From positions 1-64,000 of the forward strand of contig JAMPAQ010000001.1 in assembly GCA_023667145.1 (NCBI GenBank): 64,000 bases of DNA, read 5' to 3'. Of this stretch, positions 1-64,000 are shown in pieces. Source of the stretch: Pseudoflavonifractor sp. GTDB lineage: Bacteria > Bacteroidota > Bacteroidia > Bacteroidales > Muribaculaceae. The position numbers were made by a program, and so were the translations under genes. The notes beneath the pieces are model-generated. The model was given only the letters and a program-made list of their open reading frames with translations. It ran no database searches and was not told where the DNA came from. Positions within the stretch are counted from its first letter, which is position 1. Each line of letters opens with the position of its first letter.

Positions 1-21
1 TGTTTTCAGCAGGTTATGCAA

Positions 22-54
22 GGAGGGCGTGCCATGAATTTTGACACACCCCCC
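22..54 (-). terminator. Hairpin downstream of rpmH
   Basis: A 12-bp stem (arms at 22-33 and 43-54) encloses a 9-base loop. Read on the minus strand all 12 positions pair if three G-U pairs are allowed; on the plus strand those three become mismatches, although a T-rich run (TCTTTTT) follows there. It probably ends the rpmH transcript and may also serve a plus-strand gene entering from the left edge. The U-tract on the minus strand is weak. Confidence 0.4.
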
Positions 55-79
55 TCTTTTTGTGACTGTTATCAGTCAA

Positions 80-235
80 TTACTTGCTGGCGATTGAGTC
101 AGAAACGGTAAGACGCGCACGACCCTTGGCACGACGACGGGCAAGCACCTTGCGGCCATCGGGGGTTGACATTCTTTCACGGAAACCATGCTTGTTGACT
201 CTCTTCTTGTTGGAGGGTTGAAATGTTCTTTTCAT
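80..235 (-). CDS. rpmH: 50S ribosomal protein L34
   Basis: This 51-residue basic protein is L34 of the large ribosomal subunit. It begins [12 protein letters not shown], continues with HGFRERM and [13 protein letters not shown], and so keeps the invariant L34 core; it is only slightly longer than the usual 44-50 residues. It ends SDSIASK, an extension common in Bacteroidetes L34. The ATG at 235 is the only sensible start, and a promoter of the Bacteroidetes type lies just upstream at 278-309. The flavodoxin gene upstream is on the same strand but more than 200 bases away, so rpmH is probably transcribed alone. Confidence 0.97.
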
Positions 236-277
236 TGCCGTATATTAAATTTTATATTTGTTAGCAAAATCGGAGTG

Positions 278-309
278 CAAATGTAGCGTTTATTTTTCAA
301 ACATACAAC
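278..309 (-). promoter_or_regulatory. rpmH promoter, Bacteroidetes type
   Basis: On the minus strand the sequence reads GTTG, 20 bases, then TACATTTG, which fits the primary sigma factor consensus of Bacteroidetes (TTTG / TAnnTTTG). Transcription would start about 30-40 bases before the rpmH ATG. Confidence 0.75.
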
Positions 310-456
310 AGATTTGCCTATTTCCGCGATGTTTTAGGCTACAATTCTCACGATTTTCCACTCCAATACCGCAATCCGAGATTTCTCAGCTATCACAAAA
401 CAAGACTGAGAGACAAGAATCCGTGGTCACGTCAATTGCAGGGTACACCCACACGG

Positions 457-957
457 TCAGGCTTCCTTCTTGACAATGTCAGTCCACTCCCTGATGCGCA
501 CATCAGTCTTTTCGGGAGCGTTGACCTCGTCGAGCAACAGTCCCACGCACGTGTCGCCGTCACAAGCCGCCGATTCCTGAAAATCATAGACATCGGCAGG
601 GAAAGGCGCGATGAAACGCGCTCCCGTACCGACAAGACGCTTGTGAAGCTCGCCGACACCGCCACAGAACGTGTCGCTCATGGTCTCGTCGCCACAGCCA
701 AACAGGGCCACGGCCTTGTCTTTCAGGTCAAGGGCGGCAAGTCCATCAATAAAATCATACCAATCATCCTGTAACTCGCCCGCCCCCCACGTGCTCGTGC
801 CGAGTAACAGCACATCGTATGGTGCGACATCAGAGGGAGCCGACTTTGCCACATCATGGACATCAGCATCGGCCACTCCGAGCGATTTGGCAATACGCGA
901 GGCCACGTCAGCGGTCGTACCCGTTGATGACCCATAAAATATTCCTATCTTTTTCAT
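457..957 (-). CDS. fldA: Flavodoxin (long chain)
   Basis: This 166-residue protein is a flavodoxin, a small cytoplasmic electron carrier that holds FMN and can replace ferredoxin. The N-terminal phosphate-binding loop GSSTGTT (residues 9-15) is the family hallmark; the LLLGTSTWGAGELQDDW segment and the LFGCGDE segment match the two isoalloxazine-binding loops. The length and the inserted loop in the last third fit the long-chain type. It stands alone between rpmH and purH, divergent from purH. No convincing promoter was found in the 958-1100 gap on this strand. Confidence 0.93.
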   Translation of the reverse strand: MKKIGIFYGSSTGTTADVASRIAKSLGVADADVHDVAKSAPSDVAPYDVLLLGTSTWGAGELQDDWYDFIDGLAALDLKDKAVALFGCGDETMSDTFCGGVGELHKRLVGTGARFIAPFPADVYDFQESAACDGDTCVGLLLDEVNAPEKTDVRIREWTDIVKKEA

Positions 958-1100
958 AATCCAACAATAAGTTTTTTATATCCGTTAATATCTGAAAGAT
1001 AAACACTCCGCATCGGCGGCATGTTCACAATCGTCAAAGCTCCGTTTACATTAATTAAAGCGTGACATCATTAAAATTTCATCATTTATATCCCATATAA

Positions 1101-1132
1101 TTTGAGCGATACGAGTATTTTGAGTAATTTTG
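1101..1132 (+). promoter_or_regulatory. purH promoter
   Basis: TTTG at 1101-1104, 20 bases, then TAATTTTG at 1125-1132: a perfect Bacteroidetes promoter. It shows that an in-frame TTG at 1130 lies inside the promoter and cannot be the purH start. It probably drives the whole purH-mreBCD-PBP2-rodA block, since no other good promoter is seen before 8430. Confidence 0.85.
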
Positions 1133-1159
1133 CACTCCAAAGCAAATACATATATAAGA

Positions 1160-2686
1160 ATGGCGGATATCAAAAAAATCAAAACAGCTTTAGTTTCGGT
1201 CTATCACAAGGATGGACTTGACGAAATATTGACGATGCTCCACAATGACGGAGTCAAATTCCTGTCTACCGGCGGCACGCGCTCCTTTATCGAGAGCCTT
1301 GGCTACGAGTGCGAGGCCGTTGAAGACCTCACCGGGTATCCCTCGATACTGGGCGGACGCGTAAAGACCCTCCATCCCAAGGTATTCGGCGGCATCCTCA
1401 ACCGTCGTGACAACGAGACCGACCAACAGCAGACCGCACAATACGAGATACCCTCAATCGACCTGGTGATAGTTGACCTCTACCCCTTTGTCGACACAGT
1501 GGCATCTGGAGCGTCACACGCCGACATCATCGAGAAAATCGACATAGGCGGCATCTCACTTATCCGTGCAGCCGCCAAAAACTATAATGATGTCATAATC
1601 GTGGCCTCAAAGGTCCAGTATGCCCCTCTGGCCGAGATGCTAAAGAAAAACGGTGCGCAGAGCGACCTCGCCGAGCGCCGTTTCTTTGCCAAGGAGGCGT
1701 TTGCGGTATCATCAGAGTATGACAGCTCAATCTTCAACTACTTTGACAGCGAGGGTGACCCCACCGCGCTCCGCATAGCCATAGACGGGGCCAAGGTGAT
1801 GCGCTACGGCGAGAATCCTCACCAGAAGGGATACTTCTTTGGCGACTTCAACAATATGTTCACCCAACTCCACGGCAAGGAAATCTCCTACAACAACCTG
1901 CTCGACATAGACGCGGCAGTATCGTTGATAGCCGAGTTCAGCGCCCCCACATTCGCCGTGCTCAAGCACAACAACGCCTGCGGTCTCGCCACACGCGACA
2001 CGATAGCGCAGGCATGGGCCGATGCTCTCGCCGGAGACCCCGTATCGGCGTTTGGCGGCGTGCTCATCACCAACGGCAAGGTCGATGCGGCCACAGCCGA
2101 GGAAATCAATAAGATATTCTTTGAGGTGATAATCGCACCGGAATACGATGACGAGGCACTCACCATACTCAAGCAGAAGAAAAACCGCATAATCCTCGTG
2201 CAGCACTGCGGCAATGAGACCAAGAGACAATTCCGCTCATGCCTCAACGGTGCGCTCGTACAAGACCGCGACCTGAAGGTCGAGACCAACGAAGACCTCA
2301 CCCTCGCCACCAAGAAGGATGTCACTCCCGCACAGGTAAAAGACCTCCTCTTTGCCAACAAGATCGTGAAGCACAGCAAGAGCAACGCCATCGTGCTTGC
2401 AAAGAATGGCCAGCTGTGCGCGAGCGGTATAGGGCAGACCTCACGTGTCGACGCACTCCGTCAGGCAATCGCCAAGGCAAAGTCATTCGGTTTTGACCTC
2501 AACGGCGCTGTCATGGCCTCGGACGCCTTCTTCCCGTTTGCCGACTGCGTGGAGATAGCCCACGAGGCCGGGATAGACGCTGTGATACAGCCCGGAGGGT
2601 CAATACGCGACAACGAGACTGTGGAATACTGTGACAACCACGGTATCGCCATGGTGATTACCGGTGTACGTCACTTCAAACACTAA
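1160..2686 (+). CDS. purH: Bifunctional AICAR formyltransferase / IMP cyclohydrolase
   Basis: PurH catalyses the last two steps of purine synthesis: formylation of AICAR with 10-formyl-THF, then ring closure to IMP. The N-terminal cyclohydrolase domain shows STGGT (residues 36-40) and GRVKTLHPK (66-74). The C-terminal transformylase domain carries the catalytic Lys-His pair in KHNNACG (Lys269-His270) and the late QPGGSIRD motif. With the ATG at 1160 it is 508 residues, normal for the family. mreB follows after 21 bases, an arrangement familiar from Bacteroides, so purine synthesis and cell-shape genes are probably co-transcribed. Confidence 0.96.
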   Translation: MADIKKIKTALVSVYHKDGLDEILTMLHNDGVKFLSTGGTRSFIESLGYECEAVEDLTGYPSILGGRVKTLHPKVFGGILNRRDNETDQQQTAQYEIPSIDLVIVDLYPFVDTVASGASHADIIEKIDIGGISLIRAAAKNYNDVIIVASKVQYAPLAEMLKKNGAQSDLAERRFFAKEAFAVSSEYDSSIFNYFDSEGDPTALRIAIDGAKVMRYGENPHQKGYFFGDFNNMFTQLHGKEISYNNLLDIDAAVSLIAEFSAPTFAVLKHNNACGLATRDTIAQAWADALAGDPVSAFGGVLITNGKVDAATAEEINKIFFEVIIAPEYDDEALTILKQKKNRIILVQHCGNETKRQFRSCLNGALVQDRDLKVETNEDLTLATKKDVTPAQVKDLLFANKIVKHSKSNAIVLAKNGQLCASGIGQTSRVDALRQAIAKAKSFGFDLNGAVMASDAFFPFADCVEIAHEAGIDAVIQPGGSIRDNETVEYCDNHGIAMVITGVRHFKH

Positions 2687-2707
2687 TCACACCCCAAAAG
2701 GAACAAC

Positions 2708-3727
2708 ATGGGACTTTTCTCATTTACAAAAGAAATAGCAATCGACCTTGGCACAGCCAACACGTTGATTATACATAATGACAAGATTGTCATAGACGAG
2801 CCGTCGATAGTGGCCCTTGAGGCCAAGACCGGCAAACTCATCGCCGTAGGCAAGGAGGCCCAGCAGATGCAGGGCAAGGAGCACGAGAACATACGCACCG
2901 TGCGCCCGCTGCGCAAGGGCGTGATCGCCGACTTCAACGCCGCCGAGCTGATGATACGCGGTCTTGTGAAGAAGGCAAGCACCAAGAGCAACTGGTTCTC
3001 GCCGTCACTGCGCATGGTGGTGGGCATCCCCTCTGGCTCGACCGAGGTCGAGATACGTGCCGTGCGTGACTCATCGGAACATGCCGGTGGCCGCGATGTC
3101 TACATGATATATGAACCTATGGCCGCAGCACTCGGTATCGGACTTGATGTAGAGGCCCCCGAGGGCAACATGGTCGTCGACATAGGCGGCGGTAGCTCCG
3201 AGATTGCTGTCATCTCGCTTGGCGGTATCGTCAGCAACCGCAGCATACAGATTGCCGGAGACGACCTGACCGAGGATATACAGGAGCACATGAGACGCGC
3301 CCACAACGTCAAGGTGGGCGAACGCACTGCCGAACTGATAAAGATGAAGGTCGGATCGGCCCTCACCGAGTTGGAGAACCCGCCTGAAGACTATATCGTA
3401 CACGGCCCCAACCAAATGACCGCCCTTCCCATGGAGGTGCCCGTGTCGTATCAGGAGATTAGCCACTGTATCGAGAAGTCCATCTCAAAGATAGAGGCAG
3501 CCGTATTGAGCGCCCTTGAGCAGACCCCCCCGGAACTGTATGCCGACATCGTGAAAAACGGTATATGGCTCGCAGGTGGCGGCGCGTTGCTGCGAGGACT
3601 TGACAAGCGTCTGACCGACAAAATCGGCATCCAGTTCCACGTTGCCGAGGATCCGCTGCTTGCAGTGGCCAAGGGTACGGGAGTCGCGCTGAAGAATATC
3701 AACAAATTCTCGTTCCTCATCCGCTAA
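2708..3727 (+). CDS. mreB: Rod shape-determining protein MreB
   Basis: MreB is the bacterial actin homologue that forms filaments on the inner membrane and guides side-wall synthesis by the elongasome. The actin-fold phosphate loops are visible: DLGTANT at residues 13-19, DIGGGSSE near residue 158, and the adenosine motif LAGGGALLRGL near the C-terminus. The amphipathic start MGLFSFTKE fits a membrane-binding helix. At 339 residues it has the usual size. It is the second gene of the purH-mreB-mreC-mreD-PBP2-rodA run. Confidence 0.97.
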   Translation: MGLFSFTKEIAIDLGTANTLIIHNDKIVIDEPSIVALEAKTGKLIAVGKEAQQMQGKEHENIRTVRPLRKGVIADFNAAELMIRGLVKKASTKSNWFSPSLRMVVGIPSGSTEVEIRAVRDSSEHAGGRDVYMIYEPMAAALGIGLDVEAPEGNMVVDIGGGSSEIAVISLGGIVSNRSIQIAGDDLTEDIQEHMRRAHNVKVGERTAELIKMKVGSALTELENPPEDYIVHGPNQMTALPMEVPVSYQEISHCIEKSISKIEAAVLSALEQTPPELYADIVKNGIWLAGGGALLRGLDKRLTDKIGIQFHVAEDPLLAVAKGTGVALKNINKFSFLIR

Positions 3728-3751
3728 CCTCAAAAGGGAGACTGTCGGCCT

Positions 3752-4612
3752 GTGCGAAATCTCATTGATTTTTTGCTGCGCTACAGCTCGTGGTTTGTAT
3801 TCACATTCTACGTGGTGGTAAGTTGCGTGCTGCTGTTCCGCACCAACCCCTACCAACACTACATCTACATGACCTCGGCGGGCAGCGTTGCGGCGGTGGT
3901 GTATGGCGGGACAAGCAATGTCTCGTCTTACTTCCATCTGCGTGACATCAATGAGGACTTGCAACACCGCAACGCGGCTCTGGAGCTTGAGGTGATCACT
4001 TTGCGCGACCAACTGCGCAAGTACCGCGAGGCTGTGTATGCCGATACGCTCAAGGTCTCGGCTCCGCTCAACAACTTTGATTTCACCATCGCGCACGTCA
4101 TCAATAACAGCGTCTCCCGGCCTTACAATTACATCACGATTGATAAAGGCTCGCTCGACAGCGTCATCCCAGAGATGGGTGTGGTCGACCAAAACGGAGT
4201 GGTAGGCATAGTGAATATCGTCGGGCCACACACGTCGCGCATAATTTCCCTGCTCAACCCTAACCTGAGGCTGTCGTGCAAGGTAAAGGGGAGCGACCAC
4301 TTCGGCTCACTCGTGTGGGACGGCAAGAGCCCCGGGGAGGCCGTGCTTGAGGAGATGCCACGCCACGTGAAGTTCAAGAAAGGCGACACCATCATAACGA
4401 GCGGATATTCGGCGGTCTTTCCCGAGGGGATCCCCGTGGGTATCATAAAAAGTCATGAGAAGGAACACAACGACAATTTCTACTCACTGCGCATCAAGCT
4501 GCTGACCGACTTCACCCAACTCAGCACGGTGAGACTTATCGGCAACCGGCTGCGTGACGAGCTGACCGAGATTGAGAAAGACGAGTTTAACGATAATACC
4601 GCCAACAAGTAA
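3752..4612 (+). CDS. mreC: Rod shape-determining protein MreC
   Basis: MreC is the bitopic scaffold that links MreB to PBP2 in the periplasm. The protein (286 residues) starts with GTG; MRNLIDFLLRYSSWFVF opens directly into the single membrane helix at about residues 12-32, which fixes this start. A coiled coil (about 65-95) precedes the double beta-barrel region, with VDQNGVVGIV and ITSGYSAVFPEGIPVGII typical of the family. Its stop codon abuts the mreD ATG without a spare base, pointing to translational coupling. Confidence 0.95.
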   Translation: MRNLIDFLLRYSSWFVFTFYVVVSCVLLFRTNPYQHYIYMTSAGSVAAVVYGGTSNVSSYFHLRDINEDLQHRNAALELEVITLRDQLRKYREAVYADTLKVSAPLNNFDFTIAHVINNSVSRPYNYITIDKGSLDSVIPEMGVVDQNGVVGIVNIVGPHTSRIISLLNPNLRLSCKVKGSDHFGSLVWDGKSPGEAVLEEMPRHVKFKKGDTIITSGYSAVFPEGIPVGIIKSHEKEHNDNFYSLRIKLLTDFTQLSTVRLIGNRLRDELTEIEKDEFNDNTANK

Positions 4613-5134
4613 ATGAGCAAGACAGTCGTAAATCTCGCCCTGCTGTTTGTCGTGTTGCTGCTCGCGCAGGTCATAGTGTTCAACCACGTCGCGCTGTTCA
4701 ATGTCGCGATACCTGTCGTGTTCATCTACTTCATACTCCGGCTACCCGTCACTCTCAACGTCAACTGGGTGATGACTCTGTCGTTTATCATGGGGCTCAG
4801 CGTCGACATATTCTCCGACACCCAGGGGATGAACGCCCTGGCTTGCACAATACTCGCCGTATTGCGGTTGCCGGTGCTGCGGCTGTACTTTCCCCGCGAG
4901 TCCGACCTCACCAACCCCGAGCCATCAATAAGGTCACTCGGCATGGGCATATACATAAAGTATCTTTTCACCTCGGTGCTGCTTTACTGCATGTTGATAT
5001 TCATGATAGAGGCATTCACATTCTTCAATCCCATGCAGCTCGTGCTCCGCATCGTGTGCAGTACATTGCTGTCATTTCTGCTGATACTCGGTATCGACTC
5101 CCTAACATCGGCACGCCGTGAGAAAAGACTATAG
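4613..5134 (+). CDS. mreD: Rod shape-determining protein MreD
   Basis: MreD is the small multi-pass membrane partner of MreC in the elongasome. The 173-residue protein is almost entirely hydrophobic, with five to six predicted membrane helices and the family-like segment GLSVDIFSDTQGMNALACT. MreD is poorly conserved, so the call rests on hydropathy, that segment and position between mreC and PBP2. The ATG directly follows the mreC stop, and the 3' end overlaps the PBP2 gene by 17 bases. Confidence 0.9.
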   Translation: MSKTVVNLALLFVVLLLAQVIVFNHVALFNVAIPVVFIYFILRLPVTLNVNWVMTLSFIMGLSVDIFSDTQGMNALACTILAVLRLPVLRLYFPRESDLTNPEPSIRSLGMGIYIKYLFTSVLLYCMLIFMIEAFTFFNPMQLVLRIVCSTLLSFLLILGIDSLTSARREKRL

Positions 5135-6983
5135 ACTCGAAAAGCGCAAATATATAATCGGCGGGTTTGTCATACTGATAGCGATTATATATCTGATACG
5201 GCTGTTTGACCTACAGGTCTGCGACAGCCGCTACAAGGAGTATGCCGACTCCAACGCATTCTTACGCAAGGCCCAGTATCCGTCGAGGGGCATGATGTAT
5301 GACCGCAACGGGGAGCTTGTGGTGTATAACCAGCCGGCCTATGACGTGATGATGATACCGCGAGACGTGCAACCATTTGACACGGTCGACTTCTGCCGCA
5401 CGCTCAACATCACCCGCGAGCAGTTTGACAAGCGCGTGGCCGACATGAAAGACAGGCGGCTCAACCCCGGATACTCAACCTACACCCCCCAGAAGTTCAT
5501 CACCCACCTCTCGGCCCAGGATTACGGCCGGTTGCAGGAGAAGTTGTACAGGTTTCCGGGCTTCTTCATACAGAAACGCATCCTACGGCAATACAACCAT
5601 GTGGCGGCGGCCAACGTACTCGGCAACATACGCGAGGTGTCGGCCAAGGACATAGAGCGTGACCCCTACTACTCGGCGGGTGACTACTGCGGTGACCTCG
5701 GAGTCGAGAAAAGCTACGAGTCCTACCTGCGGGGCGAAAAGGGAATTGAGATACTGATACGCGACGCGCACGGGCGCATCCAGGGCCGTCTCAATGACGG
5801 CAAGGATGACATAGCCCCCGTGTCGGGACGCAACCTGACACTGAGCCTCGACATAAAGCTACAGGAGTATGCCGAGTCACTGATGGTCAACAAGATTGGC
5901 GCTGTAGTGGCCATCGAACCATCGACGGGCGAGATACTCTGCATGGTATCAAGCCCCGTGTATGACCCGCGAAAGCTGATAGGACGCGAGCGAGGTGCCA
6001 ACTACAAGGAACTGGTCAACGACAAGTACAAACCCCTCTTTGACCGCGCACTGATGGGAGCCTATCCCCCCGGCTCGACATTCAAGCCATCGCAGGGACT
6101 TATACTCAGACAGGAAAATATAGTGACGCTCTCGACCGTATTCCCGTGCCACCGTGGGTTCATATCGGGCGGACTGCGGGTCGGATGCCATGCCCACGGC
6201 TCCCCCATCCCGCTCAAGCCGGCGTTGCAGACTTCATGCAATGCCTATTTCTGCTGGGGACTGAAGGCTATGCTCGATGGCAAGCGTTCAAAGTATGGCG
6301 GCACGGCCAACGCCTTTGAGACATGGAAGAAACATCTTGTCTCGCTCGGCTACGGCTACAAGCTCGGAGTCGACCTGCCCGGAGAGAGCCGTGGATTTAT
6401 TCCCAACGCAAAATTCTACAACAAGATTTACGGCGAGAACCATTGGAGTGCCAATACCATCATCTCAATCGCCATCGGTCAGGGAGAGATACTTGCCACG
6501 CCCCTACAGATAGCCAACCTGTGTGCCTCGATAGCCAACCGTGGATGGTTCATCACTCCCCATGTGGTCAAGGCCATAGAGGATACCGTGATGCCGCAGG
6601 AGCTTACGACACGACGCTACCCAACTATAGAGCGCCAGTACTTTGAGGAGGTGGCCGAGGGAATGCGCATGGCTGTCACCGGGGGTACCTGCCGCATTGC
6701 CAACCTGCCCGACATTGAGGTGTGCGGCAAGACCGGCACGGCCCAGAATCCCCATGGCAAAGACCACTCCGCGTTTATAGGATTTGCCCCGTACCACGAC
6801 CCCAAGATAGCGATATGCGTATATGTCGAGAACGCAGGGTTTGGCGCGACATTCGGCGTGCCTATCGGCAGTCTCATCATGGAGAAGTATCTTACCGGCA
6901 AGATAGCCGACAACAGGAAATATCTCGAAGAGCGGATGCTCGAATCCAACACGATAATATACAGTGGAGTCAAGAAACACTAA
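5118..6983 (+). CDS. mrdA: Penicillin-binding protein 2 (elongation transpeptidase)
   Basis: PBP2 is the class B transpeptidase that cross-links peptidoglycan during elongation. An N-terminal membrane anchor (about residues 12-30) is followed by the dimerisation domain and the transpeptidase domain with all three active-site motifs: STFK (Ser320 nucleophile, Lys323), SCN (Ser373-Asn375) and KTGTA (Lys538). The start is a GTG inside the end of mreD; 621 residues is normal. It overlaps rodA, its glycosyltransferase partner, by 20 bases, consistent with equimolar production of the RodA-PBP2 complex. Confidence 0.96.
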   Translation: MRKDYRLEKRKYIIGGFVILIAIIYLIRLFDLQVCDSRYKEYADSNAFLRKAQYPSRGMMYDRNGELVVYNQPAYDVMMIPRDVQPFDTVDFCRTLNITREQFDKRVADMKDRRLNPGYSTYTPQKFITHLSAQDYGRLQEKLYRFPGFFIQKRILRQYNHVAAANVLGNIREVSAKDIERDPYYSAGDYCGDLGVEKSYESYLRGEKGIEILIRDAHGRIQGRLNDGKDDIAPVSGRNLTLSLDIKLQEYAESLMVNKIGAVVAIEPSTGEILCMVSSPVYDPRKLIGRERGANYKELVNDKYKPLFDRALMGAYPPGSTFKPSQGLILRQENIVTLSTVFPCHRGFISGGLRVGCHAHGSPIPLKPALQTSCNAYFCWGLKAMLDGKRSKYGGTANAFETWKKHLVSLGYGYKLGVDLPGESRGFIPNAKFYNKIYGENHWSANTIISIAIGQGEILATPLQIANLCASIANRGWFITPHVVKAIEDTVMPQELTTRRYPTIERQYFEEVAEGMRMAVTGGTCRIANLPDIEVCGKTGTAQNPHGKDHSAFIGFAPYHDPKIAICVYVENAGFGATFGVPIGSLIMEKYLTGKIADNRKYLEERMLESNTIIYSGVKKH

Positions 6984-8430
6984 ACCGACAGTATTCAAGT
7001 ATATCGACTGGTTTACAGTGATACTTTATGCCGTGCTCGTCATAGCGGGCGCGATAAGCATATATGCGGCCAGCTACGACTTTGACCATGCCAGTATCTT
7101 CTCGTTTGACGAGTTCTCGGGCAAGCAGCTGAGATGGATCATACTGTCATTTGTGCTCGGAGCCGTATTGCTCTTGGTTGACACGCGGCTCTATGAGGCA
7201 TACTCCTACCCCATCTATGGTGTCATGTTGCTGTTGCTGACGGTGACCATATTCATAGCGCCCGACATCAAGGGATCACGCTCGTGGCTCGTGATTGGTC
7301 CCATGAGCCTCCAGCCGGCCGAGTTTGCAAAGTTTGCCACGGCCCTCGCACTGGCCAAACTGTTCAGCGGCTACAACTTCCAGCTTGCCGGACGGCCGTC
7401 CAACTATGTCAAGGCGCTTGCCATAATATTCATACCAATCATGCTGATACTCGCACAACGTGAGACCGGCTCAGCCCTCGCGTACCTGTCGCTGTTTTTC
7501 GTGCTTTACCGTGAGGGTATGAGTGGGCTCGTACTGCTTGCAGCGGTCTGTGCCGTCGTGTTTTTTGTCGTGGCTGTCAAGTTTACCGAGACGCTCATAC
7601 TCGGCATACCGTCGGGAGAAGTGGCGGTATTCATAATGATAATGGCCATCATGGTTTGCATGACCGCCATCTATTGCAAGCAGATAATCGGAGCCCGCAA
7701 CCTGCTGCTATGGTTTGTCGGGACAGGCATCATTGCGGCTGTGCTGTCATTGTCGGGCATAGCCGTACCGGGACACATATTTTTCCTGTCGGTAATCGGT
7801 GTAGCCGTCATCTACTGCTGCTTCCTGATGTTTCACGCCCAGGTGAGGCGCGTGTTGCTCACCATCGGGGTCACGGTAGGGTCTGTGATATTCCTTTTCT
7901 CGGTCAACTATGTGTTTGGCTCGGTGCTTGAGCCCCATCAACAGATGCGTATAAAGGTCGCACTCGGCATCGAGGAGGACCTACGCGGTGCCGGTTATAA
8001 CGTAAACCAGTCGAAAATCGCTATCGGTTCGGGTGGTGTATGGGGCAAAGGATTCCTGAACGGCACACAGACCAAGCTGAAATATGTCCCAGAGCAGCAT
8101 ACCGACTTTATCTTCTGCACAATCGGAGAGGAGGAGGGTTTTGTCGGGACATCGGCGGTGCTGTTGCTGTTTCTCGCACTGATATTGCGCGTGATCAGCA
8201 TAGCCGAGCGACAACCGTCGACCTTCGGGCGCGTCTACGCCTACTGCGTGGCCAGTATCCTCATATTCCACCTGTCAATCAACATAGGCATGGTTATCGG
8301 GCTGTGTCCCGTTATCGGCATCCCGCTGCCGTTTTTCAGCTACGGCGGCTCATCGCTCTGGGGGTTCACATTCCTGTTGTTTATCCTGCTGCGCATAGAC
8401 GCCTCGCGTCGTGAACATCTGTCGTATTGA
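6964..8430 (+). CDS. rodA: Rod shape-determining protein RodA (SEDS glycosyltransferase)
   Basis: RodA polymerises lipid II into glycan strands with PBP2. The 488-residue protein has about ten or more hydrophobic helices and SEDS-family signatures: KGSRSWLVIGPMSLQPAEFAK early on, the IGEEEGFVGT segment, and GIPLPFFSYGGSSLWG near the end. The stretch of about 100 residues in the middle is longer than in E. coli RodA, as is common in Bacteroidetes. It closes the elongasome operon; no clear terminator follows. Confidence 0.96.
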   Translation: MESRNTKPTVFKYIDWFTVILYAVLVIAGAISIYAASYDFDHASIFSFDEFSGKQLRWIILSFVLGAVLLLVDTRLYEAYSYPIYGVMLLLLTVTIFIAPDIKGSRSWLVIGPMSLQPAEFAKFATALALAKLFSGYNFQLAGRPSNYVKALAIIFIPIMLILAQRETGSALAYLSLFFVLYREGMSGLVLLAAVCAVVFFVVAVKFTETLILGIPSGEVAVFIMIMAIMVCMTAIYCKQIIGARNLLLWFVGTGIIAAVLSLSGIAVPGHIFFLSVIGVAVIYCCFLMFHAQVRRVLLTIGVTVGSVIFLFSVNYVFGSVLEPHQQMRIKVALGIEEDLRGAGYNVNQSKIAIGSGGVWGKGFLNGTQTKLKYVPEQHTDFIFCTIGEEEGFVGTSAVLLLFLALILRVISIAERQPSTFGRVYAYCVASILIFHLSINIGMVIGLCPVIGIPLPFFSYGGSSLWGFTFLLFILLRIDASRREHLSY

Positions 8431-8514
8431 GATATTCGGCCGAAGTCACATTATAAAAATACATTATAAAAGCTAAAAATAGTCAGCATTTTTTCTTAAA
8501 ATGTGAAGTTTGAC

Positions 8515-8522
8515 TATTTTTG
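8515..8522 (+). promoter_or_regulatory. Probable -7 box before the amylase gene
   Basis: TATTTTTG matches TAnnTTTG; the expected -33 position 20 bases upstream is only TTTT. It lies about 85 bases before the start codon at 8607. Confidence 0.5.
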
Positions 8523-8606
8523 CATTATATATTGCCTTATGCTATATAACAACCAATAAACCATCAAACTGATAACCAATAATAACCTATTAATACCTAT
8601 TACTGC

Positions 8607-11339
8607 ATGAACAAAATCCGCATGATGTTGCTTGCGCTCATAGCAGGTCTGACCACAGGCCCCCTTACAGCCCAAGTGACTACGAACCCGCCCGCCAAGA
8701 TGGGCAAGGCTCTGACAATCACCTTTGATGCCACGCAGGGCAACAAGGGGCTGGTGGGATATACCGGCGACGTCTATGCCCATACAGGAGTAATCACCCA
8801 GAAAAGTACAAGTGACAGCGACTGGAAACACTCCTCGACATGGAACAAGAACGAGGATAAGTATAAGATGACGCGCTCGGCGACCAATCCCAACATATAC
8901 ACCCTCTCCATACCCGACATCGCGACATTCTATAGTGTGACCTCCACCGAGACGGTGAAGAAACTCGCGTTCGTGTTCCGCAGCTCCGACTCAAGCAAAC
9001 AGGCCAAGACAGCCGATAACGGTGACATACTCATCGAGCTTTGGGGCAGTGACTTCGCGATACGTTTCAGCCAAAGCATCACAGACCGCCGAATAAATGA
9101 TGAGACAGCCACCGTGACATTCACCGTTGAGGCATCTGACAACGCTACACTTGAGCTTACGGTAGACGACCAAAGCATTGCCAAGGTAACTGACGCATCC
9201 ACCCTTGTGAAGACCTACACATTTCCAGGGCCAAAGGATGAAATGTATAAAATCAAGGCTATCGGCACACTCGATGGCAAAAGCGTCAGCAAGTCGTTCT
9301 CATACAAGTATGTCGAGAGTTCTCCGGCAAAGGACTATCCGGGCGGTATACCGCAGATGGGAGCCAAGGCTAATGCCGACGGATCAGTAACATTCTGTAT
9401 CGCTGCACCCAAAAAGGGAAATGCCAAGATCATCGGCAGCTGGAATGACTATACAGATGACGAGTCAGCTACCATGTACTACCAGTCATATCAGGGCAAC
9501 CGTTATTTCTGGAAGACCATAGCCAACCTCGACCCTGAGACCGAGTATATCTACTACTATAGCTTTGACGACGGCACGGGCAATGTAGGCGACCCTTACG
9601 CCCGACTCGTACTCGATCCTTACAATGACAAGTATATCTCCGAGACTGTATATCCCGGTATGCCCGAATACCCCACAGGCAAGGTTCCCAACAACACTTT
9701 GCTTGCCATCTATAAGGGTACACATGACAACTACGATTGGAAAGTAAAGGATTTCAGAGGCCCGGATCCCGAACATCTTATCATATATGAGATGCTGTTC
9801 CGCGACTTTACCGGCGACGAGGGACAGGCGAAAGGCAACGGAACCGTGCGCAAGGCAATCGAAAAGCTCCCCTACCTCAAGGAACTCGGTGTAAACGCCG
9901 TTGAGCTGATGCCTATAATGGAGTTTAACGGCAATAACTCGTGGGGATACAACACCAACTTCTATTTTGCTCCCGACAAGGCATACGGTACGCCCGATGA
10001 CTACCGCGAGTTTATAGACAAGTGCCATGAGATGGGCATTGCCGTGATACTTGACATCGTGTTTAACCAAAGCGACGGTCTCCATCCCTGGTACAAACTT
10101 TACAGCATATCGAGCAATCCGTTCTATAACCAAACATCGCCCCACGCCTACAGCGTACTCAACGACTGGAATCAGGATAATCCGCTCGTGCTCCAGCAGT
10201 GGCTCGATGTTGTCAAGTACTGGCTCTCGGCCTATAAGGTCGATGGATTCCGATTTGACCTCGTCAAGGGTCTCGGCGACAATGACAGTTACGGCAACGG
10301 TACTGACAACTACAACGCATCACGCATAGCCCGCATGAAAAAGATTCATGCAGCCATGATGGAGGTCAACCCACACGCATATCATATCAACGAGCTGCTC
10401 GGCGATGCCACCGAGGAAAAGGAACTTGCGGCTGACGGTCAGATAAACTGGGCAAATGTCAGCGGCAACTCAATCAACTTTGCCAACGGCACCACTTCAA
10501 GTCTCACCCGCTTCTATGCACCGCGTGACGGACAGCGCACACTCGGGACCACCGTATCGTATGCCGAGAGCCACGACGAGGAGCGCATGGCCTACTCACA
10601 GACCAAGAACGGCAAAACAGGCGTGAAAGGAAACCATGCCGTCTCAATGCGCCGACTTGGATCGGTAGCCGCCGCCATGCTCATGGCCCCGGGTGCCCAC
10701 ATGATATGGCAGTTTGGTGAGCTTGGCGCCGACCAGACGACAAAGAAGTCCTCGGACAACGACACAAGCCCCAAGAAAGTGATATGGAGCTATCTTGACG
10801 ACGCGGACCGCAATGGTCTGTTCACCTCCTACAAGGAGCTTATCGCAATACGCAACGACTACATGCACATGTTTAGCGACGAGGCTTTTGAGAAGATTAT
10901 CTACTCCGCTACCCGTGGCTATATCAAGCTCGCCAAGGACAACGAGGAGATACATCTCGCCATCAATCCCTCGCCAACTGATGAAAAAGAGGTCGCACTC
11001 GAGCTCAACTCTACCAATGCCAACGGTTATAAGATATTGAGTAAGAGCTACAATACCGAGCCTAAGCTCGATGTAGCCGGCCTTAAGGTAACACTTCCCG
11101 CCGGTGGCTATGTCGTGATAGGCTCATCCAATCTGTCTGGCATAGAGGATGTTGTTAATGACAACGATGCGGCAAAATGCCGCGTGTATGGCACCACAGG
11201 CCGCATAGTGATTGAGGGCGAGTATGACACAGCCACGGTCTACACCATCTCTGGTCAGCTCTGTCCCTCATTAGAGGTTCCGGCAGGTCTCTACATAGTG
11301 AATGTTGATGGCAACGCTACCAAGGTCGTAGTCCGCTAA
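8607..11339 (+). CDS. Exported GH13 alpha-amylase family protein with C-terminal sorting-like domain
   Basis: This 910-residue glycoside hydrolase probably cleaves alpha-1,4-glucans such as starch outside the cytoplasm. A signal peptide (about 1-22, ending PLTAQ) is followed by N-terminal beta domains of the type seen in Bacteroidetes amylases, an early-set carbohydrate-binding-like module (about 265-350), and the GH13 barrel. The nucleophile is Asp551 in GFRFDLVKG, the acid/base Glu596 in HINELLGD and the transition-state Asp657 in ESHDEER. The last 80 residues (VYTISGQL and VPAGLYIVNVDG) resemble a type A type IX secretion sorting domain. It is a single gene; no susC/susD pair is in the window. 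Confidence 0.9.
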   Translation: MNKIRMMLLALIAGLTTGPLTAQVTTNPPAKMGKALTITFDATQGNKGLVGYTGDVYAHTGVITQKSTSDSDWKHSSTWNKNEDKYKMTRSATNPNIYTLSIPDIATFYSVTSTETVKKLAFVFRSSDSSKQAKTADNGDILIELWGSDFAIRFSQSITDRRINDETATVTFTVEASDNATLELTVDDQSIAKVTDASTLVKTYTFPGPKDEMYKIKAIGTLDGKSVSKSFSYKYVESSPAKDYPGGIPQMGAKANADGSVTFCIAAPKKGNAKIIGSWNDYTDDESATMYYQSYQGNRYFWKTIANLDPETEYIYYYSFDDGTGNVGDPYARLVLDPYNDKYISETVYPGMPEYPTGKVPNNTLLAIYKGTHDNYDWKVKDFRGPDPEHLIIYEMLFRDFTGDEGQAKGNGTVRKAIEKLPYLKELGVNAVELMPIMEFNGNNSWGYNTNFYFAPDKAYGTPDDYREFIDKCHEMGIAVILDIVFNQSDGLHPWYKLYSISSNPFYNQTSPHAYSVLNDWNQDNPLVLQQWLDVVKYWLSAYKVDGFRFDLVKGLGDNDSYGNGTDNYNASRIARMKKIHAAMMEVNPHAYHINELLGDATEEKELAADGQINWANVSGNSINFANGTTSSLTRFYAPRDGQRTLGTTVSYAESHDEERMAYSQTKNGKTGVKGNHAVSMRRLGSVAAAMLMAPGAHMIWQFGELGADQTTKKSSDNDTSPKKVIWSYLDDADRNGLFTSYKELIAIRNDYMHMFSDEAFEKIIYSATRGYIKLAKDNEEIHLAINPSPTDEKEVALELNSTNANGYKILSKSYNTEPKLDVAGLKVTLPAGGYVVIGSSNLSGIEDVVNDNDAAKCRVYGTTGRIVIEGEYDTATVYTISGQLCPSLEVPAGLYIVNVDGNATKVVVR

Positions 11340-11359
11340 TCGACATAAACATTCCGATA

Positions 11360-11404
11360 AAACAAGGCGGGAGGTACACAGCAGTATCTCCCGCTTTGTT
11401 TTTT
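11360..11404 (+). terminator. Rho-independent terminator after the amylase gene
   Basis: A 14-bp stem (AAACAAGGCGGGAG with CTCCCGCTTTGTTT, one G-U pair) is followed by a T run. It lies 20 bases after the amylase stop. Confidence 0.85.
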
Positions 11405-11517
11405 CACCTCTACGATGTCCTATGGCACACTCTCCCGCTTTCCATTATATCGCTATCATGCCAATGTTAGTGACAGCAATCATCAGTAGGAGCAAACATC
11501 AACAGTAGATATAAAAG

Positions 11518-11549
11518 CAGGGCGCACCCGCAAACGAGAGTGCGCCCTG
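11518..11549 (-). terminator. Terminator of the M49 peptidase operon
   Basis: A perfect 10-bp stem CAGGGCGCAC / GTGCGCCCTG with a 12-base loop; on the minus strand it is followed by CTTTTATA. It lies 20 bases past the M49 peptidase stop and would end the minus-strand run that starts at dxr. Confidence 0.8.
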
Positions 11550-11569
11550 TCTTTGTCTATGTAGAGAAA

Positions 11570-13579
11570 TTACTTTGTCAAGGGGGAATAATCGCGAGAA
11601 TAACGGAGCATCTGGGGTATGTAATCCTCGGTGTAGGAGACGTTGATGTCGATTATCTCATCGTCTGCGTTGACCACCGGGGTGTATACCGGGTTGACAA
11701 AGCCCTTGTAAGGCGCTATGTCGAGATGTGCGTAGCGGTCGAGAACCTCCTGATGTATGGTCGGATCAATCTTGACAGCATAGGTCTCTACAAGATTACG
11801 TCCCGCCTCGTAGTCACCCTCACTCTTGACGCGCTGTATCTCGCGGAGAAGCCGGCCAAACAAGTCACGCAGCTTGGCATAGTCATTGATGCGGATGAAA
11901 GTCTTGCCATCACGCTTGACATACTCGATGACATTGTCCTTGCGGCCATGTTCGTAAGCCCACTCTGATATCAGCTTGCGGTTGCGCATGTGAGCCTCCT
12001 CTACATCCTTTCCCGGCTCAATGCGCATGAGCTGGGTCATGAGTCCATTAAGTATATATTTGTAATAGGAAGCCTTATAGGCATCGGGATTGTCAAGGAG
12101 ACCCAACTCCAGCAGCTTCGGGTCGGCAAGATAATAGAGCGCAAACAGGTCGGCACGCGCCTCCTCAAGAGTCGCACTGTAAGCCTTGAGCGAATTGGGG
12201 TCAACACCGGCCAACATCTGACCCGAACCGTGTCCAAGGCACTCGTGGAGGTCGGTATGGAGATTGTCGGTGATGAACAGATACTTGTCAAGCAATCCGG
12301 CTGTCTCGTCGTCGATGACAAACTCCTCGTTAAACCCACTGCCCTGCGAAGCCTTGTCATAGGCATCGGTTATATTCTCAAGGGTCACACTCTTGGAGCC
12401 GTGAGTGGCACGTATCCAGTTGGAGTTGGGCAGGTTGATTCCGATAGGTGTAGCCGGATAGGAATCGCCAGCGAGGATGGCAGCCGTAATCACCTTGGCG
12501 GTAACGCCCTTGACATGCGGCTTGCGGAATCGAGAGTCAACGGGAGAATTATCTTCAAACCACTGGGCGTTGCCACTCAACACCTCGGTGCGATGGGAAG
12601 CCTCAAGGTTCTTGAAATTGACAATCGACTCCCAAGAGCCGGTCATCCCCAGCGGGTCACCATAGTCCTCGATAAAACCGTTTATAAAATCGACCTGCGA
12701 CGCTGTATCGTCAACCCACATTATAGAATACTCGTCAAAGTCACGCAGGTCACCGGTCTGATAATACTCGATGAGCTTGCGGATGACTGCACGCTGAGCG
12801 GGATTCTCGGCATATTCAGATGCCTTGTCGAGACAAGCGACTATGCGCTCAATAGCGGACGAATAGAGTCCTCCGCACTTATAGACCTCCTCCTGCACCA
12901 CACCATCGCGCTTGACAAGACGGGCATTAAGGCCATAGGATACCGGGGTGAGGTCGGTGGTATCCTTGATGGCGGCATAGTAAGCCTCAACCTCGGGCTG
13001 TGTCACACCATCATACAGGTTGCACGCCGAGGTGACAATCAAGTCCTCACCCTCTGCCTGATTGACACGCTTGGGCATGACTGTAGGATTGAATATAACC
13101 TCAAGCAACGTGTCAAGTTGGGCAGGGCGCTTGTCATCCGGGAGCATCCCTATCTGAGCGACAAGATACTCACGCGAAAATTCCGGGGCAAACTTGTCCA
13201 TCGAGTAGTGATGATGGATGCCGTTGGCAAAGGATATCTGTTTCAGATACTTCTCAAGAGCCTTGAAGTCATTTCCCGTGCGGTCGGTCTTGTCAGAGGT
13301 GTACACATCCTCTATCAGTTTCCTGATAGCGAGGTTGTATTTACCATTCTGGTCCCACAGGATGTCACGACCGGCAAGAGCCGCCTCGGTAAGATAGTAA
13401 ATCAATTTCTTCTGATTGAGCGACAGCTGCTCGAATCCGGGTACACGGTAGCGTAGCACCTCAATGTCGGCAAAACGATCGACAACATAATTGAAATCAT
13501 CAACATTCTTTGCCATAGCTGTAGTCGATAAGGTGATGGCGGCGACAGCACCTGCCATCAAACGTGAGTAACGCGTCAT
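11570..13579 (-). CDS. Peptidase M49, dipeptidyl peptidase III family
   Basis: This zinc peptidase of 669 residues belongs to the DPP III family, which removes dipeptides from the N-terminus of oligopeptides. The zinc site is HECLGH (His445, Glu446, His450), the cysteine variant of HExxGH known from Bacteroides DPP III, and the second motif EEARAD (Glu472-Glu473) follows 22 residues later. An N-terminal signal peptide (about 1-23, ending TAMAKN) suggests export, unlike the cytosolic eukaryotic enzymes. It follows the rRNA methyltransferase gene by 23 bases and is the last gene before the terminator at 11518. Confidence 0.93.
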   Translation of the reverse strand: MTRYSRLMAGAVAAITLSTTAMAKNVDDFNYVVDRFADIEVLRYRVPGFEQLSLNQKKLIYYLTEAALAGRDILWDQNGKYNLAIRKLIEDVYTSDKTDRTGNDFKALEKYLKQISFANGIHHHYSMDKFAPEFSREYLVAQIGMLPDDKRPAQLDTLLEVIFNPTVMPKRVNQAEGEDLIVTSACNLYDGVTQPEVEAYYAAIKDTTDLTPVSYGLNARLVKRDGVVQEEVYKCGGLYSSAIERIVACLDKASEYAENPAQRAVIRKLIEYYQTGDLRDFDEYSIMWVDDTASQVDFINGFIEDYGDPLGMTGSWESIVNFKNLEASHRTEVLSGNAQWFEDNSPVDSRFRKPHVKGVTAKVITAAILAGDSYPATPIGINLPNSNWIRATHGSKSVTLENITDAYDKASQGSGFNEEFVIDDETAGLLDKYLFITDNLHTDLHECLGHGSGQMLAGVDPNSLKAYSATLEEARADLFALYYLADPKLLELGLLDNPDAYKASYYKYILNGLMTQLMRIEPGKDVEEAHMRNRKLISEWAYEHGRKDNVIEYVKRDGKTFIRINDYAKLRDLFGRLLREIQRVKSEGDYEAGRNLVETYAVKIDPTIHQEVLDRYAHLDIAPYKGFVNPVYTPVVNADDEIIDINVSYTEDYIPQMLRYSRDYSPLTK

Positions 13580-13602
13580 TTTTCAGTGATATATTTAGGT
13601 GT

Positions 13603-14787
13603 TTATTCCACATATAGTATGAGACCTTTCAGATACTCTCCCTCGGGATGATAGATGTTTACAGGATGATCGGCAGGCTGTGTGAGCTGATGCAGTATGC
13701 GCACACGACGGCGCGACTGTGCAGCCGCCGAGAACACGGCGAGTCGGAACTGCTCGCGGCTGACAGCCTGAGAGCATGAGAATGTGAACAGGATGCCTCC
13801 TGAAGCGATTTTCTCAAACGCACGCGCATTGAGTTTCTGATAGCCACGCAAGGCATTTTTCAATGCCGAGCGATGCTTGGCAAACGCCGGAGGGTCAAGC
13901 ACAATCAGGTCATACTCACCCGGCTCCATCGCATCAAGGAACCTGAAAGCATCCTCGGCCACAGCCTGATGACGCTTGTCGCCGGGGAAGTTAAGCTCGA
14001 CATTGGCCTCGGTCAACGATACGGCCTTGGCCGAGCTGTCTACCGAGACAACGCGAGTGGCACCGCCACGCATACCGTAGAACGAGAATCCACCCGTATA
14101 GCAGAACATATTGAGCAGTCGCCGTCCATGGGCATAATGCTCAAGCAACCGGCGATTGTCACGTTGGTCGACAAAAAAGCCTGTCTTCTGCCCCTTCAGC
14201 CAGTCGACATGAAAACGGAGTCCGTTCTCCATAGCGATATTAGTGGAGAACGATCCTATTATATAGTCATTCTGCGGGTCGAGATGTGCCTTATAGGGGA
14301 GCGTTGTCTCTGACTTGTAGTAGACGTTTTTCACAGGGCTGCCATCGAGCGACACAAGAGCACGCGCCACTATGTCGCGGGCAAAGTGCATACCCGGCGA
14401 ATGGGCCTGCACGACAGCCGTATCACCATATACATCGACTACAAGTCCCGGGAGGAAATCACCCTCGCCATGGACGAGACGGAAAGCATTGTTGTCGGGC
14501 CGCATGAGGCCGAGTGCCTGACGCAGGGCGAGCGCACTCTGCAACCGCCCGGCATAGAAAGCCTCGTCAATCACACCGTCATCCCACAGGAGCATACGCA
14601 CAGCGATGCTGCCTATCTGATAATGGCCGAGGCCGATGAGACGCCCGTCGGACGCCATCACCCTCACGACATCCCCCTCCTCGACCGACTCGGGCTGACG
14701 AGCTATCGCGCCTGAGAAGACCCAAGGATGAAACCTGTCGAGCGACTCCTCCTTGCCGCGCTTCAATATTATATCGGGATATTTCAT
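13603..14787 (-). CDS. rlmI: Class I SAM-dependent rRNA methyltransferase, RlmI-like
   Basis: The 394-residue protein resembles RlmI, which methylates a cytosine of 23S rRNA (m5C1962 in E. coli). An N-terminal PUA domain (about 1-75, with HPWVFSGAI) is followed by a linker domain and a Rossmann methyltransferase domain. The SAM-binding segment is LNMFCYTGGFSFYG; the catalytic region shows DPPAFAKHR and the cysteine in FSCSQAV. The ATG at 14787 (MKYPDIILKRG) is chosen over an upstream in-frame GTG/TTG extension because it matches the PUA start. It begins 10 bases after rseP. The exact target base is inferred. Confidence 0.88.
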   Translation of the reverse strand: MKYPDIILKRGKEESLDRFHPWVFSGAIARQPESVEEGDVVRVMASDGRLIGLGHYQIGSIAVRMLLWDDGVIDEAFYAGRLQSALALRQALGLMRPDNNAFRLVHGEGDFLPGLVVDVYGDTAVVQAHSPGMHFARDIVARALVSLDGSPVKNVYYKSETTLPYKAHLDPQNDYIIGSFSTNIAMENGLRFHVDWLKGQKTGFFVDQRDNRRLLEHYAHGRRLLNMFCYTGGFSFYGMRGGATRVVSVDSSAKAVSLTEANVELNFPGDKRHQAVAEDAFRFLDAMEPGEYDLIVLDPPAFAKHRSALKNALRGYQKLNARAFEKIASGGILFTFSCSQAVSREQFRLAVFSAAAQSRRRVRILHQLTQPADHPVNIYHPEGEYLKGLILYVE

Positions 14788-14797
14788 AATCGGCTGT

Positions 14798-16168
14798 TTA
14801 TTTGAAGAAGAAACGGAATATGTCATTGCCGTTGGCATAGAGCAACAGGATGATGAGGAAAGCCATGCCGGCCATCTGGGCATACTCCATGACCTTGTCG
14901 CTCAACTTGCGGCGTGTTATCATCTCATAGAGGAGGAACATCACATGTCCACCGTCGAGCGCGGGAATAGGAATGATGTTCATGAACGCGAGAGCCACCG
15001 ACAGGAATGCCGTAATCTCCCAAAATGACAGCCAGTTCCATTTTTCGGGAAATATGCTGCCGATAGCGCCGAATCCGCCAAGACTCTGCGCACCCTCCTT
15101 GGTGAACACATACTTCATCGAACCGACATAGTTGGACAACATGTCAGTCCCGAGCTGCCAGCCCTTAGGGAACGCGCTGAAGAAACCATACTGCGTTGAC
15201 ACCGTAGGATAAACCTCGGTTATGGGCTTGAGCTGGATGCCAATCTTACCGGCATCGTCGGGTGTAACGGGAAGCTCAACCCTGCTACCGTCGCGCACGA
15301 CACCGAGCATCACCTCACGTCCCGCCGAGGCATGAAGCGCCTCGGTAAATTCTGTAAACGAAGGGGTATCGACCGAATCGACGCTGACAATGCGGTCGCC
15401 CGATACCAATCCCGCGTCAATCGATGTCTTGCTCACCGCCGATGCCACGACAACCGGCATACGGTAGGTCACGAACGGGACACCCGTTGTGTCCTTGTCG
15501 AGTTTAAGCACAAAGTTCTCGGGAATGTTGACCGACACGGTATCCTTGCCCCGCAGCACATCGACGACACGTGCCTCGGCCATCTCAAGCATAAACTGCT
15601 CCGAGGCATCGAGTTTCTTGCCATCAGCCGACAGCAGTATGTCACCGTCACGGAATCCGGCCTCCCGGGCCGTCTGATTGAACGCCATACCGGCGTATGC
15701 CTTGTCGAGAGGTATATGCTTCTCCCCCCACCAAAATGCAATCCCGGCATAGATGAGTATCGCGAGGATGAAGTTGAACAGCACACCGCCTATCATCACC
15801 AACAGGCGCTGATAGGCCGGTTTTGACCTGAATTCCCAAGGCTGGGCCGGTTTGGCAAGCTGCTCCTTGTCCATCGACTCGTCAATCATGCCCGCAATCT
15901 TGACATAACCGCCGAGCGGCAGCCAACCGATGCCATACTCCGTGTCACGCCATGTCGCACGCTCCGATCCGTCGGAGTTAAGACGAGGTTTGGATGCCTT
16001 CTTGGGCTTATACTTGAACAACGAGAACCATGGATTGAAAAACAGGTAGAATTTCTCAACCTTTATACCGAAGATTCTCGCAAAAACATAATGGCCAAAC
16101 TCATGTATAATCACCAGGAACGACAGTGCCACGATGAGTTGGGCGGCTTTGATAAGAAATGTCTCCAT
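14798..16168 (-). CDS. rseP: Site-2 zinc metalloprotease RseP
   Basis: RseP cleaves membrane-spanning segments, classically anti-sigma factors in envelope stress and leftover signal peptides. The zinc motif HEFGH (His22, Glu23, His26) sits in the first membrane helix; the partner motif NIIPIPALDGGH lies in a late helix. Between them are PDZ-type domains (one is visible at about 250-330, with GLVSGDRIVSVDSV). The length, 456 residues, is normal. It follows dxr by 7 bases, a common linkage (dxr-rseP) in bacteria. Confidence 0.95.
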   Translation of the reverse strand: METFLIKAAQLIVALSFLVIIHEFGHYVFARIFGIKVEKFYLFFNPWFSLFKYKPKKASKPRLNSDGSERATWRDTEYGIGWLPLGGYVKIAGMIDESMDKEQLAKPAQPWEFRSKPAYQRLLVMIGGVLFNFILAILIYAGIAFWWGEKHIPLDKAYAGMAFNQTAREAGFRDGDILLSADGKKLDASEQFMLEMAEARVVDVLRGKDTVSVNIPENFVLKLDKDTTGVPFVTYRMPVVVASAVSKTSIDAGLVSGDRIVSVDSVDTPSFTEFTEALHASAGREVMLGVVRDGSRVELPVTPDDAGKIGIQLKPITEVYPTVSTQYGFFSAFPKGWQLGTDMLSNYVGSMKYVFTKEGAQSLGGFGAIGSIFPEKWNWLSFWEITAFLSVALAFMNIIPIPALDGGHVMFLLYEMITRRKLSDKVMEYAQMAGMAFLIILLLYANGNDIFRFFFK

Positions 16169-16175
16169 TAATTGT

Positions 16176-17339
16176 CTATTGCTTGTTTATAAGCTCGCCG
16201 GCTATGGCGCGGGCGGCTTCGTTAGTATTCACATAATCCTCATAATCAGGTGCCGCGATAAACGGTACACGCTCAAGAGTCCCGACAATCACGCGGTATA
16301 TGTCGAGGAAGGGCAGACGACCCTCACGGAACGCCGCATTGGCAATCTCGTTGGCCGCATTGATGACACATGCCGTGTTGCCGCCACGCTCCAATGCCTC
16401 GTATGCCAGATTGAGCATCGGGAACCGCTCCGTATCGGGAGCCTCAAACGTGAGGTTGGCATATCCGGCAAGTGTGAGACCCGGACGCGACGTGGCGAGG
16501 CGGTCGGTCTCACCGAGGGCATAGCGTATCGGCAGGTGCATGTCGGGGATACCGAGTTGGGCCTTCACCGCCCCGTCGACAAACTCAACCATCGAATGGA
16601 CTATCGACTGGGGATGCACGACAGCCTCAATCGACGATGGGTCAATGTCAAAGAGCCATCGGGCCTCGATAATCTCAAACGCCTTGTTGAGCATCGTAGC
16701 CGAGTCAATCGTGATTTTTGCGCCCATCGACCAATTTGGATGGGAGAGCGCGTCGGCAACCGTGACATCACGCAGCTTGTCGAGCGGGAGGTTGCGGAAT
16801 GGACCGCCGGAGGCCGTTATTATAAGTTTTTTCACCGATCCGGGACGCTCGCCAACAAGACATTGGTATATGGCCGAATGCTCCGAGTCAACGGGGATGA
16901 TGGTTGACGATGAATCGCGCAACATTGCCGTGACGAGTTCACCGGCTACAACGAGGGTCTCCTTATTGGCCAAGGCTATCCGCTTTCCGGCCTTGATAGC
17001 GCATATCGTCGGGGCAAGACCGCTGTAGCCTACCGTAGCCGTGACCACAGTGTCGACATCATCGCGCTCCATGGCGGCGCATACCGCCCCGACACCTGCC
17101 GCCGTCTCTATGCCAAGAGGCCGTAACGCCTCCGAGAGTGTATGGTAATGGCGGGTGTCGGCTATTATAGCCAGACGGGGATGATATTTAATAGCCTGTT
17201 CAATCAGCAAATTGACATTACTGCCGGCGACAAGGACTGTGGCCTCAAAACGGTCGGGGTAGTCGGATATGATATCGAGTGTCTGAGTCCCGATTGACCC
17301 AGTGCTACCGAGTATCGCAATCTTTTTTCTTGCAGTCAC
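16176..17339 (-). CDS. dxr: 1-deoxy-D-xylulose 5-phosphate reductoisomerase
   Basis: Dxr makes MEP from DXP with NADPH, the second step of the non-mevalonate isoprenoid pathway. The Rossmann loop GSTGSIGTQTL opens the protein; ANKETLV, PVDSEHSA and ASGGPFR carry the metal and substrate contacts typical of the family. I chose the GTG at 17339, giving 387 residues starting MTARKKIAILG. The longer frame would begin with a TTG that lies in the promoter box at 17385-17392, so it cannot be translated from that promoter. Confidence 0.94.
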   Translation of the reverse strand: MTARKKIAILGSTGSIGTQTLDIISDYPDRFEATVLVAGSNVNLLIEQAIKYHPRLAIIADTRHYHTLSEALRPLGIETAAGVGAVCAAMERDDVDTVVTATVGYSGLAPTICAIKAGKRIALANKETLVVAGELVTAMLRDSSSTIIPVDSEHSAIYQCLVGERPGSVKKLIITASGGPFRNLPLDKLRDVTVADALSHPNWSMGAKITIDSATMLNKAFEIIEARWLFDIDPSSIEAVVHPQSIVHSMVEFVDGAVKAQLGIPDMHLPIRYALGETDRLATSRPGLTLAGYANLTFEAPDTERFPMLNLAYEALERGGNTACVINAANEIANAAFREGRLPFLDIYRVIVGTLERVPFIAAPDYEDYVNTNEAARAIAGELINKQ

Positions 17340-17384
17340 GGATGTGGTGTTATGTTGGGTGATAACGGTTGTCGTAATTATGTG

Positions 17385-17392
17385 CAAATTTA
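17385..17392 (-). promoter_or_regulatory. dxr promoter -7 box
   Basis: On the minus strand TAAATTTGCAC matches TAnnTTTG; a TTTT lies at the -33 position with 20 bases between. It gives a leader of about 40 bases before the GTG start of dxr. Confidence 0.7.
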
Positions 17393-17483
17393 GCTTTTTC
17401 CGCTGACAGATAAAAACGACTGATAAAAAATTAAGTTAACCCGCATTCAACGCGCCAATATGGTAATGACACACACGAGGTCG

Positions 17484-18353
17484 TCAGAACGGAATGTAGT
17501 CAGAGGGTAAGAGAGGGGTTCCTCCACGCCACAGCTCAACGCCCAACGTGACGGGCAGACCTGAACGCGACGTTCCACCGGCCATACCGACAGCCGCCCC
17601 GGCCTCAACGCGGTCACCTTTCATGACAAACACCTCCGCGAGTCCTGACAATACCGACAGAAACTCGTCGGGATGCTGGATGATGACCGTATAGCCTCCA
17701 TCAGGATTATATCGGCTCTCTATGACAGTCCCCGAGTAGATTGCCGTCACCCTGGCTCCACGCGGGGCAATCACCGACTGTCCGATAGCACCGTCAGATT
17801 GAGCGCTGACTGCACCGCCAGACAACGGGGACAGGAAAGCAAGGCCACCTGCCGCTGAAGGAGACAGGACTGACAGATTGTAACGCTCACGCTCCTCAAA
17901 GTTACGCACGAACTGTCGCTCGGCATCCGACGCGCCCGCTAATGAATCGACCGGCATCGTCGTAACCGCCTCGGCGCGTACAGGAGTCACCGTATCAATG
18001 TCATCGGTGAGGATTCGGTGTATATTGGCCAAATAGGCATTGTTGATCTCTACCTCCGTGGCAAGCGAGTCGATGCGCATGTTGTTGATTACGCTCTCCT
18101 GACGCTGCGACCGCTTCAGATAACCCGGGAGCAACGTCCTCACAGGCGTAAAGACTATCAATGTGGTGACGACACATCCGATGGCCACCATGATGAGGAG
18201 TATCGAGAGGATGACCCGGCTACGCGTCATCTTGATTGTCCACACCTCGTTGAACGTATTCTCGTTGACAAACGCGAGCCTATAGCGGCGGCGCGTCCTG
18301 AACCGCATAGGTCGCTTTCCATCACTATGTCCCGGTATAAGGTTGTGGCTCAT
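17484..18353 (-). CDS. Membrane-anchored M23-like protein with lost catalytic residues
   Basis: The 289-residue protein has a short basic cytoplasmic start (RYRLAFVNENTFNEVW, common to Bacteroidales M23 proteins), one membrane helix (about 48-70), a coiled-coil region and a C-terminal LytM-like beta domain (about 185-285). Active M23 peptidases need HxxxD and HxH zinc ligands. Here the corresponding segments read IGQSVIAPRGA and LGVELWRGG, so the first His-Asp and final His residues are missing. It is therefore probably a non-enzymatic peptidoglycan-associated or amidase-activating protein. The ATG at 18353 lies 9 bases after ruvC. Confidence 0.8.
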   Translation of the reverse strand: MSHNLIPGHSDGKRPMRFRTRRRYRLAFVNENTFNEVWTIKMTRSRVILSILLIMVAIGCVVTTLIVFTPVRTLLPGYLKRSQRQESVINNMRIDSLATEVEINNAYLANIHRILTDDIDTVTPVRAEAVTTMPVDSLAGASDAERQFVRNFEERERYNLSVLSPSAAGGLAFLSPLSGGAVSAQSDGAIGQSVIAPRGARVTAIYSGTVIESRYNPDGGYTVIIQHPDEFLSVLSGLAEVFVMKGDRVEAGAAVGMAGGTSRSGLPVTLGVELWRGGTPLLPSDYIPF

Positions 18354-18362
18354 AAACAAATC

Positions 18363-18953
18363 CTACTTTTTCAGGCCTGATACCCGGTCGGGATTACGGG
18401 CTATAAAATCCTTCCATGACCTCGGGCCGCGTGATATCTCGGGCTTGGCGCTCTCATAAAAATGACACAAGGCAGCCCCAAGCGCGTCGGTGGCATCAAG
18501 TTGGGGCAAGAGCTGCGACCGGTCAATCAACAGGATACGCCGGAGCATCTCCTGTACCTGCTCCTTGCTCGCGCCGCCATTGCCGGTTATGGCCATCTTT
18601 ATCTTACGCGGCTCATACTCGGTGATGGGTACGTCGCGCGACAAGGCAGCCGCCATGGCTACCCCCTGGGCGCGCCCGAGCTTGAGCATCGACTGCACGT
18701 TCTTGCCGAAGAACGGGGCCTCGATAGCCATCTCGTCAGGCAGATACTGCTCGACAAGCCCTGTGACCCGCTCAAATATGCGGCGCAGCCTCAGGTAATG
18801 GCTCTCAAACTTGTTTAGCTGTATCACGCCCATGGCAATCATGGCCGGGGTGCGGCCCCTGACACCGAGGATACCATACCCCATGACATTGGTGCCGGGG
18901 TCGATGCCGATTATTATGCGGTCCCAGTCGCGCAGTGATGCGGATACGCTCAT
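18363..18953 (-). CDS. ruvC: Holliday junction endonuclease RuvC
   Basis: RuvC cuts Holliday junctions with RuvAB during recombination. The acidic active-site residues are visible: Asp18 in GIDPGT, Glu78 in AIEAPFFG, and Asp153/Asp156 in [11 protein letters not shown]. The protein has 196 residues, with about ten extra N-terminal residues relative to E. coli. It overlaps the preceding DUF4286 gene by four bases (ATGA), as is often seen in Bacteroidetes. Confidence 0.95.
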
Positions 18954-19252
18954 ACGACCTCCATGTAGGTGGTGAAATGCACGACCCTCTGCCCTACCTT
19001 GCGGAACAGGCGGTCAAGCAGCCTCCGGCCCTCGGTATCGTGCCACCGCTCAAGAGCGGCTGTATCTGGTCCCTCAAGATGCAGTGCGTATGAATCTGCC
19101 CCCTCGGCGACCTCAGCGAGCAGCCGCATCAGCCGGGTGGTCGAGACAGCGTCAGCCGCTGAAGCGGCCACCATATACTCGTCACGCAACCATGCGAGAA
19201 ATTCCACCCCGACACGACGGTCGACGTGAAACGTAGTGTTGAGTACAGTCAT
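18950..19252 (-). CDS. DUF4286 family protein
   Basis: This 100-residue cytoplasmic protein opens [11 protein letters not shown], the usual start of DUF4286 proteins of Bacteroidetes, and ends with a beta strand region ([11 protein letters not shown]). The fold looks like a small alpha-beta ferredoxin-like domain. Its function is unknown. Genes of this family are regularly next to ruvC; here the stop overlaps the ruvC start by four bases. Confidence 0.8.
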
Positions 19253-19264
19253 ATCCCGATTGTA

Positions 19265-19801
19265 CTAATAACCGAACGAGGAGGATGACCCTGACAATCC
19301 GGCGATGGCGAAAACCACGACGTAGAATATGATGTAGACCACCATCACGGCAAGACCGATCCAGAACCCTAACTTGACCCACTTGCCGGCATCTCTCGAC
19401 GAAGCCTCGGCGGCGGCAAAATCTCCACGGGATATGGCAGAATTGGTCTCAGCAGCCTTGACAATGCCGACAATACCAAACGGCAGACAGCAAAACAACG
19501 TCACCAAGATGGACTCGACAAGCCATGACTTAGGCTGGACGACGGGCTGCTGCTGAGCGGCGGTATAGGCCGGTTGGGGATTGGGGATGGAGGGAGGGGG
19601 GACGGAGGGACCTGATGACGGAATCGTGGGGATCGAAGGCCCGACCATACCCTGACGTATCTCCTCGACATCAGTAGCCCTGACCCAGTCAGGCATCCCC
19701 TCGCACCACACGTAGGTGTCGGGAGCAATGTTCATCGCCTTGAGTTCATCGACCGTATAAGGGCCCTGATGCTGATTATTTACAACGATATAATATTTCA
19801 T
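19265..19801 (-). CDS. GYF_2 (DUF4339) and CD225-like membrane protein
   Basis: The 178-residue protein begins with a GYF_2/DUF4339 domain (about 1-50: YYIVVNNQHQGPYTVDELK, WCEGMPDW), a small fold thought to bind proline-rich peptides. A proline-rich linker follows (about 55-90). The C-terminal part has two membrane helices in a CD225/dispanin-like arrangement (LVTLFCCLPFGIVGIVKA and a second helix near 145-170). The role is unknown. It sits 12 bases upstream of the DUF4286 gene. Confidence 0.8.
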   Translation of the reverse strand: MKYYIVVNNQHQGPYTVDELKAMNIAPDTYVWCEGMPDWVRATDVEEIRQGMVGPSIPTIPSSGPSVPPPSIPNPQPAYTAAQQQPVVQPKSWLVESILVTLFCCLPFGIVGIVKAAETNSAISRGDFAAAEASSRDAGKWVKLGFWIGLAVMVVYIIFYVVVFAIAGLSGSSSSFGY

Positions 19802-19831
19802 CTCTAAATATATGTATTTATTGTTATCGGT

Positions 19832-20608
19832 TCAGTCACGCCCCTTGGCCACGCGCCGGCGTTCAATCATACGCTGGCGCAGGAATCTCGGGATAAAGCG
19901 TATATGCCTTACAATGGTAGGCAGTGTGCCATAGTAACGGCACATTATAGCGAAGCGCTCACGCAGCGAGCTATAGCGGTTGCGCGTGGTAAGCCCCTCG
20001 TAGAGGTAGTCAATAAGCACGTGGGGTATGTACAGGTTGTTACGGGACCGCTGCAAGCACCGTATACACCACTCATAGTCGGCAGAGTAACGGTAACGCA
20101 GGTCATACTCGCCCGTCACCTTATGCAGAGCGATGAACGCCTGATGACATACTACCATCCCGTCGGCAAACGAGTTGAGCGACAAGGTCTCGGGCGCTGT
20201 CAGATGACGCGCCCCGACATGGTGACCCGACATATCGACAAGGTCGGTCTGTCCATAGACTATTCCGGGAAAATCATTGCCTTGCGCGAGGACGGCATCG
20301 GCCACGAGCTGGAGGGTGTCGGCAGAGTGAAACCTGTCGCCGGCATTAAGGAATATGAGGTACTCCCCCCGCGCCTCGGCCATGGCCTTGTTCATCGCGT
20401 CATACAGCCCGTTGTCGGGCGACGAATACACACGACACCGGCTGTCGGCATCCTCGCGGGCAATGTCAAGAGTGCCGTCGGTCGAGGCCCCGTCCATGAC
20501 GATATGCTCATACAGCCCGCACGTCTGCTCCCTGACACTGCGCAGGGTGGCTGGCAATGTCGAGGCGGCATTGTAGGTGACAGTGATTATTGAGAAAAGG
20601 GGTGCCAT
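19832..20608 (-). CDS. Family 2 glycosyltransferase
   Basis: This 258-residue GT-A enzyme transfers a sugar from a nucleotide-sugar donor to an unknown acceptor, probably in surface polysaccharide or glycan synthesis. FSIITVTYNA starts the nucleotide-binding domain, DGASTDGT follows at about 38-45, and LNAGD replaces the usual DxD metal site; the WcaA-like groups of GT2 also use this form. No signal peptide or membrane helix is seen. It is the first gene of the minus-strand run toward ruvC and is not within a recognisable polysaccharide cluster. Confidence 0.85.
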   Translation of the reverse strand: MAPLFSIITVTYNAASTLPATLRSVREQTCGLYEHIVMDGASTDGTLDIAREDADSRCRVYSSPDNGLYDAMNKAMAEARGEYLIFLNAGDRFHSADTLQLVADAVLAQGNDFPGIVYGQTDLVDMSGHHVGARHLTAPETLSLNSFADGMVVCHQAFIALHKVTGEYDLRYRYSADYEWCIRCLQRSRNNLYIPHVLIDYLYEGLTTRNRYSSLRERFAIMCRYYGTLPTIVRHIRFIPRFLRQRMIERRRVAKGRD

Positions 20609-20745
20609 CTTTAATTATGGGGCTGAGCCTATCGGGCAACATGTCCGATAGGGCTTTGCCGACATCAAAGTTAATGAATTGTTTTGTATCGGACGCTATC
20701 AAACGGTAATTTTCTTTTTTTACGAAATTTTTCACGCGTCAATCG

Positions 20746-20774
20746 TTGTATTTTCTCAAAAAGACGTACATTTG
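20746..20774 (+). promoter_or_regulatory. Ferredoxin promoter
   Basis: TTG at 20746-20748 and TACATTTG at 20767-20774 with 18 bases between. It lies 50 bases upstream of the ferredoxin ATG. Confidence 0.65.
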
Positions 20775-20824
20775 CAGACGTATAAACAACACATTTTCGT
20801 ATAATATCTAAACTTACAATTATT

Positions 20825-20995
20825 ATGGCTTACGTTATCACTGATAAGTGCGTGGCTTGTGGAACATGTCTTCCCGTATGCCCCGTCGAAGCAATCTCTG
20901 AAGGCGACATCTACCACATCGATCCCGATACTTGCATCGAGTGCGGGTCTTGCGCTGAGGTATGCCCCAGTGAGGCAATCATCCCCGGCGAATAA
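20825..20995 (+). CDS. Small 2[4Fe-4S] ferredoxin
   Basis: This 56-residue protein is a clostridial-type ferredoxin that carries low-potential electrons in the cytoplasm. Two CxxCxxCxxxCP motifs are complete: CVACGTCLPVCP (residues 9-20) and CIECGSCAEVCP (37-48), with the usual PVEAI and PSEAI after them. The ATG at 20825 is preceded by a good promoter and an AT-rich leader. It is monocistronic: a hairpin follows at 21017-21053. Confidence 0.96.
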   Translation: MAYVITDKCVACGTCLPVCPVEAISEGDIYHIDPDTCIECGSCAEVCPSEAIIPGE

Positions 20996-21016
20996 TTCCC
21001 GGTGAAAACAGATTGA

Positions 21017-21053
21017 CAAGAGGACGCGTTCCCACACGGGAGCCGTCCTCTTG
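21017..21053 (+). terminator. Ferredoxin terminator
   Basis: A perfect 10-bp stem CAAGAGGACG / CGTCCTCTTG with a 17-base loop, 21 bases after the ferredoxin stop. The following T-tract is short. Its 3' arm also supplies the TTG of the next promoter. Confidence 0.65.
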
Positions 21054-21081
21054 CCGTTTAAGGGTATTTTTCATATCTTTG
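21051..21081 (+). promoter_or_regulatory. Promoter of the coiled-coil / MgtC / antiporter operon
   Basis: TTG at 21051-21053, 20 bases, then TATCTTTG at 21074-21081, a good Bacteroidetes match, 44 bases before the ATG at 21125. Confidence 0.75.
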
Positions 21082-21124
21082 TACTGTGTAAACATAACCA
21101 AAAGCCACTAAACAAGCCAGGACT

Positions 21125-22033
21125 ATGGACAAGAAACCAAAACTACTGTGGGGCGTCATCGCGCTCGGAGTGTTGCTCGCGATAGCCATCGTCGCCATTA
21201 TAGTCACGACCACAAGCATGTCTCGCAAGATAAACGAGGCACAGGAGGCCAACGAACAGCTACAGCTCACCAACGAGCAGTTACAGCTCGCCAACGAGTA
21301 CCAGGCGCTCAATGTGGAGTTCCGCCAATATGAGAATCAGTCCCAGATGCTCGCCAACGACTCTCTCGTAGCCAAATATTCGGCAGCCAAGAGCAAGGTC
21401 GAGAAACTGTTGCAAGAACTCAACAACGAGAAGATCAAGAGCCAGAAACGCATCAAGGAGTTGCAAGACGAGATATCGACCCTCAAGAACATCATGCGGC
21501 ACTATGTCGCCCAGATTGACTCACTCGGGAAGGAGAACGCGGGACTCCGCGCCGAAAATCAGGAGATTCGGCAACAAAATGAGCAATTGTCGTCACAGGT
21601 GGTGAGCACAAGCCGCCGCAACGAGGAATTGTCGGAACGCATGACCCTCGCCGAGAAGCTCAACGTGACAGGGGTCTCCCTGACCGGGCTAAAGAAAAAC
21701 GGCAAGGAGGAGAAAAACATAACCAAGGCCAAGCAACTGATGGTGACGTTTACCATACCGCAAAACAACTCGACACCTGTAGGTGAGAAAACAATCTACC
21801 TGCGCATCACGTCGCCCGAGGGTACGCTGCTCGGCGGGGCCGGCTCGTTCCCGTTTGAGGGTGGAAAGATACAGTACACAGCCCGCAAGAGCGTGGAATA
21901 TGCCGGAGAGGAGATTGCCGGAATCCATATCTACTGGGACGTGAACACTGCCCTCACACCGGGAGAATACATGGTCGAGCTGTTTGCCGACAATTTCCGT
22001 CTCACCTCCAGGAGGTTCACACTGAAGAAATAA
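21125..22033 (+). CDS. Membrane-anchored coiled-coil protein
   Basis: The 302-residue protein has a short cytoplasmic tip, one membrane helix (about 8-30) and a long coiled coil (about 35-185) rich in E, Q, L and N; a near-repeat of EQLQLTN/EQLQLAN lies at about 42-58. A C-terminal beta domain (about 195-300) shows ITSPEGTLLGG and LTPGEYMVELFADN, like an extracytoplasmic Ig-type fold. I recognise it as a conserved Bacteroidales hypothetical protein; its function is unknown. It heads a tight operon with the MgtC-like gene, the antiporter and the EamA transporter. Confidence 0.8.
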   Translation: MDKKPKLLWGVIALGVLLAIAIVAIIVTTTSMSRKINEAQEANEQLQLTNEQLQLANEYQALNVEFRQYENQSQMLANDSLVAKYSAAKSKVEKLLQELNNEKIKSQKRIKELQDEISTLKNIMRHYVAQIDSLGKENAGLRAENQEIRQQNEQLSSQVVSTSRRNEELSERMTLAEKLNVTGVSLTGLKKNGKEEKNITKAKQLMVTFTIPQNNSTPVGEKTIYLRITSPEGTLLGGAGSFPFEGGKIQYTARKSVEYAGEEIAGIHIYWDVNTALTPGEYMVELFADNFRLTSRRFTLKK

Positions 22034-22073
22034 GGCTCAAAGCGGGATACCCACCAAAAGACAACCAACAACA

Positions 22074-22799
22074 ATGACCGAAACAGTCAGAAGCATATAT
22101 GAGGCCATAAACTCCGTCGAGGTGACCACGGCCTCGGCGGCATTCAAGCTCGTGCTAAGCCTGATGCTCGGATGTATCATCGGGTATGAGCGCAAGCGCA
22201 AAGGGCAGACAGCCGGGGTGAGGACCTTTGCCCTGATATCAATGGGGGCCACGCTCGCCATGCTGCTCTCCATTTACGTGCCACAGGAGTACATGGGGTT
22301 GAAGAATGGCGACCCGGGACGTATCGCGGCACAGGTGATAACCGGCATCGGTTTTCTTGGAGCCGGGGCAATCATACAGATGAAAGGCTCGGTGAGAGGA
22401 CTCACGACCGCCGCCGGGATATGGATGATAGCCACCATAGGGATGACGGTAGGCGTGGGCATGTACATGGTGTCGGTGATAGCCACGGTGCTGGTGCTGT
22501 TTATCCTTGTGTTGCTTGACAGGTATGAGCACCACATACGCATGGGCACCGAGTCACGCATCATACGCATGAAAGTGGCGTCAATTGTGGAGGACATCGA
22601 GCCGTACAGGCAAGTGCTGTCGGACAACAACGTGGCACTGACACACGTATATGTCGAATATGAGTATGACATGTCAATCACCAGGCTCAATCTCGTGGTG
22701 CTCATAAAGGAATCGACCGACTACATGCACCTGTTCGCGTGTCTGCGCAAGGTCAACGACACACTTGCCATCTCACTGGCCAATCAGGTCAGCATATAA
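22074..22799 (+). CDS. MgtC/SapB family membrane protein
   Basis: This 241-residue protein has the MgtC membrane domain (about 18-150), with GCIIGYERKRKGQTAGVRTFALI and GIGFLGAGAIIQMKG carrying the family motifs, followed by a soluble ACT-like C-terminal domain (about 160-240). MgtC proteins act in low-magnesium adaptation and acid stress in other bacteria, mainly as regulators rather than transporters. The actual role here is inferred. It begins 40 bases after the coiled-coil gene and 38 bases before the antiporter. Confidence 0.88.
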   Translation: MTETVRSIYEAINSVEVTTASAAFKLVLSLMLGCIIGYERKRKGQTAGVRTFALISMGATLAMLLSIYVPQEYMGLKNGDPGRIAAQVITGIGFLGAGAIIQMKGSVRGLTTAAGIWMIATIGMTVGVGMYMVSVIATVLVLFILVLLDRYEHHIRMGTESRIIRMKVASIVEDIEPYRQVLSDNNVALTHVYVEYEYDMSITRLNLVVLIKESTDYMHLFACLRKVNDTLAISLANQVSI

Positions 22800-22837
22800 A
22801 GATTAACACTGATATATTTTGAAAAGACTGATTTGCA

Positions 22838-25138
22838 ATGATCTTAGACTTATTGACGATGATAGCCACGGAGGCCGCCGGAAGCGCGATAACCGGCGGG
22901 GCTGAGATATCGGAGAAAGCGATTGACGGACTGATATCCGACCTCGCGTTCATCCTCATACTCGGAGCTGCTGTCACCTTGCTGTTCAAGTGGATGAGAC
23001 AGCCCGTGGTGCTGGGGTATATTGTGGCGGGATTTCTCGCGAGTCCAAATTTTGAGTACCTGCCATCGGTAGCCACGATGTCAAATATTGACTTCTGGGC
23101 ACAGATAGGTATCGTTGTGCTGCTGTTCTCGCTCGGACTTGAGTTCAGTTTCAAGAAGCTGGTCAATGTCGGCGGTTCGGCAATAGTGACTGCCTTGATA
23201 ATAGTGATAGGCATGATGGGGGCGGGATTTGCCATCGGCCGCCTGCTCGGATTCTCAAACATCAACAGCCTGTTTCTCGGCGGGATGCTGTCGATGTCAT
23301 CGACGACAATCATCATCAAGGCACTGACCGACCTCAAGCTGAAGCAGAAGAAGTTTGCCTCGATGATATTTGCGGTGCTGATAGTCGAGGACTTGTTTGC
23401 CGTGTTGATGATGGTGATACTGTCGTCAATCGCCATCAACAACACCGTCGACGGGAGCGAGATGCTGTTCAGCATCGGCAAACTGACATTCTTCTTGATA
23501 ATATGGTTTCTTGTCGGGGTGTTCGTGTTGCCGAGTGTGCTCAACTCAGCACGCCGTTACCTCAATGACGAGACGCTGCTCATCATATCAATGGGGCTGT
23601 GTCTCGGTATGGCGGTGTTCTCGGTCTACAGCGGATTCTCACTTGCCCTCGGGGCGTTTGTCATGGGGTCGATACTCGCGGGGACATCGGATGCCGAGCG
23701 TATCGAGCGAGTGGTCTCCCCTATCAAGGACCTGTTTGGGGCCGTGTTTTTCATATCAGTCGGCATGATGGTCAATCCATCCATCATCGCCCAGTACTGG
23801 GGGCCGATATTGATATTGTCGGGGGTAGTTATTGTCGGTATGATTTTGTTTGGCACCTCGGGTATGCTGCTGACCGGGCAGACCCTGAGGGTGGCCATCG
23901 AGAGTGGATTCTCGCTCACGCAGATTGGTGAGTTTGCATTCATCATCGCGTCGCTCGGAATGTCGCTCGGAGTCCTCGACCCCAACATCTACCCTATCGT
24001 TGTGGCCGTGTCGGTAATCACCACGTTTACAACGCCATACTTCATACGCATGGCCGACCCGGTATACAACCACATAGAGCGCCATCTGCCCAAGCGGCTA
24101 CATTTTCTCATCGACCGATACACCAAACAGGCTGCGGCAGAGAGCGAGACCAAGGCCCTGTGGAAATCAGTGCTGCAACGGTATATATGGCGCATCATGC
24201 TATACTCAATCGTGCTTATAGCGATAATTTTGGTAGCAACGAAATGGCTTCTCCCTATATGTCTCGACATCTCAGACAAGTGGGGACAGTTTATCTGTGC
24301 GGTCATTGCCCTTGGAGCCATGGCCCCGTTCTTGCTGGCGCTGTCCTATCCATCATCCAAGAAGGTCGAGCGCCGTCGGTTGCGCGAGGCCAACGCCCAT
24401 TTTGATGTGCCGCTCATAGTGATGCGCGTGTTCCGTACGCTCATAGCGCTGGTATTCATCATCTACCTGCTCAGCTCGATATACTCGATGAGGGTCGGAT
24501 GGGCCTCGGGTCTCGGCGTGTTCCTGCTCATGATCATATTTTTCTCGGGAAAGGTCAAGAAACGCATGAGGGGCATCGAGTCCAAGTTCATGAACAACCT
24601 GAACGAGCGCGAGCTGCGCCGCAGTGGCCGCAACAACAACCTGATAAGCGACCTGCACCTGGCCTACGTTGAGATCGGGTACTCATGCCCGTTTGTCGGC
24701 GAGCGGTTGATTGACTCAAACCTGCGGCAGCGATACGGGGTTAACGTGTCGAGCATACAGCGCGGCAGCGCGGTCATATTGGTACCCAAAGGCGAGACGC
24801 GGATATTTCCCGGCGACATACTCGGCATCATCGGCACTGACGAACAGATACAGCGGTTGCTTGACGTGGTGGGCAAAGACACGCCCGAAGAGGCTACAGG
24901 CGCGATTGGAACAGACATCAACAACATAAAGTTTACCAGCATACAGCTGACGCCGACCTCGCCTCTCGTAGGCAAGACATCGGCGTCAGCGGGTATAAGG
25001 GAACAATACTCGGCCCTGCTCGTGGCTGTGCAGCATCCCGATGGCACCTATACCTATCCCGACGGGACGACACACTTCAGCGCCGACGACATACTGTGGC
25101 TCGTCGGAAATCCAAAGATTCTCGCAAAACTTAAGTGA
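22838..25138 (+). CDS. CPA2 cation:proton antiporter with two RCK_C domains
   Basis: The 766-residue protein is a KefB/NhaS-like monovalent cation:proton antiporter. The membrane domain (about 25-410) has about twelve helices with the family signatures FSLGLEFSFK, SMSSTTII and TQIGEFAF. A hydrophobic stretch follows (about 445-580), then two C-terminal RCK_C/TrkA_C domains (about 610-690 and 700-766) that probably sense a regulatory ligand. The cation (K+ or Na+) cannot be told from the sequence. Its stop overlaps the EamA start by one base (TGATG). Confidence 0.9.
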   Translation: MILDLLTMIATEAAGSAITGGAEISEKAIDGLISDLAFILILGAAVTLLFKWMRQPVVLGYIVAGFLASPNFEYLPSVATMSNIDFWAQIGIVVLLFSLGLEFSFKKLVNVGGSAIVTALIIVIGMMGAGFAIGRLLGFSNINSLFLGGMLSMSSTTIIIKALTDLKLKQKKFASMIFAVLIVEDLFAVLMMVILSSIAINNTVDGSEMLFSIGKLTFFLIIWFLVGVFVLPSVLNSARRYLNDETLLIISMGLCLGMAVFSVYSGFSLALGAFVMGSILAGTSDAERIERVVSPIKDLFGAVFFISVGMMVNPSIIAQYWGPILILSGVVIVGMILFGTSGMLLTGQTLRVAIESGFSLTQIGEFAFIIASLGMSLGVLDPNIYPIVVAVSVITTFTTPYFIRMADPVYNHIERHLPKRLHFLIDRYTKQAAAESETKALWKSVLQRYIWRIMLYSIVLIAIILVATKWLLPICLDISDKWGQFICAVIALGAMAPFLLALSYPSSKKVERRRLREANAHFDVPLIVMRVFRTLIALVFIIYLLSSIYSMRVGWASGLGVFLLMIIFFSGKVKKRMRGIESKFMNNLNERELRRSGRNNNLISDLHLAYVEIGYSCPFVGERLIDSNLRQRYGVNVSSIQRGSAVILVPKGETRIFPGDILGIIGTDEQIQRLLDVVGKDTPEEATGAIGTDINNIKFTSIQLTPTSPLVGKTSASAGIREQYSALLVAVQHPDGTYTYPDGTTHFSADDILWLVGNPKILAKLK

Positions 25139-26013
25139 TGTGGGTATTTCTTGCGATAGCCTCGGCGCTGTGTCTGGGCTTCTATGACATATTCAAGAAA
25201 CTGTCGGTCGACCGTAACGACGTGCTCACGGTGCTGTTCCTCAACACACTATTTGGCACGTTGCTCATGTCGCCGGTCATCATCGGCATCCTTGCCGACG
25301 GACACGTCGGTCTCGGAGAGTCGGCGGCGGGACATGTGGCGATTGCCATAAAGTCGCTGATTGTCCTGTCGTCTTGGCTGCTTGGATATTTCAGCATAAA
25401 GCATCTGCCGCTCACGATTGCCGGCCCCGTCAACGCAAGCCGCCCGGTGCTGGTGCTTATCGGAGCCTTGGCCATATTTGGCGAACGGCTCAACCCACTG
25501 CAATGGACGGGAATCGCACTCGGCATCCTGTCGCTGTTTCTGATAAGCCGAATCGGGGCGCGTGAGGGATTCTCACTCAAACGCAGCCGATGGCTATGGC
25601 TTGCCATCGGAGCGACCATGCTCGGGGCCGTATCGGGGCTGTATGACAAATACCTGTTGCAGCATTACCGGCCGCTTGAGGTGCAGGCGTGGTACTCGCT
25701 CTACCAATGCGTGGTGATGGGGACGGCAATCCTGATCATCAAGCAGTCGCAGGCCACCACTACCCCATTCCGCTGGCGATGGACGATACCCTGCATTTCC
25801 ATCTTCCTCACCATTGCCGACATCGCCTATTTCTACTCACTGTCCCTGCCCGGCTCAATGATAGCCATAGTCTCGATGATACGCCGTGGCAGCGTAATTG
25901 TGTCATTCATCTACGGCGTGACAGTGCTGCGCGAACGCAACATCCGCCTCAAGCTCATAGACCTATCCATCCTCCTCATCGGCCTCACATGCCTCGTCCT
26001 CGGCTCCCGCTGA
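25138..26013 (+). CDS. EamA/DMT family transporter
   Basis: The 291-residue membrane protein has ten hydrophobic helices in two EamA repeats (about 3-135 and 148-290), the layout of drug/metabolite transporters. The second repeat ends with RRGSVIVSFIYGVTVLRERN, a typical EamA motif. The substrate is unknown. I take the ATG at 25138, overlapping the antiporter stop, rather than the GTG three bases earlier. Confidence 0.87.
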   Translation: MWVFLAIASALCLGFYDIFKKLSVDRNDVLTVLFLNTLFGTLLMSPVIIGILADGHVGLGESAAGHVAIAIKSLIVLSSWLLGYFSIKHLPLTIAGPVNASRPVLVLIGALAIFGERLNPLQWTGIALGILSLFLISRIGAREGFSLKRSRWLWLAIGATMLGAVSGLYDKYLLQHYRPLEVQAWYSLYQCVVMGTAILIIKQSQATTTPFRWRWTIPCISIFLTIADIAYFYSLSLPGSMIAIVSMIRRGSVIVSFIYGVTVLRERNIRLKLIDLSILLIGLTCLVLGSR

Positions 26014-26200
26014 CAGACTGCCGCTTGGCAAGGTATTGTTATCCTTCAGAGGACATTTAGAAGTTCTCCGGCAAATGTTTCGCTATATAGAACGTATAGT
26101 TATGCTATTGCTATATATCGCCATAAATATCATGGCTATTCACATGGCTATTGAAATTCTCAGCATACAAGTAAGCGGATAAAGCGCTCTTGTATTTGCA

Positions 26201-26467
26201 TCATCCCACAGTGACTATCGGCTGACCAAAGAACGCAGACAGCATTCCAAGCGTAGCGATTGTGAAATTATGCTGACCGCTAAGCCATTTCGTAATCTCG
26301 CTTGGCCTGCGACCGAGAGCATCTGCAAATTGCTTCTTAGTCAAACCTCGCTGGTGCATAAGTTCATCAATGCGGTCAGAAATGGCAAACGATAAATCAA
26401 CTTCTGCCTTTATGTCTGCCGGGATTGAAGCAACCATGTTTCGGTATGTGTTCTTAGCCTCCTTCAT
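26201..26467 (-). CDS. XRE-type helix-turn-helix protein, probable antitoxin
   Basis: The 88-residue protein has a Cro/C1-type HTH at about 30-85 (LTKKQFADALGRRPSEITKWLSG), the form typical of HigA-like antitoxins. It is the second gene of a pair: its ATG overlaps the stop of the upstream gene by four bases. In such pairs the antitoxin binds the toxin and represses the promoter. The role is inferred from fold, size and gene order. Confidence 0.7.
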   Translation of the reverse strand: MKEAKNTYRNMVASIPADIKAEVDLSFAISDRIDELMHQRGLTKKQFADALGRRPSEITKWLSGQHNFTIATLGMLSAFFGQPIVTVG

Positions 26468-26934
26468 AATTCAAAAGTATTATCGGTTTCAATTATTCTT
26501 TCTGTTATGACTACAGAACCATTGCGTTGACCCTCCTTAAGTAATTCTTCAAATTTTTGAAGATTCAGAACATATCCACGTAATGAATCATCTTCCTCGT
26601 ATGTGCGTGAGTTTTTAACACCGCCATTACCGAGTATCAAAATTCCATTAGACAGACGTAGACAGTACAATCGAAGTTTTGAGGATAGCACTGGAAGTGC
26701 TACTACCGAATCTTTCATCTTGCCCTCCGGACGGAACAAGCGTTCAAGTGCTCCCCCATCCGCAATTTTATCAACGATTTGAACTATGCGGAGTAGGTCA
26801 CGGTTAAGTTTGGCATCTTCTATGAATTTTGCATAGAAGCGTTCATACTCCGAGCTGTCTTCTGAGGTAAACTGAATAGAATAAAGAGTACATTGATTAC
26901 CCTCATTCAATAGTATAAGTTCTACTTCACTCAT
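26464..26934 (-). CDS. Possible toxin partner of the HTH protein
   Basis: The 156-residue protein starts with ATG at 26934 (MSEVELILLNEGN); the open frame extends further up, but that part is AT-rich and unlike protein. The middle and end (KLRLYCLRLSNGILILGNGGVKNSRT) resemble Gp49/HigB-like toxins, mRNA interferases of the RelE fold. It overlaps the HTH gene by four bases, in the HigBA order (toxin first). I could not identify catalytic residues, so the toxin role is inferred from context and weak resemblance. Confidence 0.55.
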   Translation of the reverse strand: MSEVELILLNEGNQCTLYSIQFTSEDSSEYERFYAKFIEDAKLNRDLLRIVQIVDKIADGGALERLFRPEGKMKDSVVALPVLSSKLRLYCLRLSNGILILGNGGVKNSRTYEEDDSLRGYVLNLQKFEELLKEGQRNGSVVITERIIETDNTFEL

Positions 26935-26964
26935 AGTCGTAATCTTCGTTTTCTTTTTATAACG

Positions 26965-26972
26965 CAAAAGTA
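26965..26972 (-). promoter_or_regulatory. Probable promoter box of the toxin-antitoxin pair
   Basis: On the minus strand TACTTTTG matches TAnnTTTG, 30 bases before the ATG at 26934. The -33 element is not clear. Confidence 0.5.
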
Positions 26973-27464
26973 CGACAAACATTTCACTTGAAGATAAAAT
27001 GTCGCGAATATTTTTGAGAATAAGGTATAGTATAGGTCTATGTATGTATATACATCCATACCTAACTATATTCATATTCTGACACTCAAAAAGAGGAAGG
27101 CGGGGCAAAAGAAAAATTAGCATACAAACATCCCGACTCTGTTTCCTTTCCCCAGCCACACCCCTATATTATCCATCAGACACCCCCACACAGGCAGTCA
27201 AAAGACGAGATCAACCGTAAATAAAAATCCTTAACAGCCGCTAAAAATCTCAAAATCCATTTCGTCTATCCTACTCATTTTATTTCAATCGTACAATATT
27301 CGTACGAAGCAATATATTTACATTATTTTGTATCAATATGTTGAGTGATGTATTATAAGGCAAGGTATACCTTCTCGCTGTCGCCATCAATGCCATCATC
27401 GCCCTCTTTGCAGCTTGGGCAGATTAGCACAAATAGATTTTCCCTCCAATTAAATTTTTAATGC
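26973..27464. other. AT-rich gene-poor stretch
   Basis: No gene is supported here. Near 27368-27434 an open stretch on the plus strand would encode a hydrophobic run ending AIIALFAAWAD, but a stop codon precedes it directly and there is no start codon. It resembles a second such stretch at 27690-27776 and may be a remnant. Confidence 0.4.
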
Positions 27465-27600
27465 TATCTTTGCAGTGCGTGATTGCGGAATAATCTATTC
27501 CCCCGCACGCTCAACGGGAGACCGGCATGTCGGCCTCCTTGCTTTTACTGTATATAAAACAGCTTGGTTGAAGTCTTCAGCGCAGACTTCAAGGCAAACT
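27465..27600 (+). ncRNA. Candidate small RNA with promoter
   Basis: A TATCTTTG box at 27465-27472 would start a transcript near 27479. The following sequence folds into a bulged GC-rich stem (GCGT..GCGG with CCGC ACGC), then a GGAG.CCG / CGG.CTCC hairpin, then at about 27571-27593 a perfect 8-bp stem (TGAAGTCT / AGACTTCA). No convincing protein is encoded: the overlapping 62-codon frame has poor composition. No known RNA family was recognised. Confidence 0.3.
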
Positions 27601-27817
27601 TGTCCCTGCCGATATAACAATCAAAGGTGCAACCTACCTTGCGTTCAATCCTACACTCCTTAATACTGTATTGTGTCAAGTTGGGTGAGATTGCAGCCTT
27701 AATCATAGCCATTGCCGCCGTAATCGCCCTGTTCGCCGCTCATCGGCGCCAGTATTTCCTCATTTTTATGTTTTGACTATTAAAGTTTTAATATTAACGT
27801 GAGTTCGATATAGGGAT
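27601..27817. other. Stretch with a second hydrophobic frame
   Basis: On the plus strand a frame reading AALIIAIAAVIALFAAHRR ends at about 27776. It has only GTG/TTG candidate starts. It matches the 27368-27434 stretch at the protein level (AIxAxIALFAA) with most DNA differences at third codon positions, so it was once coding or still is. Confidence 0.35.
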
Positions 27818-28603
27818 TCACATTAGTTTACATTTTGAGACCATCAGAGTTGAACATTCATATAGGGCATAAAGAGGTACAGATACCAGTATTAGAGTGA
27901 GAATATCGGGTGGGGTGATGATGGCGGCAATCAGCATTATAAGGATAAAAGCGTGTTTGCGATACTTAGCCATTTGAGTAGGGGTTAGGACACCCATTTT
28001 GGCAAGTATAAAGGCAATTACTGGAAGTTGGAACACTATCCCCATTAGCAACGTAAGCGATACGAATGTTGAGATGTAACTATCCAACGTCACCATTGTT
28101 TGCACTTTGTTCGCAACGCTATATGTTCCTAAAAATCTGAACGAGATAGGAAACAAGACATAGTAACTCATCATGACACCCATTAAAAATAAGACATAGA
28201 TGCTTATAACTATTTTTGTTGAGTATCTACGTTCATTTTCGAGGAGTGCCGGAGAAACAAATCTGAACAACTCATACATTACGAGAGGGGATGCACATAA
28301 TAGTCCTAAATAGACGGATGTCGTTAGATGAGTCACAAATTGACTTGATAAGTCTGTGGCAATCAAATCAATATTAAAATCGTCAAAATGGAATGACGGA
28401 TTAAATTTGTTGATAAGATTTTCCACACTACAATATGTGATAAATGACGAATTGCTGGGTGCAAGCAGAATATCAAATGTCTTTTCCTTAAAGCAAAATA
28501 TAATGCACGAAAAGACAAATGTTACTCCTAATATGCGGAATAACATTTGTCGGAGAACTTCTAAATGCCCTCCGAAGGATAATAATCCTTCTTCTTGGCT
28601 CAT
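27818..28603 (-). CDS. tatC: Sec-independent translocase subunit TatC
   Basis: TatC is the receptor of the twin-arginine export pathway and recognises RR signal peptides at the inner membrane. The 261-residue protein has six membrane helices, an N-terminal segment with GHLEVLRQMLFR (compare the TatC consensus HLxELRxR), and MYELFRFVSPAL and YVLFPISFRFLG as family signatures. An expanded periplasmic loop lies at about 45-85. It is the last gene of the long operon and follows tatA by two bases. Its likely client, a twin-arginine lipoprotein, is encoded four genes before tatA, at 31674-32396. Confidence 0.92.
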   Translation of the reverse strand: MSQEEGLLSFGGHLEVLRQMLFRILGVTFVFSCIIFCFKEKTFDILLAPSNSSFITYCSVENLINKFNPSFHFDDFNIDLIATDLSSQFVTHLTTSVYLGLLCASPLVMYELFRFVSPALLENERRYSTKIVISIYVLFLMGVMMSYYVLFPISFRFLGTYSVANKVQTMVTLDSYISTFVSLTLLMGIVFQLPVIAFILAKMGVLTPTQMAKYRKHAFILIMLIAAIITPPDILTLILVSVPLYALYECSTLMVSKCKLM

Positions 28604-28605
28604 AT

Positions 28606-28803
28606 TTATTCTTTAGGCTGTTCCGAAGATTGTTGTGTGGTTTGTTCCGGGATGTCGGTTACTTCCTTAACTCCCTTTTTAAACTCACTTACGCCTTTGC
28701 CTAACCCTCTCATCATTTCCGGCAGTTTTTTACCGCCGAAAAGAAGAAGGGCAAGCCCGGCAATAAGCATTAGCTCTGTTGTCCCTATAAATGCGAGTAT
28801 CAT
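28606..28803 (-). CDS. tatA: Twin-arginine translocase subunit TatA/E
   Basis: The 65-residue protein is TatA: a short periplasmic start, one membrane helix (about 8-22, GTTELMLIAGLALLLFGG) with the FGGKKLPE hinge, an amphipathic helix (MMRGLGKGVSEFKKGVKE) and a polar tail. TatA monomers assemble with TatC into the protein-conducting site. The family is short and well conserved, so the call is firm. It lies 5 bases after the 91-residue CXXX-system gene. Confidence 0.94.
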   Translation of the reverse strand: MILAFIGTTELMLIAGLALLLFGGKKLPEMMRGLGKGVSEFKKGVKEVTDIPEQTTQQSSEQPKE

Positions 28804-28808
28804 ATCAT

Positions 28809-29084
28809 TTACTTTGTTGTAAGGAGGATTTCATTTGTCTGGAAATTGATTTCCCAGTTGCCATTTTCTGTTCCCTCCCATTGATATTTGGTGGACATAG
28901 TATCCCACCATTGCTGGAATTTTGTAGTTGTTTCTCCAAGGTCTTTTACAAGACGCTCATAGAGTTCGGTATTATTCGGCGAAAGGATTTTTGCTAACTC
29001 GTTGAGACCATTACGACGCTCAAAGAGCGTCTGAATCTCATTCTTTTCTTCTTCGGTTACTTGACCTACTACTTTTTTGTTCAT
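28809..29084 (-). CDS. Small CXXX-repeat peptide modification system protein
   Basis: The 91-residue protein is polar and mostly helical (TEEEKNEIQTLFERRNGLNELAKIL) with a tryptophan-rich second half (FQQWWDTM, WEINFQT). No signal peptide is seen, so it should be cytoplasmic. By size, composition and place it fits the small accessory proteins known from CXXX-repeat peptide cassettes, perhaps a carrier or assembly helper for the maturases. The family assignment is from memory of such cassettes; the biochemical role is unknown. Confidence 0.6.
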   Translation of the reverse strand: MNKKVVGQVTEEEKNEIQTLFERRNGLNELAKILSPNNTELYERLVKDLGETTTKFQQWWDTMSTKYQWEGTENGNWEINFQTNEILLTTK

Positions 29085-29087
29085 TTC

Positions 29088-29528
29088 TTATTCCTTTCTG
29101 TTGCCGTTAAACGTAAATTTATATCCTTCAACACCATTTACCGAACATGTGCCTGAATAGTACAATTTGCCACTCTTTGTAACAGTCCCGTCCTCATTGA
29201 TAGCAGCTAAAACGTACTCCGATTTATCTTTTGAGTATCCTACGGTCGTGGGTATGTTTGACAATATCTTTTTCCCATCCCATCTAACAATATCATAATG
29301 GACACTGCCAGCAGATTCCCTACGTATTATGAATGATGCGTTATCATAATTATACGAAGTAGTACCATTGGTAACATAGAGATTGCCAACATATGTTCCT
29401 ACGATTTCTCCTGCCGGATCATATACTGAAGGTTCATCGTCATCGTCATCGTCTCCGCCACAGGATGGCATAATCATCACAGCCATTATCGCCATGAAGA
29501 GTGTTAATAATTTTTGTTTTATATCCAT
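29088..29528 (-). CDS. Small lipoprotein
   Basis: The 146-residue protein has a lipoprotein signal peptide with lipobox IMPSC (Cys23), then a run of aspartates (GGDDDDDDEP), a common Bacteroidetes sequence after the lipid cysteine that may act as surface export signal. The rest is a beta-rich domain of about 110 residues (EIVGTYVGNLYV, CSVNGVEGYKFTF) that resembles lipocalin-like or calycin-type lipoproteins. It lies between the partner maturase (gap two bases) and the small CXXX-system gene (three bases), so it is likely part of the same surface system. Confidence 0.75.
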   Translation of the reverse strand: MDIKQKLLTLFMAIMAVMIMPSCGGDDDDDDEPSVYDPAGEIVGTYVGNLYVTNGTTSYNYDNASFIIRRESAGSVHYDIVRWDGKKILSNIPTTVGYSKDKSEYVLAAINEDGTVTKSGKLYYSGTCSVNGVEGYKFTFNGNRKE

Positions 29529-29530
29529 AG

Positions 29531-30460
29531 TTATGATTTTATGATTTCAAATGGGTCTAAATATTCTATTTCGGGAATTGATATAGATGTCCTTATCTTT
29601 CCTTTTTCTTTCAGAGAATTAAGCAAACGCTTTGATTCATTTCGCTCTAAATGAGACACAACACACTGTTCGTGACTTGGGGTGTTGACTTCAAGCGTGG
29701 TCTTTTGATTGAGCCATACACAACGCTTGCAATGATAGGCATCACACTTTCTACAAATCGGTGCATACTCTAATTTGAGAAGTCGTTGATTAGGAATAGT
29801 AAAACCATCTTTGGGATTACCTACATCGCTAAGACCGTCATAATAGAAAGCCGGGCAGATATAAAATTTGCCGTCGGGTGCAAGCGTTATACTCTCTACC
29901 CCGGCATTGCAGTTGTTCATCTCTGTTAACTGCATCCTATCGGTAACAGGACTTATTTGAATCCCATTCCCAGAGGCTATAACATTCTCAACCGCCTGAG
30001 AGAGTTCACCCAATACTGATTTATAATTTTGAAAATCAGACTCATCAAAATCAGTTATATCATTTACGATAATTCGATATGACTTACTTTTATTGATAAG
30101 ACTAACAAGGTCATCAACACCGTTGAATAACTCTTTTCTATTCAATCGTAGGATAATATTATCGGCTGATTTTTCAGTTAGATCTTGGATAGAATCAATT
30201 CCATTGAATATCACTACATCTCCATTTGACGTATTAGGAGTTATATCAATGTGATCTATGGTATCAATAATCTCTGCATATTCCTTTGGAAGATTACCTG
30301 AGGGATATACAAACTGAACCATCAGATTTTCTTTCATCGCCCATATCAGACCGCTTTTCAAATCATCTATTGGTATGAGCCGTCTGTCACTACTATTATT
30401 ATCGTAATGACAGAACGACACAGACGTATCATCCAAAATGACAATTAGATATTTCAGCAT
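29531..30460 (-). CDS. CXXX-repeat peptide maturase (SPASM-like, no CxxxCxxC)
   Basis: The 309-residue protein lacks the CxxxCxxC radical SAM motif but ends in a cysteine-rich SPASM-like region: CNAGVESITLAPDG, YICPAFYYDG, then CRKCDAYHCKRC near residues 225-240 and a late HEQC. This fits the partner protein known as CXXX repeat peptide maturase, which occurs next to a true radical SAM enzyme in Bacteroidetes cassettes. It may bind the substrate or an auxiliary Fe-S cluster. It overlaps the radical SAM gene by seven bases, suggesting a complex with coupled translation. Confidence 0.7.
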   Translation of the reverse strand: MLKYLIVILDDTSVSFCHYDNNSSDRRLIPIDDLKSGLIWAMKENLMVQFVYPSGNLPKEYAEIIDTIDHIDITPNTSNGDVVIFNGIDSIQDLTEKSADNIILRLNRKELFNGVDDLVSLINKSKSYRIIVNDITDFDESDFQNYKSVLGELSQAVENVIASGNGIQISPVTDRMQLTEMNNCNAGVESITLAPDGKFYICPAFYYDGLSDVGNPKDGFTIPNQRLLKLEYAPICRKCDAYHCKRCVWLNQKTTLEVNTPSHEQCVVSHLERNESKRLLNSLKEKGKIRTSISIPEIEYLDPFEIIKS

Positions 30461-31671
30461 GGCTGTGATTTAATTTGAGGTTTAGATTTCTCGAATTCTT
30501 CTCGCTTCCCTTCAAGTTCAAGAGTGCGGAACAATTTATTCCAATAGTAATTATTAGCTCTCACACGTGCCTTGTGCATTTTGCAGATAGCGACAGAACG
30601 TTGATAGATTGTTGAAGTATCAGCAGCATCATAGTTCTCACCTTGACACCAAGCGCACCCACTTGCCACCTCACAATCCAAACACTTTTGGGGCGACTGG
30701 GTTGTACGGTCAAGAGTAAGAAATGGACGAAGTTTATTCTTGTCTATTCCTTCATTGACATTACCAATAATGATTGGTTTCTTAGAGCGAAGAGAATATG
30801 CCGCAAATCGAGTACACGGATAGAAGTTGCCCTGTGCATCAATGGCAAGCATCTTTCCTGCTCCACACCAGTTGTTGTTTTCCTGAATAGGTATAGGCTT
30901 TCCTATGTGTTCAACAAAAAAAGAACAACTATGACTTTGATATAATTTTTTATCTATTATTTGGTCTGCCAGTAACATTAGCTGGCTTTCGAATTTCAAA
31001 TCATCACCTTTTGTCCAAACATCCTCAAAGACACAGTTTATATTTACATCTGTAATGCCTAAATCATATAAATGCAATACACTTTCACATATATATGGAA
31101 TATCAGGAGAACTTATAGTTACCTTTGTGGCTGCCCCGCAGAACTGTTCAATCCAAAGAGGTATGTTTCTTACGACATCATCATAACTCCCTTTTTCGGG
31201 ATTTATTCCTTTCCATATTCTATTCATGTCATGCTTCTGTCTTGTTCCATCAATCGTTATACCAATTGAAAGATGAGAAGCATTTTTCTTTATGAATTCC
31301 TGAACCTTATATGAGTCATAGTTTATGCCATTCGTTGAAAATGAGAATCTATATGAGTTAAACCAGTGATGATTCAATCTAAATAATTCAGTCTTTATAT
31401 AATCACAGATTTGATTTATAAGATCAATCTCTAAAAAGGGTTCACCACCGATAAAATCAAATACAACAGATGCTTCGGGAAAATCCGATTCATGAGAGAG
31501 GATATAGTCGATTGCTTTTTTAGCAACCGACCACTCCATTCGCTCTTTCTCATTTTTACCTACAAGGTAACAATATTTACAAGCTAATTGACAATCTTTT
31601 GTAACAATAAATGTAATACTTTTTGCTACGCCATCTTGCCAATTCTCACTATTTTTCTTTATTATATTCAT
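30454..31671 (-). CDS. Radical SAM peptide maturase (SPASM), CXXX-repeat target type
   Basis: The 405-residue enzyme has the radical SAM cluster motif CxxxCxxC at Cys27, Cys31 and Cys34 (DCQLACKYCYLVG), a GGEPF motif (FIGGEPFLE) for SAM binding, and a C-terminal SPASM domain with extra cluster cysteines (WCGAGKMLAID, CLDCEVASGCAWCQGE). SPASM maturases alter ribosomal peptides, for instance by thioether or C-C bonds. The adjacent Cys-rich precursor, two bases upstream, is the obvious substrate. The bond formed is not predictable. The gene is clearly AT-richer than the chromosome around it. Confidence 0.85.
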   Translation of the reverse strand: MNIIKKNSENWQDGVAKSITFIVTKDCQLACKYCYLVGKNEKERMEWSVAKKAIDYILSHESDFPEASVVFDFIGGEPFLEIDLINQICDYIKTELFRLNHHWFNSYRFSFSTNGINYDSYKVQEFIKKNASHLSIGITIDGTRQKHDMNRIWKGINPEKGSYDDVVRNIPLWIEQFCGAATKVTISSPDIPYICESVLHLYDLGITDVNINCVFEDVWTKGDDLKFESQLMLLADQIIDKKLYQSHSCSFFVEHIGKPIPIQENNNWCGAGKMLAIDAQGNFYPCTRFAAYSLRSKKPIIIGNVNEGIDKNKLRPFLTLDRTTQSPQKCLDCEVASGCAWCQGENYDAADTSTIYQRSVAICKMHKARVRANNYYWNKLFRTLELEGKREEFEKSKPQIKSQPC

Positions 31672-31673
31672 CC

Positions 31674-32396
31674 TTAACTCCGTCCTACATAGTTACAAGA
31701 GCTGTAGCAGTCCCAACGGCAGGTATTTTGACAGAAATCTTTGCAGCCTCCGTAGCAGCTCGTTCCACAAGAACCCTTACTCATGCCTGAGCATTGCCCG
31801 ACACAGCCACCTATGCATTTACCACTACAAGAAGCACACTCAGTTCTACATTTGCCGTAACAACCATTGTCGCACGCTCCATTACAGGTTGATCCACAAC
31901 TATTAGCACACTGATCTCCACATTCTCCTACACAATTGTTAGCACATGCTTTTGCACAAGCATTAGAGCATTGCCCAGTGCACGAACTACCAGTGCAACC
32001 TCCACCACCATTGTTATACGAGCCGTTGGCACAGCTTGAACAACTTCCACCACCGTTGTTGTACGATCCGTTGGCACAGCTTGAACAACTACCGCCTCCG
32101 TTATTATAAGATCCGTTGGCACAGCTTGAGCAACCGCTACCTCCATTGTTATAAGAGCCATTAGCGCAACTTGTACATCCACTACCGCCGTTGTTATAAG
32201 AACCATTGGCACAACTTGTACATCCACTTGAACCTCCATTCAAGTAGCGTTCAAGTTCATCGTTCTCGTCATCGCATGATGTGAGAAGGAAGTTAGGCAA
32301 TACTCCCACTGCGAGAATCGGGAGAATGCGCCTACCGGCTTTCTTGAAAAAATCCCTTCTTGACAGAAGGTCGTCTTTATCTTTTTGTTTCATCAC
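31674..32396 (-). CDS. Tat-exported CXXX-repeat Cys-rich precursor lipoprotein
   Basis: The 240-residue protein has a twin-arginine signal (SRRDFFKKAG, residues 12-21), a hydrophobic stretch and a lipobox LLTSC (Cys41). Five 15-residue units of the type CTSCANGSYNNGGSG fill residues 59-133. From Cys139 to Cys187 a cysteine occurs at exactly every fourth residue (13 in a row), and the pattern resumes with two breaks up to Cys234; the total is 36 cysteines. This is the CXXX-repeat substrate pattern of the neighbouring radical SAM system. Folding and modification would occur in the cytoplasm before Tat export, which fits tatA/tatC in the same operon. Mature location: membrane-anchored, possibly at the surface. 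Confidence 0.82.
   Translation of the reverse strand: MMKQKDKDDLLSRRDFFKKAGRRILPILAVGVLPNFLLTSCDDENDELERYLNGGSSGCTSCANGSYNNGGSGCTSCANGSYNNGGSGCSSCANGSYNNGGGSCSSCANGSYNNGGGSCSSCANGSYNNGGGGCTGSSCTGQCSNACAKACANNCVGECGDQCANSCGSTCNGACDNGCYGKCRTECASCSGKCIGGCVGQCSGMSKGSCGTSCYGGCKDFCQNTCRWDCYSSCNYVGRS
31998..32222 (-). repeat. Five 45-bp coding tandem repeats
   Basis: Five in-frame copies of a 45-bp unit encode the 15-residue repeats of the precursor. Copies differ mainly at synonymous sites and at the T/S and S/G positions. Such arrays readily gain or lose units between strains. Confidence 0.9.
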
Positions 32397-33328
32397 TTAT
32401 GTCCGAATTTTGCGAATTTATACGAGATAGTACCTAACACTGCTATATTATTGAGTTTCTGACCGCACGAGGATGACACTTCTGTGAAGTCATATTCAAC
32501 GTTACACCCAATGGCAAATTGTTTCCACTCAATTTGAAAGCCACCGCCTACGCCAACTTGGAAATCAGAACTCCATGAATTGGAACTTGTCTCCAAATCT
32601 CCGAGAGGGATTCCTAATGAAAGTCCACCTTTAACGACAACATTAACAGGCGATAACGGAATTCGATAACCAAATGGGTAAATTCTTGCATGAACATAGT
32701 TCATATCAAAAGATGCCGCGCCTCGCTTATCATATCCTAGTGCCAATTCCGAATACCAGTTTGCGGGAATAAAGCTAACAGGATTTTCAAAATACAACTG
32801 AGCTACAATATCAGCCGAATATGACATAGTACCATTGACATCGCCATTATCCCATAAGAAGTTTGACCATCCGAATCCACCCTGCACAGCAAGATACAGA
32901 TTAAAATTGTCGGATAAAGAGCTTCCGAAAGTTAGTGGGGTTTCTACTTCCAACTCTCCGGCATCCTTAATTTCACGGAATCTGTTGTTGTCGGGAACTT
33001 CTTTCTCTGCAACAGCCCTCTCCTCTACGACTTCTTTCTTGGGTTTAGGTTCAGGCTTAGGCATCTCTTTCTTCGACAATGGAGTAATATACTTCTCACT
33101 CACATAGCCAGTCTTGCCATTGAACTTTACTTTTGCCCAACCATTGCTGACTGACAAAACTTCAATTTCTTGACCACTATTAAATGTACCCAAAACCGAT
33201 GCACTTGTTGATGCCGATTTACGCACATTAAGCCTTGATGATGAGGTTACATGATAATTGTTCTCAGCGAATGCCGATACCGCACCTAACATCAAAGCAA
33301 TCAGCAATGTCACTTTTCGCAGTTTCAT
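32393..33328 (-). CDS. SH3b-domain outer-membrane barrel-like protein
   Basis: The 311-residue protein has a signal peptide (about 1-21), a bacterial SH3 domain (about 25-85: RLNVRKSASTSASVLGTF, GWAKVKFNGKTGYVSEKYI), a proline- and charge-rich linker (about 85-125) and a C-terminal beta-rich region (about 135-311) ending YKFAKFGHK that looks like an outer-membrane barrel. SH3b domains often bind peptidoglycan, so the protein could tie wall and outer membrane. Its stop overlaps the precursor start by four bases; coupling suggests a link to display or folding of that lipoprotein. Confidence 0.7.
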   Translation of the reverse strand: MKLRKVTLLIALMLGAVSAFAENNYHVTSSSRLNVRKSASTSASVLGTFNSGQEIEVLSVSNGWAKVKFNGKTGYVSEKYITPLSKKEMPKPEPKPKKEVVEERAVAEKEVPDNNRFREIKDAGELEVETPLTFGSSLSDNFNLYLAVQGGFGWSNFLWDNGDVNGTMSYSADIVAQLYFENPVSFIPANWYSELALGYDKRGAASFDMNYVHARIYPFGYRIPLSPVNVVVKGGLSLGIPLGDLETSSNSWSSDFQVGVGGGFQIEWKQFAIGCNVEYDFTEVSSSCGQKLNNIAVLGTISYKFAKFGHK

Positions 33329-33348
33329 GGTTGATGAATTTATGATGA

Positions 33349-34623
33349 TTAACCGACCGCTTCGGCGGTTGTAATCTTGAATATCACTATCTTGTTGGTG
33401 AGGGGGTCGTAAACGCCATAGATGCCGGTCGCGCCTGTGGGTATGGTGTATTCAATCTTTGAGATGCCGTTTACGCTGGTCTCTACAGATTTTGGAAGAA
33501 TGGCGCTCTTTACCATATCTTCGAAAGTAAAGCCATAGAAGTGGGATTTGGCTTTCTTGTCCTGATACTTGCGGACTTTAATCAGTTTGAGCTGCTGTGC
33601 CTTCGCATTGTCCATGCGAAACTCAGCCGTAATCACCTGATGACTGGCGGGGGTAATATTCAGGCTCAATGAATCGGTATCAACGGTCACGATACCTGAC
33701 ACCTCTTTTGTGGGCTGCCAACGGATAACATTACGGTTGATTGCCGCCTGATCATCGGCCAACACTATGTCGGTAAGAGGCCGGTATTGAGGATTTTTTT
33801 CTTTACGATATTCTACGATATCGGCAAGATTGAGGCTCATTGTCGAGCCATTTTCCAACTGGATAAGCAGGTAGTCGTTAGTTATCTCATCACTGTCAGA
33901 GTAGTTGCGCTCAAAGATGACGCCACGGTGTGTCCCGCCATTTTTCAGCTGGACTATGTCTATCAGGTCTGATTGTTCAAGCAGAGACTGGTTGGGGTTG
34001 ATCTTGAATCGGTTGTCCTTCATCACATCCTCGGTGTTGAACACCTCGACAACTCCATTGTCACGCAGAAGGCTCATGGTCTGGCCTGGCACCTCCTCCA
34101 CATACTGACCCTCATACTCCATGCCTGACGCGAGCTTGTAGCGCCGATTTACGCCCGACAGCATCAGTTTGGGACGCTTGTCGGCTTTCACGACCTCTAT
34201 TGTGTCCCATGGCAATGAGTATGAGTTGGGGGTGAGTTCGAGATAACGTACCTTAGCACCCTTTTCAAGGATGCGCACGCGATTTATCGAGCCATTCGTG
34301 GTAATGATATCGCTGAGAGTGAGTGTGCGCGAATCACCCATGCCGTCATAGGCATCATTCTTATCAGCCCACTCTCTCCACTCGGGCGAAAGAGAAGAGA
34401 TTCTTACATCCGAGTCAATGATTGATTTCACGTCCTTGCTTGGGAGGAGTACGGTTGCCTTCGAGGTGGTGAACGTAAAGTTTTCGCCGGGACGTTGCCT
34501 TGAGATGTAGCCTGTCAGTTCGGTACCATCCTTCAACACGACGGTCAGGTTGTCCTGAGCCGAAGCCGTGGCCAGCCCTGCGACAAGCGCAAGGCCAAAC
34601 ATAAATGCCTTAGTTGTTCTCAT
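33349..34623 (-). CDS. Exported protein of unknown function with repeated beta modules
   Basis: The 424-residue protein has a signal peptide (about 1-22, ATASAQ). I see at least three diverged copies of a beta module in which a glycine-rich strand pair is followed by a hydrophobic strand and an acidic end: about 29-68 (LKDGTELTGYI), 165-205 (GMEYEGQYVEE) and 225-275 (LKNGGTHRGVIFE). They resemble small Sm-like or PRC-type barrels, but I do not recognise the family. It overlaps the S41 protease gene by 14 bases. Confidence 0.6.
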   Translation of the reverse strand: MRTTKAFMFGLALVAGLATASAQDNLTVVLKDGTELTGYISRQRPGENFTFTTSKATVLLPSKDVKSIIDSDVRISSLSPEWREWADKNDAYDGMGDSRTLTLSDIITTNGSINRVRILEKGAKVRYLELTPNSYSLPWDTIEVVKADKRPKLMLSGVNRRYKLASGMEYEGQYVEEVPGQTMSLLRDNGVVEVFNTEDVMKDNRFKINPNQSLLEQSDLIDIVQLKNGGTHRGVIFERNYSDSDEITNDYLLIQLENGSTMSLNLADIVEYRKEKNPQYRPLTDIVLADDQAAINRNVIRWQPTKEVSGIVTVDTDSLSLNITPASHQVITAEFRMDNAKAQQLKLIKVRKYQDKKAKSHFYGFTFEDMVKSAILPKSVETSVNGISKIEYTIPTGATGIYGVYDPLTNKIVIFKITTAEAVG

Positions 34624-35953
34624 TATAATGTTTATTATTAAATTCAGTCATAAAAGACGGCTCGCCAACGGGAGTCACCATCAGGGACGAGCGTAAGCCA
34701 CGAATCGCCATGTGCTGTATCACCGATTCGCCCGATATATACCTCAACGCCGCACTGAGCAACAACTCGTCGGAGTCGCCAATCTCCTTCTTAGACACAG
34801 AATAACCATCCGATATATAATAATCGGGGACAAGGCCATCGTCGGGAGTGGTCTCCCCTTCAGCGTTATAATACCTCATCGTTATAGGCTGGAGAGCATA
34901 TTTATATTGGGTGTCATATATCGTCCATGACCCGACCCCCTTGCCAGTAGTGGTCTCTCCTATTACCACCACATCCATGTATGGTCGCAAGCATATTATA
35001 GCCGCCTCGCTTGCCGAGGCCGTATGACGGGATGTCAAAAATATCACGCGCCGAAGATTGAGCGGGATGATTTTTGAACCTAATATATTGTCATCAAGGG
35101 AGACCGGGGTCTCGTAATAGGTGAATGTATACGGAGACCCGAGTGAAGCCAGATATTCACGTGACAATATATCGTTGTAACTACACTTTTGAAAAACATT
35201 GTTATACGCGGCAGATGGCGCGACACTGTTACACAAATACCGACACGTATTCACGTAACCGCCCGGGTTATATCGCAAATCTACCACAAGTTCGTCTATA
35301 CCTGTGTCGTATAGCTTGACAAGTGACGCTTCCAAGTCAGATATCTGGTCAAATTCCAGATAGCATATGTATCCGACATTATGCCCGGAGACATTGTAGA
35401 CGCTGTCCAACAATACTGTATTATTAGTCGATCCCAGCGACGCGAGCCCTTCCTTGAATGTCTTGTCGGTCTTGACAAACCGATTATCGCTAATCTGCAA
35501 TTTTCGGTAAGTATTATAGCCGGTATTGGTTTCGATTTCGACAAAATCGCCGCGCCTCATCCCCTGCTCTCTCAACAGCGGGTTGGTTATGTAAAGAATC
35601 TGATATACAATATGCCCACCCTGTGTCTTATATCGCTGGTAAGCGAAACCATATTCCGACCGCCCCCTGTAATATGGATTATTAGTAAAATAGGAGAACC
35701 TGTCCTTAGGGGACAGCAGACTCTCAAAAAACTCCTTGGGCGCAAGTTGATAATCGCAGGATAGCGAGTCTGGCATATCCTGACGCCACAGATAAGAGTG
35801 GTTCATCTGCTCATACACCCATTTGTTAAACTCCAAATATATGTAGTCTGAATCCTCTTGCGAGGGTTCATCCTGAGGAATTTCAGGTTCCTCGGATGAA
35901 CACCCGCAAAGGATCAGGAGTAAAAGAATAAATATAGAGCTGTAGTATCTCAC
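34610..35953 (-). CDS. S41-family peptidase lipoprotein
   Basis: The 447-residue protein has a lipoprotein signal (lipobox LILCGC, Cys18 or nearby) and a C-terminal processing peptidase fold of family S41. The probable nucleophile is the serine in SRHTASASEAAI and the general base lysine lies in ETTTGKGVGSW. A PDZ-like region precedes it (about 115-190, GMRRGDFVEIE), and the C-terminal part contains GLVPDYYIS. It would act in the periplasm or at the surface, perhaps processing products of its own operon. Neighbour gaps are six bases and a 14-base overlap. Confidence 0.82.
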   Translation of the reverse strand: MRYYSSIFILLLLILCGCSSEEPEIPQDEPSQEDSDYIYLEFNKWVYEQMNHSYLWRQDMPDSLSCDYQLAPKEFFESLLSPKDRFSYFTNNPYYRGRSEYGFAYQRYKTQGGHIVYQILYITNPLLREQGMRRGDFVEIETNTGYNTYRKLQISDNRFVKTDKTFKEGLASLGSTNNTVLLDSVYNVSGHNVGYICYLEFDQISDLEASLVKLYDTGIDELVVDLRYNPGGYVNTCRYLCNSVAPSAAYNNVFQKCSYNDILSREYLASLGSPYTFTYYETPVSLDDNILGSKIIPLNLRRVIFLTSRHTASASEAAIICLRPYMDVVVIGETTTGKGVGSWTIYDTQYKYALQPITMRYYNAEGETTPDDGLVPDYYISDGYSVSKKEIGDSDELLLSAALRYISGESVIQHMAIRGLRSSLMVTPVGEPSFMTEFNNKHYNENN

Positions 35954-35959
35954 ATCAAA

Positions 35960-36949
35960 TTACTTTAGCTTCATATCATCATACTTGGCAACAGGACAGT
36001 AATCCATGGAGGCCGACTTCATCAGCATATCGCCAAACGACATGGCTGAGCGTCCACTGACCAATGCGCCGCAATCAATAGTCTTTTCGGCTATGTCACA
36101 CCTTACCAGGTACTCGCTGCCGATGCCGAGATTGATGCTGGCAGACCGTGTCAACGAATACCATCCGTTAGAAGTCTTATATTCAAATTCCACGTTGGTA
36201 TTACCATAGGGCAACGTGAACACATAGTCATATATATTCTCGACATTCGGACTGTCATCCCAATCCGAGACCTCTATATGAGATATTCGCCAATCATACG
36301 TAGATGAAGCCTGAACATTCCACTCGGGCTGAGCCAAGTTATCAAATGTCACGTAATCGGCGCTACGATTTATGCCCAACTGATAGTCGGTAACATTAGA
36401 CCAGGAGCGTATGCCTTCATAGTACACAATGATGAGCGAGCCGGCAGGCTGGACGTTCATGTCAACCTGAGTCCCGTCACCTGAGATTATATCGGTACTT
36501 GCGATACCGAGGATATTTTTCTGACTTCCAAGATAGCCGGTATCAGAAAGTTTCAAGGTACTCAGATTTTCCTTGCCTGACAGTTCCCAATACTCAAAGC
36601 CGTCCGACTTCCTTGTTATGTCGGTGATGGCAATCGCCTTATATCTCTCGCCCATCGCCAGGTTAAGATTGGATGTCATAAGATGGGCATAATCGGTGAA
36701 AAACTGCTCATCCTCTTGAACGAGACTGCCCGACTCATTATAGACGAGAAGCCTGATGCGAAGTTGATATGAACTGTTTATCACGGTGAGGTCCCCGGCA
36801 TTCCATTCCTGAAATCCGCTTATGACGGTATTGGGATTGATCTTGAACGTAGTTGTCTGGCTTACGGGTATGTCGTCGTTTGAGCAAGACGACAGAATCA
36901 CAGCGAATACTGCTGCGAGAATTGCAAAATATTTTTTCATCTGTCTCAT
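35960..36949 (-). CDS. Fimbrillin/Mfa-like lipoprotein
   Basis: The 329-residue protein carries a lipobox (ILSSC, about Cys22) and a two-domain beta-sandwich-like sequence. The first half (YQLRIRLLVYNESGSLV, LNLAMGERYKAIAITD) resembles the N-terminal domain of FimB/Mfa2-type fimbrillins of Bacteroidales, which anchor or form pili. The fit is partial and there is no pilus cluster around, so it may be a surface lipoprotein that only shares the fold. It follows the outer-membrane barrel gene by three bases. Confidence 0.6.
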   Translation of the reverse strand: MRQMKKYFAILAAVFAVILSSCSNDDIPVSQTTTFKINPNTVISGFQEWNAGDLTVINSSYQLRIRLLVYNESGSLVQEDEQFFTDYAHLMTSNLNLAMGERYKAIAITDITRKSDGFEYWELSGKENLSTLKLSDTGYLGSQKNILGIASTDIISGDGTQVDMNVQPAGSLIIVYYEGIRSWSNVTDYQLGINRSADYVTFDNLAQPEWNVQASSTYDWRISHIEVSDWDDSPNVENIYDYVFTLPYGNTNVEFEYKTSNGWYSLTRSASINLGIGSEYLVRCDIAEKTIDCGALVSGRSAMSFGDMLMKSASMDYCPVAKYDDMKLK

Positions 36950-36952
36950 CTT

Positions 36953-37633
36953 TTATTTGATTACCGAGAACAGCCAGCCTATCCCGAGAGAGATGGTGCT
37001 GACCTTTGTCTTGAAGTTTCCGGCCATATCGCTGTTACCCAAGTTATAACGCAGGTCGGCGGTAAAGCCGTTCTTGAGTTTGCAATTGACACCGATTGAA
37101 AGCATCACGTCGTATGCCTTCACCTTATCCATCTGAAAGACGATGTCATTGTAAGGCAACTCCTTGGGTGACGTTGAGAATGCCCCGGTAAATGTCGGGC
37201 CAAACTCGATGGCAAATGTCGGGATGAAATACCACTGGAACAGGACGGGGATCTCAAAGCAGTGCATCGTGATATTCTCGACATCACTGTGGAGGGAGTG
37301 CATCGCATAAAGGGCCTCAAGCTGGACACCGAAACGCTCCGTACCAAACGGACGACCGGCAGGACGGCCAAAACGGAGATTGGCAGCTACACCGGCAGAA
37401 AATCCGATGTTGCCCGAGATACCGAGATCTATTCCGTCAGGATCACCCGCGATAGAATAGTTGACACCCACTTTGGGCCCTGTCGAAAGGGCATACGGCT
37501 TCAGCACCTCACCGCCGATGGGATCTTCACTTGCTGTGAAATCAACATCATCTACCGGTACTATGCCTTGGGCTGTGGCTGTGACTGCCATGCCGGCAAT
37601 AACAGCAAGAGTAAGAAATGCTCTTTTTAACAT
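36953..37633 (-). CDS. Outer-membrane beta-barrel protein (porin-like family)
   Basis: The 226-residue protein has a signal peptide (about 1-21, TATAQG) and alternating hydrophobic strands typical of the small OMP_b-brl barrels (KVGVNYSIAG, FGVQLEALYAM, FTADLRYNLG), ending with strand VSTISLGIGWLFSVIK with the aromatic/hydrophobic pattern of barrel C-termini. It should sit in the outer membrane. It lies between the WG-repeat gene (20 bases) and the fimbrillin-like lipoprotein gene. Confidence 0.75.
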   Translation of the reverse strand: MLKRAFLTLAVIAGMAVTATAQGIVPVDDVDFTASEDPIGGEVLKPYALSTGPKVGVNYSIAGDPDGIDLGISGNIGFSAGVAANLRFGRPAGRPFGTERFGVQLEALYAMHSLHSDVENITMHCFEIPVLFQWYFIPTFAIEFGPTFTGAFSTSPKELPYNDIVFQMDKVKAYDVMLSIGVNCKLKNGFTADLRYNLGNSDMAGNFKTKVSTISLGIGWLFSVIK

Positions 37634-37653
37634 AGATTGGTTGTTTATATGAA

Positions 37654-39162
37654 TTAAAAATATGGTTCAAGATATAATGGGGTCGGAGTACCGGCCTTCT
37701 CGCCCGAGCTAAGCACGACAGAGGCACTGACATGTTGCGCGACCGTAATCTTTTCGGTGACACTGATTCTCGCACTTCCACCCGGCTGGATGGTATAGGT
37801 GTGCGAGACCGTCTGCTTGGCGCTCAATGTCGCTGTCACAGTGACAGCCTTGTTTGAGTCATTATAGATAACCGCATAAATGGTCACATTGTCATTCTCG
37901 TCCGCTTTTGACGATACGGCTCTTGGCTGCGTGACACGCAATCTTATCGGATATGAGAGTTCAAAGTCATTGACAGCCTCAGCCACGGTGAGACCTTCGG
38001 ACTCAAGCACGGCCCTCAATCTGCACTTCTCCACATTAGCCTTGGGCGATGGTGTTACCGACAGACTTGCCTTACCGTTACTGAATGATAATTGCGACGA
38101 GACATCACGCATTATGCCATCACCGTTATCGAGTTTAAGAGAAAGGTTATTATGGGACGCCGGCGCGGTGATATTGAGAGTGACGTTCTCAACATTTCCT
38201 TTCCGTCCGACATCGAGCCTTGACCTTGAGCCAGATGCCGATTTCATAGCCACGTCATAATTTCCATCGACGACAGTCAACAGTCCTTGCTTACCGGCCT
38301 TGGCCGCTACAACATATCCATCGGCATACTGGAATGGAAATGAGTCAAACTGCGGCTTTACCACCAACTCATTACCTTGTCTCAAGCCGTACAGACCATT
38401 TTCAGAAAACTCGCTGAACGTCTTCTTGTCCACGTAACTGTCGCCGCTCTTTTGAGCAGCATTGTTATTCTTGTATATCTGCCGGAACTCACTCTCGCTG
38501 AGTTTTCTGATTTTCTTACCGTTTACTCCGATTAGGGCAAAATCCTTATTGTAGCCCACAGCTGCACATCCACCGGAAAAACAACTCGCGCTCGTCATGT
38601 CACCATAATGAAAATCGACTACCAACATACTCCCGGACGGATTACGGTCGTAGTTATCGGTTATGTACTTGAAATAATTTCCTTGCTTCACGGGAGCAAA
38701 GCCCTCCTTGAAAGGGAATGCCCTGTCAAACTGACATCTGACAGCCAATACACCCGACGGATAGATATAGCCATATTTGCCACTACGGTCTGACACGGCC
38801 AATTTACCTTCTGAGAAATATTGGTTGCTCGACGGAAGATAGAGCCTTTCACGCAAAGTGCTGACCTTGCCCGACTCACTTATTACAGCCTGTAACAAGT
38901 ACCTTGAGCCCTCCTTGATTCCGGCCAACGCATAACCGTTGACAAATGGTGTGATATACTCGTAGCTTGCGGGGAGTATCTCAACATTACCGAACTTCAC
39001 GAGTCCCCACTTCCCACCCTGACGGAATGCGAAGATGTCAGAATGGTAGCGGACCAGCTCATCATATCGCGGGGATATCGCCCAAGTGGCAGTCTTGGCA
39101 CATGCTATGTCAGATGCCATCACTGTCACAAGTATTGTCAATATGGCTTTGATAGACCTCAT
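37654..39162 (-). CDS. Exported WG-repeat protein
   Basis: The 502-residue protein has a signal peptide (about 1-22) and several WG beta repeats in the first 300 residues (FRQGGKWGLVKFG, DRSGKYGYIYPSG, NGLYGLRQGNELVV, KAGKQGLLTVVDG), which form repeat scaffolds. The last 180 residues look like Ig-type beta domains (VTLNITAPASHNNLSLKL, IRLRVTQPRAV). It probably acts as a periplasmic or surface binding scaffold. Its start overlaps the protease gene by four bases. Confidence 0.75.
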   Translation of the reverse strand: MRSIKAILTILVTVMASDIACAKTATWAISPRYDELVRYHSDIFAFRQGGKWGLVKFGNVEILPASYEYITPFVNGYALAGIKEGSRYLLQAVISESGKVSTLRERLYLPSSNQYFSEGKLAVSDRSGKYGYIYPSGVLAVRCQFDRAFPFKEGFAPVKQGNYFKYITDNYDRNPSGSMLVVDFHYGDMTSASCFSGGCAAVGYNKDFALIGVNGKKIRKLSESEFRQIYKNNNAAQKSGDSYVDKKTFSEFSENGLYGLRQGNELVVKPQFDSFPFQYADGYVVAAKAGKQGLLTVVDGNYDVAMKSASGSRSRLDVGRKGNVENVTLNITAPASHNNLSLKLDNGDGIMRDVSSQLSFSNGKASLSVTPSPKANVEKCRLRAVLESEGLTVAEAVNDFELSYPIRLRVTQPRAVSSKADENDNVTIYAVIYNDSNKAVTVTATLSAKQTVSHTYTIQPGGSARISVTEKITVAQHVSASVVLSSGEKAGTPTPLYLEPYF

Positions 39163-40736
39163 TCCCTTACCTTATGCTTGTTGTAGAGTTCGACCAAGTG
39201 CTTGATGTTGCAGCAATATGTGACATCCGTATTCCTAAAACCGCTACATAGCACACCTACAAGACGATGATTGCTATCACTTACAGGCGACCCGCTGAAT
39301 CCACCAATTCCAGTTGCTTGTATCTGAATTTGATTGTCATCCGGCACTTTGCTAATCTTTGTTGAGTGATTAGTCGGATGCAATTCTTTTCCATTGAACA
39401 GTTTAGTACCCACAACATCTCCAATAGGATAACCTACAATATTTAGCTCTTCTGTTTGAGGAATCAATGACCGTTCATCGACTCTTGCTTTATCAATATC
39501 ATAGATTGCTCCTAATTTAACTATATGATCTGGCGTTTTGGCTGATTTCAATCTAATCAATGCGATATCTTTATCTTTATCTCCAGATTCAGCAATGACT
39601 TGAGCCGGGAGCAGATCTCTATCATTATCTATTTTAGAGCCAGTCAATCCTACTCCAAAATATTCAAGCGAACCTCCAATTTCTATTTCGGAACTACTCA
39701 TGCGATTAAAACGGGCTTGTGCTTCTTCAAGACTTGAACTGGTGCCCATTGCCAAACGCGCAGCAAACTGATTCTTCATGGTCATAATGAAATTACGAAT
39801 ATCATCTTCATAATTTTCTTTTTCATATTCCCATGGTACGGCTATATGACGATTCGTACCCATTTCTCCATTTTTTGATATGAAGAATGCAGTACCAGTA
39901 TACGGATATGGGATTATTGAACCATTATTATTTGAAAGAGTCTTGCAGACTACATTGAAATCCTTATTTACCAGGTTCCCATTACGATCAAACCCGAATG
40001 TCCATACTTCTGGCCATCCATCGACTTTGCCTTTGAAAGGATCGTCTTTGATTTTGGCCTCAAAATAGAAGCCACCATAGACACATGCCGAGGCATTTTC
40101 CATTGCTTGAGTAGTGACAGGAGATACCGTACTGTTCCAAGGGACATATTTCCAGGCAGCCCATCCGGCAACGACAAGGACAGCTATAGCGGCGGCTATA
40201 CCGATAACGTTTTTCCACTGATTACCGGGTATAAATTGGGTGAGATTGACGGGAATACCGCCACAGACAATCGAGTCGCCACGTTTTACCTGCCGTGTCT
40301 GTCCGGGGTTCAGGCGCTCACCATTAATCGTCGACCCATTCTTGCTATGGTCCTGGAGGAAAGCTTTGCCATTCTTGTCAATCTTCAAGGTGGCATGATA
40401 CCGGCTCGCGGTGTTACCCGCGATCTGAATGTCATTTCTCATGCTTGTCCCGATACCATATACGGCCTTAAATCTCGACAAATCTTCAGGCTGCGGCACC
40501 TGATCCCAAATAAGCTCGACATCGCCGAAACGGATTGCATCACCACGCTTTACCGACACCTGGGTACCCGGTTTTATAGGACGGTTCATGATAAACGTCC
40601 CGTTACGGCTATTCTTATCCTCAAGGAGGATGTCACCGTTGTTGAGTATGGTTATCTCGGCATGGAGCGCACTTGCCTTGTCGCTGTGGAGAACGATGTC
40701 ACAGCTGGAATCCCTGCCTACTTTTAACAGTCTCAT
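39159..40736 (-). CDS. FHA-FHA-transmembrane trypsin-like serine protease
   Basis: The 525-residue protein has two FHA domains (about 1-75 and 88-165; motifs VGRDSSCDIVLH, NSRNGTFI, and NGSTINGE), a membrane helix (about 176-196) and a C-terminal S1-type protease domain. The catalytic triad can be assigned: His297 in TNRHIA, Asp390 in DKDIALIRL, Ser481 in GFSGSPV. Topology places the phosphothreonine-binding FHA domains in the cytoplasm and the protease outside. This would couple kinase activity inside to proteolysis in the periplasm. The first FHA lacks the usual SRxH (SALHAE here); the second has ASRYHA. Confidence 0.85.
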   Translation of the reverse strand: MRLLKVGRDSSCDIVLHSDKASALHAEITILNNGDILLEDKNSRNGTFIMNRPIKPGTQVSVKRGDAIRFGDVELIWDQVPQPEDLSRFKAVYGIGTSMRNDIQIAGNTASRYHATLKIDKNGKAFLQDHSKNGSTINGERLNPGQTRQVKRGDSIVCGGIPVNLTQFIPGNQWKNVIGIAAAIAVLVVAGWAAWKYVPWNSTVSPVTTQAMENASACVYGGFYFEAKIKDDPFKGKVDGWPEVWTFGFDRNGNLVNKDFNVVCKTLSNNNGSIIPYPYTGTAFFISKNGEMGTNRHIAVPWEYEKENYEDDIRNFIMTMKNQFAARLAMGTSSSLEEAQARFNRMSSSEIEIGGSLEYFGVGLTGSKIDNDRDLLPAQVIAESGDKDKDIALIRLKSAKTPDHIVKLGAIYDIDKARVDERSLIPQTEELNIVGYPIGDVVGTKLFNGKELHPTNHSTKISKVPDDNQIQIQATGIGGFSGSPVSDSNHRLVGVLCSGFRNTDVTYCCNIKHLVELYNKHKVRE

Positions 40737-40764
40737 AATCTATTTCTTATTTAGTATTAGAATA

Positions 40765-41385
40765 TTAGCCGAGAGTATGTTTCGACTTTTTCTTTGACTT
40801 GCTGTCCTTGTCGTTGTTCTTGCCCGACTTGCCTTTACCATTATCAGCAGGCTTGGCTGGAGCGGCTTTCTTGACCTCCTTACCCTTTTCGGCTTTCTTG
40901 ACGGAATCACGACGTGCCTTGTCTGCCGCTTTCTTGATTGAATCTTGTTTCTCCACATTCTTTATCGAATCGAGACGCTCTGCTTCCTTTTGCTTGATGA
41001 GCGCGGAGTCTGTGAGTTCAGTCGGGGATGCACCGCCATCATCAGACTTCAAGAGCTTAGGGCCAAAGACTATTCCGGCAATCACAGCGAGTGCAATCAC
41101 AGCGATAAGGACATACATAGTCCACCTATTGGATTTGGGCACTTGATTCCAATCCAGTTTTGCCACATGAGCCAGCGATATCACATCCTTGCGGGTGACC
41201 GGGACCGGCACGTTCTGGGATATGCGTATACCATTTACATAAGTTCCGTTGCTGCTTTGGTCAATGATGGTCATTTTGCCCGAAGGTGTGATATTCAGCA
41301 ACGCGTGACGACGGCTGATAACATCAGTCGAGTCGTTTATTACAATGTCGCAGTTAAGGTCGCGACCTATCGAATAAGTTTTCAT
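40765..41385 (-). CDS. FHA-domain transmembrane protein with Lys-rich tail
   Basis: The 206-residue protein starts with an FHA domain (about 1-75: SIGRDLNCDIVIND, ISRRHA, SSNGTYVNG), followed by a membrane helix (about 88-110) and a highly charged tail of about 90 residues rich in K, D, A and S, predicted coiled or disordered. FHA domains bind phosphothreonine peptides. A cytoplasmic FHA and periplasmic tail is the simplest topology. It probably recruits a phosphorylated partner such as a kinase or the FHA protein at 45139-45930. Confidence 0.82.
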   Translation of the reverse strand: MKTYSIGRDLNCDIVINDSTDVISRRHALLNITPSGKMTIIDQSSNGTYVNGIRISQNVPVPVTRKDVISLAHVAKLDWNQVPKSNRWTMYVLIAVIALAVIAGIVFGPKLLKSDDGGASPTELTDSALIKQKEAERLDSIKNVEKQDSIKKAADKARRDSVKKAEKGKEVKKAAPAKPADNGKGKSGKNNDKDSKSKKKSKHTLG

Positions 41386-41430
41386 ATCTAATTGCTTTAG
41401 CGCTAAATATTATCTGATTTAGTTTCCTTA

Positions 41431-42606
41431 TCACTTTCCTCCTGATCGCCTAACCGGCTTTCCGCTCGACGCTTTCTCGGGCTTTCCGCCCGACACCTTC
41501 TCATCCGTCTCTTTCGAGGCTATCTTATTGTTAAGCTCCGTGACGGTCTTTTCGAGTTGCTTCACCTTAGACTCGTATTCCTTGATTGAAGATGCAGCGG
41601 ATGATTGAGCGGTCTTAATCTCATCTTTCTGGGTCTTTATGACTGATTCCATCTCCGCGATCACCAATTTAAGAGAATCAGCTTGAGTCTGGGCAGCAGT
41701 CTCAACCTCCGATACTGATGAATTGTTCCGACTGAGCAATATGCCATTGAATACCAAACTCAACAGACAGATTAACGTGACCACGCCGAATAGGAATTTG
41801 GTTTTAGTGTTCATTTTTGATTTGAGTTTTGATTTTATGTTAGTTTCAATTATTGCGATAGTAAGATTGTCGTGGCCTCCACCATCCCGACGTCCGTTAC
41901 CATCAATTGTGGTGGCAATCTCGTCAGTGACCGTCCCGAGCGCATGTTTCTTGTCAGAAGCCATCTCTATAAGGACGGTCTCGGCCACAGAGCCATGGAT
42001 ACCGTCAGTAGTAAGGACAAACCTATCACCGGCCTCATAGGGTAATTCGACTGTATCTACCTCTATGTCAGGTTTTATGCCCAAGGCTCGGGTGATTACG
42101 TTTGACTGGGCCGACAGTCGTGCTTGCTCCTCCGTGATGACCTTTTGTCTGACCAAGTCAAAAACCATTGAATGATCAAACGTTCGGAATACCTTTGTCT
42201 TGCCACGCAGCTGGTACACACGGCTGTCACCCACATGTGCCACTATAGCCGACTCCTCACTTATGAGCAATACCGTACAAGTAGACCCCATGCCCTTGAG
42301 AGCGGGTGTCTCCTGTCCTTTCTCCATGATAGCGAGATTGGCGCGACGTATGGCCTTTATCAGTATATTTACGGCGGTGTCATCCGGATTACCCTCCTTA
42401 ATACCGTTTATAATCTCATTTACAGCTATGGTAGATGCTGTCTTGCCCCCAGGGCCACCACCCATACCATCGCAGACTGTTACGACAAAGCCGTATGGCG
42501 TGTCGGCACTCCCGTATGAATCTTGATTCTCGGAACGACCTCCTATCCGAGACTCAGCAAACCCGGTGATAAAGTCGGGTGTATGTAGTTGTTGAACCAA
42601 ATCCAT
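41431..42606 (-). CDS. PP2C-type Ser/Thr phosphatase with membrane helix and coiled coil
   Basis: The 391-residue protein has a PP2C/PPM domain in its first 250 residues with metal-binding motifs SENQDSYG, VCDGMGGG, GDSRVYQL, TTDGIHG and GHDNLT. It removes phosphate from Ser/Thr and would oppose the two kinases encoded upstream. A membrane helix (about 268-290) and a coiled coil (about 300-365) with a G/K-rich tail follow, so the catalytic part is cytoplasmic and the coiled coil periplasmic. Gap to the kinase gene: 14 bases. Confidence 0.9.
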   Translation of the reverse strand: MDLVQQLHTPDFITGFAESRIGGRSENQDSYGSADTPYGFVVTVCDGMGGGPGGKTASTIAVNEIINGIKEGNPDDTAVNILIKAIRRANLAIMEKGQETPALKGMGSTCTVLLISEESAIVAHVGDSRVYQLRGKTKVFRTFDHSMVFDLVRQKVITEEQARLSAQSNVITRALGIKPDIEVDTVELPYEAGDRFVLTTDGIHGSVAETVLIEMASDKKHALGTVTDEIATTIDGNGRRDGGGHDNLTIAIIETNIKSKLKSKMNTKTKFLFGVVTLICLLSLVFNGILLSRNNSSVSEVETAAQTQADSLKLVIAEMESVIKTQKDEIKTAQSSAASSIKEYESKVKQLEKTVTELNNKIASKETDEKVSGGKPEKASSGKPVRRSGGK

Positions 42607-42620
42607 TTTTAAGACAGTTT

Positions 42621-43544
42621 TTAGTTAAAGCCAATCCAATCCTTAAATCGTTGAAACATTGATTTTGGAGGAAGCAATGCCTCCCTGAGAGCATCACGAA
42701 ATTCCGCCGCAGTCTGGAATCTCTTTGATTGTTCCTTCTCCGTCGCCTTAGCGATTACGGCCATAACCCGCTTTGGTATAGCGTCATGAGCCGGGAGCGA
42801 CTCTCTCATCTGACGAGTAAGCGTATCCACCTCCGTGTCTGCATCAAACGGATTATCACCCGTCAGCAGCTCGTAAAGGGTTATGCCGAGGGCATATAGG
42901 TCGGTGGCGGCATTGATCTGCACGGTGCGGTTCTTATCACGGAGAATCTGCTCGGGTGCGGAGTATTGCGGAGTTCCTATAAATCCGTACCGCGAGAACT
43001 TGTTACCGTCATTCATCCTCGCGATACCTAAATCCATGAGACGGATATTGGAGTCGGCCTCGACCATTATATTGGACGGCTTGATGTCACGATGGATAAC
43101 CCCTCGTGAGTGTACATACTCAAGGGCATCCAAGACCTGCATGATAGCATTACATATCTTCTCGACACGGTCGGGGCCATTGAGAAACTCCCTGGCGTAG
43201 TCATCAATATTCTTGCCGGAGACAAACTTGCTCACAAGAAATATCGGACCGCCGGACGGCGCGTACTCGCAGTAGCCAATCATCTCAATGAGGTTTTTAT
43301 GACGAAAAGCCAAGGATGCCTCCTGACGCGCCCGCTCACGTATCATGGGATTATTGGCATAGCTGTCCTTGACCCTCTTTATCGCCATACGCGCACCATC
43401 CTTGACCCTGTATCCGATATACACCGTACCCATGGCACCACTGCCAAGCGGAGAGGAGGTGGGATCATAGCAATACCACTCACCCATCACGAGAAGATAG
43501 ATATACGGGTCGTCGGGCCTCTGGAAAACAGTTCTGCTACTCAT
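42621..43544 (-). CDS. Eukaryotic-like Ser/Thr kinase (soluble, DLG form)
   Basis: The 307-residue protein is almost only a kinase domain: P-loop LGSGAMGTVYIG, lysine in AIKRVKD, catalytic HRDIKPSN, and TPQYSAPEQ in the activation segment. The magnesium-binding motif is DLG (LMDLGIAR) in place of DFG, which occurs in some active kinases. No membrane helix follows. It should act in the cytoplasm, either as an effector kinase under the membrane-bound kinase or on the FHA proteins. It lies one base after the first kinase gene. Confidence 0.9.
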   Translation of the reverse strand: MSSRTVFQRPDDPYIYLLVMGEWYCYDPTSSPLGSGAMGTVYIGYRVKDGARMAIKRVKDSYANNPMIRERARQEASLAFRHKNLIEMIGYCEYAPSGGPIFLVSKFVSGKNIDDYAREFLNGPDRVEKICNAIMQVLDALEYVHSRGVIHRDIKPSNIMVEADSNIRLMDLGIARMNDGNKFSRYGFIGTPQYSAPEQILRDKNRTVQINAATDLYALGITLYELLTGDNPFDADTEVDTLTRQMRESLPAHDAIPKRVMAVIAKATEKEQSKRFQTAAEFRDALREALLPPKSMFQRFKDWIGFN

Positions 43545-43545
43545 A

Positions 43546-45120
43546 TCACTTCACCGGCTTTAGGTTGACCATTCGTTTTGCAATCTCACGCTCATAATCC
43601 TGGTCACCGGCCTGTACAGCCAGTTGCTTAGCCTTGCTAAGATAAATGTAGGCAGAGTCAGGATTAAAAGTTGCTCCACGTCTCTTGGACTTATAGTCAC
43701 ATCCAAGCTCATACAATGACCTGTAGTCCATAGAATTTATTGATACTGCATTTTTGAGCAGCCGGTGTGCCTCCTGATTTTGAGCCTTCATGCCGAGATT
43801 ATTCCTGAAAAGCGCGATTGAATCGGAGAAATCTCCTATCCTCACGCTCTCATTGCTGTTAAAATACAATCGGCTGAGCAGGAATGCCGACTGGTAATCC
43901 CGATTATCGGCCAAAGTCCTCAACATCGACAAACCCTGCCCGGCAGTAGACTTATCAGACATTAATGTGACAGCCCTCTGATATGAATCAGAGACTGTCT
44001 GCTGATGATGATCATCAGTGTGTACGACCTCAGCAATGACATCGTTGTCCGGCACAGCCATTTCATCCGTGCCACTCCTGTTTATAAGACTCACGCCGCC
44101 CATTATAAGTCCCACAAGCGCGGCGGCACTAACGGCAATCATTGACACGGTCTTGACATCAATCACCTTGGCCGGGTATTGCAGGGGAACAAGGCGGTCA
44201 ACCGCTACCCTGAACTCAGCCGCGCTCTGATATCGGAGAGAACGTTTCTTTTGCGTTGCGGTCTTGATAACTTCCCTAATTTGCTTTTGCTTGACGTTAT
44301 GCAACGGCATTTTCTTGTTGAGCTGCATATCCATCACCTCGGCCATCTCACCGTCAAATGGCACTGTCCCGGTCAACAGTTGATAAAGGAGTATTCCGAC
44401 AGCATATATGTCGGTCGTCACATTCTGCGAATCGACAAGTCCACGCACCAGTTCGGGCGCGGCATACTTGGGTTTTCCGATGAATTGTCCGTCAACCGTA
44501 TATGAGCTTTCCTTAGTATTGTTTCCATTCAACTTCTTGGCAATACCAAAGTCTATGAGCTTGATTTTACCATCAGAGGTCACCATCACGTTTGACGGGT
44601 CGATATCCCTGTGTATGTACGACCCATCATGGAGTGCAATCAGCCCACTCAGGAGGTTGCGCACGACAGTCAAGGCAAAGCCATACGGATTGCTCAGGAA
44701 CTTGCCATACAACTCCTGTGCAAACGGGATTATATTTCCCTTTGAGTCACAGACATTGCCAGCCAACAGCTTGTCCAATGTCACCCCATGCAGATATTCA
44801 CTGATGACATGATAACGGACAATTGGTTGCCCCACCTCATCCTTGGCGTTTATCTCGACAAATCCGAGCATCTCTATGAGATTATCATTACGCAGCTGGA
44901 CGGCGGCCTCCCTGCGGGCACGGGCGATGACATGGGGCGGGAGATCGCTATACAGGAATTTAATTGCAACCTCTCTCCTCTGATTTGTCATCTCGCTGCA
45001 ACACCATCCACGGTATACCTTTCCCATGCCCCCCTCGCCCAATGGAGCGTCAGCAGGGTCATACTCATAGTATATGCCTTTCCGGCGTTCGTTTTCTCCT
45101 TGAATTCTTACGGATGCCAT
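43546..45120 (-). CDS. Eukaryotic-like Ser/Thr kinase with transmembrane and repeat C-terminus
   Basis: The 524-residue protein has a Hanks-type kinase domain (about 15-310) with all key motifs: LGEGGMGKVYRG, VAIKFLYS, HRDIDPSN, DFGIAKK and KYAAPELV. A membrane helix follows (about 330-352), then a C-terminal domain of helical TPR/Sel1-like repeats (about 385-520) that probably lies in the periplasm and might sense a signal. I take the ATG at 45120; the preceding in-frame TTG gives only one extra residue. It follows the FHA gene by 18 bases. Confidence 0.9.
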   Translation of the reverse strand: MASVRIQGENERRKGIYYEYDPADAPLGEGGMGKVYRGWCCSEMTNQRREVAIKFLYSDLPPHVIARARREAAVQLRNDNLIEMLGFVEINAKDEVGQPIVRYHVISEYLHGVTLDKLLAGNVCDSKGNIIPFAQELYGKFLSNPYGFALTVVRNLLSGLIALHDGSYIHRDIDPSNVMVTSDGKIKLIDFGIAKKLNGNNTKESSYTVDGQFIGKPKYAAPELVRGLVDSQNVTTDIYAVGILLYQLLTGTVPFDGEMAEVMDMQLNKKMPLHNVKQKQIREVIKTATQKKRSLRYQSAAEFRVAVDRLVPLQYPAKVIDVKTVSMIAVSAAALVGLIMGGVSLINRSGTDEMAVPDNDVIAEVVHTDDHHQQTVSDSYQRAVTLMSDKSTAGQGLSMLRTLADNRDYQSAFLLSRLYFNSNESVRIGDFSDSIALFRNNLGMKAQNQEAHRLLKNAVSINSMDYRSLYELGCDYKSKRRGATFNPDSAYIYLSKAKQLAVQAGDQDYEREIAKRMVNLKPVK

Positions 45121-45138
45121 CAAATTTAGAGATTATAG

Positions 45139-45930
45139 TCAATCCATACCGATGGTTCCACCACTCCTGAACCCACTATTTGAATCGAGACCCACAGTCG
45201 AGTCAGCGGGACGGTTGGCCCCACTATAAGGACTACTGTCCGGGCCGTTAAACCGAGGAGGGAAGTCCTGCTCGTTGCGTGTGGCATTTTCGCCAGCTGC
45301 GGGTATCCCCGATGACATATACGGTTCATCCTGTTCTGCCCTTACATCAATAAATGACTCAGCTACATGCAGGCCCAATGCCTTGGTGTCAATCAGGACA
45401 AGGAGAAGGTCATAATTCTCCCCAATCGTTATTATGTCGCCATTCACACACTCGACAGGACGTGCGACCGAGACACTGTTCTCGTTTATTTGGGTACCGT
45501 TAGTCGAACCCAGATCAGAAATCGTTGCCTCTGTCTTTTCGGGCTTTTTCATCTTGTTAATATGGAGATTGGCATGTCGATGAGACACAGTCCCCTCTCC
45601 AAGTATGATATCACAGTCAGACCCATTGCCTATTATATTCTGTCCGATATGCAACGGCCAATATTCGCCTACGCCTGTACGCGATATAGAGTATAGAAAT
45701 CCGACAATGGGCTTGCCGCTTGGACGCGGCGCACTTTGCCTGACCTCATGAGAGACACGAGGGGCACCGGCCGAGGGAATATCCATACCGGGATATACCG
45801 TGCCGCTTCCCCTATTGGGATTGGACGGACGTGAATATGGCTGACCACCGCCAGCATACTGCTGTCCTTGACTGGGATTATAATCACCTTCGAGACCTAC
45901 GCCCGGAAAAACGGTTTTGTTTTGTGACAT
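45139..45930 (-). CDS. Cytoplasmic FHA-domain protein, first gene of the operon
   Basis: The 263-residue protein has a disordered Gly/Pro/Ser-rich start with two TV(F/Y)PG motifs (TVFPGVG near residue 6 and TVYPGMD near 44), an FHA domain (about 76-180: IGNGSDCDIILG, VSHRHANL, GSTNGTQIN) and a disordered tail with STVGLD and GTIGMD. The threonines in these motifs are candidate kinase sites; a phosphorylated tail binding an FHA domain is a known regulatory pattern. No signal peptide or membrane helix. It heads the 18-kb operon, just downstream of the paired palindromic sites. Confidence 0.83.
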   Translation of the reverse strand: MSQNKTVFPGVGLEGDYNPSQGQQYAGGGQPYSRPSNPNRGSGTVYPGMDIPSAGAPRVSHEVRQSAPRPSGKPIVGFLYSISRTGVGEYWPLHIGQNIIGNGSDCDIILGEGTVSHRHANLHINKMKKPEKTEATISDLGSTNGTQINENSVSVARPVECVNGDIITIGENYDLLLVLIDTKALGLHVAESFIDVRAEQDEPYMSSGIPAAGENATRNEQDFPPRFNGPDSSPYSGANRPADSTVGLDSNSGFRSGGTIGMD

Positions 45931-45958
45931 GATGGTTAATAGTTTTGCACTGGTTGCA

Positions 45959-45982
45959 GGTATCTCTTGGCAAGAGATTTGG
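45959..45982. repeat. Palindromic site A of a 24-bp pair
   Basis: The core TCTCTTGGCAAGAGA is a 15-base palindrome around a central G (45970). The 24-bp site matches site B at 46133-46156 in 22 positions in direct orientation; 15 bases also match in inverted orientation because of the palindrome. It lies about 30 bases upstream of the first operon gene and may be a recombination site or an operator. Confidence 0.75.
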
Positions 45983-46132
45983 ATGAGCGTGATAGTGTTG
46001 ATTTTCAGCCTATTAGACGCGCCGTATAAGCGATTTCGCTAAACAAATGCTCATTTTTTGAGAAATTTGAGTTAAAAATGGAATCGTATGATGCTTATTT
46101 CAAATATTTTTCGTAACATTGCACACAAAATA
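45983..46132. other. AT-rich segment between the paired sites
   Basis: This 150-base segment must carry part of the operon promoter, or the promoter lies outside it. I found no perfect TAnnTTTG on either strand. The best toward the operon is AATATTTG (minus strand, 46101-46108) with TTTTG 17 bases before it; the best in the other direction is TAACATTGCAC (46114-46121). Confidence 0.4.
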
Positions 46133-46156
46133 GGTAACTCTTGCCAAGAGATTTGG
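46133..46156. repeat. Palindromic site B of a 24-bp pair
   Basis: The core CTCTTGCCAAGAG is a 13-base palindrome around a central C (46144). It differs from site A at two of 24 positions, one being the central base. It lies 60 bases from the end of the recombinase gene. Confidence 0.75.
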
Positions 46157-46177
46157 CAAATCGCACCGATAATCAGA

Positions 46178-46208
46178 TGCCCCGGTTAGCACGAGAAACC
46201 GAGGCGTT
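46178..46208. terminator. Hairpin between recombinase gene and operon
   Basis: A 9-bp stem GCCCCGGTT / AACCGAGGC: fully paired with one G-U on the minus strand, one mismatch on the plus strand, where GTTTTTT follows. It probably ends recombinase transcription and may insulate the operon, though the T run favours plus-strand use. Confidence 0.5.
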
Positions 46209-46214
46209 TTTTCA

Positions 46215-47447
46215 TTATAATGAGCCGATAATAGCAGCGTTGGCTTTGTCAACGACAGAAGCGTCGAGGGAGGCGAGGTAGATTTGGGTGGTGGCTTCGG
46301 AATCATGACCCATGCCTTGGCTGATGACGCTGAGAGGGATGCCCTTGGACTTGGCAACTGATGCCCATGAATGTCTGGCGACATACATCGTCAAGGGAAT
46401 CTCCACGCCAACCATTGCTGCAATCACTTTCAGGCTGCGATTAATGTTGTATCCCACGTTGCGGTAGGCCCACCGCTCGTTGCGCCCGACTGTCGTTATG
46501 ATGGGCAGCAGGTATCGTGTCGGATTGTCGGGATATTTGTCAAGCACCATCCCCATCTCATGCGTCCATGCGATGGTCAGCCGTTGGCCGGTCTTGCGGC
46601 GACGGTAGGTCACGTAACCGTTTCTAAGATCGGATTTCTTCAGGAAGGCCATGTCGATGAAGCTCATTCCACGGAGATAGAAACTCATCAGAAACATATC
46701 GCGGGCATGGTCGAGCCGTGGGGTGGACGACAGGTCAAGAGTCCTGATTTTCCGAATAACCTCCAATGGTAGCGCACGCTTGACGGTCTTGTCGATGCCG
46801 GTATAGACCCGTCGGAACGGATTGCGGTCAGCGATTATGCCGCCAACCACGGCCCGGTTATAAACCGCACGGAGTATCCGCGTATAAAATGATATGGTAT
46901 TTGGCGTGTTGCCCCGCGCCTTGTGCCATGCCTCATAAGCCTCCATCACTTCCGATGTCAGACAGTCGAGCATCAGGTCTCCGGCGGTGAGACCAATGTC
47001 CCCACATCCATGCTGCGATTGGAATGTCCTGAAGCTATTGAGTGCGGCTGTATAGGTCTCAGATGTGCGGGTTTTGCCGTTGCGCCTAAGGTTTTCAATC
47101 AGCGACTCCATATAGCCGCCTAAAGAATATTCCCTCATATATCGCTTGAACCCGTCAATGACATCATCTGCGGTATAGGGCAATCCCCTGGCCTCAAAAC
47201 GCCCCACAATCCGGGTCAACCGCTCTATGTCGCGACGTATCAGCTCACTGACCGTCGTGACAGCGGTTTTCCCGACGCTGACGCAACGGAGTATCGGCCT
47301 TGAGCGTGTCGCGTCCCACTCATCATTAAATATGCGGTATTCGGTATTGAATTGACGCACTTTCCTGTCATGGGTAATCTGGAAGAAGATGGCCCCCTTG
47401 CGGTCAGGATGGACGGAGGGTCGGTATTTTACTTTTACAGTGGTCAT
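46215..47447 (-). CDS. Tyrosine recombinase (phage integrase family)
   Basis: The 410-residue protein has the Bacteroidales layout: N-terminal arm-type DNA-binding domain (VKVKYRPSVHPDRKGAIFFQITH, FNDEWD), a SAM-like core-binding domain (about 105-200) and a catalytic domain. Active-site residues are visible as Arg in YLRGMSFID, the pair in YVARHSWAS, His in GMGHDSEATT and Tyr in QIYLAS. The ATG at 47447 (MTTVKVKY) matches the family start. Such enzymes in Bacteroidales either move elements or invert local promoters. It sits right upstream of sites A and B. Confidence 0.9.
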   Translation of the reverse strand: MTTVKVKYRPSVHPDRKGAIFFQITHDRKVRQFNTEYRIFNDEWDATRSRPILRCVSVGKTAVTTVSELIRRDIERLTRIVGRFEARGLPYTADDVIDGFKRYMREYSLGGYMESLIENLRRNGKTRTSETYTAALNSFRTFQSQHGCGDIGLTAGDLMLDCLTSEVMEAYEAWHKARGNTPNTISFYTRILRAVYNRAVVGGIIADRNPFRRVYTGIDKTVKRALPLEVIRKIRTLDLSSTPRLDHARDMFLMSFYLRGMSFIDMAFLKKSDLRNGYVTYRRRKTGQRLTIAWTHEMGMVLDKYPDNPTRYLLPIITTVGRNERWAYRNVGYNINRSLKVIAAMVGVEIPLTMYVARHSWASVAKSKGIPLSVISQGMGHDSEATTQIYLASLDASVVDKANAAIIGSL

Positions 47448-47648
47448 AATAATTTGGATTTGGGTTATATACAAATTATATGACCTCACGCGACATCTTC
47501 ACGCGACACGGCTGTATGTCGTCCACATATTGGAGAAAGGCGTGCTTACGTGAAGCCGGATATCAGCATGACGCACAATGGTGGCGTGTAGTATTGACGC
47601 GCACACGGTGGCGTTCAGCGGTGGCACGGACAGGCACCACGGCGTGTG

Positions 47649-48584
47649 TCAGAATGGCTTGCGGTACTTGTCGGAGTCCGCATCGTCCATTATGCTCAGA
47701 TAGGAAGCGTAGCGGGAGCGGGCGATGCGTTGCTCGTCAATGGCGCGAAGTACGGCACATCCCGGCTCATGGACATGGGTGCAGTTGTTGTATCGGCAAT
47801 CATGCGATGCCTCAAATATCTCGGGGAAGAAATGTCCCACCTCCTGCTTATCAAAGTCTATGGTGCCAAATCCTTTTACCCCTGGGGTATCAATGATATA
47901 TCCCCCACCCTCAACCGGGAACATCTCTGAAAAAGTGGTCGTGTGCATACCGGTGTCATGCATTGCCGAAATCTCGGCGGTACGTAAGCCAAGTCCGGGT
48001 ACTATTGCATTGATTAAAGACGACTTACCCACCCCCGAATTGCCCGAGAAAAGTGATATGCGTCCCGAGATGGCCTGTCGCAGTGAATCGATACCCTCGC
48101 CGGTGAGAGCAGAAACGTGCAGTACGTCATATCCGATCGAGCGGTAGAGATAGGTCACAGCGTCGAGCAGCTCCCGGTCATCGGGATTGTCAAGGAGATC
48201 GACCTTGTTGATGACCAATGTCACGGGGACACGGTAAGCCTCGGCCGTGGCAAGAAACCGGTCGATAAACGTTGTCGATGTGACGGGATGGACGAGAGTC
48301 ACCACGAGATAGGCCATGTCGATGTTGGCGGCGATGATGCTCGCCTCCTTTGACAGGTTGCTCGCGCGGCGTATGATGTAGTTGCGTCTCGGAGCTATGC
48401 CGGTGATGAACGAACCGCCGTCGCCTCCATCGGTTATCGTGACACGGTCACCGACAGCGACCGGATTGGTGGTACGTATCCCCTTGATGCGGAAATTGCC
48501 TTTGATCTTACAATTGATTTCCCGGCCATCGTCAGTCCTGACGACATACCAGCTGCCTGTATTTTTTATAACCAGTCCGTCCAT
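47649..48584 (-). CDS. rsgA: Ribosome small-subunit-dependent GTPase RsgA
   Basis: RsgA is a circularly permuted GTPase that releases RbfA and helps late 30S maturation. The 311-residue protein has an OB domain (about 1-75), then GTPase motifs in permuted order: NKVDL (G4), [10 protein letters not shown] (G1) and DTPGVKGF (G3). The C-terminal zinc finger shows [15 protein letters not shown] chose the ATG at 48584 ([13 protein letters not shown]) over the one seven codons earlier because it matches the family start. Confidence 0.94.
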
Positions 48585-48671
48585 AACATCATAATAATGG
48601 CACATTGTGGTATATGCCTCATCCTTACCAATGCGAAGTTAGTCATTTTCGGTGTATTTGCAAAAATATGG

Positions 48672-48679
48672 TATCTTTG
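48672..48679 (+). promoter_or_regulatory. Promoter box of the Crp-family gene
   Basis: TATCTTTG, a match to TAnnTTTG, lies 21 bases before the ATG at 48700. The -33 position holds a T run (TTTTCG). Confidence 0.55.
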
Positions 48680-48699
48680 TAAAACATATCATATACTTT

Positions 48700-49263
48700 A
48701 TGGCGCAATTAAACGATTTCCTTTCATACATTGACTTTGAGGCGATACGCGAGTATTGCATGGCTAACGGCAACACCGTTCGCTATGTAAAGGGAGATTG
48801 TTTTGCAGAAGCCGGAAGTATCGGGAGATATGTTGGCTTCGTTAAATCCGGCTATTTCAAATATTGTGTGCTTACATCAAAGGGAGATTATGCCGTTACA
48901 GGGTTTACATTTGCTGACGAGTGCATAATGGACTTTACGCAATCATTCATTTTCGACAAGCCTTCCAAAATCTCAATAATTGCAGGTTGTGATTCCGAGG
49001 TCATTCAAGTTCCGTTACGCACTCTAAGAGATTTCATCACACAGGATAATCCCGGTTTAATACCACACATGTCAGCCGTGGTATTGGAAGAGGCATATAC
49101 TCGCTACCTTCGACTTTACTCAAAATCACCGACAGAGCGTTATCTTGAACTTGTTGAAAAATATCCCAATGTTTTGGAGCAAATAACGCTCCGCGACATT
49201 GCCTCGTATCTTCTCGTCACCCCAATTCATCTGAGCCGTATCCGAAAAAATTTGAGGAAATGA
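48700..49263 (+). CDS. Crp/Fnr-family transcriptional regulator
   Basis: The 187-residue protein has a cyclic-nucleotide-binding-type jelly roll (about 20-115: YVKGDCFAEAGSIGRYVGFVKSG) and a C-terminal winged helix (ITLRDIASYLLVTPIHLSRIRKNL). The ligand is unknown. It probably regulates the divergent or following genes; the nearest is the outer-membrane receptor gene 101 bases downstream on the same strand. The longer open frame upstream would begin inside the promoter, so the ATG at 48700 is used. Base composition is AT-rich compared with rsgA. Confidence 0.87.
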   Translation: MAQLNDFLSYIDFEAIREYCMANGNTVRYVKGDCFAEAGSIGRYVGFVKSGYFKYCVLTSKGDYAVTGFTFADECIMDFTQSFIFDKPSKISIIAGCDSEVIQVPLRTLRDFITQDNPGLIPHMSAVVLEEAYTRYLRLYSKSPTERYLELVEKYPNVLEQITLRDIASYLLVTPIHLSRIRKNLRK

Positions 49264-49307
49264 CACAGGCATAAACATTTGTTTACGTCAAAGTCGCATT
49301 CCTGAAC

Positions 49308-49315
49308 TTACTTTG
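49308..49315 (+). promoter_or_regulatory. Possible -7 box before the AT tract
   Basis: TTACTTTG is one step from TAnnTTTG. If used, the transcript would start at about 49322 and its whole leader would be the AT tract. Confidence 0.35.
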
Positions 49316-49325
49316 CCGACAAAAA

Positions 49326-51668
<2,343 letters not shown>

Positions 51669-51684
51669 TAAAGTTTATACAATT

Positions 51685-52029
51685 ATGAGAAAATTTATTG
51701 TCGCAATAGCCTTTGCTGTTGCAAGTGTGGCCGCGAGTGCAGCACCTCATTGTTGCTACTTCAATAATGATGATAATAAAGTGACCATTGTCTTCACCGA
51801 TGAAGACGCTGATGGAGAGTACATAGTATCCGATGTGATGCTTTTCCCCGTTGAGGGTGGAAAAGGGTATGAAGTCAACTCGGTTGACACCAACGTCACA
51901 GATGGCGTGGCAAAGGTAACTCTTACATTCCAACACCTTACCAAGTTTTCCAACCCTGTTGTTGAGTTAACCATCAACGGCAAAAAGGCAGAGCTCAAGG
52001 TCGCTAAGTTAAAAGGAGCCTGGCAATAA
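51685..52029 (+). CDS. Small exported protein of unknown function
   Basis: The 114-residue protein has a signal peptide (about 1-20, SAAPHCC) and a beta-rich mature part (KVTIVFTDEDADGEYIV, VAKVTLTFQHLTKFSNPVVELTINGKKAEL) like a single Ig-type domain. I do not recognise a family. It lies 16 bases after the receptor gene and is probably co-transcribed. Confidence 0.7.
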   Translation: MRKFIVAIAFAVASVAASAAPHCCYFNNDDNKVTIVFTDEDADGEYIVSDVMLFPVEGGKGYEVNSVDTNVTDGVAKVTLTFQHLTKFSNPVVELTINGKKAELKVAKLKGAWQ

Positions 52030-52153
52030 TGCAATAATAAGTTTTCCCGGCGCAAAATACTCAAAGTTTGGCAAATATTTCGTTTCTTTGTCATGGCAAT
52101 GGTTCTATCACATCCAAGATTACTTATCAAGACAATAATAATCCAACCACGAC

Positions 52154-53428
52154 ATGATAAAAATATCACTCAGAAACGCGCTCCTACTGCCGACAATCAT
52201 CGCCACGGCAATACAGTCATCGTCACAGACGACTCCCGACGAGATATTCGCCATCCCCGAGAAGGCCGGAGGTGTCTACTACGCATATCCTGTGACAGAA
52301 AGCCACAACACCCCCGCGCCAAAAGGCTACAAGCCATTTTACGTGAGCCACTACGGCCGGCATGGGTCGAGATACCTCATTAGTGACGATGACTACCGCC
52401 GCGCCATCGACCTGATGGAAGACGCGCACAAGGCCAATGCCCTGACACCGTTGGGAGAAGACGTATATCAGCGGCTCACCGCTATATGGCCTGAGGCTGA
52501 GGGGCGTGGAGGCGACCTGACACCACTCGGAGTGCGCCAGCACAGGGGTATAGCCTCACGCATGTACCAATCATATCCCGAGGTGTTTGAGGGCAAACCC
52601 ACGGTGACGGCAAAGTCGACGACAGTCGTGAGATGTGCCTTGAGCATGGCGGCATTTTGCGAAAGTCTCAAGGAACACAAACCGACACTCGACATCCCCC
52701 GCGAATCAAGCAACCGATACAAGTATTACCTCGACTATCACAGTCCCGAATGGGGTGACTATGTCGGTGACAAAGGTCCATGGCGCGAGGAATTCCGCAA
52801 GTTCAAGGATGAGAAGACCAATCCCGGAAGACTCGTGACATCGCTGTTTGCCGACAAGGATTACGTCAGGCGCAAGGTCAATCCTGACCAATTCATGTGG
52901 GACCTCTACTGGATTGCCGTCGATATGCAGAACATGGAGTCGCCCATCAGCTTCATGGACGTGTTTGACAAGCAAGAGCTGTTTGACCTCTGGCAGGTAG
53001 CCAACTACAATTTCTACGTATGCAACGCGAACCACACGATGGCCGAGGGAAAGACTCTTGAGAATGCACACAACCTCATCAAAAATATCATCGAAAGCGC
53101 CGACGAGATGATAGAATCGGGCGGCAACGGGGCCACCCTCCGATTTGGCCATGACGGTGATCTCATACCCCTTGCCGGCGCATTGAGGCTCAACGAGTGC
53201 TATAATGCAACAGGACGCCCCGAGGATACCTACAGTCACTTTGCCGATTTCAAGATTGCCCCGATGGCCGGAAACGTGCAGCTGATATTCTTCCGCGACC
53301 GTGAGGGAGACGTGCTCGTCAAGTTGATGCTCAATGAGCGAGAGACATCAATCCCGGTTGAGACCGACCGATATCCGTTCTACCGTTGGTCGGATGTAAA
53401 AAACTTTTATACCAACATTTTGAAATAA
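52154..53428 (+). CDS. Histidine-type phosphatase (HAP/MINPP-like)
   Basis: The 424-residue protein has a signal peptide (about 1-22) and the histidine acid phosphatase hallmark RHGSR (Arg69-His70-Gly71-Ser72-Arg73), with His70 as the phosphate-accepting residue; the HD proton donor motif is in RFGHDGDLIPL. Members hydrolyse phosphomonoesters; MINPP-like ones dephosphorylate inositol phosphates such as phytate. The substrate is inferred only. It stands alone between the small exported protein and a winged-helix gene. Confidence 0.85.
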   Translation: MIKISLRNALLLPTIIATAIQSSSQTTPDEIFAIPEKAGGVYYAYPVTESHNTPAPKGYKPFYVSHYGRHGSRYLISDDDYRRAIDLMEDAHKANALTPLGEDVYQRLTAIWPEAEGRGGDLTPLGVRQHRGIASRMYQSYPEVFEGKPTVTAKSTTVVRCALSMAAFCESLKEHKPTLDIPRESSNRYKYYLDYHSPEWGDYVGDKGPWREEFRKFKDEKTNPGRLVTSLFADKDYVRRKVNPDQFMWDLYWIAVDMQNMESPISFMDVFDKQELFDLWQVANYNFYVCNANHTMAEGKTLENAHNLIKNIIESADEMIESGGNGATLRFGHDGDLIPLAGALRLNECYNATGRPEDTYSHFADFKIAPMAGNVQLIFFRDREGDVLVKLMLNERETSIPVETDRYPFYRWSDVKNFYTNILK

Positions 53429-53529
53429 AAATTGTTATCTATTAAAATGGCAATCATTCCGTCATCACGTCAATTATGCCTGATGCACGTTCACAGACTG
53501 TCGTTTTAGCAAAATTTAAGTAAATCAAC

Positions 53530-53559
53530 TTGCGTAAAACAAAATTTTACGTAAATTTG
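53530..53559 (+). promoter_or_regulatory. Promoter of the winged-helix gene
   Basis: TTG at 53530-53532, 19 bases, then TAAATTTG at 53552-53559; the ATG follows at 53614. Confidence 0.7.
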
Positions 53560-53613
53560 CAGAATCAAAAATTCAAGTAATATCAAACATTGTCTAATAA
53601 AATTGACGAAATT

Positions 53614-53832
53614 ATGAACACTGAAACAATCGGCACATGGGCCGGACTATTGTGGAACGCCCTCAATGAGGCAGATGTGCTTGGCACAAAACAGATTAAG
53701 AAAATAACCAAACTCAAGGACAAGGAACTCTATGCCGCCATTGGCTGGCTCGCACGTGAGGACAAAATTGAGATTCAGGAAAGCCCCGAGGATCCGAAAG
53801 AATTCCTCATTACCCTCGTCCAGGACAAGTAA
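53614..53832 (+). CDS. Winged helix-turn-helix protein (DUF2582-type)
   Basis: The 72-residue protein is a single winged-helix domain (MNTETIGTWAGLLWNALNE, KQIKKITKLKDKELYAAIGWLARE). The MNTxTIG start is typical of this family in Bacteroidetes, which is why I use the ATG at 53614 instead of an upstream TTG. Its DNA target is unknown. A strong hairpin terminator follows at 53855. Confidence 0.85.
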   Translation: MNTETIGTWAGLLWNALNEADVLGTKQIKKITKLKDKELYAAIGWLAREDKIEIQESPEDPKEFLITLVQDK

Positions 53833-53854
53833 ACTCCTCCTACCCTATTGATAC

Positions 53855-53888
53855 ATCGGGATGCGTCGCCAGACAGCATCCCGATTTT
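53855..53888 (+). terminator. Terminator after the winged-helix gene
   Basis: A perfect 10-bp stem ATCGGGATGC / GCATCCCGAT with an 11-base loop, followed by TTTCATT. Confidence 0.8.
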
Positions 53889-53932
53889 CATTATATAACA
53901 TTTGCCGATATACTTCATTTGGGCAAAATAGT

Positions 53933-53940
53933 TACTTTTG
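53933..53940 (+). promoter_or_regulatory. Promoter box of the TPR gene
   Basis: TACTTTTG matches TAnnTTTG, 27 bases before the ATG at 53967; no clear -33 element. Confidence 0.5.
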
Positions 53941-53966
53941 CAGACGGATAACCAGTAAAACGGCAC

Positions 53967-54788
53967 ATGCGACTCACCATATACGCCATATTGGCAATAA
54001 TCGCGGCAACCGCCCATGGTCAGACACCCTACCTTGACCTTGTCGGCGAGGCTGACAAGGCACTCGGGCAGAATCTGTGGCAGGACGCCGAGACAATAAT
54101 ACTCGATGCCCTCGACACCGAGCCGTCCAATCCGTCAAACTTCTTGCTGCTGTCCAATCTCGGCATGGCGCGATTTAACCTCGGCAAGGACAGTCTCGCC
54201 CTCGAAGCCCTCGACAAGGCCCATGAGCTTGCCCCCGGGAGTACTGTCGTACTCGCTAATCGTGCCAAAGTGCTGCAAACCGTTGGGCGCACTGATGACG
54301 CCTACCGGGATTACAGCGAGATAATCACTATCGACTCCACACTCACCGAGCCACGGTTCATGCACGCGATGCTCGCCGTCATGCGCCGCGACTACCTTGC
54401 AGCCGAGGATGACGTGAAAGTCCTCGACCGTCTGTCGCCCGACGGCATAGAGGCGCCAACCGCACGCGCATCGCTGTTCCAGCACACGGCACAATATGAC
54501 AAGGCCGTCAGCCAGTACGACATACTCATTGAGCGAAAACCATCGGCAGCCTATCACGGAGGCCGGGCAGCATGTCTGCTGATGCTCAAGAGGTATGGAG
54601 AGGCCGCTGACGACATCGCTGCCGGACTGCGACTCGACCCGGACGACGGCGACCTGTATCTCTATCGGGCCTACCTCCACAAGCTCCGCTATCAAAGCCG
54701 CGATGCCGACAACGACCTGCGCCAGGCGCTGAGACTCGGCGTAGACCCGGTGAGGGCGCAGCTGCTTATGGGACACAATCCACAATAA
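53967..54788 (+). CDS. Exported TPR protein
   Basis: The 273-residue protein has a signal peptide (about 1-18, TAHGQ) and about six to seven tetratricopeptide repeats (for example SNFLLLSNLGMARFNLGK, RTDDAYRDYSEIITID, DGDLYLYRAYLHKLRYQ). TPRs are protein-protein scaffolds; the partner is unknown. It is followed after 20 bases by the HAD phosphatase gene, probably in one transcript. Confidence 0.85.
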   Translation: MRLTIYAILAIIAATAHGQTPYLDLVGEADKALGQNLWQDAETIILDALDTEPSNPSNFLLLSNLGMARFNLGKDSLALEALDKAHELAPGSTVVLANRAKVLQTVGRTDDAYRDYSEIITIDSTLTEPRFMHAMLAVMRRDYLAAEDDVKVLDRLSPDGIEAPTARASLFQHTAQYDKAVSQYDILIERKPSAAYHGGRAACLLMLKRYGEAADDIAAGLRLDPDDGDLYLYRAYLHKLRYQSRDADNDLRQALRLGVDPVRAQLLMGHNPQ

Positions 54789-54808
54789 CGCATATCAATC
54801 CTACGACA

Positions 54809-55474
54809 ATGAAACAACTCGTGATATTTGACCTTGACGGCACACTGCTCAACACCATAACCGACCTCGGACGAGCCACCAACCATGCGCTTGCCGAGAG
54901 TGGATTTCCCACCCACGACCTGTCGGCTTACCCGTTTTTTGTCGGCAACGGTGTGACCCGATTGCTCGAACGCGCTTTGCCGGAGGGTTCAAGAGCCGAA
55001 CAGACCGTCACGGCACTGCGGCGCAAATTCATCGAATATTACAGCGAACACAACACTGACACGACTGTGCCCTACGACGGCATCCCCGAGTTGTTGGCCG
55101 AGCTACAGGAGCGTGGAGTCAAACTCGCCGTGGCATCCAACAAATATCAAAGCGCTGTCGACAAACTGATACATCACTTCTTCCCCTCCATACGCTGGGC
55201 GGCCATCGAGGGACAGAAAGAGGACTATCCCGTCAAGCCCGATCCATCCATTGTCTTTGACATATTATCGAAAAATCCGACGCCCAAGGCCGATGTGCTT
55301 TACGTCGGCGACTCGGGCATCGACATGGAGACCGCCCGCAGGGCCTGCATAGAGTCAGCCGGCGTCACATGGGGATTCCGTCCCGTCTCTGAGTTGCGCG
55401 AATACCATGCCGACCACATCGTCACCATACCCGCCCAGCTCCTCGATTTCGTCGATGGCACAGAACGGTTATAA
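54809..55474 (+). CDS. HAD-superfamily phosphatase, phosphoglycolate phosphatase-like
   Basis: The 221-residue protein is a HAD hydrolase with motif I FDLDGTLLNT (Asp9 nucleophile, Asp11), motif II AVASNK, the lysine in YPVKPDPS and motif IV VGDSGIDMETA. The helical cap with FVGNGVTRLLERALP matches the Gph/PGP group, which removes 2-phosphoglycolate or acts on other small phosphoesters. The substrate is inferred from similarity. Confidence 0.87.
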   Translation: MKQLVIFDLDGTLLNTITDLGRATNHALAESGFPTHDLSAYPFFVGNGVTRLLERALPEGSRAEQTVTALRRKFIEYYSEHNTDTTVPYDGIPELLAELQERGVKLAVASNKYQSAVDKLIHHFFPSIRWAAIEGQKEDYPVKPDPSIVFDILSKNPTPKADVLYVGDSGIDMETARRACIESAGVTWGFRPVSELREYHADHIVTIPAQLLDFVDGTERL

Positions 55475-55645
55475 ACAACACTTGGTAATCGTACATATCA
55501 CAATCCCAGTGCTTGCGGAACCCATCAAGCCGATTGTCCGACAACACACTCCAAGGTGCAAGGATTTTTATCCCACCATATCGACGAGCTAAAGGGTTGA
55601 GATAGCGTCCAAAACGAAAGAGTGTTGACGTACACTGCAAAAGTA
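55475..55645 (-). ncRNA. Candidate small RNA
   Basis: A minus-strand TACTTTTG box (55638-55645) with TTTT 20 bases before it would start a transcript running to about 55480. The box lies inside a 14-bp inverted repeat (GAGTGTTGACGTAC at 55619 with its near-complement near 55643-55656). The 5' CAACACTC can pair with a later GAGTGTGTTG. An open frame of 72 codons exists without ATG, so RNA seems likelier than protein. Confidence 0.25.
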
Positions 55646-55692
55646 CGGCAACACTCCCTATGCTGAAAAGACCGAGTTGTCTTTATCTCGAT

Positions 55693-56124
55693 TTATTTTT
55701 TTGTAAGAGCGAGACATTCACCATCGGCTTCGCCTCCGACACCAATCAAAGTCAAAGTCTTTCCTGAAATTGTAGCAACATAAGTTTGACTATAATTCTC
55801 TCCATCGGCATCTTTACCGTACATATTGAGTGTAGCACCCTCTGAGAGATCACCCTCAACTGTGTAGTTAACGGTGACTTTGTAGTTATCCTCCGGGTAA
55901 TTACGGAATTTTTCTTCAACGGTAACAGTACCGTTTTTGTGAAAATCCATCGTTGAGGTTACATAATCACCGTCAAGGACTCCTTCCATGCCCCATTTTC
56001 CAACAAGAGAAGATGCGTCACCCGGTTCATCATCATCATCACCGCACGATGTCAGTGCGAAGCATGAAATCATCGCGCAGAAGAGTACAGGCAGAAGCCA
56101 TGCTTTTTTCAAAAATTTTTCCAT
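55693..56124 (-). CDS. Small lipoprotein with aspartate run
   Basis: The 143-residue protein has a lipoprotein signal with lipobox ALTSC (about Cys27) followed by GDDDDEP, and a lipocalin-like beta-rich domain (SLVGKWGMEGVLDG, YVATISGKTLTLIGVGG). Its layout recalls the small lipoprotein at 29088-29528. The ATG at 56124 (MEKFLKKAWLLPV) is preferred because the upstream part of the open frame is not signal-peptide-like. Function unknown. Confidence 0.75.
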   Translation of the reverse strand: MEKFLKKAWLLPVLFCAMISCFALTSCGDDDDEPGDASSLVGKWGMEGVLDGDYVTSTMDFHKNGTVTVEEKFRNYPEDNYKVTVNYTVEGDLSEGATLNMYGKDADGENYSQTYVATISGKTLTLIGVGGEADGECLALTKK

Positions 56125-56210
56125 TGCATAATTTTGCGGCCTCACAGTCCTATCGGCCATTTGTTTATAAAGAAACGTGGACTGATTTACCACATCTCCT
56201 GTTGATGGTC

Positions 56211-56305
56211 GTAGGAAACCTTGTATGCGAGATATGAAAGGAGCAGCCCACGCTATAGCGCGAGAACCGCCTTGTTATCTCTTGCATACAGTGAAAATTT
56301 CCTAC
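56211..56305. repeat. Long imperfect inverted repeat (hairpin element)
   Basis: GTAGGAAA at the left pairs with TTTCCTAC at the right; inside, TGTATGC..GAGAT pairs with ATCTC..GCATACA, and CGCTATAGCG is a small palindrome at the centre. The whole 95 bases form a hairpin of about 25 pairs. It may be a small non-autonomous element or a structured RNA. Confidence 0.55.
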
Positions 56306-56309
56306 GTCT

Positions 56310-56531
56310 TCAACAGCAAGATAAGCAAACGCTTCTTCGATTAGATATTATGTCGTGCCATTCCGCTGAATGACGGTGCAAATTTACGAATTTCTTCGAG
56401 ATTACCACATAGCTGTCGGAAATTCTCAGTTCTTCCACCGCTTTGTAATGTCGGGTGGTAGTCCCCTTGACGGTCGCGCAGAGGCAGAACCGTCCGTTTC
56501 TGTTAGTAAATTTTAACGAAATATTCGCCAT
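56310..56531 (-). pseudogene. Integrase N-terminal remnant
   Basis: A frame of 73 codons begins MANISLKFTNRNGRFCLCATVKG and continues TTRHYKAVEELR, matching the arm-type N-terminal part of Bacteroidales tyrosine recombinases, then stops. The core-binding and catalytic domains are absent. It lies about 380 bases past the 3' end of tRNA-Ser, a usual integration target, so it is probably a remnant of a lost island. Confidence 0.5.
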
Positions 56532-56535
56532 TTAT

Positions 56536-56699
56536 AATTATTCAGCGAATTAAACAGGTTGACGACCAAATATTTGTAGGGCTGCTTCATGAAGCAGCCG
56601 CTCGTCTATGTTGGGATAATGTACGGAAATCGGATGCTCCATGGAGCATCCCTACGTTGATAGCCAGTTATTTACGAGACAACTATTCGCTGAATAATT
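56536..56699. repeat. MITE/REPIN-like element with 15-bp terminal inverted repeats
   Basis: The ends are a perfect 15-bp inverted repeat (AATTATTCAGCGAAT / ATTCGCTGAATAATT). Inside are two 24-base units in inverted orientation, each with GTAGGG next to a perfect 20-bp palindrome (56580-56599 and 56632-56651); the units agree at 20 of 24 positions. This is the layout of paired REP sequences. No frame is encoded. Confidence 0.75.
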
Positions 56700-56906
56700 A
56701 CCACCATGAGGAATGAAGATTTACGGGCGAACAACATATAGATCACAGTATCAGCCGTGCGATGCACAAAAGTCCATTCATACTGCCGGGAAGCACGGGT
56801 AGGAGACCAATCGTAGCTATAGGACGAATTAGGTCGTAACCAGCTCATCTTCAGTCAAATAAACAATGGTAAAAACTGTAGGTCGAATTACAGTTTTTAC
56901 CATTAG

Positions 56907-56993
56907 CGGAGAGGACGAGATTCGAACTCGTGGTAGGATAACTCCTACGTCAGTTTAGCAAACTGGTGGTTTCAGCCACTCACCCACCTCTCC
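56907..56993 (-). tRNA. tRNA-Ser(GCU)
   Basis: The 87-base cloverleaf has the acceptor stem GGAGAGG / CCTCTCC with discriminator G, a D arm GGCTGAAACC, anticodon loop TTTGCTAAA with GCT at 56957-56959, a long variable arm (GTAGGAGTTATCCTAC) as in class II tRNAs, and T loop GTTCGAATC. CCA is not encoded. It reads AGC/AGU codons. Confidence 0.95.
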
Positions 56994-57500
56994 ATGTGTT
57001 CGCTCTTTTGTTTAGCAGTGCAAAGGTAATCATTAAAATTTAATCCGCAAACTTTTATTCGACATTTTCTGCATGGTTTCAAAAAAATGCATGGAAATGG
57101 GTGAAATATAACGCGGTACATGGCTCTATTAATTCCACAAGACACTATAATTAGGCGCAAAGTACTTACAATCTGATTGACAGCGTTGGTAAGCCGAATA
57201 ATCGATAAATCATAATCGAATAATCGCTAAACTATAAATAAGATGTGAGATAGAACAGATAGAACGTTACTACAATGTGAATACAGCGCAATAAACACAT
57301 GATATAAGGCAAATGTAAATGTGAAATGTAAAAAGCCGGACAAATGAAAAATGTACGGGCATTACAGATCCGATGCTAAATCACTGTGAACGCATGGAGT
57401 GAAGATTCTGAAACGCATGACGAACGAATGACGAACGAATGACGAATAAAATTAGCGATAAAAATTATTCAATAATCTTATCTGTGTCGGGATAAAATAG
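56994..57500. other. AT-rich intergenic stretch
   Basis: No gene is supported in these 500 bases. An 11-bp tandem repeat (GACGAACGAAT, two full copies and a partial third) lies at 57419-57447, just ahead of the promoter of the transporter gene. Confidence 0.5.
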
Positions 57501-57508
57501 TAACTTTG
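57501..57508 (+). promoter_or_regulatory. Promoter box of the AspT-like transporter gene
   Basis: TAACTTTGCAC matches TAnnTTTG, about 75 bases before the ATG at 57583; the -33 element is weak. Confidence 0.6.
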
Positions 57509-57582
57509 CACTCGATTTTGAGGCAAGCACCGCTTTACGAATCTATATCACCGATAACCACAGACTTAAATAAATTTTGTTA

Positions 57583-59271
57583 ATGGATCAGAATTGGTTT
57601 CTCGCCCTGTTTTCACCAGGCAACACATCGCTTGCGGCGACAATACTGCTCTATGCGTTTGTCATCGCGTCGGGTGTATTTCTCGGCAAGATAAAGGTAG
57701 GAGGCATCTCTTTGGGAGTCACGTTTGTATTGTTTGTCGGGCTCATCATGGGTCACCTCGGTTATGAGGTGAACGGTGAGGTTCTGCACTTTGTGCGTGA
57801 GTTTGGCCTCATATTGTTCATTTTCTCCATCGGTATGCAGGTCGGTCCGGGATTTTTCTCCTCGTTCAAGAAGGGGGGTATGTTGCTCAACGGGCTTGCG
57901 GTACTGGCTATAGCGCTCAATGTCATCATCGTACTGGCCATATTCTATATAGATGGCAACACCTCGATAGCAGCCCTCGTCGGTGTGATGTCGGGAGCCG
58001 TCACCAATACGCCTGGACTTGGCGCCGCCCAACAGGCCATCCTACAGGTCTCCCCCGGGGCCTATGACATCTCATCGGAGATGGCCATGGGTTATGCCGC
58101 AGCATATCCCCTCGGCGTGATAGGTATCATACTCGGGATGTTTGTCATCAGGGCGCTGTTCCGCATCAAGGTTGACAATGAGATAAAACAGGTGGAGCTT
58201 GAGAGCGAGGGTAGCCAGCTTGTACCCCACATCGTGACCTACGAGCTGACCAACAAGATGATAGACGGCACGTCGCTCAAGGCTCTGCACGACATCATCC
58301 AGTGTAACTTTGTCGTGTCGCGACTGCGCCGTCCCGATGGAGAAATCATCATCCCCAACTCGGCGACAGTCATCCACACCGGTGACCTGCTGCTCACCGT
58401 GCTGTCGGCCCAGGACGAAGACCGCTTCAAGGCTGTCATCGGCCCCATCAAGGAGCTTGACTGGGACGCGACCCCAAGCGTGGTTGTGTCGAGGCGCATC
58501 GTCATTACCAAGAGCGAATACAACGGCGTGGCCATCGGGTCACTGCGTCTGCGCATGGGCTACCGCCTCAACGCCACCCGCGTCAACCGTGCCGGCGTAG
58601 ACCTGCTCGCCTCCCCCAACCTGCGCCTACAGGTGGGCGACCGCATGACCGTAGTCGGTGACCTCGGCGACATAAACCGCCTCGCCGAGAAACTCGGAAA
58701 CTCGCTCAAGCGCCTCAACGAGCCCAACATGATCACCCTGTTTGTCGGCATATTCCTTGGTATCGTCGTCGGCATGATACCGATAGCGTTCCCCGGTGTA
58801 AGCGTGCCGATGAAGTTAGGACTTGCCGGAGGCCCGCTCGTCGTCGCCATCCTCATCAGCCGGTTTGGCTACAAGATAAAACTCGTCACCTACACCTCAT
58901 CGAGCGCCTCGCTGTTCATGCGCGAGATAGGAATATGTCTGTTCCTCGCGTCGGTCGGCATCGCCTCGGGCAAAAACTTTGCCGCCACGGTGTTCAACAA
59001 CACCGGCATGTGGTGGGTCATCTGGGGCTTCATCATCACGTTTGTCCCCCTGCTCATCACCGGCTGCATAGGCCGTGGCATCTACAAGCTCAACTATCTC
59101 ACGATAATGGGTCTCTTCTCGGGTGGATACACCGACCCCCCTGCCCTCGCCTATGCCAACAACAGTACCGGCAACGATGCCCCGGCCGTGGCATACGCGA
59201 CGGTCTACCCGCTGACAATGTTCTTACGCATCGTCGCCGCCCAGGTTCTCGTCCTCGCCCTCGCGGGCTGA
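57583..59271 (+). CDS. AspT/YidE-type transporter with two RCK_C domains
   Basis: The 562-residue protein has two membrane halves (about 15-195 and 385-560), each of about five to six helices with the duplicated AAE-family signatures (FSIGMQVGPGFF, NTPGLGAA, and SVGIASGKNF, SGGYTDPPALAYA). Two cytoplasmic RCK_C/TrkA_C domains (about 205-290 and 295-375) lie between them. The family includes the aspartate:alanine exchanger AspT; most Bacteroidetes members have unknown substrates. The ATG at 57583 is preferred to the TTG six bases earlier. Confidence 0.88.
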   Translation: MDQNWFLALFSPGNTSLAATILLYAFVIASGVFLGKIKVGGISLGVTFVLFVGLIMGHLGYEVNGEVLHFVREFGLILFIFSIGMQVGPGFFSSFKKGGMLLNGLAVLAIALNVIIVLAIFYIDGNTSIAALVGVMSGAVTNTPGLGAAQQAILQVSPGAYDISSEMAMGYAAAYPLGVIGIILGMFVIRALFRIKVDNEIKQVELESEGSQLVPHIVTYELTNKMIDGTSLKALHDIIQCNFVVSRLRRPDGEIIIPNSATVIHTGDLLLTVLSAQDEDRFKAVIGPIKELDWDATPSVVVSRRIVITKSEYNGVAIGSLRLRMGYRLNATRVNRAGVDLLASPNLRLQVGDRMTVVGDLGDINRLAEKLGNSLKRLNEPNMITLFVGIFLGIVVGMIPIAFPGVSVPMKLGLAGGPLVVAILISRFGYKIKLVTYTSSSASLFMREIGICLFLASVGIASGKNFAATVFNNTGMWWVIWGFIITFVPLLITGCIGRGIYKLNYLTIMGLFSGGYTDPPALAYANNSTGNDAPAVAYATVYPLTMFLRIVAAQVLVLALAG

Positions 59272-59291
59272 CGCGACCCGCCACGACACAA

Positions 59292-59345
59292 GAGATAGCA
59301 AGGGCTGCATGTCGGTTGACACGCAGCTCTTGTCATCTCCTATGG
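59292..59345. terminator. Bidirectional terminator between transporter and trxA
   Basis: A 17-bp stem (arms 59292-59308 and 59323-59339) with one mismatch and two G-U pairs on the plus strand lies between two converging genes. Confidence 0.7.
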
Positions 59346-59359
59346 CCTAAGCCCGGTCA

Positions 59360-59656
59360 TCAGGCGTTCTCGTTGATCTTGGCGACAAGGTCAGCGGCCT
59401 GATGCACGCCACTTGCACGCCATACCGGCTCACCGTTCTTGAATATAATCAGTGTAGGCACTGAACGTATACCGTAGGTGGCGGCCAGTTCCTGGTTTTT
59501 ATCAACATCTATCTTGACGATCACGGCCTTTTCCCCGACCTGAGCCTTGACATCCTCAAGTATGGGGTGCATCATCTTGCAAGGGCCGCACCACGTGGCA
59601 TAAAAATCGACCAACGTGGGTTTTGAATCCTTAATGATATCTGCAAATTCGCTCAT
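59360..59656 (-). CDS. trxA: Thioredoxin
   Basis: This 98-residue thioredoxin reduces disulfides in the cytoplasm. The active site is WCGPCK (Cys27 and Cys30) after VDFYATW, and the cis-proline region is RSVPTLIIF. No signal peptide. It is transcribed alone, converging on the transporter gene. Confidence 0.95.
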   Translation of the reverse strand: MSEFADIIKDSKPTLVDFYATWCGPCKMMHPILEDVKAQVGEKAVIVKIDVDKNQELAATYGIRSVPTLIIFKNGEPVWRASGVHQAADLVAKINENA

Positions 59657-59755
59657 ATTGTTAGAAATTTAAGTCTATGATTATAACAAACCACATGACC
59701 TATAGTTTAGCCGGATGCTGGAGTGCCACGAGACTGACAATTTTCATGTCGTTTT

Positions 59756-59786
59756 TTTGACAAAAAGGGAAATATGCCTAACTTTG
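59756..59786 (+). promoter_or_regulatory. dapA promoter
   Basis: TTTG at 59756-59759, 19 bases, then TAACTTTG at 59779-59786; the ATG follows at 59829. Confidence 0.8.
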
Positions 59787-59828
59787 TGTCACAAATCATC
59801 AACAGACGATTATCATACACTACAAAAT

Positions 59829-60713
59829 ATGGCCCGCATCAATCTAAAAGGCATGGGAGTGGCGCTCATCACTCCGTTCAAGAAAGATAAGACGGTCGAC
59901 TACGACGCTCTCACCCGCTTGCTTGAATACCAGATAAAAAACGGTGTAGACTATCTTGTCGTGCTTGGCACCACAGCCGAGACCGCGACACTCACCGCCG
60001 ACGAGCGCCGACAGGTCAAGGATTTTATCGTGGAGCGGGTAGCCGGGCGCGTCCCCTTGGTAATCGGAATCGGTGGCAACAACACCATGGCGCTCGTCGA
60101 GGAACTCAAGACAAGCGACCTCACCCCTTTCAGCGCCGTGCTGTCGGTGGTGCCCTACTACAACAAGCCGTCACAGGAGGGTATCTACCAGCACTACAAG
60201 GCCATAGCCACAGCCTCGCCAATACCTGTCATACTTTATAACGTGCCCGGGCGCACGGGAGTCAACATGACAGCCGAGACCACCCTGCGTCTCGCACGCG
60301 ACTTTGACAACATCATCGGCATCAAGGAGGCATCGGGCAACATCACCCAGATGGACGACATCATCAAAAACAAGCAAGAGGATTTCATGGTCATATCCGG
60401 TGACGACGGCATCACGTTCCCCCTCATCACCCTCGGTGCGGTCGGTGTCATCTCGGTCATAGGCAACGCCTTCCCGCGTGAGTTCTCGCGCATGGTGCGT
60501 TTGGCTCTCGACGGCGACTACTCACGCGCCCTGAGCATCCACCATCGGTTCACCGAACTGTTCAGCCTGTTGTTTGTCGACGGCAATCCCGCCGGCGTGA
60601 AATGCCTGCTCAACGCCATGGGCTACATAGAGAATGAGCTGCGCCTGCCGCTCGTCCCCACCCGAATCACCACCTACGAGAAAATACGTCGCGTCCTCGA
60701 CAGCCTCAGCTAA
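59829..60713 (+). CDS. dapA: 4-hydroxy-tetrahydrodipicolinate synthase
   Basis: DapA joins pyruvate and aspartate semialdehyde, the first committed step of lysine and diaminopimelate synthesis. The 294-residue protein keeps GTTAETATL (phosphate/substrate loop), the catalytic Tyr in PYYNKPSQEG and LYNVPGRTG, and the Schiff-base lysine in GIKEASGN. The ATG at 59829 (MARINLKGMG) is chosen because the frame upstream crosses the promoter. Confidence 0.96.
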   Translation: MARINLKGMGVALITPFKKDKTVDYDALTRLLEYQIKNGVDYLVVLGTTAETATLTADERRQVKDFIVERVAGRVPLVIGIGGNNTMALVEELKTSDLTPFSAVLSVVPYYNKPSQEGIYQHYKAIATASPIPVILYNVPGRTGVNMTAETTLRLARDFDNIIGIKEASGNITQMDDIIKNKQEDFMVISGDDGITFPLITLGAVGVISVIGNAFPREFSRMVRLALDGDYSRALSIHHRFTELFSLLFVDGNPAGVKCLLNAMGYIENELRLPLVPTRITTYEKIRRVLDSLS

Positions 60714-60795
60714 CACCCAGTCACAGATTCATACAGAATCTTTTTCCGGGAATCATACCCATTTCAAAAATAATTTGGAAAATTTGCAGCGTTGA

Positions 60796-60826
60796 TTGGT
60801 TGGTTGGGAAAAAATGATTACCTTTG
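60796..60826 (+). promoter_or_regulatory. rpsO promoter
   Basis: TTG at 60796-60798, 20 bases, then TACCTTTG at 60819-60826; the ATG lies 39 bases further at 60866. Confidence 0.8.
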
Positions 60827-60865
60827 TGCGCTAAAAATTTTATTAACATCAAAAATCTCGTAAGA

Positions 60866-61141
60866 ATGCACTTGAATTCTGAAGAAAAGCAAGAAATCTT
60901 TGAGAAGTACGGTAAGGGCAAGACTGATACTGGCTCACCTGAAGCTCAGATAGCATTATTCTCAGTCCGTATTGCTCATTTGACTGAACACCTCAAGTCA
61001 AATCACAAAGATTATACCACAGCGAGAGCCCTGAAGATGCTTGTAGGTAAGCGCCGCCGCCTCCTTGACTATCTGATCAAGAAGGACATCAACCGCTACC
61101 GTGCAATCATCGCTCAGAAAGAGCTCGGTATCCGCAAGTAA
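60866..61141 (+). CDS. rpsO: 30S ribosomal protein S15
   Basis: S15 binds the central domain of 16S rRNA early in 30S assembly. The 91-residue protein shows DTGSPEAQIALFSVRIAHLTEHLK, the HKDY motif and RRRLLDYL, all invariant in the family. The ATG at 60866 gives MHLNSEEKQEI; the upstream open frame starts in the promoter. A strong terminator follows. Confidence 0.97.
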   Translation: MHLNSEEKQEIFEKYGKGKTDTGSPEAQIALFSVRIAHLTEHLKSNHKDYTTARALKMLVGKRRRLLDYLIKKDINRYRAIIAQKELGIRK

Positions 61142-61168
61142 GATTAGCCTTGCTTAAAGATTACAACG

Positions 61169-61200
61169 CGATGACCCGCCCCGTGCGGGTCATCGTTTTT
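61169..61200 (+). terminator. rpsO terminator
   Basis: A perfect 11-bp stem CGATGACCCGC / GCGGGTCATCG with a 5-base loop, followed by TTTTTATA. Confidence 0.93.
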
Positions 61201-61320
61201 ATATACCTACATGCCGACTGTACGGCATAGAATGACGGATTATCGGCATAGGTTGACGGACGGACGACTGGCCGACACACAGGTTAACCGGCCCAATAAA
61301 ACGACGACAATAGGACAAAA

Positions 61321-61363
61321 CGATGCCGTGGGACTGTGGTGTAAGCCACGCACCACGGCATCG
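61321..61363 (-). terminator. ndh terminator
   Basis: A perfect 11-bp stem CGATGCCGTGG / CCACGGCATCG, with a smaller GTGG/CCAC stem inside, 29 bases past the ndh stop. On the minus strand it is followed by TTTTGTCC. Confidence 0.8.
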
Positions 61364-61391
61364 CATAGTAAAGCCCCACCGAGGATAAGGG

Positions 61392-62690
61392 CTATGAGTT
61401 GGGATCCTCGCCCCATCGGGGACGGAGGGGGTACTTGGACGGGTGGATGAGCAACCGCAACGAGGTGGAGTATGTGACGTAAGCCCATATCCAGTTGATG
61501 AGCACCGTCAGCTTGTTGCGCATACCGAGTATGGAAATCAGATGGACAAACATCCACGTGAACCATGCCGGTCGGCCATACAGATGGACACGGTGCAGGT
61601 CGGCCACGGCACGGTTACGCCCGACGGTCGCCATTGACCCCTTGTCGTTGTAGTCAAACACGCGGGTAAAGCTGCCCTCATTGAGCTGCCGGGCAAGAAG
61701 CCTGGCCTGCTGTATGGCCACCTGAGCCATCTGAGGATAGCCGCGAGGATACTTGTCGTTGGTCATGTAGGCTATGTCGCCTACGGCATAGACATCGTCC
61801 ATCCCCTTCACCCGGTTGTATCCGTCGACCTCAAACCGGTTGCCTGGCGCACGCTTGAACGCCGGAACACCCTCAATGTCAAACGATACCCCCGTGACAC
61901 CGGCTGTCCAAATCAACATCCCGGCAAACAGTTTCTCGCCATCGGAGAATGTGACATAGTCATTCTCAAACGAGGTCATCGTCTTTTGCAACTTTATGTT
62001 GACCATGAGATGCCCGAGATATTCCACGACCTCACGCGAAGCCTCCTCGCTCATCGTACGCAGCAGCCGGTCAGTACCCTCGACAATGGTTATCTGTAGG
62101 TCGTCAAGCGCGATGTTGGGATACTCACGCTTGAGGATGTAACGCTTCATCTCGCCTATAGCTCCGGCAACCTCAACCCCCGAGGGGCCGCCACCAATGA
62201 CCACGAAGCTCAACAGACGGCGACGGCGAGCGAGGTCGGTGCAGACGCTCGCACGCTCAAGGCGGTCGAGTATCTCGTTGCGGCAACGAATAGCCTCGGC
62301 TGTCGACTTGAGTGTGAACACGCGCCTCTCAAGGCTCGTCATGCCAAAGAAGTTGTTGGTCGTGCCGGCGGCAATAATCAGCTTGTCATACGGGATGGTC
62401 TCAAACTGGGTCTTGACAACCTTTGCCACCACATCAACCGACTTGACATCGCCCATATGATAGGTGGGACGGCCCTTTATCTTGCGCATCTCGCGACGGA
62501 ACGGGAACGAGATGCTGCCGGGGTCGAGTCCTGATGACGCTATCTGATAGAACAATGGGGGGAAACTATGATAGTTGTTACGGTCAACGAGAGTGATGTC
62601 ATAGCGCTTCTTGTCGAGATGCTTGACAAGGTTGAGTCCGGCGAAACCACCGCCGATAATGACCACATGCTCTTTCTTGGGATACTCCAT
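61392..62690 (-). CDS. ndh: Type II NADH dehydrogenase
   Basis: NDH-2 passes electrons from NADH to quinone at the membrane without pumping protons. The 432-residue flavoprotein has the FAD-binding GGGFAGLNLVKHL near the start, the NADH-binding VIGGGPSGVEVAGAIGE near residue 165, and VYAVGDIA before the C-terminal region. The end (about 375-415, WFTWMFVHLISILGM and LINWIWAYVTY) is hydrophobic and anchors the enzyme to the membrane. Confidence 0.93.
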   Translation of the reverse strand: MEYPKKEHVVIIGGGFAGLNLVKHLDKKRYDITLVDRNNYHSFPPLFYQIASSGLDPGSISFPFRREMRKIKGRPTYHMGDVKSVDVVAKVVKTQFETIPYDKLIIAAGTTNNFFGMTSLERRVFTLKSTAEAIRCRNEILDRLERASVCTDLARRRRLLSFVVIGGGPSGVEVAGAIGEMKRYILKREYPNIALDDLQITIVEGTDRLLRTMSEEASREVVEYLGHLMVNIKLQKTMTSFENDYVTFSDGEKLFAGMLIWTAGVTGVSFDIEGVPAFKRAPGNRFEVDGYNRVKGMDDVYAVGDIAYMTNDKYPRGYPQMAQVAIQQARLLARQLNEGSFTRVFDYNDKGSMATVGRNRAVADLHRVHLYGRPAWFTWMFVHLISILGMRNKLTVLINWIWAYVTYSTSLRLLIHPSKYPLRPRWGEDPNS

Positions 62691-62779
62691 AAACCTTAGT
62701 ATTTGTACGCTTTTCCTATTATAATAATGCCCGAAAGCCCAAAATGTTATAAGCGGGTCTATTATTTCTTAATATTCTG

Positions 62780-62787
62780 CAAAATTA
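62780..62787 (-). promoter_or_regulatory. Probable ndh promoter box
   Basis: On the minus strand TAATTTTG matches TAnnTTTG, 90 bases before the ndh ATG; no clear -33. Confidence 0.45.
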
Positions 62788-62810
62788 CTCAACAATTGGC
62801 GATTTTACGT

Positions 62811-62818
62811 TATTTTTG
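62811..62818 (+). promoter_or_regulatory. Promoter box of the TPR gene at the window end
   Basis: TATTTTTG matches TAnnTTTG, 34 bases before the ATG at 62852. It is divergent from the ndh box. Confidence 0.5.
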
Positions 62819-62851
62819 CCGTGAAATAAACGAGCGTGAACACATTTTTCA

Positions 62852-64000
62852 ATGAACCTGCCAAAAATCACAATCATAACGCTTCTTGCAATCCTCGCCT
62901 CGGCATGGCCCGCACGGGCACAGATAAACACCGACCAGGTGATGCGCATCGGCCAAAACGCCCTGTACTTTGAGGACTACATGCTCTCGATCCAATACTT
63001 CAACCAAGTGATACAGGCCAAGCCGTATCTTGCCAAGCCATACTTCCTGAGGGCAATCGCCAAGCTCAACCTTGAGGACTATGCCGGGGCGGCCGATGAC
63101 GCCACCACGGCAATCGACCACAATCCATTCATCAGCGACGCCTATGAGGTGAGGGGTGTAGCACGGCAGAATATGGGACGGCTCGCCGAGGCCATCGACG
63201 ACTACCGCCAGTCATTGAGGCTCAACCCCGAGAATCGCGGTGTCATGTTCAACATGGCCCTCGCTCAGGAGGAAAACAAGGATTATGAGGATGCCGAGCA
63301 CAGCTATTCCGAGCTGCTGCGTGCCCATCCGGGCTACGACAGCGCCTACCTCGGGCGTGCCAAGTTGCGTCTGGCCACTGCCGACACCGTGGCAGCTATC
63401 GCCGACATCGACAAGGTCCTTGAGATCAACAAAAACGCCACCAATGCCTACGTGATGAGAGCCGACATAGCCATCAGGTCAGGACATGACTACTCACGCG
63501 CACTCGATGACATGAACGAGGCAATAAAACTTGAGCCACGATATGCCGGATTTTTCATCAACCGCGCATTCCTCCGCTACAATCTCGAGGACTACTTCGG
63601 GGCGATGGCCGACTACGACTACGCCATACAGCTCGACCCGCTCAACAGCGCGGCATTGTTCAACCGAGGGCTGTTGCGGGCAGAAGTCCACGACAACAAC
63701 AAGGCCATCGACGACTTCTCGATGGTGCTCCGGCTCAATCCCGATGACTACAAGGCCCTCTACAATCGTGCGCTCCTCTACAGGGAGATACATGACTACA
63801 AACGCTCCAATGCCGACCTCGACCGCGTCATCAAGGCATTCCCGACGTTTGCGGGGGCCTATTTCACCCGCTCCGAAAACCGCCGCGCCGTCGGCGACAT
63901 GCGCGGAGCCGAAGCCGACTACCGCAAGTCAATGACCCTGGCCAAGGAGCGTGTGCCCGTCGATGACGCGGCCATCTCGCCCGACCGTCATTCTGACACC
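62852..64000 (+). CDS. Exported TPR-repeat protein (partial, runs off the window)
   Basis: The visible 383 residues start with a signal peptide (MNLPKITIITLLAILAS, cleavage near RAQIN) followed by at least nine tetratricopeptide repeats (YMLSIQYFNQVIQAKPYLAK, RLAEAIDDYRQSLRLNPEN, DYFGAMADYDYAIQLDPLN). The frame is open to base 64000, so the 3' end is missing. TPR arrays act as scaffolds; the partner is unknown. It has no obvious operon partner in the window. Confidence 0.88.
   Translation, partial: MNLPKITIITLLAILASAWPARAQINTDQVMRIGQNALYFEDYMLSIQYFNQVIQAKPYLAKPYFLRAIAKLNLEDYAGAADDATTAIDHNPFISDAYEVRGVARQNMGRLAEAIDDYRQSLRLNPENRGVMFNMALAQEENKDYEDAEHSYSELLRAHPGYDSAYLGRAKLRLATADTVAAIADIDKVLEINKNATNAYVMRADIAIRSGHDYSRALDDMNEAIKLEPRYAGFFINRAFLRYNLEDYFGAMADYDYAIQLDPLNSAALFNRGLLRAEVHDNNKAIDDFSMVLRLNPDDYKALYNRALLYREIHDYKRSNADLDRVIKAFPTFAGAYFTRSENRRAVGDMRGAEADYRKSMTLAKERVPVDDAAISPDRHSDT

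Follow-up and report, generated by a model that had tools for sequence, protein, structure and literature searches.

A cysteine-repeat precursor with a twin-arginine signal and a lipobox, and its operon with radical SAM maturase and TatAC genes

RiPP precursors usually leave the cell through ABC exporters. In the DNA analysed here (64,000 nucleotides, hereafter the window), an earlier note had described a RiPP-like precursor carrying both a twin-arginine (Tat) signal and a lipobox, and had read it as a product that would be modified inside the cell, exported by Tat and anchored by lipid as a surface fibre or coat. How would such a protein be made and exported, and does it stand alone? We found that it is one member of a large family already named in NCBIfam, with about 80 related loci. 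The proposed order of modification, Tat export and lipid anchoring is supported by the gene context, but the precursor is not a lone hybrid. In what we regard as the best full explanation, and a likely one, the operon around this precursor would make and export a modified lipoprotein.

The precursor gene and its operon

The open reading frame, previously placed at 31674-32396 with 240 residues, is real, but it lies on the minus strand, the plus strand reading of this interval being full of stops and thus ruled out. A GTG start at 32396 (240 aa) was dropped in favour of the ATG at 32393 (239 aa), because the latter overlaps the stop of the upstream gene as TGATG. The features of the precursor and of the neighbouring genes are collected in Table 1. 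All the motifs described earlier are present, namely SRRDFFKK, the lipobox, the five CxxC units, and the 13 cysteines at a spacing of four with two breaks after them. SRRDFFKK agrees with the Tat-type motif (S/T)RRxFLK in front of an N-terminal hydrophobic stretch, and the stretch that lies between it and the lipobox ends, as in lipoproteins, at the lipobox cysteine (Cys40 of LTSC).

Table 1. Positions in the window of the precursor, its parts and the genes around it
Feature	Position	Strand	Remarks
SH3-domain protein (PF08239), 5' of the precursor	32393..33328	-	one-base overlap TGATG
CXXX-repeat precursor, 239 aa	31674..32393	-	Tat signal, lipobox, CxxC units, CXXX runs
Twin-arginine motif SRRDFFKK, precursor residues 11-18	32340..32363	-	
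Lipobox LTSC, precursor residues 37-40, lipid Cys = Cys40, acidic DDENDE after it	32274..32285	-	
Five CxxC units of 15 residues each, precursor residues 58-132	31998..32222	-	
First CXXX run, 13 Cys at spacing four, precursor residues 138-186	31836..31982	-	
Second CXXX run, 4 Cys, precursor residues 189-201	31791..31829	-	
Third CXXX run, 7 Cys, precursor residues 209-233	31695..31769	-	
Radical SAM/SPASM maturase TIGR04115, with CxxxCxxC	30454..31671	-	601 bits vs cut-off 350
TIGR04119 'CXXX repeat peptide maturase', without CxxxCxxC	29531..30460	-	222.6 bits vs cut-off 150
Small lipoprotein (PSC-GGDDDDDD), same operon, no family match	29088..29528	-	
TIGR04116, CXXX modification system protein, 91 aa	28809..29084	-	98 bits vs 50
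TatA	28606..28803	-	TIGR01411 60 bits vs 53.9; PF02416
TatC, CXXX clade	27818..28603	-	TIGR00945 168.8 bits vs 132.7

The CxxC pairs of the precursor (58/61, 73/76, 88/91, 103/106 and 118/121) recur with a period of 15, and the DNA of this region is a 45-bp tandem repeat with 5.2 copies. The whole precursor has 36 cysteines, and the mature chain is 18% Cys. The longest run of cysteines at spacing four has 13 members, whereas shuffling the residues of the mature part 20,000 times gave runs of 7 at most. In one relative, L039, this 15-residue unit occurs in four copies. L039 keeps CTSCANGSYNNGGSG letter-identical despite many synonymous changes, with a maturase gene only 66% identical in DNA; therefore, the unit is maintained by protein-level selection. 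Within our sample, the 15-residue CxxC units of the window precursor were found elsewhere only in L039. The window precursor scores 15 bits against the repeat model TIGR04114, below the cut-off of 20, and is unreported by TIGR04117 at E 0.1; its CXXX runs are nonetheless plain by eye in the sequence.

The precursor gene is followed by those for TIGR04115, TIGR04119, the small lipoprotein, TIGR04116, TatA and TatC, in this order, and the gaps between operon genes range from -7 to +5 bases. On the 5' side, the gene for the SH3-domain protein, the C-terminal part of which gives the impression, from its sequence, of an outer-membrane barrel, is, judging from the TGATG overlap, translationally coupled to the precursor gene. 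The same-strand run continues upstream as far as 45930, and no gap in it exceeds 45 bases. Its nearly gapless part at 33349-45930 (minus strand) encodes a 424-aa protein, an S41 protease lipoprotein, a 329-aa lipoprotein, an outer-membrane barrel, a WG-repeat protein, an FHA-trypsin protein, an FHA protein, a PP2C protein, two Ser/Thr kinases and another FHA protein. Except for the 424-aa gene in L034, these genes do not recur beside other CXXX loci, and the kinase, FHA and PP2C genes were ruled out as members of the system on this ground. Downstream of tatC, at 26201-27159 (minus strand), lie a helix-turn-helix gene and, next to it, a gene whose product of 231 residues matches no family; the two may form a toxin-antitoxin-like pair.

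Related loci and their precursors

To place the operon among its relatives, 80 loci were fetched around relatives of the maturase, mostly from MAGs of gut Bacteroidales whose hosts were ruminants or other animals. Two cultured strains are among them, Xylanibacter rarus 109 (L090) and Muribaculaceae Isolate-002 NCI (L104). These loci share ancestry, and the p values given below are hence optimistic. The gene order in about 80 loci is one or more precursors, the maturase, TIGR04119, sometimes further precursors, TIGR04116, TatA and TatC. Where 4 kb of sequence was available downstream, which was so for 65 loci, TIGR04119 and TIGR04116 were always present (65/65) and a local TatC was found in 51. 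Thus the idea that TatAC accompanies every CXXX locus is refuted by its absence from 14 of the 65, although for 13 of these 14 a TatC is encoded elsewhere in the genome. An apparent extra neighbour family at 30 loci was dropped as a shadow frame, being nearly all antisense to TIGR04116. TIGR04116 genes (L166 6856-7188; L165) were also seen in a genome without a TIGR04115 maturase, G007, one of them close to nucleotidyltransferase-like and short ORFs.

The predicted CXXX radical SAM system is already named in NCBIfam (TIGR04114, TIGR04115, TIGR04116, TIGR04117 and TIGR04119), and so is not new as such. As in that system, the maturase, TIGR04119 and TIGR04116 of the window score far above their cut-offs and stand beside the precursor. 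Unlike that system, the window precursor falls under the repeat model and has a lipobox and 15-residue CxxC units. Among 40 sampled precursors, 37 matched TIGR04117 and 28 matched TIGR04114 at E up to 0.1. Literature searches under the names 'CXXX repeat' and TIGR04115 found no paper, a search for a twin-arginine RiPP precursor found nothing, and the system is catalogued but apparently unstudied. What appears to be new here, NCBIfam being compared by models and names only, is that the system is linked to a TatAC clade dedicated to it and that TIGR04119 is a putative pseudo-enzyme.

The leader of the precursors is conserved to an unusual degree. In a set of 130 ORFs that carry six or more CXXX units, picked blind to the leader, an RR leader (RRx[FLM] plus a hydrophobic residue) was found in 123, as against 129 of 3436 control ORFs (3.8%). 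The leader consensus is RRxFFKKAAK..LPILGA, in which Leu and Pro at +12/+13 are 90% and 95% conserved. This conservation extends beyond the known needs of Tat, which suggests that the Tat signal peptide may double as the leader recognised by the maturase. When other Tat substrates were sought in the window's genome (93% complete) with the strict pattern RRxF[FLIVM]K alone, the precursor was the sole match that lay close to the start of an ORF and was followed by a hydrophobic stretch.

The lipobox is less general. A lipobox is present in about 30 of 135 RR precursors, and about 80 are signal-peptidase-I-like, the remainder being unclear; the lipobox counts (29-30) come from stricter patterns, a first, looser one with 48 hits having been dropped as too permissive. 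The lipobox reported by the earlier note is real, but it is the trait of a minority subtype and not standard for CXXX precursors, most relatives having Tat leaders of the signal-peptidase-I type. In L080 (2760-8215), eight diverse CXXX precursors with differing leaders mix lipobox and non-lipobox types.

In 25 of 30 lipobox precursors, at least 2 acidic residues are found at +2 to +7, in resemblance to the surface-export signal (LES) of Bacteroidota. The window precursor has DDENDE at these positions, acidic and with no exact match to the published LES consensus. It shares with the LES lipoproteins of Bacteroidota, such as those of B. fragilis with the surface export signal SDDDD after the lipid Cys (PMC5080379), an acidic run behind that Cys (here CDDENDE), and differs from them in having Asp instead of Ser after the Cys, a Tat instead of a Sec leader and a Cys-repeat body. 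The SH3/barrel gene family was found at 10 of 28 lipobox loci and at none of 53 others (p 7e-6, kinship ignored). The acidic residues and the neighbouring barrel gene together suggest that the lipoprotein may be exposed at the outer-membrane surface.

The loci contain from one to eight diverse precursors with a median length of 111 aa, and conserved leaders are joined to variable cores, as would suit an arsenal of toxins or signals. The family could then consist of antagonistic or signalling peptides delivered to the surface, one subtype being exported by Tat and lipidated and the others, including the approximately 80 with signal-peptidase-I-like leaders, being released by signal peptidase I. 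However, the recurrent neighbours of the related loci include neither an immunity gene nor a protease nor a dedicated exporter of the outer membrane. Cores with as many as 74 Cys and lengths of hundreds of residues also look more like structural proteins, and we consider this possibility unlikely.

The maturase, its partners and their chemistry

The setting of the precursor is that expected of a thioether RiPP, in which a SPASM-type radical SAM maturase with CxxxCxxC adjoins a Cys-rich precursor. CxxxCxxC is present in 85 of 85 maturases, and the closest solved structure to the maturase is CteB (5WGG, 1.4e-24). Neither an ABC exporter nor a leader peptidase or protease is recurrent among the neighbours of related loci, and together with the adjoining maturase this supports the RiPP-type setting proposed in the earlier note.

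The structural model of TIGR04119 (pLDDT 86.7) matches CteB in Foldseek with E 3.3e-9 and TM 0.68. CxxxCxxC is missing in all 81 TIGR04119 copies, and the SPASM-like cysteines are invariant. TIGR04119 is therefore most likely, as far as the model indicates, a pseudo-radical-SAM partner subunit, perhaps with a role in substrate binding or electron transfer. TIGR04116 is modelled as a confident small fold (pLDDT 94), for which Foldseek returned nothing below E 0.98 and a repeat look gave only generic helical hairpins; a known leader-binding or Tat-chaperone fold is thus unsupported for this protein.

PapB links Cys to Asp or Glu with a Cys-X3-Asp/Glu spacing (PMC9413430), and the Cys-X3 spacing of the precursor echoes this. 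The PapB/freyrasin system and the SCIFF-CteB ranthipeptides also have a related maturase, the window maturase matching the PapB model with 194.9 bits (2e-57), below the cut-off of 340. However, Asp and Glu are scarce at the X positions of the CXXX units, where Gly occupies X2 in 38% and one of Ser, Gly and Thr occupies X3 in 71%; therefore, the chemistry is not simply that of PapB. The present system differs further from those of PapB and CteB in its long precursor, its Tat signal and lipobox, and its additional pseudo-radical-SAM partner. CefA/CefB (Cys-every-fifth, NF038107) likewise combines regular Cys spacing with a radical SAM/SPASM maturase, but its Cys spacing and maturase family are different, the window maturase matching the CefB model only weakly (57 of 600 bits). 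We take the modification to be probably of the thioether type, but it may also be a different cross-link or a modification of another sort.

Alternatively, the cysteines may be wholly or partly free or metal-binding, so that the lipoprotein would buffer copper or soft metals at the cell surface. The Cys content of the mature chain (18%) would agree with this, as would the repeat number, which varies freely among precursors as expected of a sponge. Moreover, bufferins are Cys-rich RiPPs that chelate copper, in which a signal peptide replaces the classic leader and some of which are predicted lipoproteins (PMC12452194). However, bufferins combine Sec with MNIO, whereas here Tat is combined with radical SAM and no MNIO domain was found in the scanned operon proteins. 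No metal-handling gene recurs beside the related loci and radical SAM cross-linking usually uses up thiols, which makes metal or thiol buffering a quite improbable function.

TatAC and the route of export

An extra TatC was found in 4 of 5 maturase genomes and in 1 of 55 relatives. Across the order, it was found in 4 of 6 maturase genomes and 7 of 192 others (p 7.5e-5); this order sample was used in place of a pooled count (p 4e-8), which was discarded for counting some genomes twice. The CXXX-linked TatC proteins form one clade apart from housekeeping TatC (33 rows, support 100/99). The linked TatC of L092 and L112 lie outside the main CXXX clade, as if TatC had been recruited a second time and independently. 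The TatC copies of the window's genome belong to the CXXX clade only, and comprise the operon copy, a copy in an orphan TIGR04116-TatA-TatC set (L144 7830-9192, C11 about 350,800-352,200; C11:350892) with no maturase or precursor adjoining, and a truncated copy (L145 8392-8763).

The residues of these proteins were numbered with the E. coli TatC sequence as a guide. At the Glu170 position, Gln is found in 50 of 60 CXXX-clade TatC, whereas housekeeping TatC has Glu in 35 and Gln in 1 of 36. The Glu15 position is Val in 51 of 60 CXXX-clade TatC and is also variable among housekeeping copies, and Glu103 is unchanged in all copies compared. Accordingly numbered, the window TatC has Val at Glu15, Gln at Glu170 and the conserved Glu103. 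In a Tat structure from 2026 (PMC13323110), the twin arginines are contacted by Glu15 and Glu103, and the substitution E170A blocks transport in E. coli (PMC10092561). As a tentative proposal, which we hold with somewhat less than even confidence, this TatAC may export only correctly modified CXXX proteins: the leader would be a Tat signal with a translocon of its own altered at Glu15 and Glu170, the folding check would serve as quality control of cross-linking, and some Bacteroidales would thereby carry a lipid-anchored, cross-linked repeat protein at their surface.

With TatA and TatC in the operon and RR near-invariant in the relatives, the Tat signal claimed at the outset is supported. The reasoning that the precursor would be modified first and exported afterwards is supported as well. 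Sec lipoproteins normally can combine a lipobox with an acidic surface signal, and motif matches by themselves are no proof of Tat use, but a Sec-exported, disulfide-bonded Cys-rich lipoprotein, to which the RR pair and the Tat genes would be incidental, is highly improbable in view of the RR frequency in CXXX ORFs (123/130 vs 3.8% background), the operon-linked and clade-specific TatAC and the conserved maturase pair.

The product is thus probably, to judge from gene content and context, a thioether-type RiPP, with modification in the cytoplasm and then Tat export, lipidation and display at the surface. The maturase, aided by TIGR04119 and perhaps TIGR04116, would recognise the signal peptide as a leader and install radical cross-links, probably of the thioether type, on the CXXX units in the cytoplasm. 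The operon TatAC would then export the modified, folded chain, signal peptidase II would cut off the leader, and Cys40 would be lipidated. The acidic residues past Cys40 would route the lipoprotein to the surface of the outer membrane, where the coupled SH3/barrel protein would be close by. Once mature, it would be a repeat-built surface lipoprotein of 200 residues with 18% Cys, the length of which would evolve through gain and loss of repeats. Such a product fits a structural or protective role better than a small toxin; this assignment is the weakest step and a rather doubtful one, and the fibre or coat suggested by the earlier note is a guess.

Sec signal peptides on RiPP precursors have been called rare (PMC12452194). 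In the loci described here, RiPP-type maturation appears to be coupled to a dedicated translocon of Tat, the pathway that carries folded proteins, which would be an unusual route for a RiPP. The CXXX-clade TatC offers Gln at the position where Ala stops transport in E. coli (PMC10092561), and the system as a whole is a natural one for asking whether Tat discriminates between modified and unmodified substrate. It also presents a putative radical SAM/pseudo-radical-SAM pair in gut Bacteroidales that include cultured strains.
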